Virus record (IMG/VR): IMGVR_UViG_3300037493_003396 | Span: 1-64,000 of that record | Length of the DNA: 64,000 nt | Reading direction: 5' to 3' (one strand) | Origin: a virus | Shown here: positions 1-64,000 of the stretch, one piece after another | How positions within the stretch are numbered: position 1 is the stretch's first letter | Layout of the letters: every line of letters begins with the position of its first letter | Program-made: the position numbers and the translations under genes | Notes under the pieces: generated by a model | Database searches by the model: none | What the model saw: the letters and a program-made list of their open reading frames with translations, nothing else | Told to the model about the DNA's origin: nothing

Positions 1-494
1 AACCCTACAATGTATTTAGAATTGACATTCTTAATTACAATTCCCTCATCGCCATTTTCCAATGCAAGATCATAAAGAGTAGAAAATCCAAGTTGGACCG
101 GTTTCGCAAGCTCAACCCATATCCCGTATTTTGCTATGAGAGTTTCAAGCATTTCTCTCCGAGCTTTCCACGGAAGGTGCATTAACGATTTTCCCTCTAA
201 AAACAACAGATCAAAAGCGTAGTAATGGTCTTTTATAGTTTTTGTCCGCTTATCCAGTAATTCCCCATCAACCATAGTGTCAGGCGGTAACTGCATAAGA
301 AATTCCCGCGTCTTTGGTAATGAGTCTTTGATTAGAGTATGGCGTCTTGTCCATAACTCCAATCCTTCTTTCTTTCGCCACGCAAGACACCGCCAACCAT
401 TCTTTTTGAACTCAGCGATGTAATGCGGTTTATAATTATCCACCGTCTTGGGGTCAACGAAATTCGGTAGATTGGGAAAAACATATTTACACAT
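1..494 (-). CDS. ATP-dependent DNA ligase, C-terminus missing at left edge
   Basis: Reading leftward from an ATG at 494, the first ~164 residues are present and the rest lies outside the window. The adenylation domain is recognisable: motif I reads EFKKNGWRCLAW, motif III is VDGELLD followed by FDLLFLEGKSLMHLPW, and motif IV is EGIVIKN. The family seals nicks via a ligase-AMP intermediate on the motif I lysine; in a phage this serves Okazaki-fragment joining or repair. Motif I has Asn where most DNA ligases have Asp (KxNG instead of KxDG). It is the last visible gene of the leftward operon, 3 nt after the preceding gene. Confidence 0.88.
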   Translation of the reverse strand, partial: MCKYVFPNLPNFVDPKTVDNYKPHYIAEFKKNGWRCLAWRKKEGLELWTRRHTLIKDSLPKTREFLMQLPPDTMVDGELLDKRTKTIKDHYYAFDLLFLEGKSLMHLPWKARREMLETLIAKYGIWVELAKPVQLGFSTLYDLALENGDEGIVIKNVNSKYIVG

Positions 495-497
495 CGG

Positions 498-791
498 CTA
501 CCCCTCGTCATATTCGTTTGGATTATCCTGTTCCAATCCGTGCTTTTTGAGGTTTTCAATAGCACGCCAATACAAAAACCCTTTGCCTTTGCGTTCTGCC
601 ACATCAATAAGGTGTTGCTTGTTAAATCCCGCAAGCTCATTAAATGCCATGTTTTTATAAGCATACAGCCAACTCGAACTACTATGCCTTCGGTATATGG
701 CATAATCTTTATAAACAAAGTTCGGCTTATCACTCACTTCAAAATCACGGTTGTCGTAATTCGGGTGTTTCCACGGATTTATAATTATCAT
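498..791 (-). CDS. hypothetical protein, 97 aa
   Basis: The start at 791 is chosen because its ATG overlaps the upstream stop as ATGA. The protein is soluble, basic and aromatic-rich (starts MIIINPWKHPNYDNRD, ends in an acidic tail DNPNEYDEG). I recognise no domain. It sits between a DUF932 gene and a DNA ligase gene and is probably translated by coupling to the former. Confidence 0.7.
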   Translation of the reverse strand: MIIINPWKHPNYDNRDFEVSDKPNFVYKDYAIYRRHSSSSWLYAYKNMAFNELAGFNKQHLIDVAERKGKGFLYWRAIENLKKHGLEQDNPNEYDEG

Positions 792-1657
792 ACGCCCCCC
801 TTCAACTCTGCCATTTTCTGAGTTAATGCCCAAAGGGATTGGTTCAGCCGGACATTCTCTGAAACGCTTGTAACTCCCCGAGCCTTCTTAATCCGCATAC
901 TATTCGGATTAACTGCAAACCGACCGCCCTTTTCCACGAGTTTCTCTTGGAAAATATTAAACGAGTTCCAAAGAGTATTTTCGGCAAGAGTTCCATGATT
1001 TCCATGATCGCCTGACATTCTGTCTTGTCTGCGTGTAGGCAAAGCAAGCCGGATAAGGTCAAACTTCTGCGCTGTTGGAATGATGATCTCTTTTGTGCCT
1101 TCATAGGTATCAACTTCTTCGGCTTTTGGTTCGCCATATTTAGCCGTTAAAGCTGACTCCGCTAAAACTAATTGTTCTGCCGGAGATAAAACTATCTGCT
1201 TAAATTCCCCGACCCTGTCCATGATCTGCGGAGTTGTCCGGATAACATTGAAAGTGGCGTCGATAACATCTTGGTCACGATAACCAATATGTTTTATTCT
1301 GTGGGTAGCGAATAGAGAATCAGCCACGATCATGCCGTTAGAACAAACCAACCGGAACAGCCCTGCCATGATCTGAAAAGAGCTTAGACCATTGTGTGAG
1401 TTTTTAACCACGATCTCCGGCAGTATATCCCCGACCACGCTTAAACCCATGTTCTCGGTATGCCGGAACCTGATTAAATGCTCTTGAAAACCCCTGTTTT
1501 CTTCCTTGGTGACTCTTTTCTCTGAAGCCTTAACAGGAAACCACCCTTGAGTTTCTAATGCGCTTATAACCCTTGTAGTGGGGATAAAAGCATATTTCCC
1601 CGATGTTCCTTGACTTCCTTCCGCATTAATACTTGCAAATCTTGATAAATTTTCCAT
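788..1657 (-). CDS. DUF932 family phage/plasmid protein
   Basis: A 289-residue protein matching the DUF932 pattern: an N-terminal segment with VISALETQGWFPVKASE, then HLIRFRH, then GDILPEIVVKNSHNGLSSFQ and the signature MAGLFRLVCSNGM around residues 90-110. DUF932 proteins are common on phages and plasmids; their biochemical role is not established. A good Shine-Dalgarno (AGGAGG) lies upstream of the ATG at 1657. It overlaps the following gene by ATGA. Confidence 0.85.
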   Translation of the reverse strand: MENLSRFASINAEGSQGTSGKYAFIPTTRVISALETQGWFPVKASEKRVTKEENRGFQEHLIRFRHTENMGLSVVGDILPEIVVKNSHNGLSSFQIMAGLFRLVCSNGMIVADSLFATHRIKHIGYRDQDVIDATFNVIRTTPQIMDRVGEFKQIVLSPAEQLVLAESALTAKYGEPKAEEVDTYEGTKEIIIPTAQKFDLIRLALPTRRQDRMSGDHGNHGTLAENTLWNSFNIFQEKLVEKGGRFAVNPNSMRIKKARGVTSVSENVRLNQSLWALTQKMAELKGGV

Positions 1658-1666
1658 GATTTCCTC

Positions 1667-2140
1667 CTACCATGATGATTGATAAGTAAATTCCCAATAA
1701 CGCTTCTTCTCTTGCTCTTTATGCTGAAAGTCTATTTCCCTTTTCAGTCCTTCTTTGCTCCTTTCCAAATCTGCCCAATACCATTCGTCTATCTCGGTAT
1801 TGCCAAAGAAAAAACCGCCCTGTGGTTTAAGAGTAATTTTATCTTTGTGGTTAAGCTGATCTTGAATTTCGTTGAGAAGGTTTTCTAATTGTTTAACCTC
1901 GACCTCAACCTCACGGCAATCATCAACCCCACCTTGGCAATTATCCACGAACCATCGATGGATTTGATTTGACTTGCGCCAATAAATAGCCGGAACACTA
2001 ATCGTTATGTGCTTGTAGTTCTCTGACTTGTCCTCGACCTCAATCAGCTTAAGCACTTTATCAACCAAAGTCTTATCATTCTGATCGTAATCGTATTCGC
2101 TAATCCTCAACTTTTTATCCAAATACATATCTAAACCCAT
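1667..2140 (-). CDS. conserved phage protein of unknown function
   Basis: 157 residues beginning MGLDMYL. It has the pattern YWRKSNQIHRWFVDNCQGGVDDC followed by QGGFFFGNTEIDEWYW, which I recall as a widespread conserved phage family without known function. The C-terminus is charged and predicted helical. AGGAGG precedes the ATG. It lies between two genes of the same leftward operon with about 10-nt gaps. Confidence 0.8.
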   Translation of the reverse strand: MGLDMYLDKKLRISEYDYDQNDKTLVDKVLKLIEVEDKSENYKHITISVPAIYWRKSNQIHRWFVDNCQGGVDDCREVEVEVKQLENLLNEIQDQLNHKDKITLKPQGGFFFGNTEIDEWYWADLERSKEGLKREIDFQHKEQEKKRYWEFTYQSSW

Positions 2141-2149
2141 GACTTCCTC

Positions 2150-2812
2150 CTATCTTGTTCTGATTGATGGTGTGTATTGACATACCCCGCAAAGTTCTAA
2201 TTCTGACTTCATTTTCTCTGACATGAAGATATGCTCACGAATGAACTGCTCTGTCGGTCTTATTGTTTCTTTGACCTTGAAGTAATTCATGAATCTTTCC
2301 TGACCGATTCGGACATCATCTTCATCTGCGCCATCGTTAGGGGCAAGCATACAAAACAGATCGTAAAGCTCTTTTTCTGTCTTATCTTCGGCAATTACTT
2401 CAAACTTAGAATAGAAACTCTGATCGTATTTTGCCTGTGAGCCCATAACTTTGATTAATTCTTCTTCCTGCGTATTCGGGATTTTCTTATAATTGGAACT
2501 CCAAGTAACCCCGACCATATGTTTTCCCGCAGGCACTTTTACCGAACTGACATATTCTCTTTGACATAAATCAGCCCTCATTGGAGATACTTCGTTGACT
2601 AATTGAGCGGAAGATTGTTTGAATACATTCTCCGCCATTTCCCATGCCACCTTGTCATCATAGACTTTTTCCGCTAGATTCTGAACATCATCGCTGACAT
2701 TTAGAATTGGCGTCTTTGATTTACTTTGCGTTGCTTCTTTTTGTGGTGTAGAACGCATTACGCTTTTCAATCCCATTACCGCACTTTCTTGTTTCTCTGC
2801 TAAATTGTTCAT
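2150..2812 (-). CDS. hypothetical protein, 220 aa
   Basis: A soluble 220-residue protein with a low-complexity Ser/Thr/Lys N-terminus (residues 1-40) and a helical acidic C-terminal half. GGAGG lies 4 nt before the ATG at 2812. It is the first gene after the terminator at 2871-2896, so it probably has its own promoter in the ~60 nt upstream, although I see no convincing -35/-10 pair. Family not recognised. Confidence 0.75.
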   Translation of the reverse strand: MNNLAEKQESAVMGLKSVMRSTPQKEATQSKSKTPILNVSDDVQNLAEKVYDDKVAWEMAENVFKQSSAQLVNEVSPMRADLCQREYVSSVKVPAGKHMVGVTWSSNYKKIPNTQEEELIKVMGSQAKYDQSFYSKFEVIAEDKTEKELYDLFCMLAPNDGADEDDVRIGQERFMNYFKVKETIRPTEQFIREHIFMSEKMKSELELCGVCQYTPSIRTR

Positions 2813-2870
2813 GTAGCCTCCTTTTCTATAAAATGGTTAAACATCTAATAACTTCTCCGCTTTGGGACAT

Positions 2871-2896
2871 AAAAAAAGGCACGACCGAGTCATGCC
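2871..2896 (-). terminator. intrinsic terminator
   Basis: On the minus strand GGCATGAC pairs with GTCGTGCC (8 bp, one G-U) around a 3-nt loop and is followed by seven T residues. It lies just past the stop at 2922 and ends the transcript of the small-gene cluster at 2922-4241. Confidence 0.9.
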
Positions 2897-2921
2897 CTTT
2901 AATACTCACAAAACAGAATCA

Positions 2922-3092
2922 TTAATCATCATCTTTGGCAACTTCGGCAATACTGTCTATTATCCAGTCAATAACTTTAATGATGTCAATATAGCTTTCA
3001 TCAACATTGACCATTGCATCGTCTATATTATCAGCCGGAACAATATAAGTAATAGCTTTTGTTTCAATGGCTACTATTTTGAATTCTTTCAT
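2922..3092 (-). CDS. small acidic hypothetical protein, 56 aa
   Basis: ATG at 3092 overlaps the stop of the preceding zinc-binding gene (ATGA). AAGGATAAG upstream serves as ribosome site. The product begins MKEFKIVAIETKAITYIVPA and ends in an acidic tail AKDDD. The hydrophobic/acidic pattern fits a small soluble α/β protein. Last gene before the terminator at 2871-2896. No family recognised. Confidence 0.65.
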   Translation of the reverse strand: MKEFKIVAIETKAITYIVPADNIDDAMVNVDESYIDIIKVIDWIIDSIAEVAKDDD

Positions 3093-3211
3093 TTCTTATC
3101 CTTTTTAGGCGTGAATTGTTCACAAGTTAATTTCCTGGCGATATAAATGCCCCTGATTACGCAAATCTTCTCCGCATTTCTGTGCTTGCAGTTCTTACAA
3201 TACTTTTCCAT
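3089..3211 (-). CDS. small Cys/His protein, 40 aa
   Basis: Starts MEKYCKNCKHRNAEKICVI. The CxxC-x-H ... C ... C spacing suggests one zinc site. ATG at 3211, stop overlapping the next start by ATGA. Small CKNCKHR proteins of this kind are frequent in phages and their role is unknown. Confidence 0.6.
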   Translation of the reverse strand: MEKYCKNCKHRNAEKICVIRGIYIARKLTCEQFTPKKDKK

Positions 3212-3410
3212 GATTTTTCCTTATCAATGCTAATTCTGATTCTTCCACGCCTAATCGTTTTAGGCATTTAGGACAATCTACTAGTAACTTGTCCCCTGTT
3301 GTCCGCAATCGCCCCTTATCCGTGTCTAATAACTTCTGATAAGCATAACATTCAGGAAAGCGCATGCCAGCGTTATTAAACAAGCGGATATTCATATAAT
3401 GAGTTTTCAT
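3195..3410 (-). CDS. hypothetical protein with CxxC, 71 aa
   Basis: The start at 3410 is preferred because it forms an ATGA overlap with the upstream stop at 3407; a longer reading frame exists but lacks a ribosome site. Contains VDCPKCLKRLGV, a possible half zinc knuckle. Overlaps the downstream small gene by 17 nt. Function unknown. Confidence 0.6.
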   Translation of the reverse strand: MKTHYMNIRLFNNAGMRFPECYAYQKLLDTDKGRLRTTGDKLLVDCPKCLKRLGVEESELALIRKNHGKVL

Positions 3411-3574
3411 TTGATCACCAAAAACAGATAACAGATTAAAATCCCAATCCAAACGCCACAACAGATTAATAATACCGCACCGGCTAATTTAACCGGATGA
3501 ATTCTATCTGTGACATTCTCTATCATGGCAATAGCGCCACGAAACAACATCTTATGCTTTCGGGTAAGTTTCAT
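3407..3574 (-). CDS. small single-span membrane protein
   Basis: 55 residues with a basic N-terminus (MKLTRKHKMLFRG) and a C-terminal hydrophobic helix, AGAVLLICCGVWIGILICYLF. The ATG at 3574 is chosen because GGAGG sits 8 nt upstream. An alternative start at 3589 would overlap the previous stop as TAATG and add five residues. Likely inner-membrane with most of the protein cytoplasmic; function unknown. Confidence 0.6.
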   Translation of the reverse strand: MKLTRKHKMLFRGAIAMIENVTDRIHPVKLAGAVLLICCGVWIGILICYLFLVIK

Positions 3575-3588
3575 TATTTTAACCTCCA

Positions 3589-3939
3589 TTATTTGAATTT
3601 ATCACCCATGATTTTTTTGGTGAAGCCTATATCATTATCTGTTTCCCAATCTTCTTTCCCGCAACATCCACACACCAGACAATAACTTTCAAAAACTTGT
3701 CCGCTGAGTCTGTCCTCAATGACAACATTAGGCAAATAAGCCTTATTATCCACTGCTGATAATGCCTCTTGATATGTTTTATACTCACCAACAAGAGAAT
3801 TTTCAGATTCTTTTGATTCTTCAATTAATACTCTTTCCTTAAATTCGCCATTATCAATGATTTTATACTTCTGATCGTAATGGAATACCCAATATCGGTT
3901 CGGCATTTTGCCGTCACCTATATGTTTTTTGTAATCCAT
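3589..3939 (-). CDS. hypothetical protein, 116 aa
   Basis: Begins MDYKKHIGDGKMPNRYWVFHY. A cysteine cluster CLVCGCCGKEDW near residue 90 suggests metal binding. The ATG at 3939 overlaps the previous stop (TAATG) and has GGAGGG upstream. No family recognised. Confidence 0.65.
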   Translation of the reverse strand: MDYKKHIGDGKMPNRYWVFHYDQKYKIIDNGEFKERVLIEESKESENSLVGEYKTYQEALSAVDNKAYLPNVVIEDRLSGQVFESYCLVCGCCGKEDWETDNDIGFTKKIMGDKFK

Positions 3940-4241
3940 TATTTTACCCTCCAGATAGCTTCCAGATCCGCTTTTTCTTCACGACTCAGTCCATATTCCA
4001 TCGCTGGAATATCAATTAACTCCGGATTACCAATTACACGGATAAATCTGTTCTTATTATTCAAACAGACTGTTACCGCACGTAATTGATTTCTCGTGGC
4101 GCAGACAACACGAGCGCCGGATAGATAATTCTGATAGATTATCCAAAATGGTTTTGAGTCTTTAGGAATGAACACAGCTTTTTCAGCCGGTTCGCCCATA
4201 TTCTTAATGAAGCAATTGTAATTCTTTTGATATGCGTTCAT
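3939..4241 (-). CDS. hypothetical protein, 100 aa
   Basis: The start at 4241 (MNAYQKNYNCFIKNMGEP) has GGGAG at ideal spacing; the longer upstream frame runs into the terminator at 4278-4307 and is unlikely. The first gene after that terminator. Small soluble protein with no recognised domain. Confidence 0.65.
   Translation of the reverse strand: MNAYQKNYNCFIKNMGEPAEKAVFIPKDSKPFWIIYQNYLSGARVVCATRNQLRAVTVCLNNKNRFIRVIGNPELIDIPAMEYGLSREEKADLEAIWRVK
3997..4008 (+). repeat. TCCATCGCTGGA hairpin motif, copy 1 of 6
   Basis: TCCA-TCGC-TGGA. Further exact copies, all on the plus strand: 18063-18074, 18189-18200, 47436-47447, 52856-52867, 63758-63769. TCCATCGGTGGA variants at 45344-45355 and 59535-59546. 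Copies lie in different reading frames, in minus-strand genes and between genes. Confidence 0.7.
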
Positions 4242-4277
4242 AACTTCTCCCTTTTCCATTATGATGTTAATTGTTAA

Positions 4278-4307
4278 TAAAAAAAGGGCGATCATATAGA
4301 CTCGCCC
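4278..4307 (-). terminator. intrinsic terminator
   Basis: On the minus strand GGGCGA and TCGCCC form a 6-bp stem around a 10-nt loop, directly followed by seven T residues. It lies after the stop at 4331 and separates the first leftward gene from the rest. Confidence 0.88.
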
Positions 4308-4330
4308 CACTAAGTTTAGTTATTCATTGA

Positions 4331-4750
4331 TTATACGCTGAGAGCTGAGAAATCGAACGCATGAGCGTCAGCGATTTTAGCTTTCGGCACTTTCGGAGCT
4401 TTTTGTATTTTCGGCTCAGCCAACTTCCGACCATGCAACCTGAACCATGATTCAAGATACATCTTTTCAGATGTTTCCCAAATCCCTTTAGCTACCTGGA
4501 AGTTGAAAAAAGCATCGGCATGAGCATAAACTGTCTGAGCTTGCTCTTTAAACGATGGCTCAAACCCTGTGGACAAGACAGTGAAATAAACTCTTTTGTC
4601 CTTGTCATAATAGCTCTTGTAGCCGTCCTTACTTTTGACAACCAACTTCGTATTGGGACTAAACGAAAGCCCCGCAACCTTTGGTTCTTCGAATCCCTCA
4701 AGAACCGCATTTTGAATCCCAACATTTAATCTTCTAAACTTCTTGCTCAT
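4331..4750 (-). CDS. hypothetical protein, first leftward gene, 139 aa
   Basis: A basic soluble protein (MSKKFRRLNVGIQNAVLEGF) with a Lys/Pro/Ala-rich linker (KIQKAPKVPKAKIADA) and a short hydrophobic end. GGAGGTG before the ATG predicts high expression. It is monocistronic: a terminator follows it at 4278-4307 and the divergent control region precedes it. This placement fits an early regulatory or host-takeover protein, but no family is recognised. Confidence 0.7.
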   Translation of the reverse strand: MSKKFRRLNVGIQNAVLEGFEEPKVAGLSFSPNTKLVVKSKDGYKSYYDKDKRVYFTVLSTGFEPSFKEQAQTVYAHADAFFNFQVAKGIWETSEKMYLESWFRLHGRKLAEPKIQKAPKVPKAKIADAHAFDFSALSV

Positions 4751-4792
4751 TGTGACACCTCCATAAATTTGTTTTACTTCATAGATGTAAGA

Positions 4793-5005
4793 TTAACCGC
4801 TTAACGCACATGACACGCTCCCACCACCAACCATCTTCAATGCGCCATCTAAACGAGAGCAACCAACGCAAAAGAGGAACGACTCACGCCATTCCTCTCT
4901 ACCATTAATATAATCATCGAACCCTTGTTTGTCAAATGCCAATTGACCAATCAACCCGCGCCCCACGCCTGGTATGCATGTATTGTATAGATAGAACATA
5001 ATCAT
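4793..5005 (-). CDS. possible small protein in the divergent control region
   Basis: A 70-codon frame beginning MIMFYLYNTCIPGVG and ending MVGGGSVSCALSG. Codon choice looks plausible, but there is no Shine-Dalgarno before the ATG and I recognise no family. The region 4751-5456 is otherwise non-coding, so this may equally be an untranslated stretch. Confidence 0.22.
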   Translation of the reverse strand: MIMFYLYNTCIPGVGRGLIGQLAFDKQGFDDYINGREEWRESFLFCVGCSRLDGALKMVGGGSVSCALSG

Positions 5006-5140
5006 ATTAAGACAGCCAATCCCTAGTCATCTGATAGTGTATGAGCATAGTCTATTAATTGAGTAGCAATTAAATAACTCAATGATATTCGTTGTTGCGT
5101 TGTTAAATGATACAGATATGATCCCTTGCTTCTGTCATCA

Positions 5141-5193
5141 ACTGGATACTTATTACCCACTCTAAGACAGTAATTGGATACTTTGTATCCAGT
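5141..5193. promoter_or_regulatory. operator-like repeats of TGGATAC
   Basis: ACTGGATAC occurs at 5141-5149 and its exact inverse GTATCCAGT at 5185-5193. A further TGGATAC at 5175-5181 forms a perfect 7-bp hairpin with GTATCCA at 5185-5191. Three half-sites in 53 bp between divergent operons are what a repressor-binding region would look like. A perfect 14-bp palindrome AAAAGAATTCTTTT lies nearby at 5213-5226. Confidence 0.45.
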
Positions 5194-5388
5194 AGTTCAA
5201 TTTGACCTAGTTAAAAGAATTCTTTTCCCAGACCACCCCCTATGACCTGACTTTCCTTTACTGAGGGGGGTTGATACTTCTTTATCCCAACTTCGTGTGT
5301 CACTCAGTCCTCCCAACTCCCTGTGCCACTCTGCACTTTAAGATAATGGTTACTACTAAAATGATAGTGATTAAAAAGCATTTTGGTA

Positions 5389-5417
5389 TTGACTTTACTC
5401 ATACATAGGGGTAGAAG
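5389..5417 (+). promoter_or_regulatory. candidate promoter for the packaging operon
   Basis: TTGACT (5389-5394), a 17-nt spacer and TAGAAG (5412-5417) resemble a sigma-70 promoter (5/6 and 4/6 matches) and lie 40 nt before the first rightward gene. The rest of 4751-5456 shows only the repeats noted separately and a CCCCCT/AGGGGG inverted repeat near 5235-5270. Confidence 0.4.
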
Positions 5418-5456
5418 GGACTTATACACCAGTAGATTCGCGGATGGAGGTTGAGG

Positions 5457-6062
5457 ATGGTTCGGAGGCGGACGGGGGTTAAGAAGGGTGGTTATAAGCC
5501 GAAGGATGCGGAGATTGTGGATGGATTTAATCCGGTGAAGAAGGGAACCCCTGGGATTCGGGAGATACAAAAATCTCTTCAGGAGAAGGTGGATGGTCTC
5601 TTTGAGAAGGTTGCAGCTAAGGAAAAGTCGGTCGGTAAAAATTCTAAAAAAACTACAAAAACGGTTGAAAAGGAAGATGAGGGGATAGTTGAGTCTGTTT
5701 CTCATGATAAGGCTTCAACTTACAGGATGTTGGCGGATATGCGGTCTGTTTATAAGAAGGTGGGGGGCGCTAAGAAGCTGTTGAAGTTGATCAAGGGGGA
5801 TGATAAACTTCTTATTACGATGGTGCGGGAGTTGATGAAATTTGAGACTTCTTTAATGGCGACTGAGATACGGAGTAAGGACGTCAATCCTGCAGGGGGG
5901 AATCAGGTGACGTTTGTTATATTGAAGGGGCTCCAAGACGAAGATACTGTCATGGGGATAAAAAAGGACGGGGCGATCGATTTGGAACAGGTGGCAGATG
6001 CCATCAATCCATCCGCGGTTCCCAAAATAGCTTATGAAGAGGAGATGGAGAGACCGGAATGA
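5457..6062 (+). CDS. hypothetical protein, possible small terminase or DNA-packaging protein
   Basis: The start ATG at 5457 is favoured over TTG at 5451 because GGAGG lies 6 nt upstream. About 201 residues: a very basic N-terminus (MVRRRTGVKKGGYKPK), a linker rich in Lys/Glu (residues 50-80), a helical core (YRMLADMRSVYKKVGGAKKLL) and a C-terminal strand NQVTFVILKGL. First gene of the rightward operon, two genes before the large terminase, the usual place of a small terminase. I do not see a classical HTH, so the role is inferred from position only. Confidence 0.55.
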   Translation: MVRRRTGVKKGGYKPKDAEIVDGFNPVKKGTPGIREIQKSLQEKVDGLFEKVAAKEKSVGKNSKKTTKTVEKEDEGIVESVSHDKASTYRMLADMRSVYKKVGGAKKLLKLIKGDDKLLITMVRELMKFETSLMATEIRSKDVNPAGGNQVTFVILKGLQDEDTVMGIKKDGAIDLEQVADAINPSAVPKIAYEEEMERPE

Positions 6063-6730
6063 TACAGTTAGAATATAGAGGGGAACAGTTTTATTTCGAA
6101 GAATCGGCGACGGCGCAGATGTTAATTGATGAAATCTTCAGTGATAACTACAAGGTATTTGAGAGAGAGGTGGAGTTAAAGGACGGGGATGTGGTTTTGG
6201 ATCTCGGCGCGAACGAAGGCATGTTCAGTATTATGATTGCCAAACTGTTCCCGGGAGTTAAGGTTATTTCCCTGGAGCCGGTGCCGAAGACCTTCTACCA
6301 AATGATCAGAAATATCGGCTTGAATGGAGTAACCAATATCCGGACTGATAATGTCGGCGTTGCCAAAAAAACAGAGCTGGCGCAGCAGGGATTGATGAAT
6401 GTGAGTAATATGTATTCAGGCGGCTCGTCCTTGGTGGATACCTATAACCCAGCGATAACTCATCAGGTAAAGGTTAATTTATGTTCCATCGATGAAATTA
6501 TTGGTAAGTATGGGCTGGACAGGGTCAAGTTGTTGAAGGTGGACATAGAGGGTTCTGAATATGAGGCGCTCTATGATTGCAAAAAACTGAATCAGGTTGA
6601 TCACATGGTGGCGGAATTCCACATGAATTCCAATCTCCAAAACAAAGGGTATGATGTCAAAGAGTTGGCGACATGGGTAGGTTCCCAAACGGACTTAGTG
6701 TTTTATGAAACCATAAGGATGAATGAATAA
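6059..6730 (+). CDS. FkbM-family SAM-dependent methyltransferase
   Basis: 223 residues with a Rossmann methyltransferase core: motif I VVLDLGANEGMFSI (residues ~46-60), the acidic end of β2 in VISLEPVPKTF, and the FkbM C-terminal signature LLKVDIEGSEYEAL near residue 160. Family members O-methylate sugars or small molecules. The ATG overlaps the previous stop (ATGA). Its position inside a packaging operon is unusual and suggests a cargo gene that may act with the sugar genes at 54759-63003. Confidence 0.85.
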   Translation: MIQLEYRGEQFYFEESATAQMLIDEIFSDNYKVFEREVELKDGDVVLDLGANEGMFSIMIAKLFPGVKVISLEPVPKTFYQMIRNIGLNGVTNIRTDNVGVAKKTELAQQGLMNVSNMYSGGSSLVDTYNPAITHQVKVNLCSIDEIIGKYGLDRVKLLKVDIEGSEYEALYDCKKLNQVDHMVAEFHMNSNLQNKGYDVKELATWVGSQTDLVFYETIRMNE

Positions 6731-6732
6731 AT

Positions 6733-6805
6733 GCCGGTGTAGCTCAGTTGGTAGAGCGTCTGATTTGTAATCAGAATGTCAAGGGTTCGATGCCTTTCTC
6801 CGGCC
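6733..6805 (+). tRNA. tRNA-Thr (anticodon TGT)
   Basis: 73 nt folding as a cloverleaf: acceptor GCCGGTG/CTCCGGC (one T-T mismatch), D-arm GCTC/GAGC, anticodon stem TCTGA/TCAGA with loop TTTGTAA (anticodon TGT), variable loop ATGTC, T-arm AAGGG/CCTTT with TTCGATG loop. CCA is not encoded. It reads ACA codons. Thr codons are common in the Gly/Thr-rich virion genes downstream, which could be the reason the phage carries it (inference). Confidence 0.93.
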
Positions 6806-6899
6806 GCCCCAAAAACTGAAATAGGTGATTTTTTAAGTACCTTAAATTGTTCCACTAAATGACATAGCGTAATGGGCGTGAGACAACAGAAGGAGTGCC

Positions 6900-6986
6900 A
6901 TGACCAAGGAAGAAATAGACCATAATTTTAAATACCATCCCCCAAAAGCAGGTCAGCCGGAGTTGTATTTTCTAACGCAGGGATAG
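6900..6986 (+). pseudogene. 28-codon remnant resembling the Acb2/Tad1 N-terminus
   Basis: AGGAG precedes an ATG and the frame reads MTKEEIDHNFKYHPPKAG then QPELYFLTQG and stop. From memory, the 'F-x-YHPPK-x-GQPE-x-Y' pattern matches the start of the Acb2/Tad1 domain, a phage hairpin protein that sequesters cyclic nucleotides from CBASS or Thoeris defence. Full-length members continue with long helices; here a stop follows and the terminase starts 12 nt later. Either a truncated remnant or a micro-protein. Confidence 0.5.
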
Positions 6987-6998
6987 CGAGGAATTAAA

Positions 6999-8432
6999 TT
7001 GGCGGATAAGTCTTTTAAGGTTTTATTCGATTATACGGACATTCCCACTTGTCGGAAGTTTGCCATGTGCAATAAACGCGTCCGCATGTTGATGGGTCCG
7101 TTTGGAAGTGCCAAGAGTTCTACATGTGTTATGGAAGTAATAAGGCGGGCTCACGAACAGAAGCCCGGGCCGGATGGAATACGAAGAAGCCGTTGGGCAG
7201 TTGTTCGTAATACATACAATCAACTGCGTGATACGACAATTAAAACTGTTCACGATTGGTTTCCGCCAAAATTATTCGGGGAATACCGCGTTACCGACCA
7301 TGTGTATTTCATCACAAAGTTGCCAGGGATTCACCTTGAGATTATGTTTCGGGCTCTTGATAGACCCGATCAGGTTTCCAATCTTTTGTCTTTAGAATTA
7401 ACGGGGGCATGGTTTAATGAAGCGAGAGAAATACCTAAAACGATTATCGAAGCTATGGATGGGAGAATTGGGCGTTATCCGTCAGGGCGTGACGGTGGTG
7501 CCTCATGGTACGGAATTATTATGGACACAAATCCCCCAGATGAAGACTCGTACCTCTACAAAATGTTCGAAAGAGTCCGGCCGGACAACTGGGAAATATT
7601 CAAACAACCATCGGGCTTAAGCGCCCACGCAGAAAACACCAAACACCTACCCAAAAATTACTACCAGAATTTAGTCAAAGGAAAAGACGAGATGTATAAA
7701 CGCATTTATGTTGATGGCCAATACGGCTATCTCGTAAGCGGCAAACCCGTCTTTTCTTCTTTTGTGGATAATGTCCATGTGTCTCGGAAAGTCTTGGAGC
7801 CGGAGAAGAACCTTGATGTTATTGTGGGGTTTGACTTTGGACTCCAGCCGGCGTGTGTTCTCGCGCAAGTGACTCCCCTAGGACAGTTGAAGATATTGGA
7901 CGAGCTCGTTTCTGACGGAATGGGGCTAAAGCAGTTCTGCGAGAACCAATTATTGCCTTTGCTGAGGCGGAAGTATTTCGGCATGAACGTAATGGGATTT
8001 GGAGATCCTTCCGGAACTTCAAGGTCGCCCACGGATGAATCGACTTGTTTTGAAATACTGCAAGGCGTCGAAGTCGGATTGAGAAATATCACCCCTGCTC
8101 CGACCAATGCTATCCTCCCGCGCGTGGGTGCGGTTGAGAGTTTCCTCAACAAGATGTATGTAGGAGAGCCAGGGCTTCTTCTTTCGCCAAACTGCCACTT
8201 TATACGGAAAGCATTTAACGGTGGCTACCATTATGAGAAAGACCCGAAATCTTTGGGCGACGAGTATAAACTAATGCCCATGAAGAATTTCAGTTCTCAC
8301 ATTATGGATAGCGTGCAGTACATGTGCATGTATATCGCGGAAAGAGAGTCAAGTCAGAAAAGGTGGAGAGAATTTCAAAGCCACATAAAGAAAAGAGATT
8401 ATCGCCCTGGGGATTACACCATCGGCTATTAG
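6999..8432 (+). CDS. terminase large subunit
   Basis: 477 residues starting at a TTG with GAGGAATT upstream. ATPase domain: Walker A GPFGSAKSS (residues ~33-41) and Walker B-like LELTGAWFNEARE (~130-142). The C-terminal nuclease carries the acidic residues expected in GFDFGLQPACVL (~270), GDPSGTSRSPTDES (~340) and HIMDSVQYM (~435). This motor cuts concatemeric DNA and pumps it through the portal. The gene is followed directly by portal, as usual. Confidence 0.95.
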   Translation: MADKSFKVLFDYTDIPTCRKFAMCNKRVRMLMGPFGSAKSSTCVMEVIRRAHEQKPGPDGIRRSRWAVVRNTYNQLRDTTIKTVHDWFPPKLFGEYRVTDHVYFITKLPGIHLEIMFRALDRPDQVSNLLSLELTGAWFNEAREIPKTIIEAMDGRIGRYPSGRDGGASWYGIIMDTNPPDEDSYLYKMFERVRPDNWEIFKQPSGLSAHAENTKHLPKNYYQNLVKGKDEMYKRIYVDGQYGYLVSGKPVFSSFVDNVHVSRKVLEPEKNLDVIVGFDFGLQPACVLAQVTPLGQLKILDELVSDGMGLKQFCENQLLPLLRRKYFGMNVMGFGDPSGTSRSPTDESTCFEILQGVEVGLRNITPAPTNAILPRVGAVESFLNKMYVGEPGLLLSPNCHFIRKAFNGGYHYEKDPKSLGDEYKLMPMKNFSSHIMDSVQYMCMYIAERESSQKRWREFQSHIKKRDYRPGDYTIGY

Positions 8433-8440
8433 GAGGAATC

Positions 8441-10711
8441 ATGGATATTATCGAAAAAACTTTCAGTAAGCCAGAACGAAACTCGGAGGCGATGTCATCT
8501 TTCGGCTTCCGGTTGAAAAATCAATTCACAAGTAACGAAGCCCACCGTCGGGCTAAAGAATTGGAGTGGATAGAATCACTCCGCCAGATTAAGGGGCTTT
8601 ATGACCCTGACGTAAAAATAGAGCAGGGCAATTCAAAGGTCTATCCGAAGATTACCCGTTCCAAAATCAATATCGTTCTTTCCAGACTTCACGAAATGCT
8701 TTTCCCCGACAACGATAAAAACTGGGAAGTTCAACCGACCCCGGAGCCTTCTATCGACCAAAGTGTCGTGATGCAGATAGCCATGTCTCTAGTAAAGACA
8801 GACGAAAACGGTCAGCAGATTATCCCCACTCCCCAAGAGTTGAGGGTGGCCATAGACAAATTCTGTGATGAAACCTGTGAAAATATGTCGCGGGTAATCG
8901 ATGACCAACTGGTTGAAATGGATTACGCAGGGGAAACTAAAGAAGTTCTCCGGTCAGGCTTGATGTATGGAACCGGTATTATGAAAGGTCCGATGATCAA
9001 CAAACGAATCAAGAGACGTTGGGAACCGTCAGGTAAAGGTGAGTTTGTCGAGAAGGCGACTGACGAAGATATCCCCCTGTATAAACGAGTCAGGGTTTGG
9101 GACTGGTACCCAGACATGACCACGACCGACCTTGATAAAATCGAAGGTTCTTTTGAACGGCATGTTTTTACGAAACACGATCTGAGGGATTTGCTGAAAA
9201 GACAGGATTTTTACGCAGATGAAATCAAGAAGTATATGGACGAACACCCCTCGGGAGATTATGTTGCCAAAAATTGGGAAGTTGACCTTCAGGTAATTGA
9301 GGTTGAAGCTGGTGCCGGAAAGAACTATAGAACGCTTTCAAGCTCGGCAGTTTCCGACGAAGCCAACCGTTCAACTATCCGGCAGTTAGGGAAGAAATAT
9401 CAGGTTCTTGAATACTGGGGATATGTGGATGGATCTGACCTTGAAGCCTGTGGTGTGAAAGTTGACGATGTTTCCCTCGAATACGCCGCTAATGTGTGGC
9501 TTCTCGGCAACGTCCCGATCAAAGCCGTTCTTTACGAAGGAGCCCTGAACACTTATAAAGTCTTTTATTACGAAAAAGACGAGACTTCTATCTTTGGCGA
9601 AGGGCTTGCGCGGGTCATGAGGCATTCTCAACTTGCTATTGCAGCTGGCGCCCGCATGGTTCTGGACAATGGAGCTGTTGTAGCCGGTCCGCAGATGGAA
9701 ATAAACGTATCTCTGTTGTCTCCGGACACAGACCTGAACTCATTTTACGCGAGGAAACTGTGGTTTAGGGAAGGGAGAGGCATCGATTCTCAATACCCCG
9801 CTATCCGTCCGATTATGTTTGACTCCCACATACCGGAACTGCTGACAATAATCGACGCTTTCAAACAGTTTGGCGATGAAGAAACCACTCTTCCAACTTG
9901 GATGATCGGGCAAATGGTCAATAATGAAACTGCCCAGGCTACTTCGGGGAGAATGGCGACCATTACCATTTCAATTAAGGACGTAGTCAAGAACTTCGAC
10001 TCGTTCACGGAAAAAATAATAGCAGATTTATACGCTTGGAACATGGAATTTAACCCCCGCCAAGACATTAAGGGTGATTTTAGGTGCCGACCGAGAGGCG
10101 TTTCTTCGCTTGTAATGAAAGAAATCCGGATGCAGGCGCTTACACAGCTTTCCACAACGATGACCCCAGAGGAATGGGTATATATCGACCGGAGAGAGTT
10201 CCTCAAAGAAAAGCTCAAAGCCCACGACATCAATATCGAGCTTCGTTCTGAAGATGAAGCCGCGGCAATCCGTCAGGAAGAACAGAATTCTATCCAGATG
10301 CAGTTGGCTCTCGAGATGCAGAAGGCTGAAATCGCCTACAAGAAGTCCCAGACTTTGGCTCAGTTGACCAAAGCCAAGGATAAAAACGTAGAAGCCCAAA
10401 TTAAGGCTCAGACCCCCATCGAGCAACCTCAAGGAACCGACCCGAGAGTAACCGACGAAGAAGTTGCCCTTGCTCAGACCGATAGAATGGGCAAAGAAGC
10501 GGAAATCCGCAGGGGTGAAGAGAGGCACATGATGGAAATGGCTCATGCAACTGAAGATCATTCGGTGAAAAAAGCGGTAGATACCACCAAAGCCGCTCAG
10601 GAAATAGCAATAACTGGGAGAAAGTCAGAATCCGAGATGGAAATGAAGAAAAAAGAGCATGAACACAAATTAAAACAGCAAAAACAAGACTCTAAGAAAG
10701 GAGATAAGTAA
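8441..10711 (+). CDS. portal (head-tail connector) protein
   Basis: 756 residues; ATG at 8441 with AGGAGG 5 nt upstream, directly after the terminase stop. The core contains conserved-looking portal segments such as LRSGLMYGTGIMKGP and RVWDWYPDMTTTDLDKIEG, and the C-terminal ~160 residues are a Gln/Lys/Glu-rich coiled coil typical of large podovirus-like portals. It forms the dodecameric ring through which DNA enters and leaves the head. Identification rests on these segments, length and position between terminase and scaffold. Confidence 0.85.
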   Translation: MDIIEKTFSKPERNSEAMSSFGFRLKNQFTSNEAHRRAKELEWIESLRQIKGLYDPDVKIEQGNSKVYPKITRSKINIVLSRLHEMLFPDNDKNWEVQPTPEPSIDQSVVMQIAMSLVKTDENGQQIIPTPQELRVAIDKFCDETCENMSRVIDDQLVEMDYAGETKEVLRSGLMYGTGIMKGPMINKRIKRRWEPSGKGEFVEKATDEDIPLYKRVRVWDWYPDMTTTDLDKIEGSFERHVFTKHDLRDLLKRQDFYADEIKKYMDEHPSGDYVAKNWEVDLQVIEVEAGAGKNYRTLSSSAVSDEANRSTIRQLGKKYQVLEYWGYVDGSDLEACGVKVDDVSLEYAANVWLLGNVPIKAVLYEGALNTYKVFYYEKDETSIFGEGLARVMRHSQLAIAAGARMVLDNGAVVAGPQMEINVSLLSPDTDLNSFYARKLWFREGRGIDSQYPAIRPIMFDSHIPELLTIIDAFKQFGDEETTLPTWMIGQMVNNETAQATSGRMATITISIKDVVKNFDSFTEKIIADLYAWNMEFNPRQDIKGDFRCRPRGVSSLVMKEIRMQALTQLSTTMTPEEWVYIDRREFLKEKLKAHDINIELRSEDEAAAIRQEEQNSIQMQLALEMQKAEIAYKKSQTLAQLTKAKDKNVEAQIKAQTPIEQPQGTDPRVTDEEVALAQTDRMGKEAEIRRGEERHMMEMAHATEDHSVKKAVDTTKAAQEIAITGRKSESEMEMKKKEHEHKLKQQKQDSKKGDK

Positions 10712-10960
10712 ATGGGAATTGATTATACCGCCGGTTCGGTTATAAAACTGGCAAATCCTCAGAGGGCAGCGGCAATAGCGGAGTTTGGTGGGCTAAAATT
10801 TGAGGACGCTGGACGGAAGATACTGAATCTTTTGGAAATCCAGATAGATTTACTCCGAAAAGACAATGATACCGCAAAAGGTGAGGAGGTATTGTGGAAT
10901 CAGGGAGAAATCCGTGGGTTAATTCGTTTAAAGAGCTATCTGGAGCGCGAAAAGAAATGA
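10712..10960 (+). CDS. hypothetical protein between portal and scaffold, 82 aa
   Basis: Starts immediately after the portal stop (TAAATG) with GGAG upstream. The sequence MGIDYTAGSVIKLANPQRAA is followed by helices (KILNLLEIQIDLLRK, GEIRGLIRLKSYLE). A small helical accessory morphogenesis protein is plausible, but no family is recognised. Confidence 0.7.
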   Translation: MGIDYTAGSVIKLANPQRAAAIAEFGGLKFEDAGRKILNLLEIQIDLLRKDNDTAKGEEVLWNQGEIRGLIRLKSYLEREKK

Positions 10961-11100
10961 TTTGCAAACAGAATTTAGATGTGGTAGAAAAAAAGAAAGA
11001 ATCAAAGAAGATAGAGGTAGAGAAAGACGAAATTATAGCTATTTTGAAAATGCTTGAAGGTTTCAAGAGAAAATTGCAGGGCAAATTGAACCAAAGATAG
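10957..11100 (+). CDS. small Lys/Glu-rich protein, 47 aa
   Basis: ATG overlaps the previous stop as ATGA. The product MICKQNLDVVEKKKESKK... is highly charged and probably one continuous helix. It is the last gene before the terminator at 11130-11162. Function unknown. Confidence 0.55.
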   Translation: MICKQNLDVVEKKKESKKIEVEKDEIIAILKMLEGFKRKLQGKLNQR

Positions 11101-11129
11101 CTTAAAACTCAGAGTACGCGAGACAAAAG

Positions 11130-11162
11130 CCACTACTGGAGAAATCCATTGGTGGTTTTTTT
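11130..11162 (+). terminator. intrinsic terminator
   Basis: CCAC...GTGG outer stem, inner TGGA/TCCA closed by a GAAA tetraloop, then a run of seven T. It separates the packaging operon from the scaffold/capsid genes; partial read-through or a promoter nearby would set capsid levels. Confidence 0.8.
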
Positions 11163-11187
11163 ATTTAATAAAGAAAGGAGTTCCAAA

Positions 11188-12168
11188 ATGGAAGAGGGTA
11201 AAGAGGGAACCATAGAAAAAGCGGCAGCAGACGCACAGGTGGCGGATGATGTTTTTGGTGACGCTTTTAATCAGGCAGAAGGGAAAGACAAACCTGAATT
11301 AAACGAGGCGGATAACCCCAAAAATGTTTCCAATGAACCAGTAGAAAAGAAAGAGGAAGTAAAAGAGCCAGTAGCGGAAACCAAAGATCCGGTTATTCCG
11401 GGAAAACCAGCAATACCCGACGAAGAAGTCAAGTACGAACAACGCTACAAGACTCTTGTCGGTATTCATAAGCACGATAAGGCGGAATGGGAAAATGAGA
11501 AGTCGTCCTTAATCGCGCAATTCGAAGAATTAAAAAAAGCCCCCGAACCCGGGGAAAAACTGACACCAAAAGAAGAGAAGAAACGAGACGATGCGATCAA
11601 AGACCTTTACGAGAGCCTTACTGAAGATGAGAAGGCGGCGATTAAAGAGTATGATGCAGAGTTTGACATTGTCTCAAAGATGGAAGGAAAGAAACGAGAA
11701 ATTGAAATGGCAAGGCTTAGGGCGGAAGTTGACGCTTTCAAAGCGGAGATGCTGTCAAAGCTGGCACCCACGGAAAATTTCGTTGTTGATATCCAAAGAG
11801 ATAGGGAAATCAAGTCAAAAGAAGACCATTTCGGCAGTATCGGTCAGGCTCACCCCGATTTCGAAACGTACAGGGATGACGGCTCCATTATGAAATGGAT
11901 TGAGTCAAAACCAAAGTATGTTCAAAAAGGGATGTTGGAAGCCTATCAAAAAGGTACCGCCGAGGACGTTATTGATCTTTTGTCTGATTTCAAACAGGAA
12001 AACAATCTTCAGTCCGCTCCCAGCAATACGATAAATTTCAACGAGAAACGCGAGCAAAAACGGCAGGCATTATCGGCCGTAACTACAAAGCGTGGCGCTG
12101 TTAATCCAAGTATGGCTGTCGCAGAGGACTATGATAACGCTTTTGAAGAAGCCCTAAAGGGCAAATAA
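11188..12168 (+). CDS. capsid scaffolding protein
   Basis: 326 residues from an ATG with AAAGGAG upstream. Very acidic and helical: a disordered N-terminus rich in Glu/Lys/Pro (residues 1-90), long coiled-coil segments in the middle (FEELKKAPEPGEKLTPKEEKKRD, KMEGKKREIEMARLRAE) and a basic C-terminus (NEKREQKRQALSAVTTKRG) that could contact the capsid. The location directly before the major capsid gene is the standard place for scaffold. No sequence-family match is claimed. Confidence 0.8.
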   Translation: MEEGKEGTIEKAAADAQVADDVFGDAFNQAEGKDKPELNEADNPKNVSNEPVEKKEEVKEPVAETKDPVIPGKPAIPDEEVKYEQRYKTLVGIHKHDKAEWENEKSSLIAQFEELKKAPEPGEKLTPKEEKKRDDAIKDLYESLTEDEKAAIKEYDAEFDIVSKMEGKKREIEMARLRAEVDAFKAEMLSKLAPTENFVVDIQRDREIKSKEDHFGSIGQAHPDFETYRDDGSIMKWIESKPKYVQKGMLEAYQKGTAEDVIDLLSDFKQENNLQSAPSNTINFNEKREQKRQALSAVTTKRGAVNPSMAVAEDYDNAFEEALKGK

Positions 12169-12183
12169 CAAGGAGGATTTACA

Positions 12184-13173
12184 ATGGCTATGACAACCTA
12201 CGGGGATATTACCCCTAGAACCGCAGCTTACGCGGCAGTAGAATTACTCAAAAGGGCAATGCCTTATCTCTGTTTGGAGAAATTTGGACAGGCTAAGAGT
12301 TTGCCAGGCAACAAAACACAGTCGATTAAGTTTCGGCGTTACAATTCGCTTGGTCTGCGCACAACTGCGTTGACTGAGGGAGTCACTCCGTCTTCGGACA
12401 AATTGACCGCAACAGATATTACAGCCACTCTTTACCAGTACGGTGGATTGGTTGAAATCACTGATATTATCATGGACACCCATGAAGACCCCGTTCTGCA
12501 GGAAGCAATAGCTGTTTCCGGCGAACAGGCGGCAAAGACCGTTGAGACTCTGCGATACAATGTACTGAAGGCTTGCACCAACGTATTTTATGCGAATGGT
12601 GTTGCCGGGCGTACATCGGTTGTGGCAGTTCCCACTCGCGCAGACCAGAGAAAGATCGTCCGTGCTTTGGAACGTCAGGAAGCACAGCATGTAACTCAGG
12701 TAGTTAAATCTACTCCGTCGTTCAATACCGAATCGATTCTGCCGGCGTTCGTTGGCGTGACCCATGTCGATTTGACTTCGGATATCCGCGGTCTTACCGG
12801 TTTCACTTCGGTAGCAGATTACGGCAATAAGTCAGCATGGGAAACCGAAATCGGTGCCTGTGAAGACGTTCGTTACATCAAATCAACAATTTTCACTCCT
12901 TACGAGGATGGCGGAAGTGCAGTAACCACAAGCAAAATTACCTCGCATGGTGTCGGATGCGATGTTTATCCGATCATGTATTTTGGTAAAGATGCCTACG
13001 GAATGATCGCGCTGAAAGGCAAATATGCGATTACCCCGATAGTTATCAACCCGACTCCTAGCAAGTCGGACCCATTGGGTCAGAGAGGGTCTGTAAGTTG
13101 GAAGACAATGCAGACGACAGTAATTTTAAACGATGCCTGGATGGCAGTTTTGGAAGCAGCTTGCACCGACTGA
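12184..13173 (+). CDS. major capsid protein, N4-gp56 family
   Basis: 329 residues. The N-terminal third is diagnostic for the N4-gp56 family: AMPYLCLEKFGQAKSLP, KTQSIKFRRYNSL, LTEGVTPSSDKLT, YQYGGLVEITDIIMDTHEDP and VETLRYNVLKACTNVFYANG. These proteins adopt an HK97-type fold and form the icosahedral shell. AGGAGG lies 7 nt before the ATG. An HNH gene has been inserted directly after the stop. Confidence 0.95.
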   Translation: MAMTTYGDITPRTAAYAAVELLKRAMPYLCLEKFGQAKSLPGNKTQSIKFRRYNSLGLRTTALTEGVTPSSDKLTATDITATLYQYGGLVEITDIIMDTHEDPVLQEAIAVSGEQAAKTVETLRYNVLKACTNVFYANGVAGRTSVVAVPTRADQRKIVRALERQEAQHVTQVVKSTPSFNTESILPAFVGVTHVDLTSDIRGLTGFTSVADYGNKSAWETEIGACEDVRYIKSTIFTPYEDGGSAVTTSKITSHGVGCDVYPIMYFGKDAYGMIALKGKYAITPIVINPTPSKSDPLGQRGSVSWKTMQTTVILNDAWMAVLEAACTD

Positions 13174-13968
13174 AGAATTCTCTTGATAATTAGCCATTTG
13201 TATGATACCCTTTGGCATAAAAGAGTTTATGAAAGGGGAACAAAATGGCAACTTTCAGGGTTTTGGTTGGTAAGTGTCAGGAGTGTGGGAAGGAATTCAA
13301 AGTTCCACAAAGTAGAAAAGAAGCAAAATATTGTTCTAAGGGATGCGCAGATGGACACAGAGGTGATAAACGCAAAGTTGAGAAAGTTAAAAAGACTTGT
13401 GAGCGATGCGGTAAATTATTTTATGATCATCCATGTCATTCCGAAAGACGGAAATATTGTTCCTATGAGTGTGCGAACTTTAGCCATGTTAAAACTGAGA
13501 AGCGTATCTGTGCATATTGCGAGAGAATATTTGAAGTTAATCCGTCCTCTGCAAATATCTGTTGTTCGATGGAATGTAGAACGGCAAGATCAAAGACAGG
13601 CAATTGGCCAGTATCTAAAAAATTACTCAGGCAGTGTGAACAGTGCGGCAAAGAATTTTGGAAGAAATTATCCGATGTTAAAAAGGGAGGAGGAAAATTC
13701 TGTTCAACAGAATGTAAAAACGAATCCCAAACTATCGGTGATAAAATTCCATCTAGTTTCTACAGTTTGGCAGTATGGGAAAAGACACGCACAAGAATTA
13801 TTGATAGGGATAAAGTATGTAAAAAATGTGGGTTTAGCGGTAAAGGACTCCATGTCCACCATCTTAAGTACAAAAGACATGGTGGTACAGAGGATGACTC
13901 TAACCTTATCGCCCTATGTGCTCATTGCCACAGGGCAACTCACTGTGAGGAAGAAACTTGCACCGATT
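13160..13968 (+). repeat. direct repeats bracketing the HNH insertion
   Basis: CTTGCACCGACT at 13160-13171 (capsid gene end, encoding Cys-Thr-Asp) recurs as CTTGCACCGATT at 13957-13968 (HNH gene end, again encoding Cys-Thr-Asp then stop). 11 of 12 bases are identical. The 797-nt interval carries the HNH gene, so the repeat marks the boundaries of an insertion or duplication. Confidence 0.6.
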
Positions 13969-13970
13969 AA
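13245..13970 (+). CDS. HNH homing endonuclease with tandem zinc ribbons
   Basis: 241 residues. Four CxxC...C(x3)C zinc-ribbon repeats occupy residues ~8-160 (CQECGKEF...YCSKGC, CERCGKLF...YCSYEC, CAYCERIF...CCSMEC, CEQCGKEF...FCSTEC). A C-terminal HNH domain follows: CKKCGFSGKGLHVHHLKYKRHGG and NLIALCAHCHRATH. The zinc units probably give DNA-target recognition and the HNH cuts. GGGG lies upstream of the ATG. It interrupts the capsid-gene series and behaves as a mobile intergenic element. Confidence 0.9.
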   Translation: MATFRVLVGKCQECGKEFKVPQSRKEAKYCSKGCADGHRGDKRKVEKVKKTCERCGKLFYDHPCHSERRKYCSYECANFSHVKTEKRICAYCERIFEVNPSSANICCSMECRTARSKTGNWPVSKKLLRQCEQCGKEFWKKLSDVKKGGGKFCSTECKNESQTIGDKIPSSFYSLAVWEKTRTRIIDRDKVCKKCGFSGKGLHVHHLKYKRHGGTEDDSNLIALCAHCHRATHCEEETCTD

Positions 13971-14071
13971 GTTGGTCGGGCGGTGAATACACGCAGATCG
14001 CTCATCCTAACCGGTCTGCCAGCGAAGATTAAAAGTTTAGGACAACGCAACTTTTTACGGAGGATTACAAA

Positions 14072-14674
14072 ATGGCTTATAAGAAATTTGATGACCCTAA
14101 TACAAAGGTCGATGATTCAAGGAACAAGATTAACGACAATTTTATGAATTCGGCAGTCCGTCTGGCGATTCAGGGAATTGCAAACCGTGTGCTCGGTGGA
14201 ACATCCGGTACCGGTTCGACAGTAGCTCTTGCGGGATGCGCGGCTGGTGGCACGGTTGGATTCAAAACGGCTTCAGATGTGGCGATTGTTCACAACGGCG
14301 TTTATGCTTTGGTTGCCGCGAAGGACAATCTTTATTTTGGGACATGCGGTACACTGGCTGCCAATACGGTAGCGAAGTTCCTCATCTGTTCCGTTGACGG
14401 AGGTGCCGCAACCAATATCGGCCCGGGTAATGTCGTGAGTAAAGCGGACTACGCTTCTGCGACTCTCGCAGCCGCGGCGGCGAAACTTCCCGATCTGCCC
14501 AGCGGTGGTGTGGCTCTGGGTTATGTAACCCTGCACGCTCCAGCTCTGACTCAGTTGGTTTTGACTGATGGAGCAACGACAGCAGCAGCACGACTCGGTT
14601 ATGGAATCGGTGCGGCTGGAACGACCGGAACTGCGACGTATGTTGATTTGATGAATATGCCGCTTAACCTGTAA
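14072..14674 (+). CDS. virion structural protein, probable head decoration
   Basis: 200 residues, Gly/Ala/Thr-rich and β-prone (GGTSGTGSTVALAG, CAAGGTVGF, TGTATYVD). N-terminus MAYKKFDDPNTKVDDSRNKIND. GGAGG precedes the ATG. Its place immediately after the capsid gene (ignoring the HNH insert) suggests a decoration or minor head protein; no family assigned. Confidence 0.6.
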   Translation: MAYKKFDDPNTKVDDSRNKINDNFMNSAVRLAIQGIANRVLGGTSGTGSTVALAGCAAGGTVGFKTASDVAIVHNGVYALVAAKDNLYFGTCGTLAANTVAKFLICSVDGGAATNIGPGNVVSKADYASATLAAAAAKLPDLPSGGVALGYVTLHAPALTQLVLTDGATTAAARLGYGIGAAGTTGTATYVDLMNMPLNL

Positions 14675-14681
14675 TTTTCAA

Positions 14682-14704
14682 AAGGGGGTGTAAAAAACCC
14701 CCTT
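14682..14704 (+). other. intercistronic hairpin
   Basis: AAGGGGG (14682-14688) pairs with CCCCCTT (14698-14704) around a 9-nt loop between two structural genes. No T-run follows, so it may act as an mRNA stabiliser or weak attenuator and not as a terminator. A sibling is at 16484-16507. Confidence 0.6.
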
Positions 14705-14731
14705 AAAAACTTTGGAAGGGAGAGTTTTACC

Positions 14732-15052
14732 ATGGCTACAAAAAAGAGTGATGAAGAGTCGAATCCTAAAGGATATTTTAGCGGACCGAAAGGACACCCC
14801 AAGGACAGGATAGTTATCCACGAAGCTGTGGATATCCCCCGTGAAGGTATGTTCATTTCATTAAACGGATATCCGTATTTGATCAAGCCAGGCGAGGAAG
14901 TTGATGTTCCCCGTCCGGTAAGGGATATGCTGGACACACGAATCGTCACGATTACGTCTCACGATGAAAGCGGCAAGGAGTACACCAAAGATATCAAACG
15001 GGTGAACTATACTCTTATTAAACAGGATGTTGATGCGGTGGAGGCAGTTTAA
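14732..15052 (+). CDS. hypothetical structural/connector protein, 106 aa
   Basis: MATKKSDEESNPKGYFSGPK opens a charged N-terminus, followed by a β-rich region (MFISLNGYPYLIKPGEEVDVPRP). Such ~100-residue proteins are common between capsid and head-tail adaptor genes in phages with N4-gp56 capsids. GGAAGGGAG upstream. Its stop overlaps the next ATG (TAATG). Confidence 0.65.
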   Translation: MATKKSDEESNPKGYFSGPKGHPKDRIVIHEAVDIPREGMFISLNGYPYLIKPGEEVDVPRPVRDMLDTRIVTITSHDESGKEYTKDIKRVNYTLIKQDVDAVEAV

Positions 15053-16170
15053 TGCTTGGCAGTGAACTTATCACGCATTTGAGAGAGAGTATATTGGATG
15101 ATGTGGCTTTGCCTCAGTTATGGTCGGACTCGGAACTTCTCCGTTTCCTAAACTATGCTGAGGTGCAAGCCTGCCGTCGGGCTCATCTTCTAATTGATTC
15201 TTCAACAGCAAACGACAATGGCACAGCGGCAACTGCCGGCACAATGGGGCAAAAACCTTTGTGTACTCTGTCAGTAATTGCCAATCAGGCCACTTATAAC
15301 CTTTCTCCGAAGATACTCCAGATAAAGAGATGCCAGTTGCGATCAATGGTAATCCCTTTAACTGGGCCGGTTGTTTACCCGGAATTGGACGACTTGGTAT
15401 CGGGGTGGATGGGGACAGGCGGAGTGGTTACCGGCGCCGGTAACGACGGGGTTCAGGCTAAAGGAACGATTGTATCTGACGGTACTTTGGGTACCGCCGG
15501 AGCGGTTGTTACGGTCGGAACCAACGGGTACACTTTTGTTGCGACTCTATCGGCTGAGAACCATGTATTGAGAGGAACTTCTGGGGCTGATGATCTTGAC
15601 CATTTAAAATCAGCCATAAACAACGGCGGGACTTCTGCGTTACATATTTGTTCAGCCGTTCATCCGAAGGTTACGGCGGCTCACACGGTTTCCGGAACTG
15701 CAGGGACGATGACTCTTACTGCCAAACTAAACGGCACCGCTGGCAATGGGATCGCGTTATTATCAACAGATGCCCATTTAGTAATGAGCGGAACTTACAT
15801 GACGGGCGGAGTTGATAACTCAGGGGAACCTACTTACTTCCTGAATGAGCCGGGGAATACGATTACTTTCGTTCGTTCTCCGTCTTATGACGATACAGCC
15901 GATCTGGTAGTTTCGAGAATACCGTTGACGAGTTTAACCAAAACAACATCCCCCGAAATAGATGAGCAATACCATTTGGGACTTTGTGATTGGGCGGCTC
16001 ATCTTGCTTATATGAAGTCAGATACAGAAACTCAAAATCTTAACCTTTCCAAGTTTTATGAAAATCAGTTTGATAGACAATTCGGAACTTTGCCGGACGC
16101 TTACATTCAAAAGCTGAGGAAAAGCATTTCTCAGAAACAACGTATGCGACCGCGCGAGTTTGGATCCTAG
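15052..16170 (+). CDS. head-tail adaptor with an inserted Ig-like/adhesin-type domain
   Basis: 372 residues. The ends look like a head-tail connector: ESILDDVALPQLWSDSELLRFLNYAEVQACRR (residues ~10-45) and DEQYHLGLCDWAAHLAYMKSD (~315-340). Between ~125 and 265 lies a separate β-rich unit (GTNGYTFVATLSAE, LDHLKSAINNGGTS, GTAGTMTLTAKLNGTAGNGI, GTYMTGGVD) of a type seen in many phage and bacterial surface proteins. The insertion sits in a loop of the adaptor and is probably exposed on the virion neck. Confidence 0.7.
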   Translation: MLGSELITHLRESILDDVALPQLWSDSELLRFLNYAEVQACRRAHLLIDSSTANDNGTAATAGTMGQKPLCTLSVIANQATYNLSPKILQIKRCQLRSMVIPLTGPVVYPELDDLVSGWMGTGGVVTGAGNDGVQAKGTIVSDGTLGTAGAVVTVGTNGYTFVATLSAENHVLRGTSGADDLDHLKSAINNGGTSALHICSAVHPKVTAAHTVSGTAGTMTLTAKLNGTAGNGIALLSTDAHLVMSGTYMTGGVDNSGEPTYFLNEPGNTITFVRSPSYDDTADLVVSRIPLTSLTKTTSPEIDEQYHLGLCDWAAHLAYMKSDTETQNLNLSKFYENQFDRQFGTLPDAYIQKLRKSISQKQRMRPREFGS

Positions 16171-16181
16171 GAGGATTTAAT

Positions 16182-16481
16182 ATGGCGATTTTAAAATTTA
16201 AGAAAATGATCGAAGATTTGGAGACTGGTTCGACACAGGTTCTCGCAACTTTGACCATAGCGAATGTAACTACCGTTGGGTACGCTACTTCCGTAGGCAC
16301 CGCAGGGGTAATGGCTCTTGCAACCTCTGCCGCTAATGCGGGCAGTTCGTCCTTTGCAACGACCGCCTCTAAAGCCGGAAGTGCGGCTCAGGCTGGAACA
16401 GCAAGAGTTGCCCATTACGCATCGTCTGGTACAGCGAATATCGCTGGAACAAGCGCGCATTGGTCAACAGGTGGTTTATAA
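16182..16481 (+). CDS. short Ala/Ser/Gly/Thr-repeat virion protein, related to the fibre repeats
   Basis: 99 residues. After a short N-terminus (MAILKFKKMIEDLETGS) comes a repeat ANAGSSSFATTASKAGSAAQ ending TSAHWSTGGL. The same repeat unit dominates the large fibre at 17334-21620, so this gene is likely a split or duplicated N-terminal piece. AGGAGG upstream. Confidence 0.6.
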   Translation: MAILKFKKMIEDLETGSTQVLATLTIANVTTVGYATSVGTAGVMALATSAANAGSSSFATTASKAGSAAQAGTARVAHYASSGTANIAGTSAHWSTGGL

Positions 16482-16483
16482 TC

Positions 16484-16507
16484 AAGTGGGGGTGAAAGCC
16501 CCCGCTT
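16484..16507 (+). other. intercistronic hairpin
   Basis: AAGTGGGGG pairs with CCCCCGCTT (9 bp, one G-U) around a TGAAAG loop, with no following T-run. It resembles the hairpin at 14682-14704 in sequence and position. Confidence 0.6.
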
Positions 16508-16554
16508 AAACTTCACAGGGAATGACGACGAGCCCTGTTTGACGAGGAGGTTTT

Positions 16555-16941
16555 ATGGCAGAACGACGAATCCAATCTATTCCTTTATTCAAAGAAACAA
16601 AATTTGGGACATCCGGAACAACGGCAACCATTGATTCCGACGTTATAGATTTGAGAGATATTTCCCGAACAGGACAGTTTTCTCTTGCATTCAACGTCTC
16701 AACAGCCGGTGACGTAGCGAGTTGCGGATCGGTTAAATTCTCTTACTGGTGTAGTCAGAATTTCGATGGAACTTATATTTCTCCAACCGACGGAACCTTT
16801 TGCACGATAGGTAACGCTGGGTCGTTGGGGACAAGCGATGTGATCGCTTTAACGCCTCCGGTGGCCCCGTTTATTAAAATACGCGGAGTTCAAGGAACAA
16901 GTGGGACATCTCTCATAACAGCATCATTGAATGTTCGATAG
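16555..16941 (+). CDS. virion structural protein, 128 aa
   Basis: β-rich and Gly/Ser/Thr-rich: FGTSGTTATIDSDVIDLRD, then SLAFNVSTAGDVAS, FSYWCSQNFDGTYI and a closing FIKIRGVQGTSGTS. The pattern fits a tail or neck surface protein. GAGGAGG upstream of the ATG; 9 nt to the next gene. Confidence 0.55.
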   Translation: MAERRIQSIPLFKETKFGTSGTTATIDSDVIDLRDISRTGQFSLAFNVSTAGDVASCGSVKFSYWCSQNFDGTYISPTDGTFCTIGNAGSLGTSDVIALTPPVAPFIKIRGVQGTSGTSLITASLNVR

Positions 16942-16950
16942 GGGGAAGAC

Positions 16951-17337
16951 ATGGCAGAGATCCGAAGGCTTTCACTTATCAGGGGAAACAGTCTCACGAT
17001 TCCAGTAACAATGGAATCATCGGCAGGCGTTGCGTATAATATCAAAAATTGGGTGGTGTATTTCACTTTAAAGACAGATCACTCTCTACCGGATTCTCAG
17101 GCTACGTTACAGAAAATAATCACAACCTTTTCCGACACTACTTCTGGAACTACAGGGATAGCGAATATTCCTCTTGTGGAAACGGACACGCAGAACCTCG
17201 CTGTTGGAGAATATGATTTTGATATTAAGGTTTTGACGGCGGGTACTTTAGGCACATCGTCGTACACGGTTATGAAGGGAAAGTTTGATTTAGAATACAA
17301 TGTAACTGATTCGGTGGGAACAGCCGGGACGCTATGA
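16951..17337 (+). CDS. baseplate/fibre-associated protein (BppU-like fold suggested)
   Basis: 128 residues. RLSLIRGNSLTIPVTMES, YNIKNWVVYFTLKTDHSLPD and AVGEYDFDIKVLTAG resemble the small β-sandwich domain found at the N-terminus of phage upper-baseplate proteins. In place of a short hairpin the sequence carries TAGTLGTSSYT and ends VGTAGTL. Stop overlaps the fibre gene start (ATGA), suggesting the two products work together. Confidence 0.6.
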   Translation: MAEIRRLSLIRGNSLTIPVTMESSAGVAYNIKNWVVYFTLKTDHSLPDSQATLQKIITTFSDTTSGTTGIANIPLVETDTQNLAVGEYDFDIKVLTAGTLGTSSYTVMKGKFDLEYNVTDSVGTAGTL

Positions 17338-20300
17338 CAGAGATAAAAACAACAATAACATCGGACGCGCCGGTAACGGCCACGATGAAAACAGAGACTC
17401 CGGTAAAAGTAACTGTGACATCGGATTCCCCGGTTACTGCTGTTTTAAAAACTGAAACACCGATAAAAGCGCAGATATCTACAGCAGACCCAATAGTTGC
17501 GAGAATAGTCACAGGGGAAGCAGGGTCTTCTGGAACAAGTGGAACTTCGGCGGCGGGCGGGATTGCTGATTTTGCTTCTTCCGCAGGGACTTCTCTTTAC
17601 GCCGGAACATCTGGGACGGCTCTTTATGCCGCCTCTGCCGGAAACGCCGGTAGTGCGGGAAGCGCCACAACTGCCGCAAATGCTGGAACTGCGGAATACG
17701 CTATTTCTGCAGGGAACGCCGGGTCTTCTGGGTCAGCCACTACATCCGCTAATGCCGGATCATCTTCTTTTGCCACTACAGCCGCGATATCAGGCACAGC
17801 GCCTTACAGTGGGACTGCCTCATTTGCTACTTCAGCAGGGGAAAGTGGAAGCGCGGGTTCCGCAACCACAGCAGCGAACGCTGGTTCTGCCTCTTTCGCA
17901 ACAACCGCCGGGATTGCGGGTACCGCACCCTATAGCGGCACATCAGAATATTCTATTTTATCCGGAACGGCTTCTTTTTCTAATTCGGCTGGAAACTCTG
18001 GGAGCGCGGGGTCAGCGACTACAAGCGCAAACGCCGGAAGTTCATCTTTTGCGACGACAAGTTCCATCGCTGGAACAGCGCCATATAGTGGGACGTCGTC
18101 CTTTGCTACCTCTGCCGGGGACTCGGGGTCGGCAGGTTCCGCCACCACGGCGGCAAATGCGGGGTCTTCATCCTATACTACTACCGCGTCCATCGCTGGA
18201 ACGAGTCCATATAGCGGTACCGCTTCTTACGCCACCACTGCCGCAAATGCTGGCACTGCTTACAAAGCTACGTCTGCGGCTCAGGCGGGTTCGGCGGGTT
18301 CGGCAACAACCGCGGCAAACTCAGGAAGTGCATCCTTTGCTACCACAGCCGGAATCTCCGGCACGAGTCCGTACGCTGGAACAAGTTCGTTTGCGACTTC
18401 GGCGTCAACGGCGGGTTACGCCGCAACGGTGGGACCTGATATTTTAGTCAATCACATTGGCGAACAGGATACTGCTCATGGGGTCGTTATTGATAATGAT
18501 TTACATGGTGGAGTAGTTGGAGATGGGATTGATGTCGATATTCACGCCACTCTGGGAGCAGAACTGTCCCCTGTATTTACGGCGGCAAACTGGACAGCGG
18601 GCGCAGGATGGTCTATTAACGATGGAACGGGAATAGTCACGGCAGTTGCCGGTGTTGCCTCTGATCTGACTCCTTCTACTCCGATAACAGCAAATATAAC
18701 GAAGAGGTACAAACGGACATTTGTTATCACAGATTGGACAGCAGGGACATTAACCGCAACATTTGGTGGGGTTGTGAGTACACCACTCTCGGGAGACCAG
18801 ACAGTTTCTATTTATATAGATCCCTACACCACGGGGACTCTAACACTTACCAAAGATGCCGCATTTGCAGGTAAAATAAGTCTCTGTTCTTTGAAAGAAA
18901 TAACTAAAGGAAACTTAACTATTGAGGGCGACATTCATCACCTAGATTCAAGAGGACACCCTAACCGTCTAGCTTATTCAACTCGTCACATGAACGAAAT
19001 GCAGACAGATACTTTACTTGATAAATCAAGAAGCACTTTGTCTTGCACGGGTGGAGTCCTTACTTACACTTTAATTGCTATCTTCGGGAATGGTACTTTT
19101 AACTTTAATGGTATTCCTTACCCTGTAGAAGCGGATTCTGTTTCAATAGCTTTAACCGCAGGGACTGACGCAGCACCACAGATCAATTACGTTAATTTCC
19201 ACTTGGTCGGAAACACACCTACTTTAAGAGTTAGCACAACTTATCCAACAGATGTTCATATAGACGTTGCTACTTGGCTTGTGGGTACTGTTTCGGGAAG
19301 TTCCTACACTATTTACGCTTACGACAGAAACCGTTACGAAACTGAATCTTTAGTTAAGAGAATCATAGAGAGATTTGAGAAATCAGGGACTCTTTATTCA
19401 AGCGGTGGTGTGCCTACAGTCGCACAGACTACTTTGAGCATCGCTTCGGGATGCGAGTTCTTTAACGGCATCTTTGAAATGACTTCTGCTAATACTACAA
19501 CTCTGGCAGGGTTTACGATTATTAAAAACGGAGCATTTTCTGCGGCAACCTCAATAGCGGAAACTTTGTTTTATTCTGATGGCACAGCAGTCGGTAATCA
19601 TTACTTTGCTAACGTAGTATGGGGAATAGTTCCGACAACTACTACCGCAGGGGGAACGGTTGCCGTTACGGTTAAACTTTACGCTATACTTCAAACCAAA
19701 CCTACGGCTGAATACACGCTTGCACAAGCTCGACAGGATTTATATGAAGCGACAAACTACTATCCTTCAAATTCAGCAGTTAAGAATGTATTCGTTCCTA
19801 TTTGCCGAACGATAGTAAGTGAAGATAATCCAACTCAATTTCAGACATTTGATACAGGACTTTACCATAAAGACGTAAGAGGAAAGATAACAAGTGGTGG
19901 CGGTGCGGCAACATCTTACACACACCCAAATCATACAGGAGAGGTGACGTCTGTTGGAGACGGTGCTTTAACGATTGGTACTTTAACCCACGACCTACAG
20001 TTCGCCACCTACAAAGCTATCGCTATGGCTTGTGATAACGGAGCAACTCTACCATCAACCCCTGTTATTGGACAATGGTTTCTTCATACCCCAACAGGTA
20101 GAAATGTTTTAATGCAGTACACAGGTTCAGCGTGGCAGCCTATTATTAGTTTTGGTTCTATGACAATGTATGTTGCGGGGAACAGCGTTGGTTCAGATGT
20201 AGCAGATAACGGAACAGGCACAGCATACACAAGTGGCTCTCTTGTTTCGGGAAGAAGTTATCATATTTCAACTTTTGTTGCAGGTGATGATTTCTCAAAT

Positions 20301-21620
20301 GTTGGCGCATACAATATCACAGATAATCAATTCAAAGCTACAGGAACAACTCCGACAGATTGGACTCATGGCTCGACTTTAGTTGATATGGATTCCACTT
20401 CGTTCCTAACAGGTACTTATGCAGTTAGTATTATTCCACCCGTAGTAACGGGAACTGTATATATTAGATTTAGCGGTGATACTTTTGCTGAAACAATAGT
20501 GATGAGAGGAAAATATTTTAGTGGAAATTATCGAATACAATTATACGGGACTTTAGAAGTGCAAGAAATAATTTCATCAGCAACCATCACAAGGGGAACA
20601 GGAATACAAAGAAGCGTTATTACTAAATCAGGCGCATTTAATGGTGATAATTATGCTAATGTGGTCGCTTACTACGCTACAGACGGTATTTATAGAATAA
20701 TAGACGGGCATACAGTTACTTTACCTGCTGACCAAGCCTCTGTCCCAAGCACAGACGATATTGCCGTAGGAGATATTATCAAAGGTGCTACATCAGGAGC
20801 TTATGGTGATGTTTTGGAGGTAACCGGTACTGGAAGTTTTGCTAGTTCTAATTGGTCAGGAACTTTTTTAATCCAAGTTACTTATGGAACTTTCCAAAGT
20901 GGTGAGAATTTAGACAATGTAACAGACTCAAAATTAGCAGTTTGTACCACGACTTCGACTGTTACAGTTAATGACGACAATATTACAATGGTAGGAACTG
21001 CGTCTTCTTCTACAACGCAAGATGTTGTTATTTTTGATTGGCTGACTGATATTTCGATTATACAATCGGTAACAACCCAACAAGCAATAGATGTTTTTAA
21101 TTGTTATTGTTCTGATGGTGTTAATTTGAATAGTTGGGGGCGTGCTCAGTTATATAGATGTAAGTTATACAAATCAACCGGTGCTATTATTCCATTAAGC
21201 GTCAGTCAATTTTCGGTAGGAAATTTGAACCAGTGTTATATAGATGGTAGTAGTGCCAGTTCATGTGTTTTAGTAACAAATTCTTTAGTTCAAGTATCAC
21301 AATCTAAAATAATTGGTAATAGTACGGCTAGTAGTCGTTATGGTATTCAAGTATATGATATTGGTACGATAGCTTTTACTCTTGGTCAAAGTATTATTGA
21401 TGGTCTTACTTTATATACAGGGGGTAAAGGTATTTATTTACAATCTAACTCCACATTAAGACATAATCTTACTGCGGCTCAGGGATACACAAGAATAAGA
21501 AACCTTGTTACAGGAATAGGTGCAGATACAGGAGCGCAAGCAATCGCAACTAGTGTAGTCTATAGCAACAACACAACACCCACAGACGCTGTTTCCGCAA
21601 GTTACGGTTATATAGGATAA
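17334..21620 (+). CDS. large tail fibre/spike with Ala-Gly-Ser-Thr repeats
   Basis: 1428 residues. Residues ~1-60 are β-strands with repeated TSDAPVTA/TSDSPVTA units. Residues ~60-360 consist of repeats of about 15-35 residues around ANAGSASFATTAGIAGTAPY. The middle contains a β-sandwich-like region (FTAANWTAGAGWSINDGTG). The C-terminal third is rich in short β-strands and Asn/Ser/Thr (LYRCKLYKSTGAIIPL, LTLYTGGKGIYLQSNST), consistent with a β-helix receptor-binding tip. It is the main candidate for host recognition and the main possible acceptor for the glycosyltransferase downstream. Confidence 0.8.
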   Translation: MTEIKTTITSDAPVTATMKTETPVKVTVTSDSPVTAVLKTETPIKAQISTADPIVARIVTGEAGSSGTSGTSAAGGIADFASSAGTSLYAGTSGTALYAASAGNAGSAGSATTAANAGTAEYAISAGNAGSSGSATTSANAGSSSFATTAAISGTAPYSGTASFATSAGESGSAGSATTAANAGSASFATTAGIAGTAPYSGTSEYSILSGTASFSNSAGNSGSAGSATTSANAGSSSFATTSSIAGTAPYSGTSSFATSAGDSGSAGSATTAANAGSSSYTTTASIAGTSPYSGTASYATTAANAGTAYKATSAAQAGSAGSATTAANSGSASFATTAGISGTSPYAGTSSFATSASTAGYAATVGPDILVNHIGEQDTAHGVVIDNDLHGGVVGDGIDVDIHATLGAELSPVFTAANWTAGAGWSINDGTGIVTAVAGVASDLTPSTPITANITKRYKRTFVITDWTAGTLTATFGGVVSTPLSGDQTVSIYIDPYTTGTLTLTKDAAFAGKISLCSLKEITKGNLTIEGDIHHLDSRGHPNRLAYSTRHMNEMQTDTLLDKSRSTLSCTGGVLTYTLIAIFGNGTFNFNGIPYPVEADSVSIALTAGTDAAPQINYVNFHLVGNTPTLRVSTTYPTDVHIDVATWLVGTVSGSSYTIYAYDRNRYETESLVKRIIERFEKSGTLYSSGGVPTVAQTTLSIASGCEFFNGIFEMTSANTTTLAGFTIIKNGAFSAATSIAETLFYSDGTAVGNHYFANVVWGIVPTTTTAGGTVAVTVKLYAILQTKPTAEYTLAQARQDLYEATNYYPSNSAVKNVFVPICRTIVSEDNPTQFQTFDTGLYHKDVRGKITSGGGAATSYTHPNHTGEVTSVGDGALTIGTLTHDLQFATYKAIAMACDNGATLPSTPVIGQWFLHTPTGRNVLMQYTGSAWQPIISFGSMTMYVAGNSVGSDVADNGTGTAYTSGSLVSGRSYHISTFVAGDDFSNVGAYNITDNQFKATGTTPTDWTHGSTLVDMDSTSFLTGTYAVSIIPPVVTGTVYIRFSGDTFAETIVMRGKYFSGNYRIQLYGTLEVQEIISSATITRGTGIQRSVITKSGAFNGDNYANVVAYYATDGIYRIIDGHTVTLPADQASVPSTDDIAVGDIIKGATSGAYGDVLEVTGTGSFASSNWSGTFLIQVTYGTFQSGENLDNVTDSKLAVCTTTSTVTVNDDNITMVGTASSSTTQDVVIFDWLTDISIIQSVTTQQAIDVFNCYCSDGVNLNSWGRAQLYRCKLYKSTGAIIPLSVSQFSVGNLNQCYIDGSSASSCVLVTNSLVQVSQSKIIGNSTASSRYGIQVYDIGTIAFTLGQSIIDGLTLYTGGKGIYLQSNSTLRHNLTAAQGYTRIRNLVTGIGADTGAQAIATSVVYSNNTTPTDAVSASYGYIG

Positions 21621-21622
21621 AT

Positions 21623-21889
21623 ATGAAACTATTTTACAATTCAACTAAAATATATTACGCAGTCTATGACAGGGATTTATTTTCTTTTACACATTCAACA
21701 ACTATTCCCCTATTTGAATTTACTATAGACGAAATATCAGATACAAACAAAAAAGTCTGCGCTGATTTAGTTAAAAATAATAATAAATCAGACATTAATG
21801 GAATAGGAAAATATTACATTGAAAACAACGAACTCTATCTAAGAGATAATTGGGAGGCATATGAAAATATCCCTGACAACGAATACTGA
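21623..21889 (+). CDS. hypothetical protein after the fibre, 88 aa
   Basis: MKLFYNSTKIYYAVYDRDLF, Tyr/Asn-rich and acidic at the end. Starts 2 nt after the fibre stop. AT-rich compared with the fibre repeats. Position suggests a fibre assembly protein or tip accessory. Not recognised. Confidence 0.6.
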   Translation: MKLFYNSTKIYYAVYDRDLFSFTHSTTIPLFEFTIDEISDTNKKVCADLVKNNNKSDINGIGKYYIENNELYLRDNWEAYENIPDNEY

Positions 21890-22046
21890 TAAAAAAGACT
21901 TGAGCGACCAAGCTACTGCGGCAGTAACAAGACTTAACGCTATTGTTGCTATGACTACTATGACCACGGCACAGCTTACTGCGGCAGTTAAAGATATGGC
22001 AAAATACGAAAGAGCAATTATAAAAAGATTAATTCAACTACAATAG
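21861..22046 (+). CDS. small helical protein, 61 aa
   Basis: Overlaps the preceding gene by 29 nt; GGGAGG lies upstream of the ATG at 21861. The sequence MKISLTTNTDKKDLSDQATA continues with a helix rich in Thr/Ala/Met. Function unknown. Confidence 0.55.
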   Translation: MKISLTTNTDKKDLSDQATAAVTRLNAIVAMTTMTTAQLTAAVKDMAKYERAIIKRLIQLQ

Positions 22047-22058
22047 GAGGTTTTCTGA

Positions 22059-22355
22059 ATGGAAAGTTTTGTTATAGGTAATGCAGTCTTGAATGTTGGA
22101 TTGGTAGGCGGTTCTTTTGGTTTTGCTGGTTATCTCTTTAAGAGATGGATGGAACGAGTTGATGCTAAACTTGCTACAGCACATGAAGAAACTGTCGATG
22201 CGGCAGAGGCTCTTGATATTAAAATAGAAAGAATATTTGTAGAACTCAAGATAGCAAACGGGCGTACTGCTAAGATTGAGGCAAAGGTTGAATCTCACTT
22301 AGCGGTATGTGAGGATAGGAACAAAAGCAGAAGAATAGGTGACACTTGTGGATGA
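22059..22355 (+). CDS. possible holin-like membrane protein
   Basis: 98 residues. One N-terminal hydrophobic segment (IGNAVLNVGLVGGSFGFAGY) precedes a charged coiled coil (AEALDIKIERIFVELKIANG). AGGAGG upstream. Its place at the head of a lysis cassette, two genes before the endolysin, suggests a holin or membrane anchor, but a single span followed by a coiled coil fits other roles too. Confidence 0.45.
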   Translation: MESFVIGNAVLNVGLVGGSFGFAGYLFKRWMERVDAKLATAHEETVDAAEALDIKIERIFVELKIANGRTAKIEAKVESHLAVCEDRNKSRRIGDTCG

Positions 22356-22512
22356 GAATCTGGAGCTTATAGCAAAATTACAGGATGAGATACAAGAACT
22401 AAAAGACCAAGCAGTCGTTCTTAATCTGCGAATCGACAATCTGCTTATTTACTCAAAGATGGTAAAAGAAGAAAGTTTTGAAAAAGGCAGATGTAAAAAG
22501 GATAAGAAATGA
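22348..22512 (+). CDS. small coiled-coil protein, 54 aa
   Basis: GTG start at 22348 with AGGTGA 6 nt upstream; stop overlaps the endolysin ATG (ATGA). The product is an almost continuous heptad-like helix (LELIAKLQDEIQELKDQ) with a basic tail CKKDKK. May be a regulator of lysis or part of a spanin-like assembly. Unrecognised. Confidence 0.55.
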   Translation: MDENLELIAKLQDEIQELKDQAVVLNLRIDNLLIYSKMVKEESFEKGRCKKDKK

Positions 22513-22871
22513 GTCGTAAAATTATCGATCTTACTCCAGAAATGCAAGTATTGTATAACAAATTCCAAGATAGGATGGCTCAGGAAGGAGTTGATTTTAT
22601 CGTAACAGCCACTTACCGACCTCAAGCAGAACAGAATGCTCTCTACAATCAAGGGAGAACTGAACCGGGTAATATCGTAACATGGACACGGAACTCCAGA
22701 CATACCGAAAGAATAGCTTTTGACATAGCGATTTTGAAGAATGGAAAGATAACATGGAATCCGGCTGATTATTTTATTGTCGGAAAGATAGCGGAAGAAG
22801 TTGGATTAGAATGGGGAGGTTCGTGGCTAAGCCATAGGGATATGCCACATCTTGAACTAAGGAGGAAGTGA
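22509..22871 (+). CDS. endolysin, L-alanyl-D-glutamate (M15C-type) peptidase
   Basis: 120 residues with the VanY/CwlK-like pattern: TATYRPQAEQNALYNQGRT (residues ~33-52), the zinc motif SRHTERIAFDI (His and Asp ligands, ~63-73), WGGSW and the C-terminal DMPHLE (third ligand). The enzyme cleaves peptidoglycan stem peptides. The usual Gly in SxHxxGxAxD is replaced by Arg, a detail worth checking. No signal peptide, so export needs a holin. Confidence 0.9.
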   Translation: MSRKIIDLTPEMQVLYNKFQDRMAQEGVDFIVTATYRPQAEQNALYNQGRTEPGNIVTWTRNSRHTERIAFDIAILKNGKITWNPADYFIVGKIAEEVGLEWGGSWLSHRDMPHLELRRK

Positions 22872-23248
22872 TGAAGTTTTTATTTCCCGTAGCGGTGAGT
22901 TTAGTTTTTATTTTAATGGTTATGATAGTAGGATGTACTCTTTTACGTTTCCTGCCGGCAGAACAAATCGCTTTGCAAAGTATGGCAAGGAAGGCAGGAT
23001 TTATCTTTGGCAAGCAGCATCCGGAGATGATACCGCAAGCAAGATTAATTGCTTTAGGAATTGAGGCGAGCGAGGATGAGGACGTAAAAAAGAACTTTAA
23101 TCTTGCTGTTGAGGCGCTTTTAAAGCACTTCCCGAATACAATCTTAAAGCGGCAGATTGATGTAGTTCTAATCGAAATAGCCAAGACAAATGCGGACCTG
23201 ATTCCGATTGTCGAGGCATTTATTGAAGGGATGGAGAAATCATTATGA
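22871..23248 (+). CDS. membrane-anchored or lipoprotein lysis accessory protein
   Basis: The ATG at 22871 overlaps the endolysin stop (TGATG) with GGAGG 5 nt upstream. An N-terminal hydrophobic segment ending MVMIVGC looks like a lipobox, after which the mature helical domain follows (QIALQSMARKAGFIFGK). A spanin-like or anchor function is inferred from position next to the endolysin; family unassigned. Confidence 0.5.
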   Translation: MKFLFPVAVSLVFILMVMIVGCTLLRFLPAEQIALQSMARKAGFIFGKQHPEMIPQARLIALGIEASEDEDVKKNFNLAVEALLKHFPNTILKRQIDVVLIEIAKTNADLIPIVEAFIEGMEKSL

Positions 23249-23661
23249 AAGGTGATCATATTGAGTATCAAAGTGGGTATAAATACCAAGTTCGTAAGAA
23301 GTATATAGTCCAAGTTGGTATCTTTCCGGATAAGGATATCATTACTCCGTTCTTAAAGCTTCGTACGAATGGTAATCTTGAGATTGAATTAGGATATGCC
23401 TGGGATGGTGCGAGTGGGCCTACTTGGGATGATAAGACTAATATGAGGGGCTCTTTAGTTCATGATGCTCTTTATCAACTCATGCGTGAAGGCGTATTGC
23501 CTCTTACATATCGAGCCAAGGCTGATGATCTCTTAAGCGAGATAATGATTGAAGACGGTGCGTGGAAGATAAGAGCCAGCTATTACCACCTTGCAGTAGA
23601 TAGAGTAGGGCTTACTGGAGCTACATGCGAAGGTGAAAGAAAGATAAATATAGCCCCTTAA
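23245..23661 (+). CDS. DUF1353 family phage protein
   Basis: 138 residues. Signature WDGASGPTWDDKTNMRGS followed by LVHDALYQLMREGVL and YRAKADDLLSEIMIEDG, then the conserved YYHLAVDRVG. DUF1353 proteins are common in phage lysis and tail regions; function unknown, though the conserved His/Asp pattern suggests an enzyme. Start overlaps the preceding stop (ATGA). Confidence 0.88.
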   Translation: MKGDHIEYQSGYKYQVRKKYIVQVGIFPDKDIITPFLKLRTNGNLEIELGYAWDGASGPTWDDKTNMRGSLVHDALYQLMREGVLPLTYRAKADDLLSEIMIEDGAWKIRASYYHLAVDRVGLTGATCEGERKINIAP

Positions 23662-23690
23662 TGGGTTTTATGCTAATAAAGTAATCTGAA

Positions 23691-23753
23691 GTGCCTTGGA
23701 GGCTAGGAAGATATTCCGAAGACGGACCCCTCCCGTCGCGCCTCCGAGGCCAC
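23691..23753 (+). ncRNA. candidate structured RNA (three-way junction)
   Basis: An 11-bp closing stem (23693-23703 with 23740-23750) encloses two hairpins: GGAA-GATA-TTCC (23706-23717) and GACGG/CCGTC with a 7-nt loop (23721-23737). GTG/CAC could extend the closing stem with one bulge. No T-run follows, so it is not a simple terminator. It lies in the 136-nt gap before the glycosyltransferase gene and could be a leader element or a small RNA. Confidence 0.5.
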
Positions 23754-23797
23754 CAACTAATCAGAGGGAATCCTTCGGGGGAAAGGCAAGGTAAACA

Positions 23798-26755
23798 ATG
23801 TTTAAAGAGATCAAAGTAAAAGCAAGTTTTAACGAAAGAACGGGGTACGGAATCCACGCGAGTCGGTTTTTTCCGGAACTGCAGAAGCTCGTTCCATCAG
23901 ATGGAACCGGCACCGTTCATATTGCGTTACTTGATACAGTCAGCGCCTCACAGGCGACAGAATTTGCTCCAAGTCCGTCAATCCTTTATAACGTATGGGA
24001 AAGTGACGAGCAACCACAAGATTTCATCGACAAATTAAAACATTATGATCAGCTATGGGTTCCGAGTGAATGGCAGAGGGCGGCTTCTATTGCCCAGGGA
24101 GTTCCGGAGGAATTTGTAAAAGTAGTTCCGGAAGGGGTTGACCCAGAGATCTATAAGCCAGTTAAAGAGGGAGAGCATAAAAGCTTTACTCACTACCCAT
24201 TTACTTTTCTTGTTTGTGGTCAGTGGCAGCACCGCAAATCAACACTTGAAATAATCCAAGCCTTTTTAAAGGCGTTTCCCGCAGAAACTTTCAGCAGATT
24301 TGACCAGGCGGAGAAAATTGTATTATATCAAGATGTACGTCTTGAGCTTTCAGTTGATACTTTATTCCCATCAGACCCTTATAAATCTACCGAGGAGAGG
24401 TTAAAAGCCTATGGCATCGATGACCCAAGAATCAGCGTTATACACTTTGAAGAGAGAGCAGACTATATCCGGAGGCTTCAATCAGCCCACTGCTTTGTGT
24501 CCTGTTCCCGTTCAGAAGGTTGGGGGTTGCCTATCGGGGAGGCAATCGCTGTCGGGTTACCTACAATCGTGGCAGATTGGGGTGGAAGTACAGAGTACGC
24601 TGGCAATGCTATTAATGTCAGGATCAAGGAATTAAGAAAACCGGAAGGGATTTATGGTGGTTGGAATGTCCCTGGGCATTGGGCAGAACCGGATTATGAT
24701 CATCTTGTTGAACAGATGAAACTTGTTTACAACACTTACCCGATTCACAAAACATTAGCTTTAGAAAACGCAGAGGTAATGCGAACGGAGTTTTCATGGA
24801 AAGCCGCTGCCGAGAAAGCCTATAAAATACTGGAAGAATTAGCGGATAAAGTTCCTCTACCTATTGAAGAAAAAATGGTTATCAGGGGAGATAGTTTCGA
24901 GAAAGACATGAGAACTCTTGCGGCTAAGAACGGAATGGAAATAACCGGCATTAAAAAGAGAAAGGCTATTTTCAGTATCGACTGCCATCCTTGCTCTCAG
25001 GAAAGAATCGATGTTTTAATCGAAACCATTAATCAGGTACGACCCTTTGGTTATCCGATACTTGTTGTAGCTCATCTACCCCTCCCAGAAGACGTTATTA
25101 AGTTATGTGACTACTACATCTACGATAAGAACGACATCATGTCAGGGGACGACCTGCCGACTTATTCACGCACAAAACCGGATGGGACGGTGGAATACAC
25201 GAAAGCCAGCAAACCCTGTCACGCACTCGCGGGTTTGTTGAACTGGCGGAATGCCATTAATTTCTGCCGCGGTCGGTGGGATTGGATTTACCAGATGAAC
25301 TCCGATGTTGAAATAGACATCAATGAGTGGATGGAGAAAGTCTATGCTTCCGACAAAGATATAATTGCTGTCCGGTGGGAAGGAGCCAAAGATACCTTTG
25401 GTGGGCAGATATGCGCCTCTAGGGTAGAAGCGATTGATAAAATATTCTTCCCTGTAGAAACATGGGAACAATTTGCGGCGACAATGAAAGAACACCGGTT
25501 CTGTTCTGAAAGAGGTTATTATAGAATAGCCGAACAGATGGGGCTGGAAAATATAGAGTTTATTGACATTGAAATGGGGAATCTGTTTGATCAGGTTGAC
25601 CGAGAAGCGTGGGGCGAAGATACTTTCCAGTATCATTTTGTTGAAGGTCCGTTTGTCCAAATTAACGGAATGTCAAAGAACGAGTACGATGTTGAATTTT
25701 CCTCAGAAAAACACACTTACAAGACCAAGTTAAAGGCGAATATGTGGTGCCGTCCGGAAGTAAAATACTATCAGGATTGGACATTAACAGTTCACCTAAA
25801 TGGGGAGTTGAAATTAGAGCATAAATTTAACCCCACTGGTCAGAAAATATTGATCTCTATGGGGTCAAAAGCTCTGGGCGATACGATTGCTTGGATGCCT
25901 TACATTGAGGAATTCAGAAAGAAACACGACTGCCATGTCGTGTGTTCGGGGTGGTGGCAAGAAATGTTCGACTATCCCGAGATTGAATTTGTGAAGCCAG
26001 GCGCTCTTATTGACGGAGTTTATGCTTCCTACGGAGTTGGTTGTTACGACGATCAGTTAAATCTGAATGTAACGAACTGGCGTTCTACAAATCTCCAACA
26101 GGTCGCGGCTGATATATTGGGGGTAGAATACAAGCCAATACGCGCCAAGTTAAAAGTCGTTCCTCATAAGAAAAAGAAAAAACCCTATATTTGTTTCTCC
26201 GAGCATTCGACCATGAGAAACAAACTCTGGAATCGTGAAGGAGCATGGCAGAAGGTTATTGATCATGTCAAGTCATTAGGAATGGACGCTATATCTATCA
26301 GCAACGAAAAGTCCGCAGTTAAAGGAGTTCTTGACCACGCCAACCAATCAATCCAAAGAAGTATTACGGACATTGATGGATGCGAGTTTTATGTCGGGTT
26401 GAATGCCGGACCTTCTTGGATAGCCTACGCTCTTGGCAAACCAGTCATAATGTTGACCGGAGTCTCAGAGGAGTGGAACGATTTCCCAAATCCTTACAGA
26501 ATAGCGATAAACAATGAAGTTTGCGGAATAGGTTGTTTTAATGACCCGACACTTCCTATAAGTAGAGACTGGTTATGGTGTCCCCGAGACAAAGACTATA
26601 TTTGCACGGGTAACATAACCGAGCAAATGGTCATGGACATGATAGATCAGGTTATGGCAGACGTTGGTGTGCCTCACCATGACAGAAAGCACATAGCCAT
26701 CGGACAGCCAAAGGTTGAGAGTAATCATCATGATGCGCCTGAAGTGGTGTGCTAG
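23798..26755 (+). CDS. three-part glycosyltransferase: GT4 + middle domain + O-heptosyltransferase-like domain
   Basis: 985 residues. The N-terminal GT4 domain (~1-350) carries FLVCGQWQHRKS and the nucleotide-sugar site SRSEGWGLPIGEAIAVGLP (~236-254). A middle region (~385-640) starts AIFSIDCHPCSQERIDVLIE and includes WDWIYQMNSDVEIDINEW, suggesting a GT2-like nucleotide-diphospho-sugar fold with a DxD-like motif. The C-terminal domain (~680-970) begins KILISMGSKALGDTIAWMPY and has GLNAGPSWIAYALGKPVIML and a cysteine-containing NNEVCGIGCFNDP, resembling 'autotransporter strand-loop-strand O-heptosyltransferases'. Such enzymes glycosylate Ser/Thr of repeat proteins. The final residues are overlapped by an antisense HNH gene. 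Confidence 0.82.
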   Translation: MFKEIKVKASFNERTGYGIHASRFFPELQKLVPSDGTGTVHIALLDTVSASQATEFAPSPSILYNVWESDEQPQDFIDKLKHYDQLWVPSEWQRAASIAQGVPEEFVKVVPEGVDPEIYKPVKEGEHKSFTHYPFTFLVCGQWQHRKSTLEIIQAFLKAFPAETFSRFDQAEKIVLYQDVRLELSVDTLFPSDPYKSTEERLKAYGIDDPRISVIHFEERADYIRRLQSAHCFVSCSRSEGWGLPIGEAIAVGLPTIVADWGGSTEYAGNAINVRIKELRKPEGIYGGWNVPGHWAEPDYDHLVEQMKLVYNTYPIHKTLALENAEVMRTEFSWKAAAEKAYKILEELADKVPLPIEEKMVIRGDSFEKDMRTLAAKNGMEITGIKKRKAIFSIDCHPCSQERIDVLIETINQVRPFGYPILVVAHLPLPEDVIKLCDYYIYDKNDIMSGDDLPTYSRTKPDGTVEYTKASKPCHALAGLLNWRNAINFCRGRWDWIYQMNSDVEIDINEWMEKVYASDKDIIAVRWEGAKDTFGGQICASRVEAIDKIFFPVETWEQFAATMKEHRFCSERGYYRIAEQMGLENIEFIDIEMGNLFDQVDREAWGEDTFQYHFVEGPFVQINGMSKNEYDVEFSSEKHTYKTKLKANMWCRPEVKYYQDWTLTVHLNGELKLEHKFNPTGQKILISMGSKALGDTIAWMPYIEEFRKKHDCHVVCSGWWQEMFDYPEIEFVKPGALIDGVYASYGVGCYDDQLNLNVTNWRSTNLQQVAADILGVEYKPIRAKLKVVPHKKKKKPYICFSEHSTMRNKLWNREGAWQKVIDHVKSLGMDAISISNEKSAVKGVLDHANQSIQRSITDIDGCEFYVGLNAGPSWIAYALGKPVIMLTGVSEEWNDFPNPYRIAINNEVCGIGCFNDPTLPISRDWLWCPRDKDYICTGNITEQMVMDMIDQVMADVGVPHHDRKHIAIGQPKVESNHHDAPEVVC

Positions 26756-27098
26756 AGGAGCAAGAACTACAATGAGAAGGTTTAATTATTATTTTTTGAC
26801 GGATAGCAGTACGAACCAATTCTCTGGCTTTGGATGCTTCCGTCCCTCTATGTTTTCTTGCAAGGGCAAGCCGGAGTTCTTTAAATTTAAGATAGGACTC
26901 TGCGCTCCGTTGACGTTCCTTTTCTCTAAATTCAGAGTCAATTCTTCTTCGGATAGCGTTTCTTTCGCGGCTGATCTGGTTGTGGTGCTCTCTATTTTTA
27001 TCTCTCCATTCCGCAGTTTCTTGGATAGCTTGCTCGCGATGTTTGTGGTAAAATCGTTTACGTCTTTCTTGGGCTTTGATATCGTCCTTGTAAAGCAT
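26652..27098 (-). CDS. HNH endonuclease, antisense to the operon
   Basis: 148 residues from an ATG at 27098 preceded by AGGAGG. A long, very basic helical N-terminus (KAQERRKRFYHKHREQA, RERNAIRRRIDSEFREKERQ) probably contacts DNA. The C-terminal zinc/HNH unit reads CSSCSSSTPLQAHHDDY and WLCAFCHGEAH. It is the only minus-strand gene in 58 kb and has its own sigma-70 promoter, so it is a self-contained mobile gene. Its 3' end overlaps the glycosyltransferase gene by 104 nt. Confidence 0.82.
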   Translation of the reverse strand: MLYKDDIKAQERRKRFYHKHREQAIQETAEWRDKNREHHNQISRERNAIRRRIDSEFREKERQRSAESYLKFKELRLALARKHRGTEASKARELVRTAIRQKIIIKPSHCSSCSSSTPLQAHHDDYSQPLAVRWLCAFCHGEAHQRLP

Positions 27099-27122
27099 AA
27101 ATGTTCCTCCTTTTTTGGTTAT

Positions 27123-27151
27123 ATTATACATGGGTGGGAATGTAATGTCAA
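27123..27151 (-). promoter_or_regulatory. consensus sigma-70 promoter for the antisense HNH gene
   Basis: On the minus strand TTGACA (27151-27146), a 17-nt spacer and TATAAT (27128-27123): both hexamers are perfect consensus. Transcription would begin about 20 nt before the HNH ribosome site and run against the virion operon. Confidence 0.88.
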
Positions 27152-27372
27152 GATTTAAAATGGGAGAAAAAGATGGCGGAGAAAAAACATTTAACACAAG
27201 TCCATTAAGTGACCCGAGGGCGGAGGATTCAAACTATCTTCCGTTTGATATTCCGATTGGGAAAGCAAAAGATTACCCTGATACTCCGGAAGGTCGAAAG
27301 AAGATGTTTAATGTTTTAAAAATGATACGAAAAGACAATAATCCCAATAATGGTTTTGGGATTGGAGGATAG
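27145..27372 (+). CDS. hypothetical protein, 75 aa
   Basis: MSRFKMGEKDGGEKTFNTSP, then a Pro/Asp-rich segment and a helix RKKMFNVLKMIRKDNN ending GFGIGG. GTGGG precedes the ATG at 27145; an upstream in-frame start at 27115 is less likely because it lies in the antisense promoter. A similar GNFGIG ending closes the protein at 33596-33970, suggesting that both belong to the same virion sub-assembly. Confidence 0.6.
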   Translation: MSRFKMGEKDGGEKTFNTSPLSDPRAEDSNYLPFDIPIGKAKDYPDTPEGRKKMFNVLKMIRKDNNPNNGFGIGG

Positions 27373-27373
27373 T

Positions 27374-28279
27374 ATGGCAGAGCAGATTTACAGCTTGGCG
27401 TATTTTACCGGAATAAATACTGTTGATGATTCTGTCAGAATGGCTCCGGTTCCGGTTGAAGCAGGCGGAATTAAGTCTGCTTATTCCCTAACTTCTGCTG
27501 TTAATGTGGACATAGACAATTCTTACGCCTTGAAGAGCCGAGCCGGATGCACAAAGAAAATATCAGGAACGAATATTCATAGTTTGTGGAGCCGGAAAGA
27601 ATATGGGTTTTATCTTGACGGAAGTAGTCTTTACCTCCTCAACCCAGACTACACAACGTCATTACTATTGTCATCGCTCAGTTTAGATCGAATGTCTTAT
27701 GTTGCTGTTAATGATAGGGTTTACATGACCAATGGAACGTACATAGGTTATTATGATGGGACGATGCACAGCCTATCAGTTCCTACGCAAACGTACAAAA
27801 GACCGTTACCGGCGGGGCAGTTGATCGCCTACATAAAAGGAACTTTGATGGTTGCCTCTGGGAAAGTTGTTTATCTCTCAGATGCGTTATGCGATCATTA
27901 TGACGAAAGAAGTGGGTTCAGAGTTTTCGAAAATAATGTTTTAATGTTACGACCGGTGGATGACGGGGTTTATGTTTCCGATGGCTCAACTTGGTATTTA
28001 GTTGAAAGAAGCGATGACCCTGCTGAGTATAAAAAAGAATACATAAATAGTATCGGGGTAGTCCCCTTTTCGGACGTTGTTGTAGACGGCGCTTACGTTG
28101 GGAAGGGTGTTGAGGGGAAAGTCGCTCTATGGGCAACCGATGAAGGGATTTGCATGGGGGATAACAAAGGCGGAGTGAAACTATTAACTCCGAATTATTT
28201 GATGAAACAACTCGGCAGAGGTGCCGCAATGATCAGAAATCTAAACGGGCAAGTTCATTATATTGCGACTATGAGGTGA
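27374..28279 (+). CDS. tail protein, β-propeller-like
   Basis: 301 residues; GGAGGATAGT precedes the ATG at 27374. It has repeated β-hairpin motifs: KEYGFYLDGSSLYLLN, VAVNDRVYMTNGTYIGYYDG, VYVSDGSTWYLVERS, VALWATDEGICMGDNKGG. Repeated 'YVSDG.TWY' units are typical of propeller-type tail tube/nozzle proteins of podovirus-like phages. N-terminus contains NVDIDNSYALKSRAGCTKK, a common start for such proteins. Confidence 0.6.
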   Translation: MAEQIYSLAYFTGINTVDDSVRMAPVPVEAGGIKSAYSLTSAVNVDIDNSYALKSRAGCTKKISGTNIHSLWSRKEYGFYLDGSSLYLLNPDYTTSLLLSSLSLDRMSYVAVNDRVYMTNGTYIGYYDGTMHSLSVPTQTYKRPLPAGQLIAYIKGTLMVASGKVVYLSDALCDHYDERSGFRVFENNVLMLRPVDDGVYVSDGSTWYLVERSDDPAEYKKEYINSIGVVPFSDVVVDGAYVGKGVEGKVALWATDEGICMGDNKGGVKLLTPNYLMKQLGRGAAMIRNLNGQVHYIATMR

Positions 28280-28282
28280 TTT

Positions 28283-28603
28283 ATGGCAGAAGGAATTGGA
28301 GGGTATGACCCTAAAACGGGTAAAATCAAATCAGCTTTCGACTTTGACAAAATAGAGGCGGAGGCGAAGGCTTCTGTTAAGCCCCGAGTCAAGAAATGGT
28401 GGGAGCCCCCAGTTGATGCAGTCTATGGAAAGATTCAGGAAGCAAAAGCGGGAATTGGTGATATGACAGATAGGGCGGGGAAATTATGGTCGGAAGCAAC
28501 GGCAGAAACTCCAAGGGAAGAACCTTCTCCGACTATTAACATAGACGAAAAGAAACAGTTAAAAGAGTTTGAAGATGAAGAAAAGAAGAAAAACAACAAA
28601 TAG
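28283..28603 (+). CDS. hypothetical protein, 106 aa
   Basis: MAEGIGGYDPKTGKIKSAFD, a helical, charged protein with KWWEPPVDAVYGKIQEAKAG and a Lys/Glu-rich C-terminus. Likely an intrinsically flexible virion accessory protein. Unrecognised. Confidence 0.6.
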   Translation: MAEGIGGYDPKTGKIKSAFDFDKIEAEAKASVKPRVKKWWEPPVDAVYGKIQEAKAGIGDMTDRAGKLWSEATAETPREEPSPTINIDEKKQLKEFEDEEKKKNNK

Positions 28604-28615
28604 GAGGAAAGTATT

Positions 28616-29062
28616 ATGTGTGCATTGCGTTTATCAACAGGCTTAAGATCGGGAATAGCGGGAACATTGGGACTTCAAACAATGCTCCAGGGCGGACACA
28701 TTGACATTTATTCAGGCGGTCAACCGGCTTCCGCAGATTACGCAGAGACAGGGGTAAAATTAGTAAGAATCACTGTCGCAAGTGGTGATGTGGCTACAGC
28801 GGGATTGGCTTTTACCGCCGCAACTTTAGGCATACTGGGGAAGAGTGGGACGACATGGTCGGGTATCGCTTCCGTAGCAGGCGTGGCGGGTTATTTCCGG
28901 TTTTATTGCACAGCGGGTACTTCCGGTTCGTCGGCTACCGACAGGAGAGTTGACGGAAATGTAGGAGTTAGCGGATCTGACCTTGTCTTGGCGAATACTT
29001 CTCTGGTCGCGGGTGCAACTTTGACGGTTGATACATTTGCTCTGACAGTACCTAGCGCATAA
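28616..29062 (+). CDS. virion surface protein A of a tandem pair
   Basis: 148 residues: LRSGIAGTLGLQTMLQGGHIDIYSGGQPA, then VRITVASGDVATAG, AGYFRFYCTAGTSGSSATDR and a β-rich end. The 'IDIYSGGQPASAD' motif recurs as 'LRIYSGAAPATAD' in the next gene, so the two are paralogues. AGGAGG upstream. Function unknown; probably decoration or tail. Confidence 0.65.
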   Translation: MCALRLSTGLRSGIAGTLGLQTMLQGGHIDIYSGGQPASADYAETGVKLVRITVASGDVATAGLAFTAATLGILGKSGTTWSGIASVAGVAGYFRFYCTAGTSGSSATDRRVDGNVGVSGSDLVLANTSLVAGATLTVDTFALTVPSA

Positions 29063-29071
29063 GGAGGGCTT

Positions 29072-29512
29072 ATGGCTTATCGAATTAATGGTCCTTTGCG
29101 GTCATTGATGGTTGACGTCGTGACGGCTAGACTTTCAGGAACAAACGGTACTGCCGGAACTCAGGGGATGTTGCGCATTTACAGCGGTGCAGCTCCGGCT
29201 ACAGCTGACGAAGCCCCGGGTGCTAATAATGTTCTTCTTGTTTCAATCGCGAGTAATGCGGCGGGAACTGGAATCAACTGGTCGTCTGGTACCAATGGAA
29301 CCGCAGTAGCAAGCAGGGCTCAGTATCTTGGGACGGCGGCGACTTCGGGCATTGCCCAATGGGGCAGATTATCAGGAACAGACGGGACTGGATACGTCGT
29401 TCAGGGAGATGTTGGCACTTCGGCAACGTCGGCATTTATTATTAATTCAGTTACTATTGCCGCATTGTCTGTTGTTTCAATGAACTCAATGACGATGATT
29501 CAAGATGGGTAA
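29072..29512 (+). CDS. virion surface protein B, paralogue of the preceding gene
   Basis: 146 residues with the same layout: LRSLMVDVVTARLSGTNG, then MLRIYSGAAPATADEAPG, ATSGIAQWGRLSGTDGTG and DVGTSATSAF. Divergence is high outside the motif. Many Gly-Thr pairs lie in predicted loops. AGGAGG upstream. Confidence 0.65.
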   Translation: MAYRINGPLRSLMVDVVTARLSGTNGTAGTQGMLRIYSGAAPATADEAPGANNVLLVSIASNAAGTGINWSSGTNGTAVASRAQYLGTAATSGIAQWGRLSGTDGTGYVVQGDVGTSATSAFIINSVTIAALSVVSMNSMTMIQDG

Positions 29513-29524
29513 ACAGGAGGAGTA

Positions 29525-30481
29525 ATGGCAAATTCTGTTGCTGGTTTAGTTTATATTCCCACTGTAATAACTGTATCTGAGATAGTAAACGCTCAGACCT
29601 CAACTCTAGAATGTACTCTTGCGCCCATGCTTATAACGGCGGAAGGAGGAGGAGAGGCATCATTATCTCTTCCCCTATTGACTATTGAGAGCACAGGGAA
29701 AGCTGATTATATCGCTTCTCTAAGTAGGTCGCTTCCGGCAATCACGGTGTCTGGTCGAATTCTCTCTGAAGGAAGAGCCGAGATAAGTGTCTCACTCCCG
29801 TTGCTCACGATATCAAGTACTGGCAAACAAAGCGGGATTTCTAGCCTTTCACAATCTATTCCATCGCTGAAACTTACTTCATCGGCTATAAATGGGTATC
29901 TCGCAAGGTTATCAGAGGAATTAGGCGCTTTAACGATATCCAGTTCCTCTTATTGGCTGAAGGGTGGGTCTATAAGTGAAAGTCTACCCGCGATAAGACT
30001 TTTATCGGCAGGCGGATTAAGCGCTACGATTGTGGCAATCGTTATGAATACAAAGAATCTAGCACTAACCGAATACGAAAGTTTCTCATATAATAGTCTT
30101 TGTTTCCTTGATGATACCCCTATCGGTGCAAAAGCAGACGGCATATACGAACTGACAGGAACCTCCGACAATGGTGTGAATATTGCGTGGAAATTCAAAA
30201 CCGGCAAACTCGACATCGATAAAGAAAGAACCAAACGAGTAAGGGATGTGTGGATTTCTTATAAGCCATCGGGAGAACTTATACTGACTGTGGATGATGG
30301 GGAAAACGAATACGAATACGATGTTGAGTCATATAAACAGATTGATAACGCAGTAAGGGTAAAGCTGGGGAAGGGATTTTCAAACCGATTCCTCCAACTT
30401 GAACTGGAAAACGTAAGCGGAGAAACATTTAATTTAGATCACATTAGACTTTTTGCGGAACAAACAGGTAAAAACAGATGA
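29525..30481 (+). CDS. virion protein with tandem β-repeats, 318 aa
   Basis: Residues ~30-165 contain about five repeats of the type SLSLPLLTIESTGKADYIAS / SVSLPLLTISSTGKQSGISS, about 32-35 residues each. The C-terminal half (IYELTGTSDNGVNIAWKFKTG) resembles a β-sandwich domain found in podovirus tail proteins. Probably a spike or fibre component. Confidence 0.65.
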   Translation: MANSVAGLVYIPTVITVSEIVNAQTSTLECTLAPMLITAEGGGEASLSLPLLTIESTGKADYIASLSRSLPAITVSGRILSEGRAEISVSLPLLTISSTGKQSGISSLSQSIPSLKLTSSAINGYLARLSEELGALTISSSSYWLKGGSISESLPAIRLLSAGGLSATIVAIVMNTKNLALTEYESFSYNSLCFLDDTPIGAKADGIYELTGTSDNGVNIAWKFKTGKLDIDKERTKRVRDVWISYKPSGELILTVDDGENEYEYDVESYKQIDNAVRVKLGKGFSNRFLQLELENVSGETFNLDHIRLFAEQTGKNR

Positions 30482-31311
30482 ACTTTTCTGACAGGCAGAG
30501 ATCGTTGATGAGCGGAGTTTTACCTAGCAGAACTAATGGAGTTTCTTTCTATTTGTCCCAAATCAATGAAAATAGTAATGTTGATCAGAATGAGTTTATG
30601 TCCGGAGATATAAGAGTTAAAAATATAGATTTAATCGAACAAGTTTTTAAATACACAAAAGATGGACGTTTAATGCAAGATGGTGTTCATTATCCAGGGG
30701 AAGAAGATTACGACCATCCAGGGGGAAACGCCGGGACAGCTGGGGGTGACACCGGAGGGGGAGGTGGGGGAACCCAGCCTTCTTGTAATCCTGAGACAAG
30801 GATTGAGTTCACAACGGAATTTATGGGTGTTGGTGAAGTACAACCTCTGTCTGTGCATAATGCTGTATCAGGGGTTACCTACCAATGGGAAGTCTCGGGA
30901 GGTGGGACGCTTGTGGGAACGGGTATAAGTGTTCTTTATGTTGCTCCGGATTCAAACCCTGACTGTATTCTTGAACCAAGAATTAAATTATCTTGTAATG
31001 GTACGGTTTATGATGTGTTGGGGATTACTATTAATGCTATAAACCCTCCCGTAGCCGCTGGTTATGTATGTGTAGACTTAGGTCCAGGCGCCTATGGATA
31101 CACATGGAGCCAAGTTACAACGGTGTATTGTAGTAGTTATAGGACAGTTGGGAATCCAATACTGATCCCCACCGGGTGTGTGGGTTCCGGTATATGTTCG
31201 GGATCGCAGGAAACAGGAACACCGTTCTGTTGTGATCATACTGGGAAATGGCTTTATGGTACAACAATAACTATGAAAGAGGCGGGATGTTGTCCTGTGC
31301 TGGGTTGCTAA
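30478..31311 (+). CDS. cysteine-rich Ig-like adhesin protein, 277 aa
   Basis: The first 80 residues lack Cys. A Gly-rich hinge follows (GGNAGTAGGDTGGGGGG). Then an Ig-like β-domain (HNAVSGVTYQWEVSGGGTLV) and a Cys-rich end with 13 Cys from CNPET onward, including CCDHTGKW and AGCCPVLGC. Disulphides would have to form outside the cytoplasm or after lysis. Overlaps the previous gene by ATGA. Likely a surface-exposed binding protein. Confidence 0.65.
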   Translation: MNFSDRQRSLMSGVLPSRTNGVSFYLSQINENSNVDQNEFMSGDIRVKNIDLIEQVFKYTKDGRLMQDGVHYPGEEDYDHPGGNAGTAGGDTGGGGGGTQPSCNPETRIEFTTEFMGVGEVQPLSVHNAVSGVTYQWEVSGGGTLVGTGISVLYVAPDSNPDCILEPRIKLSCNGTVYDVLGITINAINPPVAAGYVCVDLGPGAYGYTWSQVTTVYCSSYRTVGNPILIPTGCVGSGICSGSQETGTPFCCDHTGKWLYGTTITMKEAGCCPVLGC

Positions 31312-31658
31312 TGAATAGACAGAATATTATAAGTAAAGCAATGACTCTCTATGGGGGAGAAACCGGTAATAATATCGCCGAGGCGTTGGCACTGTATTTG
31401 CAAAACAATGCCACAGCGGAAGAACAGATACCTTTAACAATAACAAATGCACCCGAAATGACCGCGCTTGTGGTTGAGTTATCTTTTAGTAGACCCATAT
31501 GTGAAGACTGCGGTGGGGAATTGGGATTACTACGAAACGTAAGGGGTATTGATGGAACGATATACACGACAGCCTGGACTTGTAGATGTGGAAGAATAGA
31601 ATATAGTGAAAAATCTGTAGAAGAATGGACGGAGATACTTCGTGAAAATAGGGAATAA
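31311..31658 (+). CDS. zinc-ribbon protein, 115 aa
   Basis: The ATG at 31311 overlaps the previous stop (TAATG). A helical N-terminus (ISKAMTLYGGETGNNIAEAL) precedes a zinc ribbon CEDCGGELGLL...WTCRCG. Role unknown. Confidence 0.6.
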   Translation: MNRQNIISKAMTLYGGETGNNIAEALALYLQNNATAEEQIPLTITNAPEMTALVVELSFSRPICEDCGGELGLLRNVRGIDGTIYTTAWTCRCGRIEYSEKSVEEWTEILRENRE

Positions 31659-31797
31659 AACATACGAACAAAAATCAAATGTTACCGAACATAAATGCCC
31701 TTTATGCGATAAGGGATTAAGGTATAAACCTCCTTGTTGCTCGGATAAACAGGCATGGTTAATTTGTCAATGTGGTTATAAGAGGAAGTATGATTAA
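31642..31797 (+). CDS. small zinc-ribbon protein, 51 aa
   Basis: GTG start with GGAGA seven nt upstream. The product holds CPLCDKGLRYKPPCC and ICQCG, a compact zinc ribbon related in style to the preceding gene. It overlaps both neighbours (17 and 8 nt), typical of translational coupling. Confidence 0.6.
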   Translation: MKIGNKTYEQKSNVTEHKCPLCDKGLRYKPPCCSDKQAWLICQCGYKRKYD

Positions 31798-32113
31798 ATT
31801 TTTATTGTGTGCATTATTAATAGAGGCTTTGGTGGAATTGTTTTTTAAGGCGGCTCCGCTTCAGGGAATCCGTCGATGGATTATATCGAAAACGCCTTTT
31901 TTGGAGATAGAAGAACAGCATCTTTTTGAGTGTAAATATTGTACGTCTTTTTGGGTGTCAGTTTTTGTTGTTTTAGTGATGGTATTTTTGGACAATATAG
32001 TAACAAGAACCATCGGGTTTATCATAATAGTTGCAAGATTAAGTAATTTCGTGCATATTACATATAGTGTTGTATTTAATACCACAATGAATCTGGTATT
32101 ACGGAGGAAGTAA
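31790..32113 (+). CDS. membrane protein, DUF1360-like
   Basis: 107 residues; the ATG at 31790 has AGAGGAAG upstream. Three hydrophobic segments: MIKFLLCALLIEALVELFF, SFWVSVFVVLVMVFL and IGFIIIVARLSNFVHI. The motif FECKYCTSFWV (CxxC before the second helix) recalls DUF1360-type small membrane proteins, some linked to sporulation or phage membranes. Function unknown. Confidence 0.55.
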   Translation: MIKFLLCALLIEALVELFFKAAPLQGIRRWIISKTPFLEIEEQHLFECKYCTSFWVSVFVVLVMVFLDNIVTRTIGFIIIVARLSNFVHITYSVVFNTTMNLVLRRK

Positions 32114-32115
32114 TT

Positions 32116-33585
32116 ATGGCAAATGGTGAAACCTTTTCAGATGAAATATTCCAGCAAATATCAATAAACAGATCATACGCACAAGCCGCAATAGCCGATA
32201 ATAACGAGTATTTGCACGATATAAAAGAATATATCCAACACTATGACATAGCGATGGTTGTCCCGTCTTTGACCATAACACCTCCGTCACCGGTTGTCAT
32301 CGATCCGACTTTGGTGGGTGAAATACCAGATGTGCCAACTGATTATCCTACGCTGCCGGATGCTCCTACTACGAGTGATTTCGCATTTCCCTCGGCACCT
32401 GTTTACACAATGCCCACAGTCCCGACTTTGTCAGACATTGTTATACCTGATTTTATTGAGGGAGTTATTTCGCCCCTTACGACACAGATGCCGGTTTCCA
32501 ATATTGAAATGCCCGCATTGACACAAATAGATTCGGGTGGGCAAGCGGTAGAAGATGAACTTGTCCAAGCGGCGAAAGCGAAACTGGTCAGTAATATTGT
32601 CAACGGCGGGACGATGCTCAATCCTCTGATCGAAGCCAGTATTTGGAATAGAGACCGTGAACGACGAGAACAGGCGCTTCAGGATTCAGTCGATAAGCTT
32701 ACGGCACAGTGGGCAAAACTAGGTTGGAGCATTCCAGATGGATTACTTGCCGGCAGTCTAATTGCTGTAAATAACGAATACATGAATAAAGATTTGGACG
32801 TTTCAAGAGACATAGCAATTAAACAGGCCGAATTAGAACAGACAGGAATGTTTAAATCCTTGGAATTGGCGAATCAGCTGGAAGGAATTTTAATTGAAAG
32901 CTTTAATGACTACGCTAAGAGAGTTTTTGAAGTATCAAAAGCAACGGTTGATGTTACGGTGCAGATTTTAAAATCAAGAATTGACCTCTATAATATGAAT
33001 TTACAAGCTTTCAAGACAGACGTCGAAACGTATAAGATAGCAATTGAGGCCGAACTTGCTCGGTCGGAAGTTTACAAAGCGAGAATGGAAGGAATTAAAA
33101 CTCTTGCCATGGTGGACTCGTCGAGGGTTCAAGTTTACACTGCTCAATTGGGAGCTATTGCTCAGCAGGTCGAAGTCTTTAAGGCAACAGTTGAATCAGT
33201 TGGATTAATGTATAGTGCTGAAAAACAAAAGATCGAAGCGTACAAAGCGCGGGTTGAGGCTTATACATCTGCGGTTGATGGTGTGACGAAACGGTACATT
33301 GGAGAAGTGGAAGGGTTTAAAGGATTGGTTCAGGCTTATGTTGCGAGTGCGGATTCACAGACGAGGATTGAAGAGTTGGAATTAAAGACACAAATCGCCC
33401 GGGTGGATGCAACCTTAAAGTCGTGGGAAATCCAGTTACAAGTAATCATCGAAGAGACCAAAGTACAACTGTCAGGATTGGAAACAATCGCAAAGACCAC
33501 TTCGAACCTGGCGGCTGGAGCGATGGCGGCAGGGCATACAGCAATGTCGTTATCTGGGGCGTCTGCATTAGAAGGCATATCATAG
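32116..33585 (+). CDS. internal/tail virion protein with long coiled coils, 489 aa
   Basis: Residues 1-150 contain a proline-rich stretch (PPSPVVIDPTLVGEIPDVPT). Residues ~180-450 are almost entirely helical with repeated 'YK-A-E' heptads (VEAYTSAVDG, EVYKARMEGIK, IEAYKARVEAY). The end is Ala/Gly-rich (LAAGAMAAGHTAMSLSGAS). Such proteins are often internal virion or ejection proteins. Inferred from composition and position before the polyvalent protein. Confidence 0.6.
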   Translation: MANGETFSDEIFQQISINRSYAQAAIADNNEYLHDIKEYIQHYDIAMVVPSLTITPPSPVVIDPTLVGEIPDVPTDYPTLPDAPTTSDFAFPSAPVYTMPTVPTLSDIVIPDFIEGVISPLTTQMPVSNIEMPALTQIDSGGQAVEDELVQAAKAKLVSNIVNGGTMLNPLIEASIWNRDRERREQALQDSVDKLTAQWAKLGWSIPDGLLAGSLIAVNNEYMNKDLDVSRDIAIKQAELEQTGMFKSLELANQLEGILIESFNDYAKRVFEVSKATVDVTVQILKSRIDLYNMNLQAFKTDVETYKIAIEAELARSEVYKARMEGIKTLAMVDSSRVQVYTAQLGAIAQQVEVFKATVESVGLMYSAEKQKIEAYKARVEAYTSAVDGVTKRYIGEVEGFKGLVQAYVASADSQTRIEELELKTQIARVDATLKSWEIQLQVIIEETKVQLSGLETIAKTTSNLAAGAMAAGHTAMSLSGASALEGIS

Positions 33586-33595
33586 GAGGTTCATT

Positions 33596-33970
33596 ATGGG
33601 AATGTTTGAAGAGGAAGTTGCAAAAGAAAAATTAGGTGAAGAAAAATCAGCGGCAGTACAAAAAAAAGCCGATGACCAGAAAAAAGTTGCGGATGAACTT
33701 TTCAAGAAAAACGATCCCTGGGACACCAGTAAGTTAAGTAGAAATATAGGAGCTGGTTACACCGGACCCACTGCGACCAGAACATCTATGACCGAATCAA
33801 TGGGTGGTGGGGGATTAGTTGGTGCGCCGATGATGCAGACTACTTTATTCTCAAACAGACTTCCGAGTAGAAATGTTACCGGTGATAGAGATATGGTAAA
33901 ATTAGCTTTAGGGGGTCCGTTTAACCCTAATAATGTAACAAAAAACAGGGGTAACTTTGGTATAGGATAA
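33596..33970 (+). CDS. hypothetical virion protein, 124 aa
   Basis: The helical N-terminus (EEEVAKEKLGEEKSAAVQKK) is followed by a Gly/Met/Thr-rich disordered stretch (GAGYTGPTATRTSMTESMGG) and an ending GNFGIG. AGGAGG upstream. Unknown. Confidence 0.6.
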   Translation: MGMFEEEVAKEKLGEEKSAAVQKKADDQKKVADELFKKNDPWDTSKLSRNIGAGYTGPTATRTSMTESMGGGGLVGAPMMQTTLFSNRLPSRNVTGDRDMVKLALGGPFNPNNVTKNRGNFGIG

Positions 33971-33980
33971 GGAGGATATT

Positions 33981-35096
33981 ATGGCAGAATTAGAGCCAAG
34001 AAGAACATTAGCGGGAGACATAAAAGACGCATTAAATGCTATTTCAACTGGGAACGTACCAGGGGGAGAGTATTTGGGGATCGGCATGGCAAACCAAAAT
34101 TTGCTGAACAGGACCTCCGCTCAAGGTGCCGCAAATTATCTTACTCCGCCAAGCGCTACACCTGTAGATTACGTTCAAGGAGATAAGTTTGCCGGTGGGA
34201 TTACTCCAGCTATCCCGCCTAAACAAAGTCCATCAACGACCTATACCGCTGGCGACGTTACTGCGGAATTGAAAAATAGTAAGAAGGCTGGTCCTCCGAT
34301 TAAATACAATCCACCTTACAATCAGTTGACGCCACAAACTCCGGTTGAGGAACCGACTCAAAGTAATACTGTGCCGGATGTTGTTGTTCCCCAACCCGCC
34401 CCTGTTGCCAGAGATAGAGTGTTTGTCAACAAAAACGAAATAGACACTACTCAAAAAGGTTGGGGGATTGACAAGAAATACCTTAACCCACGAACTTACG
34501 AGGAAGCCCGTGTAGGAAATGACAGGGTAATGAAAGAAACAACTGCCCCTGATGTTCTAAGGATTGAGGGAACCCCGGATAAACGGACTCAGGCAGAAAA
34601 AGACGCTGAAAAACTTGCTGATTCACGAAGATGGGGAATGACTCCCCTTCAAAGAGAGGCTTCTATAAATGAGGAATTAAAAGCTAAGGCGGCGATGGTT
34701 GCGGCGGAGGCATCAGCGGTGTCCCCCGAGAAAGCTTTGCACAGAGAAAACCTACGCTCAATCATGGAAGATAAGGATGCGGCTGGTTATCTTACGCGGA
34801 ACGAACAAACGGTTTATGATGAAACAACTGGCAAGAACGAGCCGGATGTGGAAAAATCACTATTTTATGCGCCACGACCCGAGAAAAATAAACTTCCTGC
34901 AAAACTTGAGGACCATTACATAAAAATGGAAAGTAACTGGAAAGATTGGTTTGATAATTACTTCCAGGGCGAAAAAGGTGCGGACAAAATAAATCTATAC
35001 AATGAAATGGAAAAGAAAAAGGCAGGAAGCGGAGCCGCCGCATTACGCGAAAAATATAAATTAGCGAGGGGATGGGAAAAGAATAAGGAGAAATAA
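33981..35096 (+). CDS. hypothetical virion protein, 371 aa
   Basis: Largely low-complexity: Pro/Thr/Gln-rich (PPYNQLTPQTPVEEPTQSN), with charged helices later (DKRTQAEKDAEKLADSRRWG, AAALREKYKLARGW). No domain recognised. The stop overlaps the polyvalent gene start (TAATG). It is probably injected or packaged together with that protein. Confidence 0.6.
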   Translation: MAELEPRRTLAGDIKDALNAISTGNVPGGEYLGIGMANQNLLNRTSAQGAANYLTPPSATPVDYVQGDKFAGGITPAIPPKQSPSTTYTAGDVTAELKNSKKAGPPIKYNPPYNQLTPQTPVEEPTQSNTVPDVVVPQPAPVARDRVFVNKNEIDTTQKGWGIDKKYLNPRTYEEARVGNDRVMKETTAPDVLRIEGTPDKRTQAEKDAEKLADSRRWGMTPLQREASINEELKAKAAMVAAEASAVSPEKALHRENLRSIMEDKDAAGYLTRNEQTVYDETTGKNEPDVEKSLFYAPRPEKNKLPAKLEDHYIKMESNWKDWFDNYFQGEKGADKINLYNEMEKKKAGSGAAALREKYKLARGWEKNKEK

Positions 35097-38000
35097 TGGC
35101 TAATCCTTTTGATCAATTTGACACTGATAACAGCGATAACGCAACTAATCCTTCGGCTAATCCTTTCGACAAGTTTGATACCGATGCAGAAGGATCATCG
35201 TCTCTTTTAAGGAGAGGAATCGCCGACCCATTGGTTGGGCTTGCTCGGGGTTTTGCTGTAGGTATTCCTGAAACATTAACAGGACTTGCGGATATTGCAA
35301 CTCTTGGAAAGTTCGGAATAGGGGTTGACCAGTTAGGAGAAATGGCGGGAGTTTCGAAACCCCTTGAACATGTATTCGCTAAAGGACGAGAAGCGTTTGA
35401 CCAGTATTTAACCCCCGAAACGCGACAGGCACAACAAGAAGTTTCTGAGACAAAAGGATTTTTCCCGCAAGTTGGGGCAGTCTTGCAAAGACCTTCTGTT
35501 CTTGCGCAAGTGGTAGCTGATTCAATCCCCGGGATGGTTGGCGGTTCCTTGGTTGCTAACCTTGGAATGAAAGCACTCGGTAAAGGTGCGGTAAAAATAG
35601 CGCCCAAGTTGTTGGCAGAAGCGGCAGGGGCGACAAAAGTAGCAGAGGGAATGCCCGCTGCCCAAAAACTAGCGATTGAATCCATCGATGCAATAAAAAA
35701 AGCGAATACATCTAAAGCAGTTTTAACTGGTGGGTTGGCTGAAATAGGCGTAACCGCAGGGCAGAACGCAGAGCAAACTAGGCAACAGACACCCAATGAT
35801 GAATTAACCGCAGAACAGGCCGCCATAATAAGCGCGTCTGCTGTGGTAACTGGATTAATTGGGTATGGGAGCGGTAAATTTTCTCAGTATCTTGGTTTAG
35901 CTGACCCACAAACTATGATTGCTATGGCAGTTAACAGAGGCGTCCCCCGAACTGCCGCAGAGGGCGTAACTTGGAAGGAGTCCGTAAAGAACTTTTTAAA
36001 GACCATGGCAAAAGAAGGGTTATTGGAAGAACTCCCCCAGTCCATTCAAGAACAAGCGGCTCAAAATATTGCACTTGGTAAACCGATAGACGATGGTGTC
36101 TGGGAAGCCGGTGCGATGGGTATGCTTGCCGGTATGGCACAGGGTGGTGGCGCCCATGTTATTCAAGGACTATTGTCTAAAGACCCACACCATCAGGAAA
36201 TCGAAAGACAAATATCTGAAACTGATCCAGAGGGGCAAGTTAAGATTGCTCCCCCATTAGAAGCATTTAATATGGAGGGGCTGACCGCTAATAATGTTGT
36301 TGTCGAGCCCGAACCAGTATCAACTGTTCCTAAATTACAGCCAGGGGCTCCGGAAGAAGACGTATTAAACAGTCTTTCTCAGAACATTGAACAGAGAGCT
36401 ATATCTACGGATGCGTTAATAAATCTTGTGCAGACTTATCCGGCGGGCTCTCCAGTTTCAAATATGGCTCAGGCGGAAATTGACCGGAGATCGCCTGTTG
36501 TCGGGGCAGAGATACAGAATAATATTGATATTCTCAGTTTAAAAAATATTGAGATTAGGGATGTTTTAGGTTCTCCCGACAAACTGGAGAGTTATGCCAA
36601 GAAGAATAATATTCTAGTCTCTGAAGCACAGAAGAAATTAGAAACGGCTCTCTCTGGCAATGTTGTAAAAATAACAGACCTCAAAGAAAAAGCAGTGAGT
36701 TCTCAAGCGGCAACGCGGCCTCAAAATATTGTAAGCGGTGAGGTGGAGGGGGTTAAGGCGCAAGGAAAAGAAGATACCATCGAAAGTAAGTTTGGGGAAG
36801 TTAAAATTAAATATGGTCTTGCGGATGCAAATGACGTTCTAACATCTCACGACGAAAATGGAGTTGCGAATAAAAACTATGATCAGAGTTTGCAGGAACG
36901 TCCCGCAAACGACCCTACTTTTGCGACAAGGGTGCAGGAGAGAGCCGGTAGTAGGATGAAGGTTAATCTTTTGGGAATGGCTCCCACTGTGACTGACGGG
37001 GCTCCCCAGATATATAAGGACATGGTGGTAGAGGCGGGGAATAGTCGAGCCGAGGCGATCAGATTTACTTACCGAATGGCGAGGGCTGGTAATCAGGAGT
37101 ATGTAGCGGCGGCGGATAAATATAAAAAATGGTTGGCTGATCGCGCTGAAAGTTTTGGTTTCACCCGGGAGCAAGTCGAAGCAATACCCGAGCCGATGCT
37201 TGTTCGGGAGAGAACAACAGAAGTCACCGATAGAGCTAAATGGGCAAGAGAGACTAATGTTCCACAGGCAGATAAGCAAAACCAGATTGAAATAGCAAAG
37301 AGATATTCCTCAGAAATTGATGAGAGCATGTTGGCAAAATTAGATATGGGCGAGGAGGGCAATGTAGCCGCTGCGAGTAATTATGGATTTCTTCAAGCGC
37401 TATCCACAAAAATAGGGAGTAATGAAGCTCGTGGAATGAATGCTGGGCAGAAAATCAGTAGTGAGTTTGCTCAGTTGGTAGAGATGTCTCTTTTTCAGAA
37501 GGCGTTTGGTAATATAAAAGGTGGGGAGACTTTTATAGAGTTGCTTGCCCAGGCGCAGGATTCCGAAATCAATCCTTTGGTAAATAGTTTGCTCGCGTCT
37601 GTTGAACCATATGTCAAATTAAATTCATTATACGCTAATGACCCAAACAACATAACACCGTTTGTTATTAGAGCTGTCTCTATTTTAAAAGGCGCATTAA
37701 AAAATCATAAGTCTGGGAAAGACGCGACAATTCCAGAGCAAAATGCAGTTTTTAAACAACTACTGCAAGCGGGCCTTATGGATACCGATTCCTCCTATGT
37801 AAAAGAGTTAGCGATAGACTTAGAGGCCTTGAAGAGAACTCCTAAAAAGCTTAGGGAATTTTTGAAAGATTTAGCGAGGAGGAGTTACGAGGACATAAAG
37901 GCGCAGAGTTCCCCAGGGCTTTTTAAAATGGAACCCCTTGCAAAGGAAGAAATTTACGAAACGGTTGCAAAGGAACACCAGCTCAACGAAGAAAGCAGAC

Positions 38001-41000
38001 AAAATAAAATAAGGAGGTTGACACGAAATGACCAAGGAGCCCTCGTCAAGACTAAGAGCAATACTGGAGAAGGCGGAAAAGAAAGCGGGGATAGAGGGAG
38101 TGGCGAAACAAGCCGTGGAGAAACTCAAAAACTCAAAACCTCTCCCGCCGTCAACTACCACTACATAATTCAGGTTCAAATTCCTAAATATGCCGACAAG
38201 AACGGGAAGTTAAAAGAGGTAAAAACGCAGGGGTGGTCAGACGGAGATGCTATTAAAAATGTCCGTGGACAGTTGGCAAGAGAGCTGGGTGTTTCAATCC
38301 AATCCATACCCACAGATAAAAATCTTTATAAAATAATTTCAAAAGAAACTGGAAGACCGGCTGATTTACGGGCAAGTGCCGCCGCTTTTCATGGTGGTCA
38401 TAAATTTGATAAATTCAAATTAGACCAAGAAACCGCGAGAACAGGGGCAATAGCGAAAATGAAAGGAGCGCAAAATGTAGATCAAAAGTACTTGGAGTTG
38501 GCAAAAGAGCCCATAAAAAATAAGGTTGCCCTGCAACAAATGGCAGATGCCGCCGCGAAAAAAGCTGGCTATACGACGGAGGTTTTTCATGGAACTACCA
38601 AATTTATTTTAAGTAACGAAACAGACGAAACTGGAGCATACCGTGTAAAACCTCGCAATCTACATGTTTTTAGGGGAGGACATTTCGGGACGGAAAATCA
38701 GGCGCGTCAGCATGTGGCAGCTCAAGGGTATTCGAAAAAGTTGGAAGGAACGATATTGCGTTTATATATGAAAGACGATACCAAATTAATGAGAAGTGAC
38801 GACATTAAAGGAGGGGGTTGGGACACAATTGTAAGGGACGCAAGAGCTAAAGGTTATGATGGGGTAGTTTACAAAAACGAGTACGAGCCTAATGCCCCTC
38901 TGTCCGATTTTGTAGAAAACTATGAGAAATACAGAGCAGAGGCGCTATCCAAAATCCCCAAAGACATAGATGTAATGGATATCGACCCCGAAATAATGGA
39001 AAGTCTATCTAAGGGCGCGTTTCAGACTATTTTGTTTTCCAAATCTCAGCTTTGGTTAATAGCGAGAGGGGAAATACGAGAGGGCGGAGACCAAAACTTC
39101 GCAGATTCTTATACCCTTGTTGATAGTTCCAAGGTTAAGCTGGCCGACCCCGTAACTTATGATGAAAAAGGTCAAATAGTCCCTTTGTCCGAAAGATTTA
39201 ATAAAAACCGGCCAGAAATATTTGCTTCCGTCACTGGAATTGACAAACGCCTGTTGGAACAGGGATTGAAGGGAAATAAGATCAATGACCAAGACATGGC
39301 GATGTATGAGAAGACTTTACTTAACCGGCTTACTTCTTTAACAAAAGAAGATTTTAGCGTGGTGGGTGAAGATTTGGAACGGGTAGTTAAGAGCATTACC
39401 AAAAAAGGAGAATTTTATGAAAGAAGCGCTACTCAGATTGCAGAAGGGGGAATTAGTGGCATACCCGCGGACCATCCAAGACAAAGACGGGCATTGGAAG
39501 CAAACGAAGGACTTATCGCCCGATCTCCAGAAATCTTTAATCCCGCCATCATCGAAGGAATCAAAAAGAAAAGATTAGCCCAGGGTGCGATTGCTCTTTT
39601 AAAAGTAGAGCAGGCAAGGGTTCAGGCGAAAAAAGCCGACCTTACGGGGCGGTGGAAATCAGATAGAACCGGTTCATACGCGCTGCAGAACGAAATCACA
39701 GTTGCGAATAACCGCCTTGCAGACATCGCCAAAACTATCAGCGATATAGAAGCGCTTGTTGAGCCGGCACTTGAAGTGGACACGCAAGCCCATAAGACAA
39801 ACGCAGAGGCTTTTGAGTTGGGGCGGAAGAATGGTTACGATGTCATTTTTATGAAAGACAATTACCATACGCTGAACGCATTTATCAACACCACACGGAA
39901 ACAGATATTTGTAGCGACAGGAGGAAAGTTCACAGCGTTGCAGTTGGTAGGACATGAACTGAGCCATGTGGGGGTTGATGGTCATGCTTCTAATTTAGAA
40001 ACACAGGCGCTTATAGACAAAAAATCACCTGCTGTCAAGCAATATTGGGAGGCTTTGAACGAAGCGGCTGGAGTTAAATTTTCTGAATCCGCCATGCTCG
40101 AAGAATTTGCGGCTGACCTTCAGGGTGGGATAAAAGAAAACTTTGGGGTGAATTTGGATGAGGGATTAATTCAACAATCCACCGTTTACGGCATGACGGA
40201 TATGCTCACCAATATCCCGAAAGAGGTTGATGTAATTGCCCGAGGTCCGACTTACAAAGAAGTCACCAAACCTGAGATTAAATCAGCCCATCAACAGACT
40301 CTTGATCTTGTTGTAAATCACGATACTAAGCCGATGGCGTTTGGTAAATCCATCGATGAATATGAAAAGGCTACCGGAAAGAAATTCCCCTTTAGGGAAC
40401 TGGTTGAAGCCCTTGATAAAAAATATATTGAAGTGTCTTATGATTCTTCAAAGATGTCCAATAAGAACGCCTTTGCGGATTTCAGCGATAATACTATTTA
40501 TATCAATACAAAGAAATTCAAAGAGGGGGATTGGAAGGGAAGCAAAACCGATACCCACCTTGAATCTGAACTCGCTTTCAGAGGGGTGATGGCGCTTGTT
40601 GAAACCGCAGAAACAGGGAAGCCTACCCAAGACCTGATCAGATTAAGAAGTGAACTTACGAGTTTTAAACAAAGCCTTGCACCGTTTCTTTCGCAGGCTT
40701 CACCCGAAGCCACGAGAATTTATGGTTTGATCAGTAAGAGTGGTGACGTCAGAAACATGATGGGGTTCATGACCAATTCTGATTTTGCGGGTTGGTTAAA
40801 TTCAATACCGGATTATTCTTCTGCGAAGCCAGGGGGGTCTTTTTGGTCACGCCTGAAAGACATTGTCTTGAAATATGTTGGCAAAATAACAGCCACAGGG
40901 AGAACGAAACTTGATGAACTGTCAAGTATTATGGATAAATATGTATTGCTGGGGAAAGGAGAAAATATCCTTGCTGAAGCTCGGAGATATGAGAGTCCAA

Positions 41001-44000
41001 AAGATTTTATCAGGGCAACTTCCTATCGGAACACGAGTGAAACGACAGTTCGAGGTGGAGTTGAGGTATATATTTTCAAGAACAACAAAAATGAGACTCG
41101 GTACGAGCCGATCAATCTGGAACAAGCTGCATCGATGGGTTGGAATCTTGAAAAATCAAAAGATATTTTAAGACGCATAACTGAAATACAGTACGCCAAT
41201 CCGACTCTGGAAACAGAAAAAGGACGGAGGGATTTGGCAACTCTGGCGATGTATCAGGAGAAACTCAAGAAGATCGTCCAGCCTATTATGACAGAAAACC
41301 AAAGGCTGACACAGATTTGGAATACTGCACACGGAGTCACAGCCAAAGAATCAGCCGCACGAAATTTAGCAGAGCGCGAGGCATTTGCTGAACAACAGAA
41401 GATGACTCAACCTATTGTCCCCAAAGAAGAAAAGGTCGGTGGAACCAAGAGAGAAATTACCCTGGCGAAAGAAGCGGCGGGGTTTAGTATTTCCAACATC
41501 AAGAAGACATTTGTTGTCGGGGAACGTCCAGAGCTTCCGGTTAAAAAAGGGAAGACCGGCATTGAAACGCTTGCTGATCAGAATTTAATTCCCCTTGCGA
41601 ATCATTATGTAAAAGCAGTTAATGACCCCGAAAAGTATGGATCCCCGAAAGCAATTAAAAGAGCATTGGTAAAATCTATAATGGAAATGTACCCCAAGGG
41701 AGAAGGAAACTATATTCTCCAGAGGGCAGAAAAATACTTTGAAGTGATGGACGCTGTTTCAGAAACTCTTGCTGAGAGAGTTCAGCCGGAATTTAAAATA
41801 GACTCCAAAGATGAGATTGCGGCGCAGAAAGAAATTCAACGAGAACAGGCGTGGATAGACCGGACACGGGCATGGCAATCAGGCGCTCAGGTAACGGCGC
41901 CGGTTGTGAAGAAGCCTGAGCCAAAGGTTATAGACAGGACGGAACCCACAAATAGATATATCCTCCGGAGAAATGGACAGGAAATCGGCAGTGTAGATAT
42001 GGATATAAACGGAGATACTATTCAAATGCACGCGTTGGTACTTCCAAGAAAAGCCCATTTGTCAGGCGTGTTGTCAAATATCTTCCGTCAGAATCCGGAC
42101 GTCCAGAATATAACGATGGAAGTCAACCCCGCGGTCGGGAAAGTAGAACGAAAAGCAACCCAAATAATGGGCGGATATTTAACTACTTTGGGCGGGAAGT
42201 TTAATTTCAATCTTGATGGAAAATCAGAATATGTTTTAAATAGGGACGATCTTGGCACCGCCATTGATAACCGAGAGGAAATGGTTGTAAAACCGGAGAC
42301 TCTCTACAATCAGCCAAAAGTTACTCAGGCGAATTTTGGTTTGATCGACGACTATTTTAATTCACAGGTTCTTTCTCCGGAGGACGTTGCTGACGTTGCG
42401 GAAGAACGAGCTGCAGAAAGATTGATCAAAGGTTTGAAACAAAACATCGAGGAAGAATTCAGCACCGAGGCAGATGTTGATGCGGTTATTGATGAAGAGG
42501 CGGCGAGTGATATTGTTGATGCTCAATTTCTAAATACATCAGTTGCCTGGCATAAAGTTGTTTTACCCAGAACCTCTAAAGACCTTGAAAGAATGATTGA
42601 CGGGGATTGGTTCAGAAACCCCACGAATATGCCGGAAGCCGAAGGCAAAAGAATGCGTAATGTTCTGAGCAATTACGGTGGAATTGCATGGCCGAAACTC
42701 AGAGAATGGTTGAGCCTCCCGTATCAGAACGCCCTAAAGTCAGTTGATTGGAAAAGTATCTATAAAATATTCGGTGTGGACAGAATCGAAAACCGAGAAA
42801 GAATGTCCCATGAATGGTTCCAGAAAGCCGAAATGTATCTGAACCGCCGGCATTATTACAAGGCTGAAAACTACACCAAGAAACAGATGAAAGAAGCTGA
42901 TTACAATATCGGGAGAGTCTTGACAATCGGTGACGAGAATCTGCGCAATATCATGTTCGGTATTCAAGATCAAGTAAAAGAACTGGACGCGGAGATAAAA
43001 CAGAGCGGTCCGTTATTTGATAATTCAGCCCTTGAAAATAAGAAAGCCGCATTGGAAGCTGAGATCAAACGGTATCAGGACGACAGGGCTTATTCATTCG
43101 AGGAAGTTCAAGATGGTGTTGAGGATTGGGATGGAAAGAAAATAAAACTCAACAAACTTGAGTATGGAATGTATCGGGCGGCGCGAAGTACCGAAGACCA
43201 GATATTTGCTAAGATACTGGAACACCACAAGAAAATGCTGTTCAAACAGTACCAAAAACAGAAATGGTATAAGATTTTATCAGCGGCTTTGGGGAGTGAT
43301 TTAAGTGAGGAAGATTCCCAGAAAATCATTGACAAACTGCAACTGGCATCCGGCAATAAGAGCATAGAGAAGGTCACTAAAAAACAAGTGGCTGTGAAAT
43401 TACAAAATATATTCAAACAGATTGACAAGAGCTTTAAAGAGAAAGACAAGTCATTTGAGCAATGGGATGTGCTGAATACTTATAAGGAAATATCCGGTGC
43501 ATTGAATAAAGAATTTACAGAATTGCGAACCATGATTTCTGCATTGGCACCGAGTCTGACGGGCGCAGAGTTAGACCAAGCTGTGAAAGAAATATTTGTT
43601 GCTTACCAAAGAACACTCCCACGGTTAAAGAAGCTCCGTGACCTCCGGAATAACTGGAATAACTGGCCAGGCTTCTTCCCGAGAAAACGTAAGCAAGGTG
43701 CCGTAAAAATGCAGATGTTTGAAGAATATGCAACAGCGGCCGGCGTGATAAAAAAGAGAGAAATGTTCTCCACGATGTTCAATTCGCCAGGAGAGGCAGA
43801 AAGTATTTACGGGGATTTATTAGACCGTTACGGGGTGATGGTCGATGGTAAAAAGACCCTTCCCGGGAAATACAAGTTCGAATATCCTTTTGTTTCCAAA
43901 ACGGCAGAGGGTTCCTTCGATGGAATGAAAGACTTTAACTTACAGGCTCTTTTGGACTCAGCCTTTGATAATATGCAGGCAAGTGGGAGCCAGTATTTTG

Positions 44001-45910
44001 ACGCTCAGGGTAATAAGGTTGATTTAAAAGGTGAAGTTTGGGACGCCGCCTTTGATGCGATCGCCGGACAGTTTCAGGCGAGAGGCGCTGCAGCTCATGG
44101 AATCCACCGTAAACAGGCAGTCGGTGACAAAGCTATTAAAGGCTATTTGGAAGAAGAACACGACCAAATATTGATTGATCATATCACGGCGATGGCTGGC
44201 GTTCTCACAAAACAAGAAGCGGCTTATGACGCGATGGAAGCCATGGGAAATCTTAAAGACAAGACCCGGGCTCCCGAATTACGAAAATACATAAGCGGAC
44301 AACTCCGAAACGATACTGAATTGGATAGAGTTTCTGCTAAGTTAAGATCATTGGCTTTCTTATGGTATCTTGGTGGAATGATCAAATCCGCAGCGGTAAA
44401 CTCTACTCAGCCGATAATTGTTGGTATCCCCCTACTTGACAGATACATGCGTGAGAAGGGTATAAAGGCGAGTGGATCTATTGCTCAATTAAATATGTCA
44501 AGAATCATTGCACAAAATCCCTCTCTTATAACGAAAGACCCCAGCGAATGGGGTGAGATGAAGGGCGTGTCGGGCTGGTTGAGAAGATATATCGACGAAA
44601 GTATTATTTCCGGTAACATGGCCGCGCAACATATCCGATTTATCAAGGGGCAGACAAGCGGTTGGGGGAGAGTTTGGAATAAAACCTTTGACACTTTGGC
44701 GACTCCGTTTGCCATGGTGGAGAAATTTAACCGTGTTTCATCAGGGTCCGCATTATTTGAAGTTGCGTTTGAGCATTACATGAAAAACAAGACAACTGAA
44801 AGCAACGAGACCATTTATGAAATGGCGAAGAATGATGCCAACAAATTCATTAATGACGTCCATTACCCAATCGGGAAACACAACCTTCCTATTCCGGCGC
44901 AAGGTGGGGATATTGCTTCAATCGGAATGAAAACAGCCTATACATTCAGGACGTTTACCCATAACTTCCTGTTGAATCAGTTCAATCTTTTGAGGTCAGC
45001 GGCGCAGTATTCTATAAACCCAAAGGGTAATTTAACAGCCGAGCAACAGAAACAGGTGAATATCCAAGCAACCAACGATTTAAAGACCTTTATCCACACC
45101 ATGGCGCTCTTGGCGATGTTTGGTGGAATGATGGGATTACCGTTTCTAAAAGATATATTCGACTGGTATGAAGAAAAGTTCGGTTTTTCGCCCAAGGAAT
45201 GGGTCAGGCAGAGTTTAAGAGGAGTGGGTGGGGAAACGCTCGAGGTTCTGGGGATGGGTGGCATACCGGCGTTCCTGGGGGGAAATATAAGCGGTTCCTT
45301 AGCAATTGGAGTCCCCTTCATGGGAGATCAGACAGCTTTAGAATCCATCGGTGGAGTTTATGCCGGCTTAGCTAAGAAAATTGTAATGGCAGGGCAAGCC
45401 GCCGCAAGGGGTGACGTTTATAGAATGTCCGCCAATCTTACTCCGGAGTTTCTGAGAGGTCCGATAGTGGCTTTGACGGAGTCTGATTTTGGCAAAGAAG
45501 TTGTCGGTTCGCGGGGAATTGCAACCACACCACAGGGGATGCCCTCTTATGCTTCTACCGGAGAGCCCTTATCTTACAAAGGCGGAGAAGCGGTTCTTAA
45601 AGCGGTAGGTTTTCAGCCGACCCGAATAGCCAAAGAAAGAGAAATAGAACAATCTGTTAAGAAACAGGTCATGTGGGCGAACGAACAGAAGAAGAACATT
45701 TCTGAAAGTTACCGGATTGACCGAATCCAGAACAATAAAGATGCCTTAAAGACCATGATGAAGGACATTAAAGAATTGAATCAGAAGATCGCCGATAGGA
45801 AAATACCGGTTCCGAGGGCTTCTATGTCCACAATTATCAAGAGTTCAATCGCAACAAAAAGTCTCCAAAAGAGAAGGGAATTGGCAAGGCGCCTCGAACT
45901 AGCTGAATAG
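35096..45910 (+). CDS. giant polyvalent virion protein with metallopeptidase and ADP-ribosyltransferase-like domains
   Basis: 3604 residues. N-terminus has a duplicated NPFDQFDTD/NPFDKFDTD and a long Gly/Ala helical region. Near residue 1097 lies an incomplete ART-like start (AAFHGGHKFDKFKLDQ), then a fuller ART-PolyVal-type domain at ~1160-1330 (VFHGTTKF, GHFGTENQARQHV, KGYDGVVYKNEYE). A metallopeptidase follows at ~1560-1690: VGHELSHVGVDGH (HExxH, second His at +10) and EEFAAD as likely third ligand. Further on come a second peptidase-like region without HExxH (~1740-1850), long coiled coils, and a C-terminal third with a hydrophobic segment TMALLAMFGGMMGLPF (~3338). Family proteins are packaged in the head and delivered into the host; domain boundaries are approximate. 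Confidence 0.82.
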   Translation: MANPFDQFDTDNSDNATNPSANPFDKFDTDAEGSSSLLRRGIADPLVGLARGFAVGIPETLTGLADIATLGKFGIGVDQLGEMAGVSKPLEHVFAKGREAFDQYLTPETRQAQQEVSETKGFFPQVGAVLQRPSVLAQVVADSIPGMVGGSLVANLGMKALGKGAVKIAPKLLAEAAGATKVAEGMPAAQKLAIESIDAIKKANTSKAVLTGGLAEIGVTAGQNAEQTRQQTPNDELTAEQAAIISASAVVTGLIGYGSGKFSQYLGLADPQTMIAMAVNRGVPRTAAEGVTWKESVKNFLKTMAKEGLLEELPQSIQEQAAQNIALGKPIDDGVWEAGAMGMLAGMAQGGGAHVIQGLLSKDPHHQEIERQISETDPEGQVKIAPPLEAFNMEGLTANNVVVEPEPVSTVPKLQPGAPEEDVLNSLSQNIEQRAISTDALINLVQTYPAGSPVSNMAQAEIDRRSPVVGAEIQNNIDILSLKNIEIRDVLGSPDKLESYAKKNNILVSEAQKKLETALSGNVVKITDLKEKAVSSQAATRPQNIVSGEVEGVKAQGKEDTIESKFGEVKIKYGLADANDVLTSHDENGVANKNYDQSLQERPANDPTFATRVQERAGSRMKVNLLGMAPTVTDGAPQIYKDMVVEAGNSRAEAIRFTYRMARAGNQEYVAAADKYKKWLADRAESFGFTREQVEAIPEPMLVRERTTEVTDRAKWARETNVPQADKQNQIEIAKRYSSEIDESMLAKLDMGEEGNVAAASNYGFLQALSTKIGSNEARGMNAGQKISSEFAQLVEMSLFQKAFGNIKGGETFIELLAQAQDSEINPLVNSLLASVEPYVKLNSLYANDPNNITPFVIRAVSILKGALKNHKSGKDATIPEQNAVFKQLLQAGLMDTDSSYVKELAIDLEALKRTPKKLREFLKDLARRSYEDIKAQSSPGLFKMEPLAKEEIYETVAKEHQLNEESRQNKIRRLTRNDQGALVKTKSNTGEGGKESGDRGSGETSRGETQKLKTSPAVNYHYIIQVQIPKYADKNGKLKEVKTQGWSDGDAIKNVRGQLARELGVSIQSIPTDKNLYKIISKETGRPADLRASAAAFHGGHKFDKFKLDQETARTGAIAKMKGAQNVDQKYLELAKEPIKNKVALQQMADAAAKKAGYTTEVFHGTTKFILSNETDETGAYRVKPRNLHVFRGGHFGTENQARQHVAAQGYSKKLEGTILRLYMKDDTKLMRSDDIKGGGWDTIVRDARAKGYDGVVYKNEYEPNAPLSDFVENYEKYRAEALSKIPKDIDVMDIDPEIMESLSKGAFQTILFSKSQLWLIARGEIREGGDQNFADSYTLVDSSKVKLADPVTYDEKGQIVPLSERFNKNRPEIFASVTGIDKRLLEQGLKGNKINDQDMAMYEKTLLNRLTSLTKEDFSVVGEDLERVVKSITKKGEFYERSATQIAEGGISGIPADHPRQRRALEANEGLIARSPEIFNPAIIEGIKKKRLAQGAIALLKVEQARVQAKKADLTGRWKSDRTGSYALQNEITVANNRLADIAKTISDIEALVEPALEVDTQAHKTNAEAFELGRKNGYDVIFMKDNYHTLNAFINTTRKQIFVATGGKFTALQLVGHELSHVGVDGHASNLETQALIDKKSPAVKQYWEALNEAAGVKFSESAMLEEFAADLQGGIKENFGVNLDEGLIQQSTVYGMTDMLTNIPKEVDVIARGPTYKEVTKPEIKSAHQQTLDLVVNHDTKPMAFGKSIDEYEKATGKKFPFRELVEALDKKYIEVSYDSSKMSNKNAFADFSDNTIYINTKKFKEGDWKGSKTDTHLESELAFRGVMALVETAETGKPTQDLIRLRSELTSFKQSLAPFLSQASPEATRIYGLISKSGDVRNMMGFMTNSDFAGWLNSIPDYSSAKPGGSFWSRLKDIVLKYVGKITATGRTKLDELSSIMDKYVLLGKGENILAEARRYESPKDFIRATSYRNTSETTVRGGVEVYIFKNNKNETRYEPINLEQAASMGWNLEKSKDILRRITEIQYANPTLETEKGRRDLATLAMYQEKLKKIVQPIMTENQRLTQIWNTAHGVTAKESAARNLAEREAFAEQQKMTQPIVPKEEKVGGTKREITLAKEAAGFSISNIKKTFVVGERPELPVKKGKTGIETLADQNLIPLANHYVKAVNDPEKYGSPKAIKRALVKSIMEMYPKGEGNYILQRAEKYFEVMDAVSETLAERVQPEFKIDSKDEIAAQKEIQREQAWIDRTRAWQSGAQVTAPVVKKPEPKVIDRTEPTNRYILRRNGQEIGSVDMDINGDTIQMHALVLPRKAHLSGVLSNIFRQNPDVQNITMEVNPAVGKVERKATQIMGGYLTTLGGKFNFNLDGKSEYVLNRDDLGTAIDNREEMVVKPETLYNQPKVTQANFGLIDDYFNSQVLSPEDVADVAEERAAERLIKGLKQNIEEEFSTEADVDAVIDEEAASDIVDAQFLNTSVAWHKVVLPRTSKDLERMIDGDWFRNPTNMPEAEGKRMRNVLSNYGGIAWPKLREWLSLPYQNALKSVDWKSIYKIFGVDRIENRERMSHEWFQKAEMYLNRRHYYKAENYTKKQMKEADYNIGRVLTIGDENLRNIMFGIQDQVKELDAEIKQSGPLFDNSALENKKAALEAEIKRYQDDRAYSFEEVQDGVEDWDGKKIKLNKLEYGMYRAARSTEDQIFAKILEHHKKMLFKQYQKQKWYKILSAALGSDLSEEDSQKIIDKLQLASGNKSIEKVTKKQVAVKLQNIFKQIDKSFKEKDKSFEQWDVLNTYKEISGALNKEFTELRTMISALAPSLTGAELDQAVKEIFVAYQRTLPRLKKLRDLRNNWNNWPGFFPRKRKQGAVKMQMFEEYATAAGVIKKREMFSTMFNSPGEAESIYGDLLDRYGVMVDGKKTLPGKYKFEYPFVSKTAEGSFDGMKDFNLQALLDSAFDNMQASGSQYFDAQGNKVDLKGEVWDAAFDAIAGQFQARGAAAHGIHRKQAVGDKAIKGYLEEEHDQILIDHITAMAGVLTKQEAAYDAMEAMGNLKDKTRAPELRKYISGQLRNDTELDRVSAKLRSLAFLWYLGGMIKSAAVNSTQPIIVGIPLLDRYMREKGIKASGSIAQLNMSRIIAQNPSLITKDPSEWGEMKGVSGWLRRYIDESIISGNMAAQHIRFIKGQTSGWGRVWNKTFDTLATPFAMVEKFNRVSSGSALFEVAFEHYMKNKTTESNETIYEMAKNDANKFINDVHYPIGKHNLPIPAQGGDIASIGMKTAYTFRTFTHNFLLNQFNLLRSAAQYSINPKGNLTAEQQKQVNIQATNDLKTFIHTMALLAMFGGMMGLPFLKDIFDWYEEKFGFSPKEWVRQSLRGVGGETLEVLGMGGIPAFLGGNISGSLAIGVPFMGDQTALESIGGVYAGLAKKIVMAGQAAARGDVYRMSANLTPEFLRGPIVALTESDFGKEVVGSRGIATTPQGMPSYASTGEPLSYKGGEAVLKAVGFQPTRIAKEREIEQSVKKQVMWANEQKKNISESYRIDRIQNNKDALKTMMKDIKELNQKIADRKIPVPRASMSTIIKSSIATKSLQKRRELARRLELAE

Positions 45911-45925
45911 ATTAACTTAAATTCT

Positions 45926-45959
45926 TTAATAAAATTTATTATAAATTATTAATCTTTTT
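45926..45959 (+). terminator. AT-only intrinsic terminator after the virion operon
   Basis: TTAAT/ATTAA and AATTTA/TAAATT stack (two-base bulge) around a 3-nt loop, followed by TCTTTTT. Weak GC content but well placed, 16 nt after the giant gene and just before a new promoter. Confidence 0.65.
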
Positions 45960-45961
45960 AC

Positions 45962-45990
45962 TTGACATTAATCAAACAAATTGCTATATT
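45962..45990 (+). promoter_or_regulatory. sigma-70 promoter for the replication/regulation region
   Basis: TTGACA (45962-45967), a 17-nt spacer and TATATT (45985-45990): perfect -35 and 5/6 -10. It lies directly after a terminator and 30 nt before the first ATG, so it starts a new transcription unit. Confidence 0.85.
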
Positions 45991-46019
45991 GTTGTCAAAA
46001 TCAAGAAAGGATAATATCA

Positions 46020-46163
46020 ATGAAAGAACAAGACATTGACGCAATTAAGGAATTTGGTCTTTTATCGGTTGGTAAAAAATCTCTCATAAAACATCTTGAA
46101 GGCGGAAAGTTATCGCGCAAAGAAGCAATGGACGCAAAGTGTTTTGACTTGACAAAATGTTAA
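46020..46163 (+). CDS. small hypothetical protein, 47 aa
   Basis: MKEQDIDAIKEFGLLSVGKK continues SLIKHLEGGKLSRKEAMDAK. Helix-turn-helix-like length but no clear HTH. First gene after the consensus promoter; GAAAGGATA upstream. The N-terminal 'EFGLL..GKKSLIKHLEG' pattern fits a phage protein of unknown role. Confidence 0.6.
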   Translation: MKEQDIDAIKEFGLLSVGKKSLIKHLEGGKLSRKEAMDAKCFDLTKC

Positions 46164-46182
46164 TTGTGGTTTAATTAATCGT

Positions 46183-46737
46183 ATGAAGACATTAAAATGC
46201 GAAACATGTGGTGTGCCTTTTGAGGTAAAACCTTATAGAGAAAAAACCGCTCGGTTTTGTTCATCTAAGTGCTGGACTACCTCACCGGAAAGCAAGAAAA
46301 TTGTTTCCGTATCACAAATTAAGAGGCACAATCTAAAACCAATAACAAAGGGGAATAATCCAAACTGGAAAGGAGGGATAGTTTCTGATGCCAAGTTAAG
46401 ACTATGCCGCAGTTCTTGGAAGAAACTAACGAAAAGAATTTTAGAGATATACAACAATACCTGTAGATACTGTGGCAATATGAAGGATTTACATGTTCAC
46501 CATATATTACCTTTTAGAGATGGGGGGTTGGACATCGAAGATAATTTAGAATTAGTCTGTAGCAAGTGCCATCCGAAGGTAGAAAAGGAAGGCGTTTTAC
46601 AGAGAATTATTAATAAAAAATGTGAGCAATGCATGGGTTACTTCGCTGACGGGAGGCAAGATTGTAGAATTCCCGATTGCCCCCTATACACCTTTAGACC
46701 TTACAAAGATAAGGCAGAAAAAAAAGCAACGGAGTGA
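46183..46737 (+). CDS. HNH endonuclease with extra C-terminal zinc module
   Basis: 184 residues: N-terminal zinc ribbon CETCGVPFEV...FCSSKC, the motif NNPNWKGGI often found before HNH domains, then HNH CRYCGNMKDLHVHHILPFRDGG with NLELVCSKCHPKVE. A separate C-terminal motif CEQCMGYFADGRQDCRIPDC then CPLYTFR resembles a small zinc domain found alone in other phages. No good ribosome site before the ATG. A homing endonuclease that may have captured a neighbouring gene end. Confidence 0.85.
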   Translation: MKTLKCETCGVPFEVKPYREKTARFCSSKCWTTSPESKKIVSVSQIKRHNLKPITKGNNPNWKGGIVSDAKLRLCRSSWKKLTKRILEIYNNTCRYCGNMKDLHVHHILPFRDGGLDIEDNLELVCSKCHPKVEKEGVLQRIINKKCEQCMGYFADGRQDCRIPDCPLYTFRPYKDKAEKKATE

Positions 46738-46784
46738 CGTGGGGATAAAACGAGCAACCATAATATCAAAGAAGGATAGAATCT

Positions 46785-46982
46785 ATGTACAACCACATTT
46801 TGAGAGGATTAATCGTCAACAGAGGGCTTACGCAAGAGAAGTTTTCCAAGTTAATAGGAATATCGAACGTAACATTATCACACATTATGCGAGGTTATAA
46901 TTGTAAACTTAAAAATCAACAATTAATAGCGGATTATTTTAACAAACCAATCAATTCAATATTTAAAGGGAGGGTAAAATGA
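46785..46982 (+). CDS. XRE/Cro-type HTH transcription regulator
   Basis: 65 residues: RGLTQEKFSKLIGISNVTLSHIMRG is a classic Cro/C1 helix-turn-helix (residues ~13-37), with a short C-terminal segment NQQLIADYFNKPINSIF typical of the family. Such proteins bind operators to switch phage transcription; the TGGATAC repeats at 5141-5193 are a possible target (inference). Overlaps the next gene by ATGA. Confidence 0.85.
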   Translation: MYNHILRGLIVNRGLTQEKFSKLIGISNVTLSHIMRGYNCKLKNQQLIADYFNKPINSIFKGRVK

Positions 46983-47434
46983 GTGAAAAAGGTAAGGGTA
47001 AAGCGGTAGTAGAAGTTGTTCTTGAAAAGAAGAAAAAGAACGGAGATCCATATTGGGGAATCATTATTGATGGAAAAGAATATTATGACTCCAAAGGAAA
47101 TTTCAAAGACAAGAAGGGGCAGGAAGTTGAGTTTGAGTATTCTACTTCCGATGATGGTAATATTACTTTTATTAATCCTGTTGGTGGTGGTTTTAAGGGT
47201 GGTTCCGGCGGTTCGCGGGCTAAGTCTCCCGAAGAAATAGCCTTGCAGAAAAAGAGCTTTGCCTATTCTTACGCAAAGGATTTAACTTGTGCAATAATCG
47301 CCGCGCACGCGCCGTTAACGAAAGCCCTTCCGGAAGGAATGAAGTATTTAGATTTTCTTTCTTTCATGTCGGATGCGGGGCTTGTGATGACCACAAAAAT
47401 AGCAGAAGGAATTATCATGAAATTTAACGAATAG
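46979..47434 (+). CDS. hypothetical, possible single-strand DNA-binding protein
   Basis: 151 residues. The first ~65 form a β-rich, OB-like pattern (WGIIIDGKEYYDSKGNFKD, KGQEVEFEYSTSDDGNITFI), followed by a Gly-rich linker (GGGFKGGSGGSRAKS) and helical segments. Position between a regulator and the primase gene, and the OB-like start plus flexible linker, suggest ssDNA binding. No family match, so low certainty on function. Confidence 0.6.
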   Translation: MSEKGKGKAVVEVVLEKKKKNGDPYWGIIIDGKEYYDSKGNFKDKKGQEVEFEYSTSDDGNITFINPVGGGFKGGSGGSRAKSPEEIALQKKSFAYSYAKDLTCAIIAAHAPLTKALPEGMKYLDFLSFMSDAGLVMTTKIAEGIIMKFNE

Positions 47435-47450
47435 TTCCATCGCTGGATTG

Positions 47451-47553
47451 GCGGGGTAGCAGTGAGGACATGATTGACATGAGGTTAGTGGTCAACGCCA
47501 TAGGTTGTGATACACTATCTAGTGGAGATCATGAGTGACCTACCCTACCCCGC
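47451..47553 (+). ncRNA. candidate structured RNA, multi-branched
   Basis: A perfect 9-bp outer stem GCGGGGTAG/CTACCCCGC (47451-47459 with 47545-47553) encloses ATGAT/ATCAT (47470-47474 with 47528-47532), the stacked TGAC/GTCA hairpin (47475-47494) and CACT/AGTG (47513-47524). Lies in the 295-nt gap before the primase-helicase gene, which has no protein-coding frame I can support. Confidence 0.45.
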
Positions 47554-47562
47554 AAATAAAAC

Positions 47563-47591
47563 TTGACACGGATATGACAAGATGATTTAAG
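47563..47591 (+). promoter_or_regulatory. weak candidate promoter for the primase gene
   Basis: TTGACA at 47563-47568, a 17-nt spacer and TTTAAG at 47586-47591 (4/6). Would start transcription just before the pseudoknot-like leader. Confidence 0.4.
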
Positions 47592-47602
47592 AAACATCAG
47601 GA

Positions 47603-47729
47603 GCGAACCCTACAGTGAATTTAACCTTTAACAGTAATTTTAAGTCGGCAGATATGGGCTGGAGTGCTATGCTCTCCCTGGGTATAGGTTCGCCACAAAG
47701 GGCTGTATCTGCCGGCGAAGGTTCTTCTT
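47603..47729 (+). promoter_or_regulatory. pseudoknot-like 5' leader of the primase-helicase gene
   Basis: An 11-bp stem pairs 47644-47654 with 47706-47716 and contains a GGAG/CTCC hairpin (47661-47677). GCGAACC at 47603-47609 can pair with GGTTCGC at 47687-47693 inside that stem, giving a pseudoknot. The same GAACC can instead pair with GGTTC at 47720-47724, next to the GAAGG ribosome site 9 nt before the ATG. The mutually exclusive pairings look like a translational switch. Confidence 0.5.
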
Positions 47730-49484
47730 ATGATTAAAACTGCCCTACACTACAAAAACAATCTTGGGTTAAATGTTCTCCCCATGAAAGTCACATATAA
47801 CGAAGCAAAAACCAAAGAGAGAGGCAAATTATCTTACGATAAAATGCCGCTAGTCCCATGGACAGAGTTGATGACTCGCAAGGTGACAGACGAAGAAATA
47901 GCAAAGTGGTGGACTCAGTATCCTGATGCAGGGATAGGAGCAGTTATGGGCAGTATCTCAAATGGCATTATCGCAGTTGATTGCGATTCCGAAAAAGCAG
48001 TGGAAGAAATGGAAGCTAGTTTAAGTGATAGTATTTCTATTCCTTGTTCAAAATCCATCAGTGGATCAAGGCATTATTTTTTTTCCACAGATGAAGTTTA
48101 TAATAAGATGGGTAGGTTTTGTGGAGATTGTGATTTGCAGGCTGAAAATAGTTTAATTACCCTTCCGCCCACACGGGGCAAAAATGGCGATTGCTACTCA
48201 TGGATAAATGAGCCACTAACCGCAAAAGATTTTCCGGCGCTACACGCGAGCTTTCAAGCGAGCACTATTAATAATATATATAATAAAGAACTAACTATAT
48301 ATAGAGGCATTGTAAGTTTGCGGTCATCTAACACCCAAGATAAGGAACTTACCAAACTTACCAAACTTACAACACTTACAAGAGAGAATATATGGGAGAG
48401 TGGAATCAGGGATGAAAATCTGTACCATGTGGCTCTTAATCTGCGGCGTGGGGGAGACTCAAAAGATTATATTTTCCAAACACTTAGGGCAATTATACTA
48501 TCATGGGGAGAGGTTGATGATGGGTGGATAAATGCCAAGATAAAGAGCGTTATGGGAAAAGAGGAAAAAGAAAAGAGACATATCCATCAGGAGATAATCG
48601 AGTACATAGAGACACAAAAATACTTACAAGAACCATACATACAGTTAACGGACCTCTTACAGAACTTACAAATCTTACAGAAACCGGATAAAAACAGCGC
48701 CTATGTGAGTTTAAAGCGACTATGCGATGAGAGAAAATACATTGAAAAACAAATAGATAAGCGCGGTGTGTATCGGATTATTTACCACAATCTTGAAACG
48801 AAAATGGATTTATTAAATGAAGAGGCAGAAGTAGAGTTTAAAATGGACCTGCCTTTGAATTTGGGAAATAGAGTTGTTATTAGTCCGGGGAATATTTGTG
48901 TGATCGCCGGAAGTAAATCGAGCGGAAAAACAGCCATGCTGTTAAACATTGCGTACCTAAACCAAAATAAATACGAAATCGTCTATCTCAATTCGGAAAT
49001 GCACGCAACAGAGCTTAAAAAGAGATTAAAGAAATTTGCGCCATTGAATGATTGGAAAATAACAGGGCATAAGTGTTCTGGTAATTTTGCGGACTTTATT
49101 GAACCTGATAAGAAGAAAATATATATTGTTGATTACCTGGAAGTTCACGATAAATTCTATGAAATAGCCGCCCCTATTAAACTAATACATGAAAAACTGG
49201 GGGATTCAGTTTGCTTCATCGGACTACAGATGAAATCAGGGGCAACATTAGGCAGGGGAGGTGACTTTTCCGCAGAAAAAGCAAGGTTGTATTTGACGAT
49301 GGATTACCGCGAGGATGAGAGACGGACGATGGTTACTATTTATGACGCTAAAGAACCGCGCCCCCCACACGACAATGTAAGGGGACAATCACGAGCTGTC
49401 AAAATTTTAAACGGATGTGAGTTGTTCCCAGAAGATACAGATTGGGAATGGAAGAAAACAATAAAGTATGGAGGAAAGGTTTAA
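47730..49484 (+). CDS. primase-polymerase/helicase (prim-pol + RecA-like ATPase)
   Basis: 584 residues. The N-terminal prim-pol domain (~1-175) shows WWTQYPDAGIGAVMG, the metal motif GIIAVDCDS (DxD, ~75-83) and the SRHYFF (sxH-type) motif (~113). A linker contains a winged-helix-like region (~290-345). The C-terminal RecA-like ATPase (~370-560) has Walker A GSKSSGKT (~396), a Walker B-like IYIVDYLEV, and a CFIGLQMKSG sensor-like strand. The combination fits a replicative primase-helicase. Confidence 0.85.
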   Translation: MIKTALHYKNNLGLNVLPMKVTYNEAKTKERGKLSYDKMPLVPWTELMTRKVTDEEIAKWWTQYPDAGIGAVMGSISNGIIAVDCDSEKAVEEMEASLSDSISIPCSKSISGSRHYFFSTDEVYNKMGRFCGDCDLQAENSLITLPPTRGKNGDCYSWINEPLTAKDFPALHASFQASTINNIYNKELTIYRGIVSLRSSNTQDKELTKLTKLTTLTRENIWESGIRDENLYHVALNLRRGGDSKDYIFQTLRAIILSWGEVDDGWINAKIKSVMGKEEKEKRHIHQEIIEYIETQKYLQEPYIQLTDLLQNLQILQKPDKNSAYVSLKRLCDERKYIEKQIDKRGVYRIIYHNLETKMDLLNEEAEVEFKMDLPLNLGNRVVISPGNICVIAGSKSSGKTAMLLNIAYLNQNKYEIVYLNSEMHATELKKRLKKFAPLNDWKITGHKCSGNFADFIEPDKKKIYIVDYLEVHDKFYEIAAPIKLIHEKLGDSVCFIGLQMKSGATLGRGGDFSAEKARLYLTMDYREDERRTMVTIYDAKEPRPPHDNVRGQSRAVKILNGCELFPEDTDWEWKKTIKYGGKV

Positions 49485-49510
49485 GCAAAATAGGAATTTG
49501 AGGAGGTAAC

Positions 49511-49657
49511 ATGATACTCGAAGGTCATTTCCAAAAGTTGGTACTTCAAGGGATAAAAATCATTATAGCTTTGATGGTTACAGAATCAAAGGAAACAAGA
49601 AAAGAATTAATGGCGGAAGTAATACGATACTTTCAAGACATTGAAAAGTCAATTTAA
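49511..49657 (+). CDS. small hypothetical protein, 48 aa
   Basis: AGGAGGTAAC directly precedes the ATG. MILEGHFQKLVLQGIKIIIA continues LMVTESKETRKELMAEVIRY, one or two helices, amphipathic. Follows the primase-helicase gene by 26 nt. Unknown. Confidence 0.55.
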   Translation: MILEGHFQKLVLQGIKIIIALMVTESKETRKELMAEVIRYFQDIEKSI

Positions 49658-49658
49658 T

Positions 49659-49674
49659 CAGCACCAGAAGGAGG
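49659..49674 (+). repeat. CAGCACCAGAAGGAGG ribosome-site module, copy 1
   Basis: The identical 16 nt recur at 57887-57902 and 58258-58273, each ending in a Shine-Dalgarno a few nt before an ATG (49682, 57907, 58278). Identity upstream of the SD itself (CAGCACCAGA) is not explained by ribosome binding. Confidence 0.75.
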
Positions 49675-49681
49675 TAACAAA

Positions 49682-49990
49682 ATGAATAAAGAACAAAGTG
49701 CTGTTAAACAGATGAAGAAACAGATGAAGTATGAAGAGAGTTTGTGGGCGAATGTTGGCACAGAATTATTTGTTTTAGAATGGTCTGGGAGGCAAAAATG
49801 TTTCCACATCCAGAAACTTAGTGAGTCGATCAAGTCTAATTTTATTTATGGATTTCTAACAAATACATCCAATGATTACGCCCCTATTGGGGTTTTTGAT
49901 GACGTAAAGGATGCACACCAGGCGGCGGACAAATTAAGAACTGAATACGACATGCCCGATATGTTGGATGCTGTGGCGATGGAATTATAA
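49682..49990 (+). CDS. hypothetical protein, 102 aa
   Basis: MNKEQSAVKQMKKQMKYEES opens a charged helix, followed by β-strands (TELFVLEWSGRQKCFHIQKL). Preceded by the repeated ribosome-site module. Unknown. Confidence 0.65.
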   Translation: MNKEQSAVKQMKKQMKYEESLWANVGTELFVLEWSGRQKCFHIQKLSESIKSNFIYGFLTNTSNDYAPIGVFDDVKDAHQAADKLRTEYDMPDMLDAVAMEL

Positions 49991-50016
49991 CAATATAACA
50001 ATTAAAGGAGAAAGCA

Positions 50017-50151
50017 ATGAAAAAAGCAAAGAGTAAAAAGATTGGCGGAATTGTAGCGTGGATAGTGGCAACTTTTGCAAAAGACATGCACCTGTGCAAA
50101 AATCCCCCGAAGGGCAACAAAAGAAAAGTAGCCGTTAAAAAGGAGGAATAA
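50017..50151 (+). CDS. small basic protein, 44 aa
   Basis: MKKAKSKKIGGIVAWIVATF plus a Lys/Pro-rich tail. AAGGAG upstream. A short hydrophobic stretch between basic flanks suggests membrane association. Unknown. Confidence 0.5.
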   Translation: MKKAKSKKIGGIVAWIVATFAKDMHLCKNPPKGNKRKVAVKKEE

Positions 50152-50280
50152 ATGGAAGCCGTGGTCAGTTTTTTCGTAGCGTTCTTTTACATTTGTTGGA
50201 AGAACCATAAAAAAAGAAGGGAGGCGGATTATGTATTCGAAAGTAGAGAAGGGGATTCCTATTCCAGAAAAAAAGCCTAA
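50152..50280 (+). CDS. small membrane protein, 42 aa
   Basis: ATG directly follows the previous stop (TAAATG) with AAGGAGG upstream. An N-terminal hydrophobic segment VVSFFVAFFYICW is followed by a basic cytoplasmic tail (KNHKKRREADYVFESREG). Overlaps the next gene by 50 nt. Unknown. Confidence 0.5.
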   Translation: MEAVVSFFVAFFYICWKNHKKRREADYVFESREGDSYSRKKA

Positions 50281-50473
50281 ATATCCTTTTGCGGAAATGG
50301 AAGTGGGGGATTCTTTTAGAGTGGATAAAGTGGACGCGCAAAAAGTCAGAGTTGCTTCCGCGTTATATTCCAGTAGAAAGAATCAATGCGCCAAATTTAA
50401 AATCGGCGTATCTATCCGGACAAAATACGAAACTGCAACCATCGAAGAATGGCGCTGCTGGAGGGTCAGATAA
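50231..50473 (+). CDS. conserved phage protein, DUF7303-like
   Basis: 80 residues: GIPIPEKKPKYPFAEMEVGDSF then RVASALYSSRKNQCAKFKIG and ending WRCWRVR. This 'YPF-x-MEVGDSF ... WR' layout is widespread in phages. The role is unknown. GGGAGG upstream; stop overlaps the next ATG (TAATG). Confidence 0.7.
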   Translation: MYSKVEKGIPIPEKKPKYPFAEMEVGDSFRVDKVDAQKVRVASALYSSRKNQCAKFKIGVSIRTKYETATIEEWRCWRVR

Positions 50474-50616
50474 TGGCAGGCAAAGGGAGGCTCCAAAAGA
50501 CAGATGCCGGTACTTGGATATTCCAACTTGTGGTTGATGGGAAGATAATCGACAGTATTGAAGTGGACGAGCTGGAATTTGTTGATTGCGTGGAGGCGCC
50601 ATGTCAAAAGAAATAG
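50473..50616 (+). CDS. small hypothetical protein, 47 aa
   Basis: MAGKGRLQKTDAGTWIFQLV then VDGKIIDSIEVDELEFVD: a compact β-rich protein. Overlaps the following gene by 16 nt. Unknown. Confidence 0.5.
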   Translation: MAGKGRLQKTDAGTWIFQLVVDGKIIDSIEVDELEFVDCVEAPCQKK

Positions 50617-51176
50617 AAATAATACCCGATAGTATTAAAGAGTTTATCAACTGGCTCCCCAAGAGTGATTTTCACACACGGGAGAAAGCCTTTACCCACT
50701 TCTCATCAAGAGGGGTTGAGTCTTACATAATCATGGGGGCGATTTTATGCAAATCCCGTGATGCCCAGGATTGGGACAAAGCCAAATGCCAGAACATGAA
50801 GGAATACTGCGAAAACGAATTGAGGATTTCCTATACTCAGGCAATCCGGATGATGACCATTGTGGACAAACTTTTGCCCCACATTTTAAAACACCATGAG
50901 GTCATCAAGAATATATCGTTTGTCAATCTGTATGAAGTGGCAAGAGTGGCAACTTTGATCGATGAAGCGCAACTGGGTGATCTTCTGACTCAGGCTTCGC
51001 ACGATACTGAGAGGGGATTTAAGAATAATATCCGCGAGATCGAGAAAAAAATTACCCCAACAGACCAATGTGACCACATATCGGCAGACAAGTTCTTTTA
51101 TAAATGCCGTAATTGTCAGACTATCAGACCGATTGAATTACCGGAACTAAAAAAGAGGTTCATCGATGGAACGTAA
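50601..51176 (+). CDS. hypothetical protein with C-terminal zinc-binding motif, 191 aa
   Basis: The ATG at 50601 has GGAGG upstream. The middle is helical (YCENELRISYTQAIRMMTIV, NLYEVARVATLIDEAQLGD). The C-terminus carries a possible zinc site CDHISADKFFYKCRNC. No family recognised; a DNA-associated role is possible from the zinc motif and position. Confidence 0.6.
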   Translation: MSKEIEIIPDSIKEFINWLPKSDFHTREKAFTHFSSRGVESYIIMGAILCKSRDAQDWDKAKCQNMKEYCENELRISYTQAIRMMTIVDKLLPHILKHHEVIKNISFVNLYEVARVATLIDEAQLGDLLTQASHDTERGFKNNIREIEKKITPTDQCDHISADKFFYKCRNCQTIRPIELPELKKRFIDGT

Positions 51177-51438
51177 ATCCTATATGGGGGCGGTATGCCC
51201 GTCCTGTGGGGGGTGGCTTTTTAAAGGTGTAAGCCATAAGTGTAGGGTGGGACTTGATACAACGACATATCGTGTTTTGAAACAATACATAGAGGGCGAG
51301 TTTCCTAATGGAGAAAAATTCTGTGCAAGAATGTCTCCCGAAGGCGTAGAAGCCGCGATGATTCTAATAGCGGAAAAGATTATTGGTAAAAAAGTTAAAA
51401 CCGCCCGAATGGTTTTTAGGAGGGATGATGGAACGTAA
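51166..51438 (+). CDS. zinc-knuckle protein, 90 aa
   Basis: MERKSYMGAVCPSCGGWLFK gives one CxxC, with HKC following. A helical C-terminus follows. The first codons (ATGGAACGTAAATC) are identical to those of the next gene, pointing to a local duplication of the start region. Confidence 0.6.
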   Translation: MERKSYMGAVCPSCGGWLFKGVSHKCRVGLDTTTYRVLKQYIEGEFPNGEKFCARMSPEGVEAAMILIAEKIIGKKVKTARMVFRRDDGT

Positions 51439-51910
51439 ATCTTGCCCCAAGCCGATTAAACCGCCGAAATTAAAGAAATGGGAAAAGGCAGTAAAAATCA
51501 AGAAGCCACTTTCAATAACTCAATTACGGTTGCAAGAAAAAAAAGAGATCAAGAAATTAACAATCCAAGTGAAGCAACTATGTTCTCATATCTGCCGGAA
51601 GATGTGGGGAGGGAAGTGTGCGGTCTGCGGGAAACCTGGAACCGCAGCGCACCATTTCTTTGGGTGGAAAGCCTGCGCGGTATTACGGTTTACGTTAAAC
51701 AATTTGATTTGGCTTTGTTACTACTGCCATATTGGTAAGGTTCATCAGCAGGGATTGACGGAGCCGGTACGGGTGAAGATCATTGAAAGAATCGGACAGG
51801 AAGCCTTTGACGCCATGTATGAAATAGCTTTTTCACCAAAGACATGGGGATTAGAGGAATTGAAACTTATCAAATTAAGTCTTGAGGGATTATTAAATGA
51901 AACCAAGTAA
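51428..51910 (+). CDS. HNH-type nuclease, NinG/Rap-like
   Basis: About 160 residues (AGGAGGG upstream; ATG at 51425 or 51428). A basic helical N-terminus is followed by a zinc/HNH core: HICRKMWGGKCAVCGKPGTAAHHFFGW, then RFTLNNLIWLCYYCHIGKVHQQ. The order Cys-x2-Cys, His-His, LRF-x-NN and Cys-x2-Cys matches NinG-type recombination nucleases (lambda rap family) as well as phage HNH proteins. Likely acts in recombination or DNA processing. Confidence 0.7.
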   Translation: MERKSCPKPIKPPKLKKWEKAVKIKKPLSITQLRLQEKKEIKKLTIQVKQLCSHICRKMWGGKCAVCGKPGTAAHHFFGWKACAVLRFTLNNLIWLCYYCHIGKVHQQGLTEPVRVKIIERIGQEAFDAMYEIAFSPKTWGLEELKLIKLSLEGLLNETK

Positions 51911-52109
51911 TAATACCGGAGGTTATTCGTGTATGAAGTGTAACTCAACAATAATTTATCTTTCAACAACCCCATTGGACAGGGGTGGTACGATGTCCTG
52001 TTTTAAATGCGGAGGTTCCGAAGACGCGGCAATCGGGATAGCGAAGGACGGCAAAAGAATAACCAAATACGGCAACGCTTCTATGTTTAAGGTGCAAGAT
52101 GAGTCATAA
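51897..52109 (+). CDS. small zinc-ribbon protein, 70 aa
   Basis: CMKCNSTIIYL and CFKCGGSEDA form a two-CxxC zinc ribbon. Overlaps the previous gene by 14 nt. Unknown role; zinc ribbons of this sort are abundant in this segment. Confidence 0.6.
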   Translation: MKPSNNTGGYSCMKCNSTIIYLSTTPLDRGGTMSCFKCGGSEDAAIGIAKDGKRITKYGNASMFKVQDES

Positions 52110-52127
52110 ATTTAAAGGAGTAATAAA

Positions 52128-52421
52128 ATGAAAACAACCGTGTATAAGTGTGATAGGTGTGGAGCAACAGATAGCAATAATGTTATTGATATACAAACAA
52201 TCGGTGTTCACTGGGGGCAATACACTTTGCGCCAAGCCTACGCTTCTGATCAAAATAATGATTGGTGTCTTAAGTGTAGAAAAGAGATACTGGCAAGAGC
52301 TTCTGAAATTCTCGACGAGCCGGCGGAAAAAATAAATGCTAGTCTCCTGGAAAAAATAATTACCACTATTATTAAAAAAAATAGTGGGAGTAGAATGATG
52401 TGGAAAAAGGATGTTAGATGA
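52128..52421 (+). CDS. zinc-binding protein, 97 aa
   Basis: N-terminal KCDRCGATDSN and WCLKCRKEIL provide four Cys. C-terminal helix rich in Ile/Lys. AAAGGAG upstream; overlaps the next gene by ATGA. Unknown. Confidence 0.6.
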   Translation: MKTTVYKCDRCGATDSNNVIDIQTIGVHWGQYTLRQAYASDQNNDWCLKCRKEILARASEILDEPAEKINASLLEKIITTIIKKNSGSRMMWKKDVR

Positions 52422-52669
52422 GCCATAAACTTTGCGATAAGTTCACCGGAGCGTACACTTGCCATAATTTCATCCAAAATGGCGGCTGTAAGCACCCAAG
52501 TATGTTTATGTGCCACATATATCAAGCAACCGGAAAACAGCCTGTAGAGGATGACGTCCCTATTTATATCGGGGAAGTTTTAGAGACGTTCGAAGGTTCG
52601 ACGGTTGTCAAGGAAGTTAATCCGGAGAGAAAAACAAAAAAGATGGAGGATTATTTTGGAAAAATCTAA
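52418..52669 (+). CDS. Cys-rich small protein upstream of a nuclease, 83 aa
   Basis: CDKFTGAYTCHNFIQNGGCK and FMCHIYQ give a four-Cys/His cluster that could hold zinc or an iron-sulphur centre. I recall similar small Cys proteins next to phage PD-(D/E)XK nucleases, as here. Overlaps the nuclease by 14 nt. Confidence 0.6.
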   Translation: MSHKLCDKFTGAYTCHNFIQNGGCKHPSMFMCHIYQATGKQPVEDDVPIYIGEVLETFEGSTVVKEVNPERKTKKMEDYFGKI

Positions 52670-53279
52670 GGTAGTTTTTCACGAACAAACGCACCAATAT
52701 ACCTACGATGGGAAAAATGTTCCGTCTGTTTCAAGAATATTATTGGAAGAAGGTTTTATAAATACAACTTTTTTCACGGAGGAAGGCAGAAATAGGGGAA
52801 CTGCCGCGCATAAAGCTATCGCTGTTTACTGTAGGGGGGCTCATTGTTTTAGAGATCCATCGCTGGAACCGTATCTTCAGGCATTTAAGAACTTTGAAAA
52901 GGATTGCGATTGGGAAAACGGTATAATTGAGGAGCCAATGGGTTGCCCACAATATTGCGGAACGCCTGACAATATTGGATTGTTCCAAGGCGTAAGGACT
53001 GTGCTCGATGTAAAAACGGGAGGGATTTCTGCGGCAACTGGATTGCAACTGGCGGCTTATGAAAAATTGTATCGGATTACAACAGAAGAAAAATTATATC
53101 GGCAAGCACCCGTAAGAAAAATAATTAAGCGATATTCCCTCCAAGTTATGGATACTGGAAGATATATGCTTACTGAATACAAAGAACCGACAGACGGGTA
53201 TATTTGGGATAGTGCCGTAGCCCTTTGGTGGTGGAAGAAAAACAAAAACATCACAAAGTCCTTGACAAAATGGGAGTGA
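52656..53279 (+). CDS. PD-(D/E)XK-family nuclease
   Basis: 207 residues from a TTG at 52656 with GGAGG 6 nt upstream. Motifs: FHEQTHQYTYDGKNVPSVS, a helix with RGTAAHKAIAVY, and the catalytic block YCGTPDNIGLF...TVLDVKTGG, giving the D...(D/E)xK core (here Asp-x-Lys), then QLAAYEKLY. The family includes Cas4/RecB-like and phage recombination exonucleases. It lies near the antirepressor and a recombinase-neighbour-type protein. Confidence 0.78.
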   Translation: MEKSKVVFHEQTHQYTYDGKNVPSVSRILLEEGFINTTFFTEEGRNRGTAAHKAIAVYCRGAHCFRDPSLEPYLQAFKNFEKDCDWENGIIEEPMGCPQYCGTPDNIGLFQGVRTVLDVKTGGISAATGLQLAAYEKLYRITTEEKLYRQAPVRKIIKRYSLQVMDTGRYMLTEYKEPTDGYIWDSAVALWWWKKNKNITKSLTKWE

Positions 53280-53290
53280 GTTACTAAGTT
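53262..53290 (+). promoter_or_regulatory. candidate promoter before the attenuator
   Basis: TTGACA (53262-53267), a 17-nt spacer and TAAGTT (53285-53290; only 3/6). The -35 sits in the last codons of the nuclease gene. Transcription would start about 5-7 nt later, right at the inverted repeat. Confidence 0.5.
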
Positions 53291-53312
53291 AGAAATGCGA
53301 TGAGGAACCCAA

Positions 53313-53420
53313 ATGAAAAATAAAGCCAATATTAAGTCCCGTATTTACAGTGAGTCCGTCAAAAGCCTCATCGCAAACTGTTTTGCGGGATTTTTTATTG
53401 GCGTTAAGGAGATATTATGA
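53313..53420 (+). CDS. candidate leader peptide, 35 aa
   Basis: ATG at 53313 with GAGG seven nt upstream. The product starts MKNKANIKSRIYSESVKSLI and ends FFIGVKEIL. Its frame crosses the terminator hairpin, and its stop overlaps the antirepressor ATG (ATGA). Translation of this frame would disturb the RNA pairing described for 53296-53399. Confidence 0.45.
   Translation: MKNKANIKSRIYSESVKSLIANCFAGFFIGVKEIL
53372..53399 (+). terminator. intrinsic terminator / attenuator
   Basis: CGCAAA-CTGT-TTTGCG hairpin followed by GGA and TTTTTTATT. TGCGATGAGG at 53296-53305 is a perfect 10-nt inverse of CCTCATCGCA at 53366-53375, which contains the 5' arm of the hairpin. The two structures exclude each other, the hallmark of an attenuator. 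Confidence 0.7.
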
Positions 53421-54073
53421 ATGAGTTAATCAAGATAGGAACAACAGAATTAGAGGGGCAGACCATTCAAACGGTAAACGCCAGAGAACTTTATGAATTC
53501 TTAGAAAGCAAGCGAAAATTTTCTGATTGGATTAAAGAACGCATTGAACTCTACGACTTCATAGAAAACAAAGATTATGTTAAACACAAAATTGTGACTC
53601 AATATAATCAAGTAGATAGGATTGATTATCATATTAGTTTCGACATGGCAAAAGAGATTTCAATGGTTGAGAGAAATGATAAAGGGAAGCAAGCTCGCCA
53701 GTATTTTATTGAATGTGAAAAGAAATTGAGAGCAATAGTTCCTACGCTTACGCCACTGGACATGATTATTCAAACTGCAAAGCACATTCAAAACCTTGAA
53801 AACAGGGTAAAGGCAATCGAAGATCGTCCGCAGCTAGTCACTAATGCGCCAAGCGAATACTTTTCTATACTTGGTTATTGCCGGAATATTGGCATTCAGG
53901 CGGAACCGATTCAAGCCATGCGGTGGGGGAAGGCGTGTAGTCAACTTTGTCGTGATAATTGTTATACTATCGGGAAAGTAAATGACACACGGTATGGCTC
54001 GGTTGGAACTTATCCGTTGATAGTATTGCAAGAAATTATTGGAGAGGGAAAACAACCAGATAGTGATTTATAA
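53417..54073 (+). CDS. AntA/AntB-type antirepressor
   Basis: 218 residues. Residues ~18-95 match the AntA/AntB pattern: TVNARELYEFLESKRKFSDWIKERI, FIENKDYV, YHISFDMAKEISMVERNDKGKQARQYFIECEK. The C-terminal part (SILGYCRNIGIQAEPIQAMRWGKACSQL) looks like a DNA-binding domain. Antirepressors inactivate phage repressors to favour lytic growth. The gene sits behind an attenuator, so its level is probably controlled after transcription starts. Confidence 0.88.
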   Translation: MNELIKIGTTELEGQTIQTVNARELYEFLESKRKFSDWIKERIELYDFIENKDYVKHKIVTQYNQVDRIDYHISFDMAKEISMVERNDKGKQARQYFIECEKKLRAIVPTLTPLDMIIQTAKHIQNLENRVKAIEDRPQLVTNAPSEYFSILGYCRNIGIQAEPIQAMRWGKACSQLCRDNCYTIGKVNDTRYGSVGTYPLIVLQEIIGEGKQPDSDL

Positions 54074-54132
54074 AAAAATAACACACCTGTTTAAACTAGG
54101 TAGCAATTTATACAAAAAAGAGGGGGTAGTTC

Positions 54133-54762
54133 ATGGCTGATGATATAGGAGAAAAAGCTTTAACAGTAGTCAATGAGGCACGGGGTATTGTGATTAATAC
54201 CAACGAAGATTTAGAGAGAGCCATTGCGCTATGGGAGGCATTGGACACGGCTAAGAAAACACTCGCTAAGAGATACAACGGACTGATCGCAAAGGCTTAC
54301 GATCTCTGGAAATTCAATCTTGCTGAGAAAGCCCAGTATTATGTTCCTGTGACAGAAGTTGCCGCCATTGTAAAACTGCGGATAGCCGAATACAAAAGGC
54401 TGAAAGAAGAAGAACGTAAGGTTGAAGAATCCCGCCTTTATACGGAAGCTGTAAAACAAACAGAAGAAATGAGATTACGGCAGGCGGAAGAAAATCCCGA
54501 TCAGGCAGAGGAGATTCTTGCCGAGCCGATACTTGTGGCTCCGGTGATTATTCCGAAAGACATTCCAACGGGTGGTCCGGTTTCCAGAGAAATATGGGAT
54601 TGTGAAGTTGTTGATTTTCCCGCCCTGATAAAAGCTGTAGCGGAGGGAAGTGTTGATGAGTTGGCTCTTGAGCCCAACACAAAGTTTTTAAAACAGCAGG
54701 CGACCAGTTTCAAATCAAAATTGAGTATAGCCGGCTGTAAACCTGTATCGAGGTTAGTATGA
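54133..54762 (+). CDS. hypothetical protein, 209 aa, recombination-neighbour type
   Basis: Helical N-terminal two-thirds (LAKRYNGLIAKAYDLWKFNL, KRLKEEERKVEESRLYTEAV). The C-terminal segment VDFPALIKAVAEGSVDELAL with PNTKFLKQQATSFKSKL resembles the end of phage proteins often placed near Erf/Bet-type recombinases. GAGGGGG upstream. Overlaps the next gene by ATGA. Confidence 0.6.
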   Translation: MADDIGEKALTVVNEARGIVINTNEDLERAIALWEALDTAKKTLAKRYNGLIAKAYDLWKFNLAEKAQYYVPVTEVAAIVKLRIAEYKRLKEEERKVEESRLYTEAVKQTEEMRLRQAEENPDQAEEILAEPILVAPVIIPKDIPTGGPVSREIWDCEVVDFPALIKAVAEGSVDELALEPNTKFLKQQATSFKSKLSIAGCKPVSRLV

Positions 54763-55832
54763 TATCTTATACAAAGCCATCTATAACTACAGCAGAAGCA
54801 ATAAGTGTTCAAACCGCAATGGTGAACGATGTTAGCAACCATTGTTACGACAGCATTATTACCTTTGAACGCAACTTTGCCAAATATCTTGGGGTTAAAT
54901 ATGCCCATGCTACTTCATCATGCACCGGAGCATTACATCTTGGATTGGCGGCTCTTGGAATCGGGCAGAGTGATGAGGTTATTCTTGCCGATACAAATTG
55001 GATAGCCACCGCCGCGCCGATAGTTTATCTTGGGGCAAAGCCTGTATTTGTGGACATAGATCCGTTGACTTGGACAATAAACCCAGGGAAAATCGCCGTG
55101 ACCAAAAAAACCAAAGCTATCATCGCGACTCACCTTTACGGAAATGTCTGCCGGATGAAGGAACTTTTAAGAATAGGTAAGAAATACGGAATACCTGTTA
55201 TTGAGGATGCCGCAGAAGCGATCGGTTCTTCTTATTACGGTCAGAAGTGTGGGAGCATGGGTAAATTCGGAGTGTTCAGTTTCCACGGAACCAAGACAAT
55301 GACCACCGGAGAGGGTGGGATGTTCGTTACCAACGACAAAAAGCTTTATGAGAAAGTCGTGCAGTTAAACAACCACGGCAGGGCGCCACAGGATAAACAG
55401 TTTAGACCATCGATTATCGGGTACAAATACAAGATGTCAAATCTTCAGGCGGCGCTCGGGTGTGCGCAACTGAATAGGATTGATGAATTGGTCAGAAGAA
55501 AAAGAGAAATATTTTATGATTACGCCAATCTTCTTCCGACTAAAATCCATCTTAATTTTGTCCAGGACAACTGCCAAAGTGGATATTGGATGCCCACAAT
55601 CCAAAGCGATAAAGTATGCCGTGATAAGTTTATAGAAGCGTTCGCGATAGCCGGCATAGACGCGCGGGTTTTCTTTTATCCTCTTTCAAGTTTGCCGATG
55701 TTCAAAAAACAACCGAGGAACCACCATGCTTATGATATTTGCCGGAGAGCATTTAATCTCCCCAGTTACCACGATATGACATTTGAAGATCAGGTTAAGG
55801 TAGCCAACGTAGTTAAGGAGGTTTTAAAGTGA
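54759..55832 (+). CDS. DegT/DnrJ/EryC1/StrS sugar aminotransferase
   Basis: 357 residues. PLP fold type I: HATSSCTGALHLGLAALGIG (phosphate loop), FVDIDPLTWTINP, VIEDAAEAIGSSYYG (Asp for the pyridine nitrogen) and FSFHGTKTMTTGEGG, whose Lys forms the Schiff base; because Lys is present, this is a transaminase and not a ColD/E1-type dehydratase. It would convert a 4-keto-6-deoxy NDP-sugar to the 4-amino sugar, as perosamine synthase does. Head of a chain of four start-stop-overlapping genes. Confidence 0.92.
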   Translation: MISYTKPSITTAEAISVQTAMVNDVSNHCYDSIITFERNFAKYLGVKYAHATSSCTGALHLGLAALGIGQSDEVILADTNWIATAAPIVYLGAKPVFVDIDPLTWTINPGKIAVTKKTKAIIATHLYGNVCRMKELLRIGKKYGIPVIEDAAEAIGSSYYGQKCGSMGKFGVFSFHGTKTMTTGEGGMFVTNDKKLYEKVVQLNNHGRAPQDKQFRPSIIGYKYKMSNLQAALGCAQLNRIDELVRRKREIFYDYANLLPTKIHLNFVQDNCQSGYWMPTIQSDKVCRDKFIEAFAIAGIDARVFFYPLSSLPMFKKQPRNHHAYDICRRAFNLPSYHDMTFEDQVKVANVVKEVLK

Positions 55833-56542
55833 AATTACTTTTGATGGCTCACGACATTGTGGGATTTAAAATTACCAAATGGCTGGCAGAAAACTACCGA
55901 ACCGATCTTTATTTAGTTGTGGTGAAAGACAAAAGCCCTGTTGGTGATTTGTGCGCTGAGTGGGGGATTCCGTGGTCAACCCAAGAACCTCCGTATGGAG
56001 AGTTTGATCTTGGTATAACTGCCTGGTGGCCGGACATAATAAAAGAACCGCTTTTATCCCTTCCAAAAAACGGGTGGATAAATACACATCCCAGTTATTT
56101 ACCTTATTGCAGGGGCAAACATTCTTCTTTCTGGGCGATAGTCGAACAAGTCCCTTATGGGGTGAGCCTCAACAAAATAGGTGAGGGAATTGATGATGGT
56201 CCGGTTGTGTCCCAAAGAAAAATACCGATAACATGGGAAGATACCGGAGAAACTCTTTATCTAAAAGCCTGTAAAGAAATGGTTGACCTATTTATTTCAA
56301 CTTATCCGAAGATAAGGACATTGGATTTTCCTACTACGGAACAGCGGGTATCTTTTCGTGGGAGCTATCATCATTCACAAGATTTAGTTGGTGGGAAGTT
56401 TCTTGATACTTATGGGGAGGATAGCGTAAAAGATATTTTAAACAAAATCCGCGCAGGGACTTTTACCGGAAGACCGGCTTGTTGGTTTGAAGAAGATGGA
56501 ATTTCTTATGAAGTAAGGGTTGATATAAGGAGGGTAAAATGA
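55829..56542 (+). CDS. formyltransferase (sugar N-formyltransferase-like)
   Basis: 237 residues with the Formyl_trans_N pattern: ITAWWPDIIKEPLLSLPKNG, INTHPSYLPYCRG (catalytic Asn and His), and GVSLNKIGEGIDDGPVVSQ (catalytic Asp). Companions of DegT aminotransferases in O-antigen clusters transfer formyl from N10-formyl-THF to 4-amino sugars. The C-terminal ~60 residues differ from methionyl-tRNA formyltransferase. ATGA overlap on both sides. Confidence 0.88.
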   Translation: MKLLLMAHDIVGFKITKWLAENYRTDLYLVVVKDKSPVGDLCAEWGIPWSTQEPPYGEFDLGITAWWPDIIKEPLLSLPKNGWINTHPSYLPYCRGKHSSFWAIVEQVPYGVSLNKIGEGIDDGPVVSQRKIPITWEDTGETLYLKACKEMVDLFISTYPKIRTLDFPTTEQRVSFRGSYHHSQDLVGGKFLDTYGEDSVKDILNKIRAGTFTGRPACWFEEDGISYEVRVDIRRVK

Positions 56543-57219
56543 ATATGATCACGGGAATAAAGTTCCCATTTCCAACCCGCAAGATCGTCTTGCCGATTAT
56601 GACGGAAAGCAAATTTATCGGTTATCTTGTTCCGGTAGATCATCAAATGTGCAATTCACGTTTTATATCTGAAGTCTTCAGCCAATGGCGGAACAAACAC
56701 ATGGATTGCTTTTTAAGCAGTTTTCCCGCGACTCCACAACGGACGAGAAATTGGCTGAATAATGTTTATCTCCCTGACCCTGACCGGATCTTATTCGCGG
56801 GATATTCTTATCCTGAATTTGAATTAGTTTGCCATTATGGAATGGACAACGTAACAGATACGCACGCTGAAATGGATAATGGTTTAAGGGGTAACCCTAC
56901 CGGCGCAAAAGGATTTATGACCTATATGGAAATAGCCCTTCTTTCTTTAATGTTTGGGATGACATCAATCCACACGGTCAATCTTTATATTTTGTCCGAC
57001 AATGAGCCGGTAAAAAGATGGCATGAAAGAGTTGGGTACACTTATGGCAAAGTCCACAAGCTGACGGAAGAAGTCAAGGGCGATACAACATATTTAGTTC
57101 CTGACGGGAAAGGAAAGCCGGTTGATGTTGAATATTGGGAAATGGTTATTACCAAAGAACAACTTGTAGCAAAACACCCGTGGGTGAAAAATACATACGC
57201 ATGGAGGGACAATGGATAA
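56539..57219 (+). CDS. GNAT-like acyltransferase
   Basis: 226 residues. FISEVFSQWRNKHMDCFLSS, YMEIALLSLMFGMTSIHTVNLYILSDNEP and KRWHERVGYTYGKVHKL fit the C-terminal half of GNAT proteins (the 'N-x-x-x-x-x-xYxKxGF'-like end). Within a sugar operon it could acylate an amino sugar. The N-terminal 100 residues are unfamiliar. Function is inferred from context. Confidence 0.6.
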   Translation: MNMITGIKFPFPTRKIVLPIMTESKFIGYLVPVDHQMCNSRFISEVFSQWRNKHMDCFLSSFPATPQRTRNWLNNVYLPDPDRILFAGYSYPEFELVCHYGMDNVTDTHAEMDNGLRGNPTGAKGFMTYMEIALLSLMFGMTSIHTVNLYILSDNEPVKRWHERVGYTYGKVHKLTEEVKGDTTYLVPDGKGKPVDVEYWEMVITKEQLVAKHPWVKNTYAWRDNG

Positions 57220-57877
57220 AAGGGCTCTGCAATTTATTAACGACACCGCAAAAGAAAAATACAGTTATAACTTTGAATGGCTTGGGCGACCAATAATCCA
57301 ATTTCCACAGGATATGATCGGCATTCAAGAAGTGATCTGGAGAGTCAAACCTGATTATGTGATTGAAACAGGTGTAGCTCATGGCGGAGGACTTATATTT
57401 TATGCCAGTATTCTTGAAGCAATGGGGCATGGTGAGGTCATAGGAATAGATATAGACATCCGCGCCCATAACCTTGAAGCCATCGCCAAACACCGCATGA
57501 GCAAACGAATAACACTATATGAAGGCAGCAGCACGAACCCCGAACTATTTAAAAGAGTTTCTAAAAAGGTCGGCAAGAAATCAACAGTAATGGTTATTTT
57601 GGATTCCAACCATACCCACGCCCATGTATATGATGAACTTCTGATGTATTCGGATTTAGTTTCAAAGGGCTCGTACCTGATCGTCCTTGATACGATAATT
57701 CAGTTTATGCCCCCAGGGTCTTTCCCTGATCGCCCGTGGGATTATAACGACAACCCGTGGACAGCAGTTCAATTTTTTCTCGGGCAGACAGATCTGTTTG
57801 AAGTGGATGAGAAACTTGAAAAGGAATTGATGATAACCACCGCGCCAGGAGGTTATCTCCGCAGAATTGATAAGTAA
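57212..57877 (+). CDS. CmcI-like cephalosporin hydroxylase/methyltransferase family protein
   Basis: 221 residues: the N-terminal IQFPQDMIGIQEVIWRVKPDYVIETGVAHGGG and VIGIDIDIRAHN give a SAM-type Rossmann site; VMVILDSNHTHAHVYDELLM and FPDRPWDYNDNPWTAV are signatures of the CmcI/rhamnosyl-O-methyltransferase family. In sugar clusters these methylate hydroxyls. Overlaps the previous gene by 8 nt. Confidence 0.82.
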   Translation: MDKRALQFINDTAKEKYSYNFEWLGRPIIQFPQDMIGIQEVIWRVKPDYVIETGVAHGGGLIFYASILEAMGHGEVIGIDIDIRAHNLEAIAKHRMSKRITLYEGSSTNPELFKRVSKKVGKKSTVMVILDSNHTHAHVYDELLMYSDLVSKGSYLIVLDTIIQFMPPGSFPDRPWDYNDNPWTAVQFFLGQTDLFEVDEKLEKELMITTAPGGYLRRIDK

Positions 57878-57886
57878 CGGTGCATA

Positions 57887-57902
57887 CAGCACCAGAAGGA
57901 GG
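57887..57902 (+). repeat. CAGCACCAGAAGGAGG ribosome-site module, copy 2
   Basis: Identical to 49659-49674 and 58258-58273. It supplies the Shine-Dalgarno for the Cys-rich gene at 57907. Confidence 0.75.
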
Positions 57903-57906
57903 GAGT

Positions 57907-58281
57907 ATGAACTTAGAATTAATATATAAGTATATGGGGTGGTGTGAGAAATGCAAAAAGTGCAATCCTAATATTCATCATAATAGAGAAGTATGCGCTC
58001 GTGATGAAATGGATTCTAATAAGGCATGGGAATGTGTGCAGGAGATGGAGAAACAAGGTCACGCTGATGAATTTGAAACATACCTATATACTTGTTGGTG
58101 TGATGCCAAAGTACTACAATGTCAATTAGTATGGGAGAAGAACCCCACCAACTTCTTCTCATGTATGGGAGCATGGCTTGAAGGGAGAGAAGATAAGTGT
58201 GAGGTTAATCCTTTTTTAAGTTGTGTATGTTCTAAAGGGACTAAATGCTGCGATAAACAGCACCAGAAGGAGGGAGTATGA
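57907..58281 (+). CDS. Cys-rich hypothetical protein, 124 aa
   Basis: WCEKCKKCNPNIHHNREVC, WECVQEMEKQ, TCWCDAKVLQC and CVCSKGTKCCDK make it one of the most Cys-rich proteins here (14 Cys). Possible multi-zinc protein. Its 3' end encodes the third ribosome-site module in frame (QHQKEGV). Inserted between sugar genes; unknown. Confidence 0.6.
   Translation: MNLELIYKYMGWCEKCKKCNPNIHHNREVCARDEMDSNKAWECVQEMEKQGHADEFETYLYTCWCDAKVLQCQLVWEKNPTNFFSCMGAWLEGREDKCEVNPFLSCVCSKGTKCCDKQHQKEGV
58258..58273 (+). repeat. CAGCACCAGAAGGAGG ribosome-site module, copy 3
   Basis: Lies inside the last codons of the preceding gene and serves the gene at 58278. Confidence 0.75.
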
Positions 58282-58451
58282 ATAAAGACTTTAAACTTAA
58301 CAATATGGAAAAGAATGAACTTATCGAAACATATTATAAATTCCGAAAGCGATTATGGGATATAGTCGGGGAGTGTATGTTAGGGAAGACCGATTCAGAT
58401 AAGTTATTGGAAATTGAAAAGTTGTTGTTGGATATAGAGAAGGAGGGATGA
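58278..58451 (+). CDS. small helical protein, 57 aa
   Basis: MNKDFKLNNMEKNELIETYY, then KLLEIEKLLLDIEKEG: two amphipathic helices. Starts by ATGA overlap with the Cys-rich gene. Unknown. Confidence 0.6.
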   Translation: MNKDFKLNNMEKNELIETYYKFRKRLWDIVGECMLGKTDSDKLLEIEKLLLDIEKEG

Positions 58452-58532
58452 TATGACAGATATTAAATCTATGAGGAATGTAATTCATCAGATGTGATGT
58501 CCCGTGTTTGTTCATGTCACTATCGTATAGAT

Positions 58533-58573
58533 CAGCGGATGCGTAGCAGTCCGCTGGATTGATAGGTTATAAA
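58533..58573 (+). repeat. hairpin + GGATTGA/GGTTAT element, copy 1
   Basis: CAGCGGA/TCCGCTG 7-bp hairpin (58533-58556), continuing GATTGATAGGTTATAAA. A related element follows the methyltransferase gene at 59401-59443. The gap 58452-58595 holds no gene I can support. Confidence 0.5.
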
Positions 58574-58595
58574 TTTTATTGAGGATTTTTGCAAC

Positions 58596-59390
58596 ATGTT
58601 AATAAATGACCACTTTCAGAATTTCAAGGTTTACGGAATACCCAAAGCGCAGCTTGTAATTGCTGACATACCTTATAACGTGGGTATAAACGCTTATGGT
58701 TCAAATCCGTCTTGGTACATTGACGGCGACAACAAGAACGGACAGAGCAAACTTGCAGGGACAGGCTTTTTTGACACGGATAAGGATTTTAAACCAGCCG
58801 AGTTTATGCACTTTTGCAGTAAGATGTTGAGGCCAGAACCAAAAGAAAAAGGCGCAGCGCCGTGCATGATTGTCTTTTGTGAATTTGAACAACAATTTTA
58901 TCTTATTGAGTTAGCCCGTAAATACGGAATAAATAATTACATCAACTTGGTTTTCAGGAAAAACTTTTCCGCACAGGTATTAAAGGCAAATATGCGGGTT
59001 GTTGGAAATGCTGAATACGCGCTTTTGCTTTACCGTGACAAATTGCCGAAGTTTAACAATAACGGAAAAATGATTTTCAATGTGATGGATTGGACAAAAG
59101 ACACAGGAAGCGAAAAAATACACCCGACACAGAAACCAGTTGGCCTTTTAAAACACCTTATACAAATTTTTACAGACGAGGGCGATGTTGTGATTGACCC
59201 CGTTGCGGGTAGTGCTTCAACACTTATCGCCGCGATTGAATGCAATAGAAAAGCCTTTGGGTTTGAGATTAAAAAAGATTTTTATGCCAAAGCAAAGCAA
59301 TGGGTAGATCGCACGGAGGCGCAAGGCCAATTGTTTAAAGGGCATCATCGGCGTGAATATAAGCATGGAGTGCAACAGGTTATTGTTTGA
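58596..59390 (+). CDS. DNA (N6-adenine/N4-cytosine) methyltransferase
   Basis: 264 residues. Catalytic motif IV is ADIPYNVG (DIPY variant of DPPY, residues ~23-30). After a target-recognition region comes HPTQKPVGLLKHLI and the SAM motif VVIDPVAGSASTLIAAIE (variant of DPFxGSGTT), giving the β-class order (catalysis before SAM). It could protect phage DNA from restriction. No restriction partner is visible. The gene interrupts the sugar cluster and is bracketed by related hairpin elements. Confidence 0.87.
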   Translation: MLINDHFQNFKVYGIPKAQLVIADIPYNVGINAYGSNPSWYIDGDNKNGQSKLAGTGFFDTDKDFKPAEFMHFCSKMLRPEPKEKGAAPCMIVFCEFEQQFYLIELARKYGINNYINLVFRKNFSAQVLKANMRVVGNAEYALLLYRDKLPKFNNNGKMIFNVMDWTKDTGSEKIHPTQKPVGLLKHLIQIFTDEGDVVIDPVAGSASTLIAAIECNRKAFGFEIKKDFYAKAKQWVDRTEAQGQLFKGHHRREYKHGVQQVIV

Positions 59391-59400
59391 TATTTATAAC

Positions 59401-59443
59401 GACAAGTTGAGCCGCTTGTCGGCTGGATTGACTGGTTATTAAA
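59401..59443 (+). repeat. hairpin + GGATTGA/GGTTAT element, copy 2
   Basis: GACAAG/CTTGTC stem (59401-59420) followed by GGCTGGATTGACTGGTTATT. It shares the GCTGGATTGA-xx-GGTTAT core with 58533-58573. Confidence 0.5.
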
Positions 59444-59453
59444 GGAGTTTATT

Positions 59454-60236
59454 ATGTTACAAGTAGTCATACTTTGTGGTGGTACCGGAACTAGACTTAA
59501 AGAAATGACAGAATTTACGCCCAAAGCTTTAATATCCATCGGTGGAAAACCCGTGATCTTCCATATAATGAAACACTATTCTTCATTCGGGTTTAATAGT
59601 TTTGTCTTGGCTTTGGGGTATAAACAGGAAGCCTTTAAGAACTACTTTGCCCATTACAATGAGATAAATTACGATCTATTTCTTGATGCCCAGGGGCTTC
59701 GTGGTCAATATCAGATACACGATAAAGATGTTTATGCAACCGGATATGATATTGTACTTTCCGATACCGGAGAAAATACTTTAAAGGGTGGACGGCTGAA
59801 AAGGATAGAAAAATACATTACCGGAGATACCTTTATGCTGACCTACGGGGACGCTGTTTCCGATGTGGACATACCTGAGCTTTTAAATTTCCACAAAAAC
59901 CACGGCAAGTTGATCACGATTACCGGAGTAAATCCAAGACCGAGATTCGGGGAGGTAATTCATCAGGACGGCAGGGTGCTTCAATTCAAAGAAAAACAAC
60001 AGAACTCCACCATGATAAACGGCGGGTTTATGGTAATGAACCGAGGGATATTTGATTATTTAGATAATGATTGCGATCTTGAACTCGGACCATTTGAAAG
60101 GTTAGTTGAAAAAGAAGAATTGATGGTATATCACCACACAGGATTTTGGCGGTGTATGGACACGATGAATGACATGGTAGAATTAAATAAAATGTGGGAT
60201 GAGGAAACACAATCTTTTAGGAGGGAATATGTTTAA
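59454..60236 (+). CDS. rfbF: glucose-1-phosphate cytidylyltransferase
   Basis: 260 residues: the nucleotidyltransferase signature VVILCGGTGTRLKEMTEFTPKALISIGGKPV (residues 4-34), LTYGDAVSDVDI (metal Asp), RPRFGEVI and MINGGFMVM, HHTGFWRCMDTMND. These match RfbF-type enzymes, which make CDP-glucose from CTP and glucose-1-phosphate. RfbG lies two genes downstream, so the pair supplies CDP-4-keto-6-deoxyglucose. AAAGGAG upstream. Confidence 0.92.
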   Translation: MLQVVILCGGTGTRLKEMTEFTPKALISIGGKPVIFHIMKHYSSFGFNSFVLALGYKQEAFKNYFAHYNEINYDLFLDAQGLRGQYQIHDKDVYATGYDIVLSDTGENTLKGGRLKRIEKYITGDTFMLTYGDAVSDVDIPELLNFHKNHGKLITITGVNPRPRFGEVIHQDGRVLQFKEKQQNSTMINGGFMVMNRGIFDYLDNDCDLELGPFERLVEKEELMVYHHTGFWRCMDTMNDMVELNKMWDEETQSFRREYV

Positions 60237-60280
60237 AATAATCCTTGACTATAATACATTTATTATGATAAGGAGTATTC

Positions 60281-60445
60281 ATGGAAATAACAATCAATAA
60301 ACTCAAGTGCCGGAGGTGTTCCCATGAATGGATTGCTCGAAAAAGCAAGGTTGCAGTTTGCCCACGATGCCACAGTTCTTGCTGGAATAGAGAACGGAAG
60401 CGTGCGGGTAATACCCCTAACGCAAGGTTTGGTAACGGTGGTTGA
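60281..60445 (+). CDS. small zinc-ribbon protein, 54 aa
   Basis: AAGGAG precedes the ATG. CRRCSHEWIARKSKVAVCPRC is a zinc ribbon of a common phage type. Its 3' end overlaps the decayed homing endonuclease start in another frame, and the last ~14 codons are probably read-through into that element. Confidence 0.55.
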   Translation: MEITINKLKCRRCSHEWIARKSKVAVCPRCHSSCWNRERKRAGNTPNARFGNGG

Positions 60446-60733
60446 TGCCGATGATAGTAATTTTTCTGATTGGAAGTGGCATATCCGTAAGGGGAGATAT
60501 ACGGTGTACCCAGCGCGATGGGTAGATGTTGTGGGGAGAGCCACCAAGACACCACTTACTTTACATAGAGATTCAATAAATGGCATGCCCAAATAAGTTA
60601 CGGAGGCAAGGTGCGGCATTGTGGCTATTATTTAACCGCCGAAGAAGCCGCGCTTGCATATGATAAACAATCTTTATTGCTATGGGGAGAGAATGCTTTT
60701 TTAAATTTCCCAGAAAGGAAAGAGAATGTATAG
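60402..60733 (+). pseudogene. decayed HNH/AP2 homing endonuclease
   Basis: In one frame VRVIPLTQGLVTVVDADDSN...SDWKWHIRKGRYTVYPARW...LTLHRDSINGMPK matches the N-terminal part of phage HNH/AP2 endonucleases. A stop follows at 60594, and in another frame YGGKVRHCGYYLTAEEAALAYDKQ then GENAFLNFPERK matches the AP2 C-terminal end. The HNH core between them is missing, so the gene has an internal deletion and frameshift. Confidence 0.78.
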
Positions 60734-61751
60734 TGGAATTTATAAAAATAAAATCGTTTTAGTAACGGGGTGTTGTGGCTTCAAAGCAAGCTGGGTCTGT
60801 TGTTGGCTTGAGAAACTTGGAGCTACTGTTATAGAGTACGGGCATAATCCGAATACGGACCCCAACCACTATACCTTATTAGGTAGGAAGAGTTTTGGTA
60901 ATGATGACACATTAGACAAAGAAAGATTGAAAAAGGTATTCTCAGAATGTAAACCGGATATTATTTTCCATTTCGCCGCAAAAGCTATCGTTGCAAGATC
61001 ATTTAGAGAGCCACTATTGACCATAGAAAACAATGTCCAGGGTGCGGCAAATGTTCTTGAGGTTGCGCGTTTAAGCTCAACTAAAGGGGCTGTTGTGGTT
61101 ACAAGTGATAAGGTTTATAAAGACGAGAATTGGATATGGGGCTATCGGGAAAATGACACCCTGGGAGGCTACGACCCCTACTCAACATCAAAGGTCTGTA
61201 TTGAACACATAATCGAAATGTACCGTCATAGTTTCGGAATGAACATCGCAACTGCTCGCGCCGGAAATGTTATCGGTGGGGGAGACTGGTCTGAAAAGAG
61301 ATTAATCCCTGATATTGTAAAAGCAACTGCAGAAGGGAAAAAAGTAATAATCAAGTCGCCTAATGCTACAAGACCGTGGCAGCACATATTGAGTGCGCTT
61401 GACGGATATCTGCTTTTAGGGGAACAAATCCTCAAAGGCAATTACGTAAACTCAGCGTGGAATTTCGGACCAACCGAAGAAATGAGTGTCATTGAAGTCT
61501 TAAAGGTCGCAAAAGAACATTGGAGCGAGATCGAATGGGAGATAACCCCACAAGAAACCCATCCCCATATGGTAAACCTTTTAAAAATCGATTCTACCAA
61601 AGCCCGAAAGTTTTTAGGCTGGAACCCGCCGTGGAATCTTGAGGAAACCATCGCGCGGACAATTAACTGGTACCGGAGTTATTACCAAGAGGGAAGTATT
61701 TTAACTCAATCAGATATTTGTGATTATGAACGGAGGGATTATGGGTTATAA
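60726..61751 (+). CDS. rfbG: CDP-glucose 4,6-dehydratase
   Basis: 341 residues of the short-chain dehydrogenase/reductase type: VLVTGCCGFKASW (NAD-binding, TGxxGxxxS variant with Cys-Cys), IIFHFAAKAIV, VVVTSDKVYKDENW and the active-site YDPYSTSKVC (Tyr-x3-Lys), then ARAGNVIGGGDWSEKRLIPD and TRPWQHILSALDGYL. It converts CDP-glucose to CDP-4-keto-6-deoxyglucose. Directly after the decayed HNH/AP2 gene. Confidence 0.92.
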   Translation: MYSGIYKNKIVLVTGCCGFKASWVCCWLEKLGATVIEYGHNPNTDPNHYTLLGRKSFGNDDTLDKERLKKVFSECKPDIIFHFAAKAIVARSFREPLLTIENNVQGAANVLEVARLSSTKGAVVVTSDKVYKDENWIWGYRENDTLGGYDPYSTSKVCIEHIIEMYRHSFGMNIATARAGNVIGGGDWSEKRLIPDIVKATAEGKKVIIKSPNATRPWQHILSALDGYLLLGEQILKGNYVNSAWNFGPTEEMSVIEVLKVAKEHWSEIEWEITPQETHPHMVNLLKIDSTKARKFLGWNPPWNLEETIARTINWYRSYYQEGSILTQSDICDYERRDYGL

Positions 61752-63003
61752 CTGTAATTTTTGTAATGAGCCCTTAGTCCATATCATGGCTGATCTCGGA
61801 TTCCAACCTCCGAGCAATTCGTTATTGACCAATTTGGAAGAGCCGGAAACCCACTATCCATTAACGGCTTATGTTTGTGAGAAATGTTGGCTTGCCCAAG
61901 TGCCGGAAAGTAAGAAAGCAACCGAGATATTCACCGAGGATTATCCTTATTTCAGTTCCCAAAGTCCGGCAAATGTATCTCACGCCAAAAAATATGTGGA
62001 TATGATATGCGAGAGGTTTAAATTGGGGGAAAGACAATGGGATGGTATTTTGGGTGTTCATAAATGTTTTAAAAAGACCAAAGTTTTAGAGATCGGCAGT
62101 AATGATGGTTATATGCTCCAATTCTTCAAAGAGAGGGCCTGTGAAGTATTGGGAATTGATCCAGCGATGGAACCGGCTAAGGTGGCGATTGGTAAGGGAA
62201 TACCAACAGAGATCACCTTTTTCCAATATTATATGCACTCTTCAAGTCCGACATGGGACACAAAATTCGATCTTATCTGTGGAATCAATGTTCTTGCCCA
62301 TCAACCTGATATAAACGACTTTGTCAAAGGGTTAAAGATGGTTCTTGCACCGGAGGGGATAATCACTTTTGAATTTCCCCATTTAATGAGAACAATAGAA
62401 GGAATGCAGTTTGATCAAATCTATGCGGAACATTTTTCTTATTTCTCATTTGTAACTGTGCGAGAAATATTTAGAAAACACGGCTTGGAAATATTTGATG
62501 TTGACTATCTTCGCGAGCACGGTGGCAGTTTGAGGATATATGCCCAACATGATGCCGGAATACAAACAGAAGCCCCAGAGGTCAGGGAGTTAATCGGCTT
62601 TGAACGGGATGCCGGAATGTTCACCGCTGAATATTATACTGACTTCAATAAGAAGGTTCAGATCATAAAAGACGACTTTATGGAATGGCTCTATAACAGC
62701 CGGAGCTTGGGTGAAACAACAATCGCTTATGGCGCAGCGGCAAAAGGCAACACATTCCTAAACTATTGCGGAATCAGGTCGGATTTGATACCATGCGTAA
62801 TTGATAAGTCTCCCCATAAACAAGGGAAATATCTGCCAGGATCTCATATTAAGATCGTCAGTGAAGAAGAAGGGATGAAGTTAAGACCGGATTATGTTTT
62901 AATTCTTCCGTGGAACCTTGAAAAAGAAATATCCGAACAGTTAAAATACATATCGGAATGGGGTGGAAAAACAATTTCAGCGATGACAGGATGGAGGTTT
63001 TAA
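61741..63003 (+). CDS. sugar C-methyltransferase (zinc-ribbon + SAM methyltransferase)
   Basis: 420 residues, ATG at 61741 with GGAGGG upstream. N-terminal Cys-rich domain CNFCNEPLVHIMADLGFQPPSN...VCEKCWLAQV, a SAM core VLEIGSNDGYMLQFF (~115-129) with GINVLAHQPDINDF, and a C-terminal domain with HGGSLRIYAQHD and AYGAAAKGNTFLN. This is the Methyltransf_13/SAM/Methyltransf_14 layout of TylCIII/NovU-like enzymes that add a methyl to a keto-sugar carbon. Overlaps rfbG by 11 nt. Confidence 0.88.
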   Translation: MGYNCNFCNEPLVHIMADLGFQPPSNSLLTNLEEPETHYPLTAYVCEKCWLAQVPESKKATEIFTEDYPYFSSQSPANVSHAKKYVDMICERFKLGERQWDGILGVHKCFKKTKVLEIGSNDGYMLQFFKERACEVLGIDPAMEPAKVAIGKGIPTEITFFQYYMHSSSPTWDTKFDLICGINVLAHQPDINDFVKGLKMVLAPEGIITFEFPHLMRTIEGMQFDQIYAEHFSYFSFVTVREIFRKHGLEIFDVDYLREHGGSLRIYAQHDAGIQTEAPEVRELIGFERDAGMFTAEYYTDFNKKVQIIKDDFMEWLYNSRSLGETTIAYGAAAKGNTFLNYCGIRSDLIPCVIDKSPHKQGKYLPGSHIKIVSEEEGMKLRPDYVLILPWNLEKEISEQLKYISEWGGKTISAMTGWRF

Positions 63004-63413
63004 TGGAAAAGAAAACAAGATTTGAGATCAGTACCGATGAATTGAACGCTCGGATGGAGAAACAAAAAGAGCAAAGGGATGAGCCTGTGACCAAAGCCGT
63101 AAGGATTTTGGAAGCGGCGGTGGATAAGGTATTGACGAAACTGGGAGTAAATGTTGATTTGGTTGATTCTATTCCGGCGCAAATGGACGCTCTTGGGATA
63201 GTAATGACCGAAAATACCGAAGAATTAACTCCGCAGTTGAACGGGTTTTTCATTTATACATCTAAATATTATATAATGACTGAACCTGATCTGATACCTT
63301 ACGCGTGGGTTGGCGCGGCGAGGATTGGACAGGACGGACGATGCTTTTGTGACATTCAATATTTCCAAGACAATAGATTGGAAGAAACAGGCGGTATTAA
63401 ATTAGTGGGCTGA
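63003..63413 (+). CDS. hypothetical protein, 136 aa
   Basis: ATG at 63003 overlaps the previous stop (TAATG). N-terminal charged helices (ELNARMEKQKEQRDEPVTKA), then a β-rich part (LNGFFIYTSKYYIMTEPDLI, ARIGQDGRCFCDIQYFQDN). Unknown. Confidence 0.6.
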   Translation: MEKKTRFEISTDELNARMEKQKEQRDEPVTKAVRILEAAVDKVLTKLGVNVDLVDSIPAQMDALGIVMTENTEELTPQLNGFFIYTSKYYIMTEPDLIPYAWVGAARIGQDGRCFCDIQYFQDNRLEETGGIKLVG

Positions 63414-63440
63414 CACGCGAGGATTAAACAGCCCACCTTT

Positions 63441-63493
63441 GGCGCTCTCGTAATGTATTACAAGTGGTGTTGTGATGGGTTATTGAGAGCGCC
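63441..63493 (+). other. inverted repeat / RNA hairpin before the radical SAM gene
   Basis: Perfect 9-bp repeat GGCGCTCTC/GAGAGCGCC with a nested GTAA/TTAC hairpin at 63450-63461. The following TTTAGAA is too short a T-run for a strong terminator. Sits 16 nt before the ATG at 63509. Confidence 0.55.
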
Positions 63494-63508
63494 TTTAGAA
63501 AGGATTTT

Positions 63509-64000
63509 ATGAGTAGAGTTCTTCTCGTAGTTAAATCAAAAACCATTGAAACGCTCGGGACAATGTATATCTCCGCAGTTGTTAAGCAGACAGGGAATGA
63601 TTGTAAAATAGTCACTATAGATGAAGCCCCTGTAATGACAAAAATATGGAAGCCGGAGATTATTGGTTATTCAATAATGACCGGAGATCAGGAAAAATTT
63701 AGGATTCTTAATTGGGCGTTAAAAGGTATCGGTATTATGGGAAGTTTCTCTTTTTATTCCATCGCTGGAAACTGTCACCCTACCTTTTTCCCCGAAGATT
63801 GCGATTGGACAGATGTGATTATAAAAGGGGAAGCTGAGCAACAGTTTGCGGATTTACTCCAATCAGGGTTAAAATACCCTGACCTGGATTCTATTCCATA
63901 TCCTGATAGAACTGATTTCCCCGACATGAAGATAAGGGATTTTATCACTTCTAGGGGCTGTCCGAATAATTGTACATATTGTTTCAATGAGTTATGGGCG
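63509..64000 (+). CDS. B12-binding/radical SAM protein, C-terminus missing at right edge
   Basis: 164 residues visible. The N-terminus (MSRVLLVVKSKTIETLGTMY) and the next ~130 residues look like a cobalamin-binding-like Rossmann domain (IIGYSIMTGDQEKFRILNW, FYSIAGNCHPTFFPEDCDW, DVIIKGEAEQQF). The radical SAM cluster motif follows as TSRGCPNNCTYCFNE (CxxxCxxC). Members methylate or rearrange sugars and other carbon centres, so it may extend the sugar pathway. Incomplete; the specific reaction cannot be assigned. Confidence 0.88.
   Translation, partial: MSRVLLVVKSKTIETLGTMYISAVVKQTGNDCKIVTIDEAPVMTKIWKPEIIGYSIMTGDQEKFRILNWALKGIGIMGSFSFYSIAGNCHPTFFPEDCDWTDVIIKGEAEQQFADLLQSGLKYPDLDSIPYPDRTDFPDMKIRDFITSRGCPNNCTYCFNELWA

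Follow-up and report, generated by a model that had tools for sequence, protein, structure and literature searches.

The phage studied here probably glycosylates its own particles: a CDP-6-deoxyhexose-type sugar made by the phage would be used by a fused GT4/GT-A/BAHT-like enzyme to O-glycosylate loops of the fibre and of the head-tail connector. BAHT-type enzymes adjoin Ser/Thr-rich fibres in many unrelated phages, which suggests that these phages sugar-coat their own particles. An earlier note on the window (the whole stretch of viral DNA that was analysed, 64,000 nucleotides) had proposed glycosylation of the fibre and of the capsid surface. Loops of the fibre and connector remain the predicted targets, but the major capsid protein was free of the motif.

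A TibC-like domain in the fused glycosyltransferase

The three parts proposed for the large glycosyltransferase were all identified. From its sequence and modelled structure, the 985-aa enzyme consists of a GT4 domain, a GT-A-fold domain, and a TibC-like (BAHT) O-heptosyltransferase domain.

23798..26755, + strand: fused glycosyltransferase, 985 aa (GT4, residues about 1-350; GT-A fold, about 385-600; TibC/BAHT-like, about 607-952)
25595..26662, + strand: BAHT-like domain of the 985-aa enzyme (residue mapping onto TibC)
27350..28279, + strand: head closure protein Hc3 (phrog_8040), the next gene after the enzyme

The GT4 part was matched by Pfam, and SdgB was among its structural matches. The middle domain showed a GT-A fold, with matches that include glycogenin, GlyE, and COLGALT1. 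The BAHT-like domain covered profile positions 9-374 of 374 of TIGR04414 with 192.5 bits, just below the curated cut-off of 200 bits, and phmmer matched it to TibC (4rap) with an E value of 1.5e-35. Structure prediction of the C-terminal domain (AF2 and Foldseek) gave the TibC fold, with a TM score of 0.80 by target length. The suggestion that the last domain resembles enzymes that O-glycosylate repeat proteins was therefore borne out in both sequence and fold.

Residues were mapped onto TibC in 11 proteins of the window's clade and in 65 phage BAHT domains. In TibC, Asp110 is catalytic and Arg286 contacts the adenine of ADP-heptose (PMC4358343). D695, T805, K809, and W874 of the enzyme correspond to TibC D110, T226, K230, and W305, and the catalytic Asp and the Thr/Lys/Trp donor residues were kept across the clade and in 62-65 of the 65 phage domains. 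The iron-finger residues C909, C913, C928, and C936, which correspond to TibC C339, C342, C358, and C370, were present in 11 of 11 clade proteins. The position of TibC R286 is S855 in the enzyme and Ser or Thr throughout the clade, and Arg was found there in only 6 of the 65 phage domains. Arg286 is required by TibC, and its replacement in the window's clade counts against self-glycosylation by this enzyme.

Gly-Ser/Thr motifs in the fibre and other virion-module proteins

14072..14674, + strand: virion-module protein with GTSG, proposed acceptor (motif in 24 of 29 clade homologues)
15052..16170, + strand: SU10-type head-tail adaptor, proposed acceptor (PF24175, E 6e-18), with GTAG/GTSG loops
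16182..16481, + strand: 99-aa repeat protein, like the fibre repeat
16555..16941, + strand: virion-module protein with two GTSG motifs (motif in 14 of 15 homologues)
16951..17337, + strand: virion-module protein (phrog_1084) with GTAG (motif in 16 of 16 homologues)
17334..21620, + strand: fibre-like protein, 1428 aa, proposed main acceptor, with N-terminal Ala/Gly/Ser/Thr repeats of about 300 residues that include GSSGTSGTS
28616..29062, + strand: phrog_3758 virion structural protein with a GTSGSS run
29072..29512, + strand: phrog_3758 paralogue with GTAG

The repeats of about 300 residues that had been described in the fibre were found at roughly residues 61-370. GSSGTSGTS (residues 64-72) is the sole G-X-Y stretch of this fibre, which is an Ala-rich variant; homologous fibres of relatives bear long (G[ST]S)n runs, and the relatives have an identical fused enzyme architecture with a repeat-rich fibre upstream. 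Pfam gave no PF01391 match for the window's fibre, which was not classed as a collagen-like tail fibre. In NCBIfam it matched collagen-like adhesin models weakly and nothing else, and no autotransporter strand-loop-strand substrate was found near the enzyme. When the fibre repeat and the insertion of the adaptor were searched for in annotated phages by tblastn, with the low-complexity filter on, no match was obtained. The glycosyltransferase said to follow the fibre is real, but a lysis-type block (22059-23661) intervenes. In KPP25, the Hc3 gene lies immediately after the lysis genes, with no glycosyltransferase between them.

The Gly-Thr/Ser runs reported earlier were present in all of the proteins listed above. 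GT/GS/TG/SG dipeptides exceeded the number expected from composition in the proteins at 15052 (25 vs 13.1), 16555 (12 vs 6.4), and 29072 (17 vs 8.7) and in the fibre (114 vs 82.7), and were near expectation in replication and sugar genes. G-[S/T]-[S/A]-G was recurrent in several unrelated virion-module proteins of the window's clade: in the six non-fibre families of the clade that bear motifs, G[ST]AG occurred 118 times (4.1 expected from shuffling) and G[ST]SG 69 times (2.7 expected). The motif search found none in the major capsid protein (12184), the portal (8324), or the head closure protein (27350).

The head-tail adaptor contains an additional Gly/Thr-rich insertion of about 125 aa. Its motif was present in 22 of 23 homologues from BAHT+ phages and in 0 of 17 homologues with no detected BAHT gene, a contrast of one clade with its relatives and therefore not an independent one. 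At the motif sites, the gap fraction in the latter homologues was 0.73, compared with a background of 0.17, which places most of the motifs in loop-like insertions. The earlier note had held that the same enrichment without a linked glycosyltransferase would speak against its proposal. The adaptor showed no such enrichment, but the phrog_3758 family (28616/29072) is Gly/Ser/Thr-rich regardless, also in BAHT-less KPP25 and Seuss, and its enrichment is therefore partly intrinsic.

BAHT domains and (G-[S/T]-S)n fibres in other phages

Runs of (G[ST][ST])n with n of at least 3 were found at 39 of 64 non-redundant phage BAHT loci, at a median distance of about 1.5 kb from BAHT where a run was present. 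They occurred in 33 of 50 BAHT+ records, 17 of 50 having none, compared with 5 of 50 controls, in which the matches listed were of GST order. The permuted motif GSTGSTG was picked as a composition control; it marks ordinary phage collagen-like fibres and is a natural control. BAHT was present in 18 of 50 GTSGTSG-run records but in 1 of 50 GSTGSTG records, and in records of at least 60 kb the numbers were 15 of 20 and 0 of 11. PF01391 was found in 8 of 8 BAHT-linked GTS proteins of other phages, which were classed as collagen-like tail fibres; such proteins matched PHROG tail fibre families, and some also Peptidase_S74 and CBM_5_12.

The enzyme might instead alter envelope glycans of the host (LPS or O-chain) and so exclude competing phages, with the Gly/Ser/Thr-rich fibres being unrelated neighbours because both lie in the variable tail region. 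When a phage glycosyltransferase gene lies close to tail fibres, this is how it is customarily read (Pelagimyophages, PMC7029224), and GT9 is the superfamily of the LPS heptosyltransferases. However, it is unlikely here: the protein O-heptosyltransferase TibC fits the BAHT-like domain, iron finger included, far better than LPS heptosyltransferases do, the ordinary collagen-like fibres of similar contigs lack the BAHT link seen with the Ser/Thr type, and the loop insertions of the adaptor would be left unexplained.

It is quite unlikely that the runs are generic flexible or collagen-like structure that co-occurs with BAHT through shared ancestry or ecology, the enzyme's target being elsewhere. 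BAHT and the runs are physically linked, and runs were present in all major BAHT clades of the deep tree. The third position within the runs was 99% Ser, with all synonymous codons in use, and this strict G-[ST]-S differs from the G-[A/P/S]-[T/Q] of non-BAHT collagen. In favour of a generic origin, collagen-like fibres are widespread in phages, and the phrog_3758 proteins are Gly/Ser/Thr-rich without BAHT. The link with multi-domain architecture (GTS in 37 of 53 multi-domain vs 2 of 11 stand-alone BAHT, p 0.002) is suggestive, but it is confounded by phylogeny and did not reach significance in a comparison of pairs on the tree. Some GTS contigs also have no visible BAHT: among terminase relatives of Microcystis phage Mel-JY01, which was the one named isolate in which both BAHT and a GTS fibre were found, 9 of 23 contigs had runs and 1 of 23 had BAHT, although contigs break at repeats and the fibre lay at the contig end in most cases retrieved; G048 and G196, with a GTS fibre and no visible BAHT, are real exceptions.

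Modified DNA bases are often the substrate of phage glycosyltransferases, but this common role is highly improbable for the enzyme, since base-hydroxylating or base-modifying biosynthetic genes were not found among the genes scanned and the closest fold is that of a protein glycosyltransferase.

Sugar-nucleotide genes

54759..57219, + strand: DegT aminotransferase, formyltransferase, and PseH-like acetyltransferase (sugar N-modification)
57212..57877, + strand: rhamnosyl O-methyltransferase/CmcI-like protein (PF04989, E 7e-77; syntenic)
59454..60236, + strand: glucose-1-phosphate cytidylyltransferase-like enzyme (TIGR02623, 254 bits, cutoff 300; syntenic in G007 and G008)
60726..61751, + strand: CDP-glucose 4,6-dehydratase (TIGR02622, 389.9 bits, over cutoff)
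61720..63003, + strand: sugar C-methyltransferase-like protein (PF08421/PF08484)

The sugar-nucleotide enzymes noted earlier at 54759-63003 are real, but 58596-59390 is a DNA methylase. The CDP-sugar cluster was syntenic in both other near-complete genomes (G007 and G008), whose CDP-glucose 4,6-dehydratases were also over the TIGR02622 cutoff. The DegT aminotransferase, formyltransferase, and PseH-like genes were found in the window only and not in G007 or G008. No over-cut-off match to ADP-heptose synthesis genes was obtained among 50 BAHT+ records.

Proposed mechanism and comparison with known systems

We infer the reaction, its donor, the order of the sugars, and the biological benefit of self-glycosylation as follows. 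A CDP-6-deoxyhexose-type sugar would be built by the phage's own enzymes, and Ser/Thr residues within loops of the fibre and connector proteins, in the Gly-flanked context G-[S/T]-[S/A]-G, would be O-glycosylated in the host cytoplasm, ahead of assembly. The TibC-like domain most likely attaches the first sugar to the protein, which the GT-A and GT4 domains would extend. In relatives, the main acceptor would be the stalk of a tail fibre, collagen-like but Pro-free and built of (G-[S/T]-S)n repeats, and the Ser/Thr-linked sugar could stiffen this stalk, standing in for proline/hydroxyproline, and mask the particle.

More tentatively, there may be a widespread phage system in which TibC-like multidomain enzymes are dedicated to Pro-free (G-[S/T]-S)n fibres as a glycan-stabilised collagen, the G-[S/T]-[S/A]-G sequon is loop-inserted into other virion proteins, and donor nucleotide specificity has changed in clades that make CDP-sugars. 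The pairing of these repeats with such enzymes was not reported in the literature searched, subscription papers and preprints lying outside it, and the system is apparently undescribed so far. DNA or host LPS is the customary assumed target of phage glycosyltransferases; a TibC-like enzyme with a specific repeat offers a definite substrate that can be tested for a large set of phage enzymes not yet characterised, with at least 579 confirmed relatives. The pairing would account for odd GTSGSS-type fibres and points to proline-free glycosylated collagen in prokaryotes. If true, sugar-coated fibres would influence how phages recognise their hosts, how stable they are, and how visible they are to the immune system.

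The TibC/BAHT autotransporter heptosyltransferases (TIGR04414; PMC4358343) share with the phage domain the fold, the N-terminal beta module, the catalytic Asp, the Thr/Lys/Trp donor residues, and the four-Cys iron finger, and they too have a repetitive surface protein as partner. In contrast to TibC, the phage domain is fused behind GT4 and GT-A, falls just below the family cut-off, and has lost Arg286; its partner would be a phage fibre or connector rather than an autotransporter, and the phage sugar genes are CDP-type. BclA of Bacillus spores (PMC8968730) has a collagen-like surface stalk that is glycosylated, but it is a bacterial spore protein, whereas in the phages G-[S/T]-S repeats without Pro are found in tail fibres, where glycosylation is predicted. 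EPclP of E. coli O157 prophages (PMC3368898) resembles the GTS fibres in having a G-X-Y stalk in tail fibres; however, fibres of its type are GPK/GPQ/GPA-rich and the recombinant protein was unglycosylated, whereas the BAHT-linked type is of Ser/Thr. The adhesin systems of GlyE, which matched the GT-A domain in structure, and of SdgB, which matched the GT4 domain, also comprise cytoplasmic glycosyltransferases that act on repetitive Ser-rich surface proteins, but these are separate bacterial enzymes with no BAHT-like domain and with other repeats (serine-rich-repeat and SD-repeat). A wider body of work exists on virion glycosylation in mycobacteriophages. Like the window's phage, these encode glycosyltransferases proposed to act on virion proteins; for mycobacteriophage Maravista, virion glycosylation was announced as a prediction (PMC11256854).

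BAHT-like domain of the fused glycosyltransferase

The N-terminal part of the fused glycosyltransferase of the window (985 residues; 23798-26755, plus strand) was assigned to GT4 by Pfam. The middle part had no Pfam assignment, and AlphaFold and Foldseek showed a GT-A fold (pLDDT 85), with matches including glycogenin, GlyE, and COLGALT1. Residues about 607-952 aligned end to end with TIGR04414, the profile of the TibC-type autotransporter heptosyltransferase family (BAHT), at 192.5 bits, slightly short of the cut-off of 200, and matched TibC in PDB with an E value of 1.5e-35. TibC was also the top Foldseek match of the AlphaFold model (TM 0.80 by target length), which bore out the earlier note's remark that the last domain resembles enzymes that O-glycosylate repeat proteins.

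The TibC residues Asp110, Thr226, Lys230, and Trp305 and the four iron-finger cysteines were retained in all 11 proteins of the clade (the window phage and close relatives sharing the fused enzyme). The position of Arg286, which in TibC touches adenine and is the basis of ADP specificity (PMC4358343), was Ser or Thr in all 11. Among 65 phage BAHT domains, the Asp, Lys, Trp, and three cysteines were invariant and Arg286 was retained in six. We therefore call the enzyme BAHT-like and not a family member.

Genome setting

The virus record totals 66,351 bases, of which the window covers 64,000. The large terminase, portal, major head protein, SU10-type adaptor, head closure protein Hc3, and phrog_3758 structural proteins were recognized in the window, and the gene order from terminase to Hc3 was the same as in Pseudomonas phage KPP25, in which gene order comparison showed no glycosyltransferase between the lysis genes and Hc3. 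The fused enzyme was kept by all viral relatives with the gene complete on the contig. A Gly/Ala/Ser/Thr-rich fibre (window 17334-21620, plus strand) lay upstream of it in seven of the eight relatives whose contig reached far enough, the exception being locus L013, and the lysis genes between fibre and enzyme differed among relatives. The contigs L100 and L101, which carry the labels Candidatus Nitrosotalea MAG and Deltaproteobacteria MAG respectively, were syntenic with the clade and are probably phage contigs binned into MAGs. An AntA/AntB antirepressor domain protein was found at window 53417-54073.

BAHT-like genes and GTS fibres across phages

A profile search of viral contigs gave at least 579 BAHT-like relatives, of which the best 80 were kept; the 64 non-redundant loci included close relatives and database phages. 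Among the matches listed, (G[ST][ST])≥3 runs lay inside about 10 kb in 39 of the 64 loci, and the median distance from run to BAHT was 1.5 kb. The coding pattern for runs was matched in 33 of 50 whole records with a detected BAHT-like gene, being missing from 17, and in 5 of 50 controls (P = 8e-9, among the matches listed); the controls mixed GSTGSTG-selected records with MCP relatives, one of them had BAHT, and the control matches shown were in GST order. BAHT was found in 18/50 GTSGTSG records and 1/50 permuted GSTGSTG records (P = 1.4e-5), and in records of at least 60 kb the counts were 15/20 and 0/11, again among the matches listed. These samples are hence non-random, with phylogenetic dependence only partly handled, and since some records are fragments, BAHT-negative means that none was detected in the sequence at hand.

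The GSTGSTG records held ordinary collagen-like fibres, in which X was Ala, Pro, or Ser and Y was Thr or Gln, whereas in BAHT-linked tracts X was Thr or Ser, Y was Ser or Asn, and Pro was below 0.5%. That ordinary collagen records rarely carried BAHT and were distinct in composition argues against a mere tail-gene neighbourhood. The GSTGSTG-type records L322-L400 represent a distinct phage collagen class, G-[A/P/S]-[T/Q], and the GSTGSTG-type contigs G115, G116, and G129 encode GT4 enzymes.

Triplets in the runs were almost exclusively GSS and GTS and used every synonymous codon, which indicates selection at the protein level. The BAHT-linked GTS proteins were tail fibres by PF01391, Peptidase_S74, CBM_5_12, and PHROG matches. 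GTS runs occurred in every major clade of the BAHT tree, and the pairing was seen in the isolate Microcystis phage Mel-JY01 and in a 735-kb phage. The latter (LR756501.1, L123) carried an extreme repeat load, one strand giving 1275 matches to the pattern for G-[S/T]-S runs. In Mel-JY01 (PP395634), a long plus-strand GTS/GSS-repeat ORF was found at L122:2-3052; the annotated minus-strand hypothetical gene (739-2298) is probably a wrong-strand call.

Among terminase relatives of Mel-JY01, runs were present in 9 of 23 contigs and BAHT in 1 of 23, an absence that says little because the repeat gene was at the contig end in most contigs fetched. Contigs G048 and G196 were true exceptions, with GTS runs and no BAHT. 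Contig G184, with no BAHT match, contained the following feature:

L501:6400-7998, GT8+GT9 fusion near a GTS collagen-like fibre

The gene order of contig G073 was the same, and this fusion is possibly an alternative enzyme for the same job as BAHT.

Gly-Thr/Ser motif in virion-module proteins

The Gly-Thr/Ser runs that the earlier note listed were present and exceeded composition expectation. G[ST]AG occurred 118 times and G[ST]SG 69 times in those non-fibre virion-module proteins of the clade that bear the motif, compared with 4.1 and 2.7 in shuffles. G[ST][AS]G was essentially absent from the terminase, portal, major capsid protein, and Hc3. The proposal that the phage glycosylates its own fibre and capsid surface is partly supported: the sequence evidence strengthens it for the fibre and connector proteins, which may be glycosylated, but not for the major capsid protein. 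The connector features were:

15052-16170, plus strand, SU10-type head-tail adaptor
15409-15822, extra Gly/Thr-rich insertion of about 125 residues in the adaptor, a length variant confined to the window, L025, and L044

The adaptor motif was present in 22 of 23 clade homologues and in none of the 17 homologues taken from relatives in which no BAHT gene was detected. It was also present in L101, a divergent BAHT-bearing contig, although the adaptor was just 34% identical. Motif sites clustered in two short loops and mostly coincided with gaps in the BAHT-negative homologues (38 of 55 sites; gap fraction 0.73, against a background of 0.17), as expected if the extra Gly-Thr residues were loop insertions. 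The phrog_3758 proteins were partly Gly/Ser/Thr-rich in phages without BAHT too, so their enrichment was only quantitative.

Proposed mechanism and phage sugar genes

Judged from its domains, the enzyme appears to have no secretion or membrane part, and modification would therefore most likely be cytoplasmic, nucleotide-sugar-dependent, and ahead of assembly. The TibC-like domain would prime Ser/Thr, and the GT4 and GT-A domains would lengthen the chain. Candidate donors are heptose or the phage's own CDP-sugar; that Arg286 has been lost is consistent with a change of donor without proving it. By analogy, a Ser/Thr-linked sugar could provide stability to Pro-free collagen-like stalks: sugar-given stability has been suggested for collagen-like BclA (PMC8968730) and noted as a known mechanism (PMC3368898).

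Genes for glucose-1-phosphate cytidylyltransferase, CDP-glucose 4,6-dehydratase, a sugar C-methyltransferase, and a CmcI-like methyltransferase were syntenic in two other near-complete genomes, and the aminotransferase, formyltransferase, and acetyltransferase genes were found in the window only. A radical-SAM gene closed the CDP-sugar cluster:

L117:3509-4744 (just beyond the window end), L103:2204-3442, and L108:15608-16837, B12-binding/radical SAM enzyme

The CDP-sugar clusters of relatives also held additional radical-SAM-like genes.
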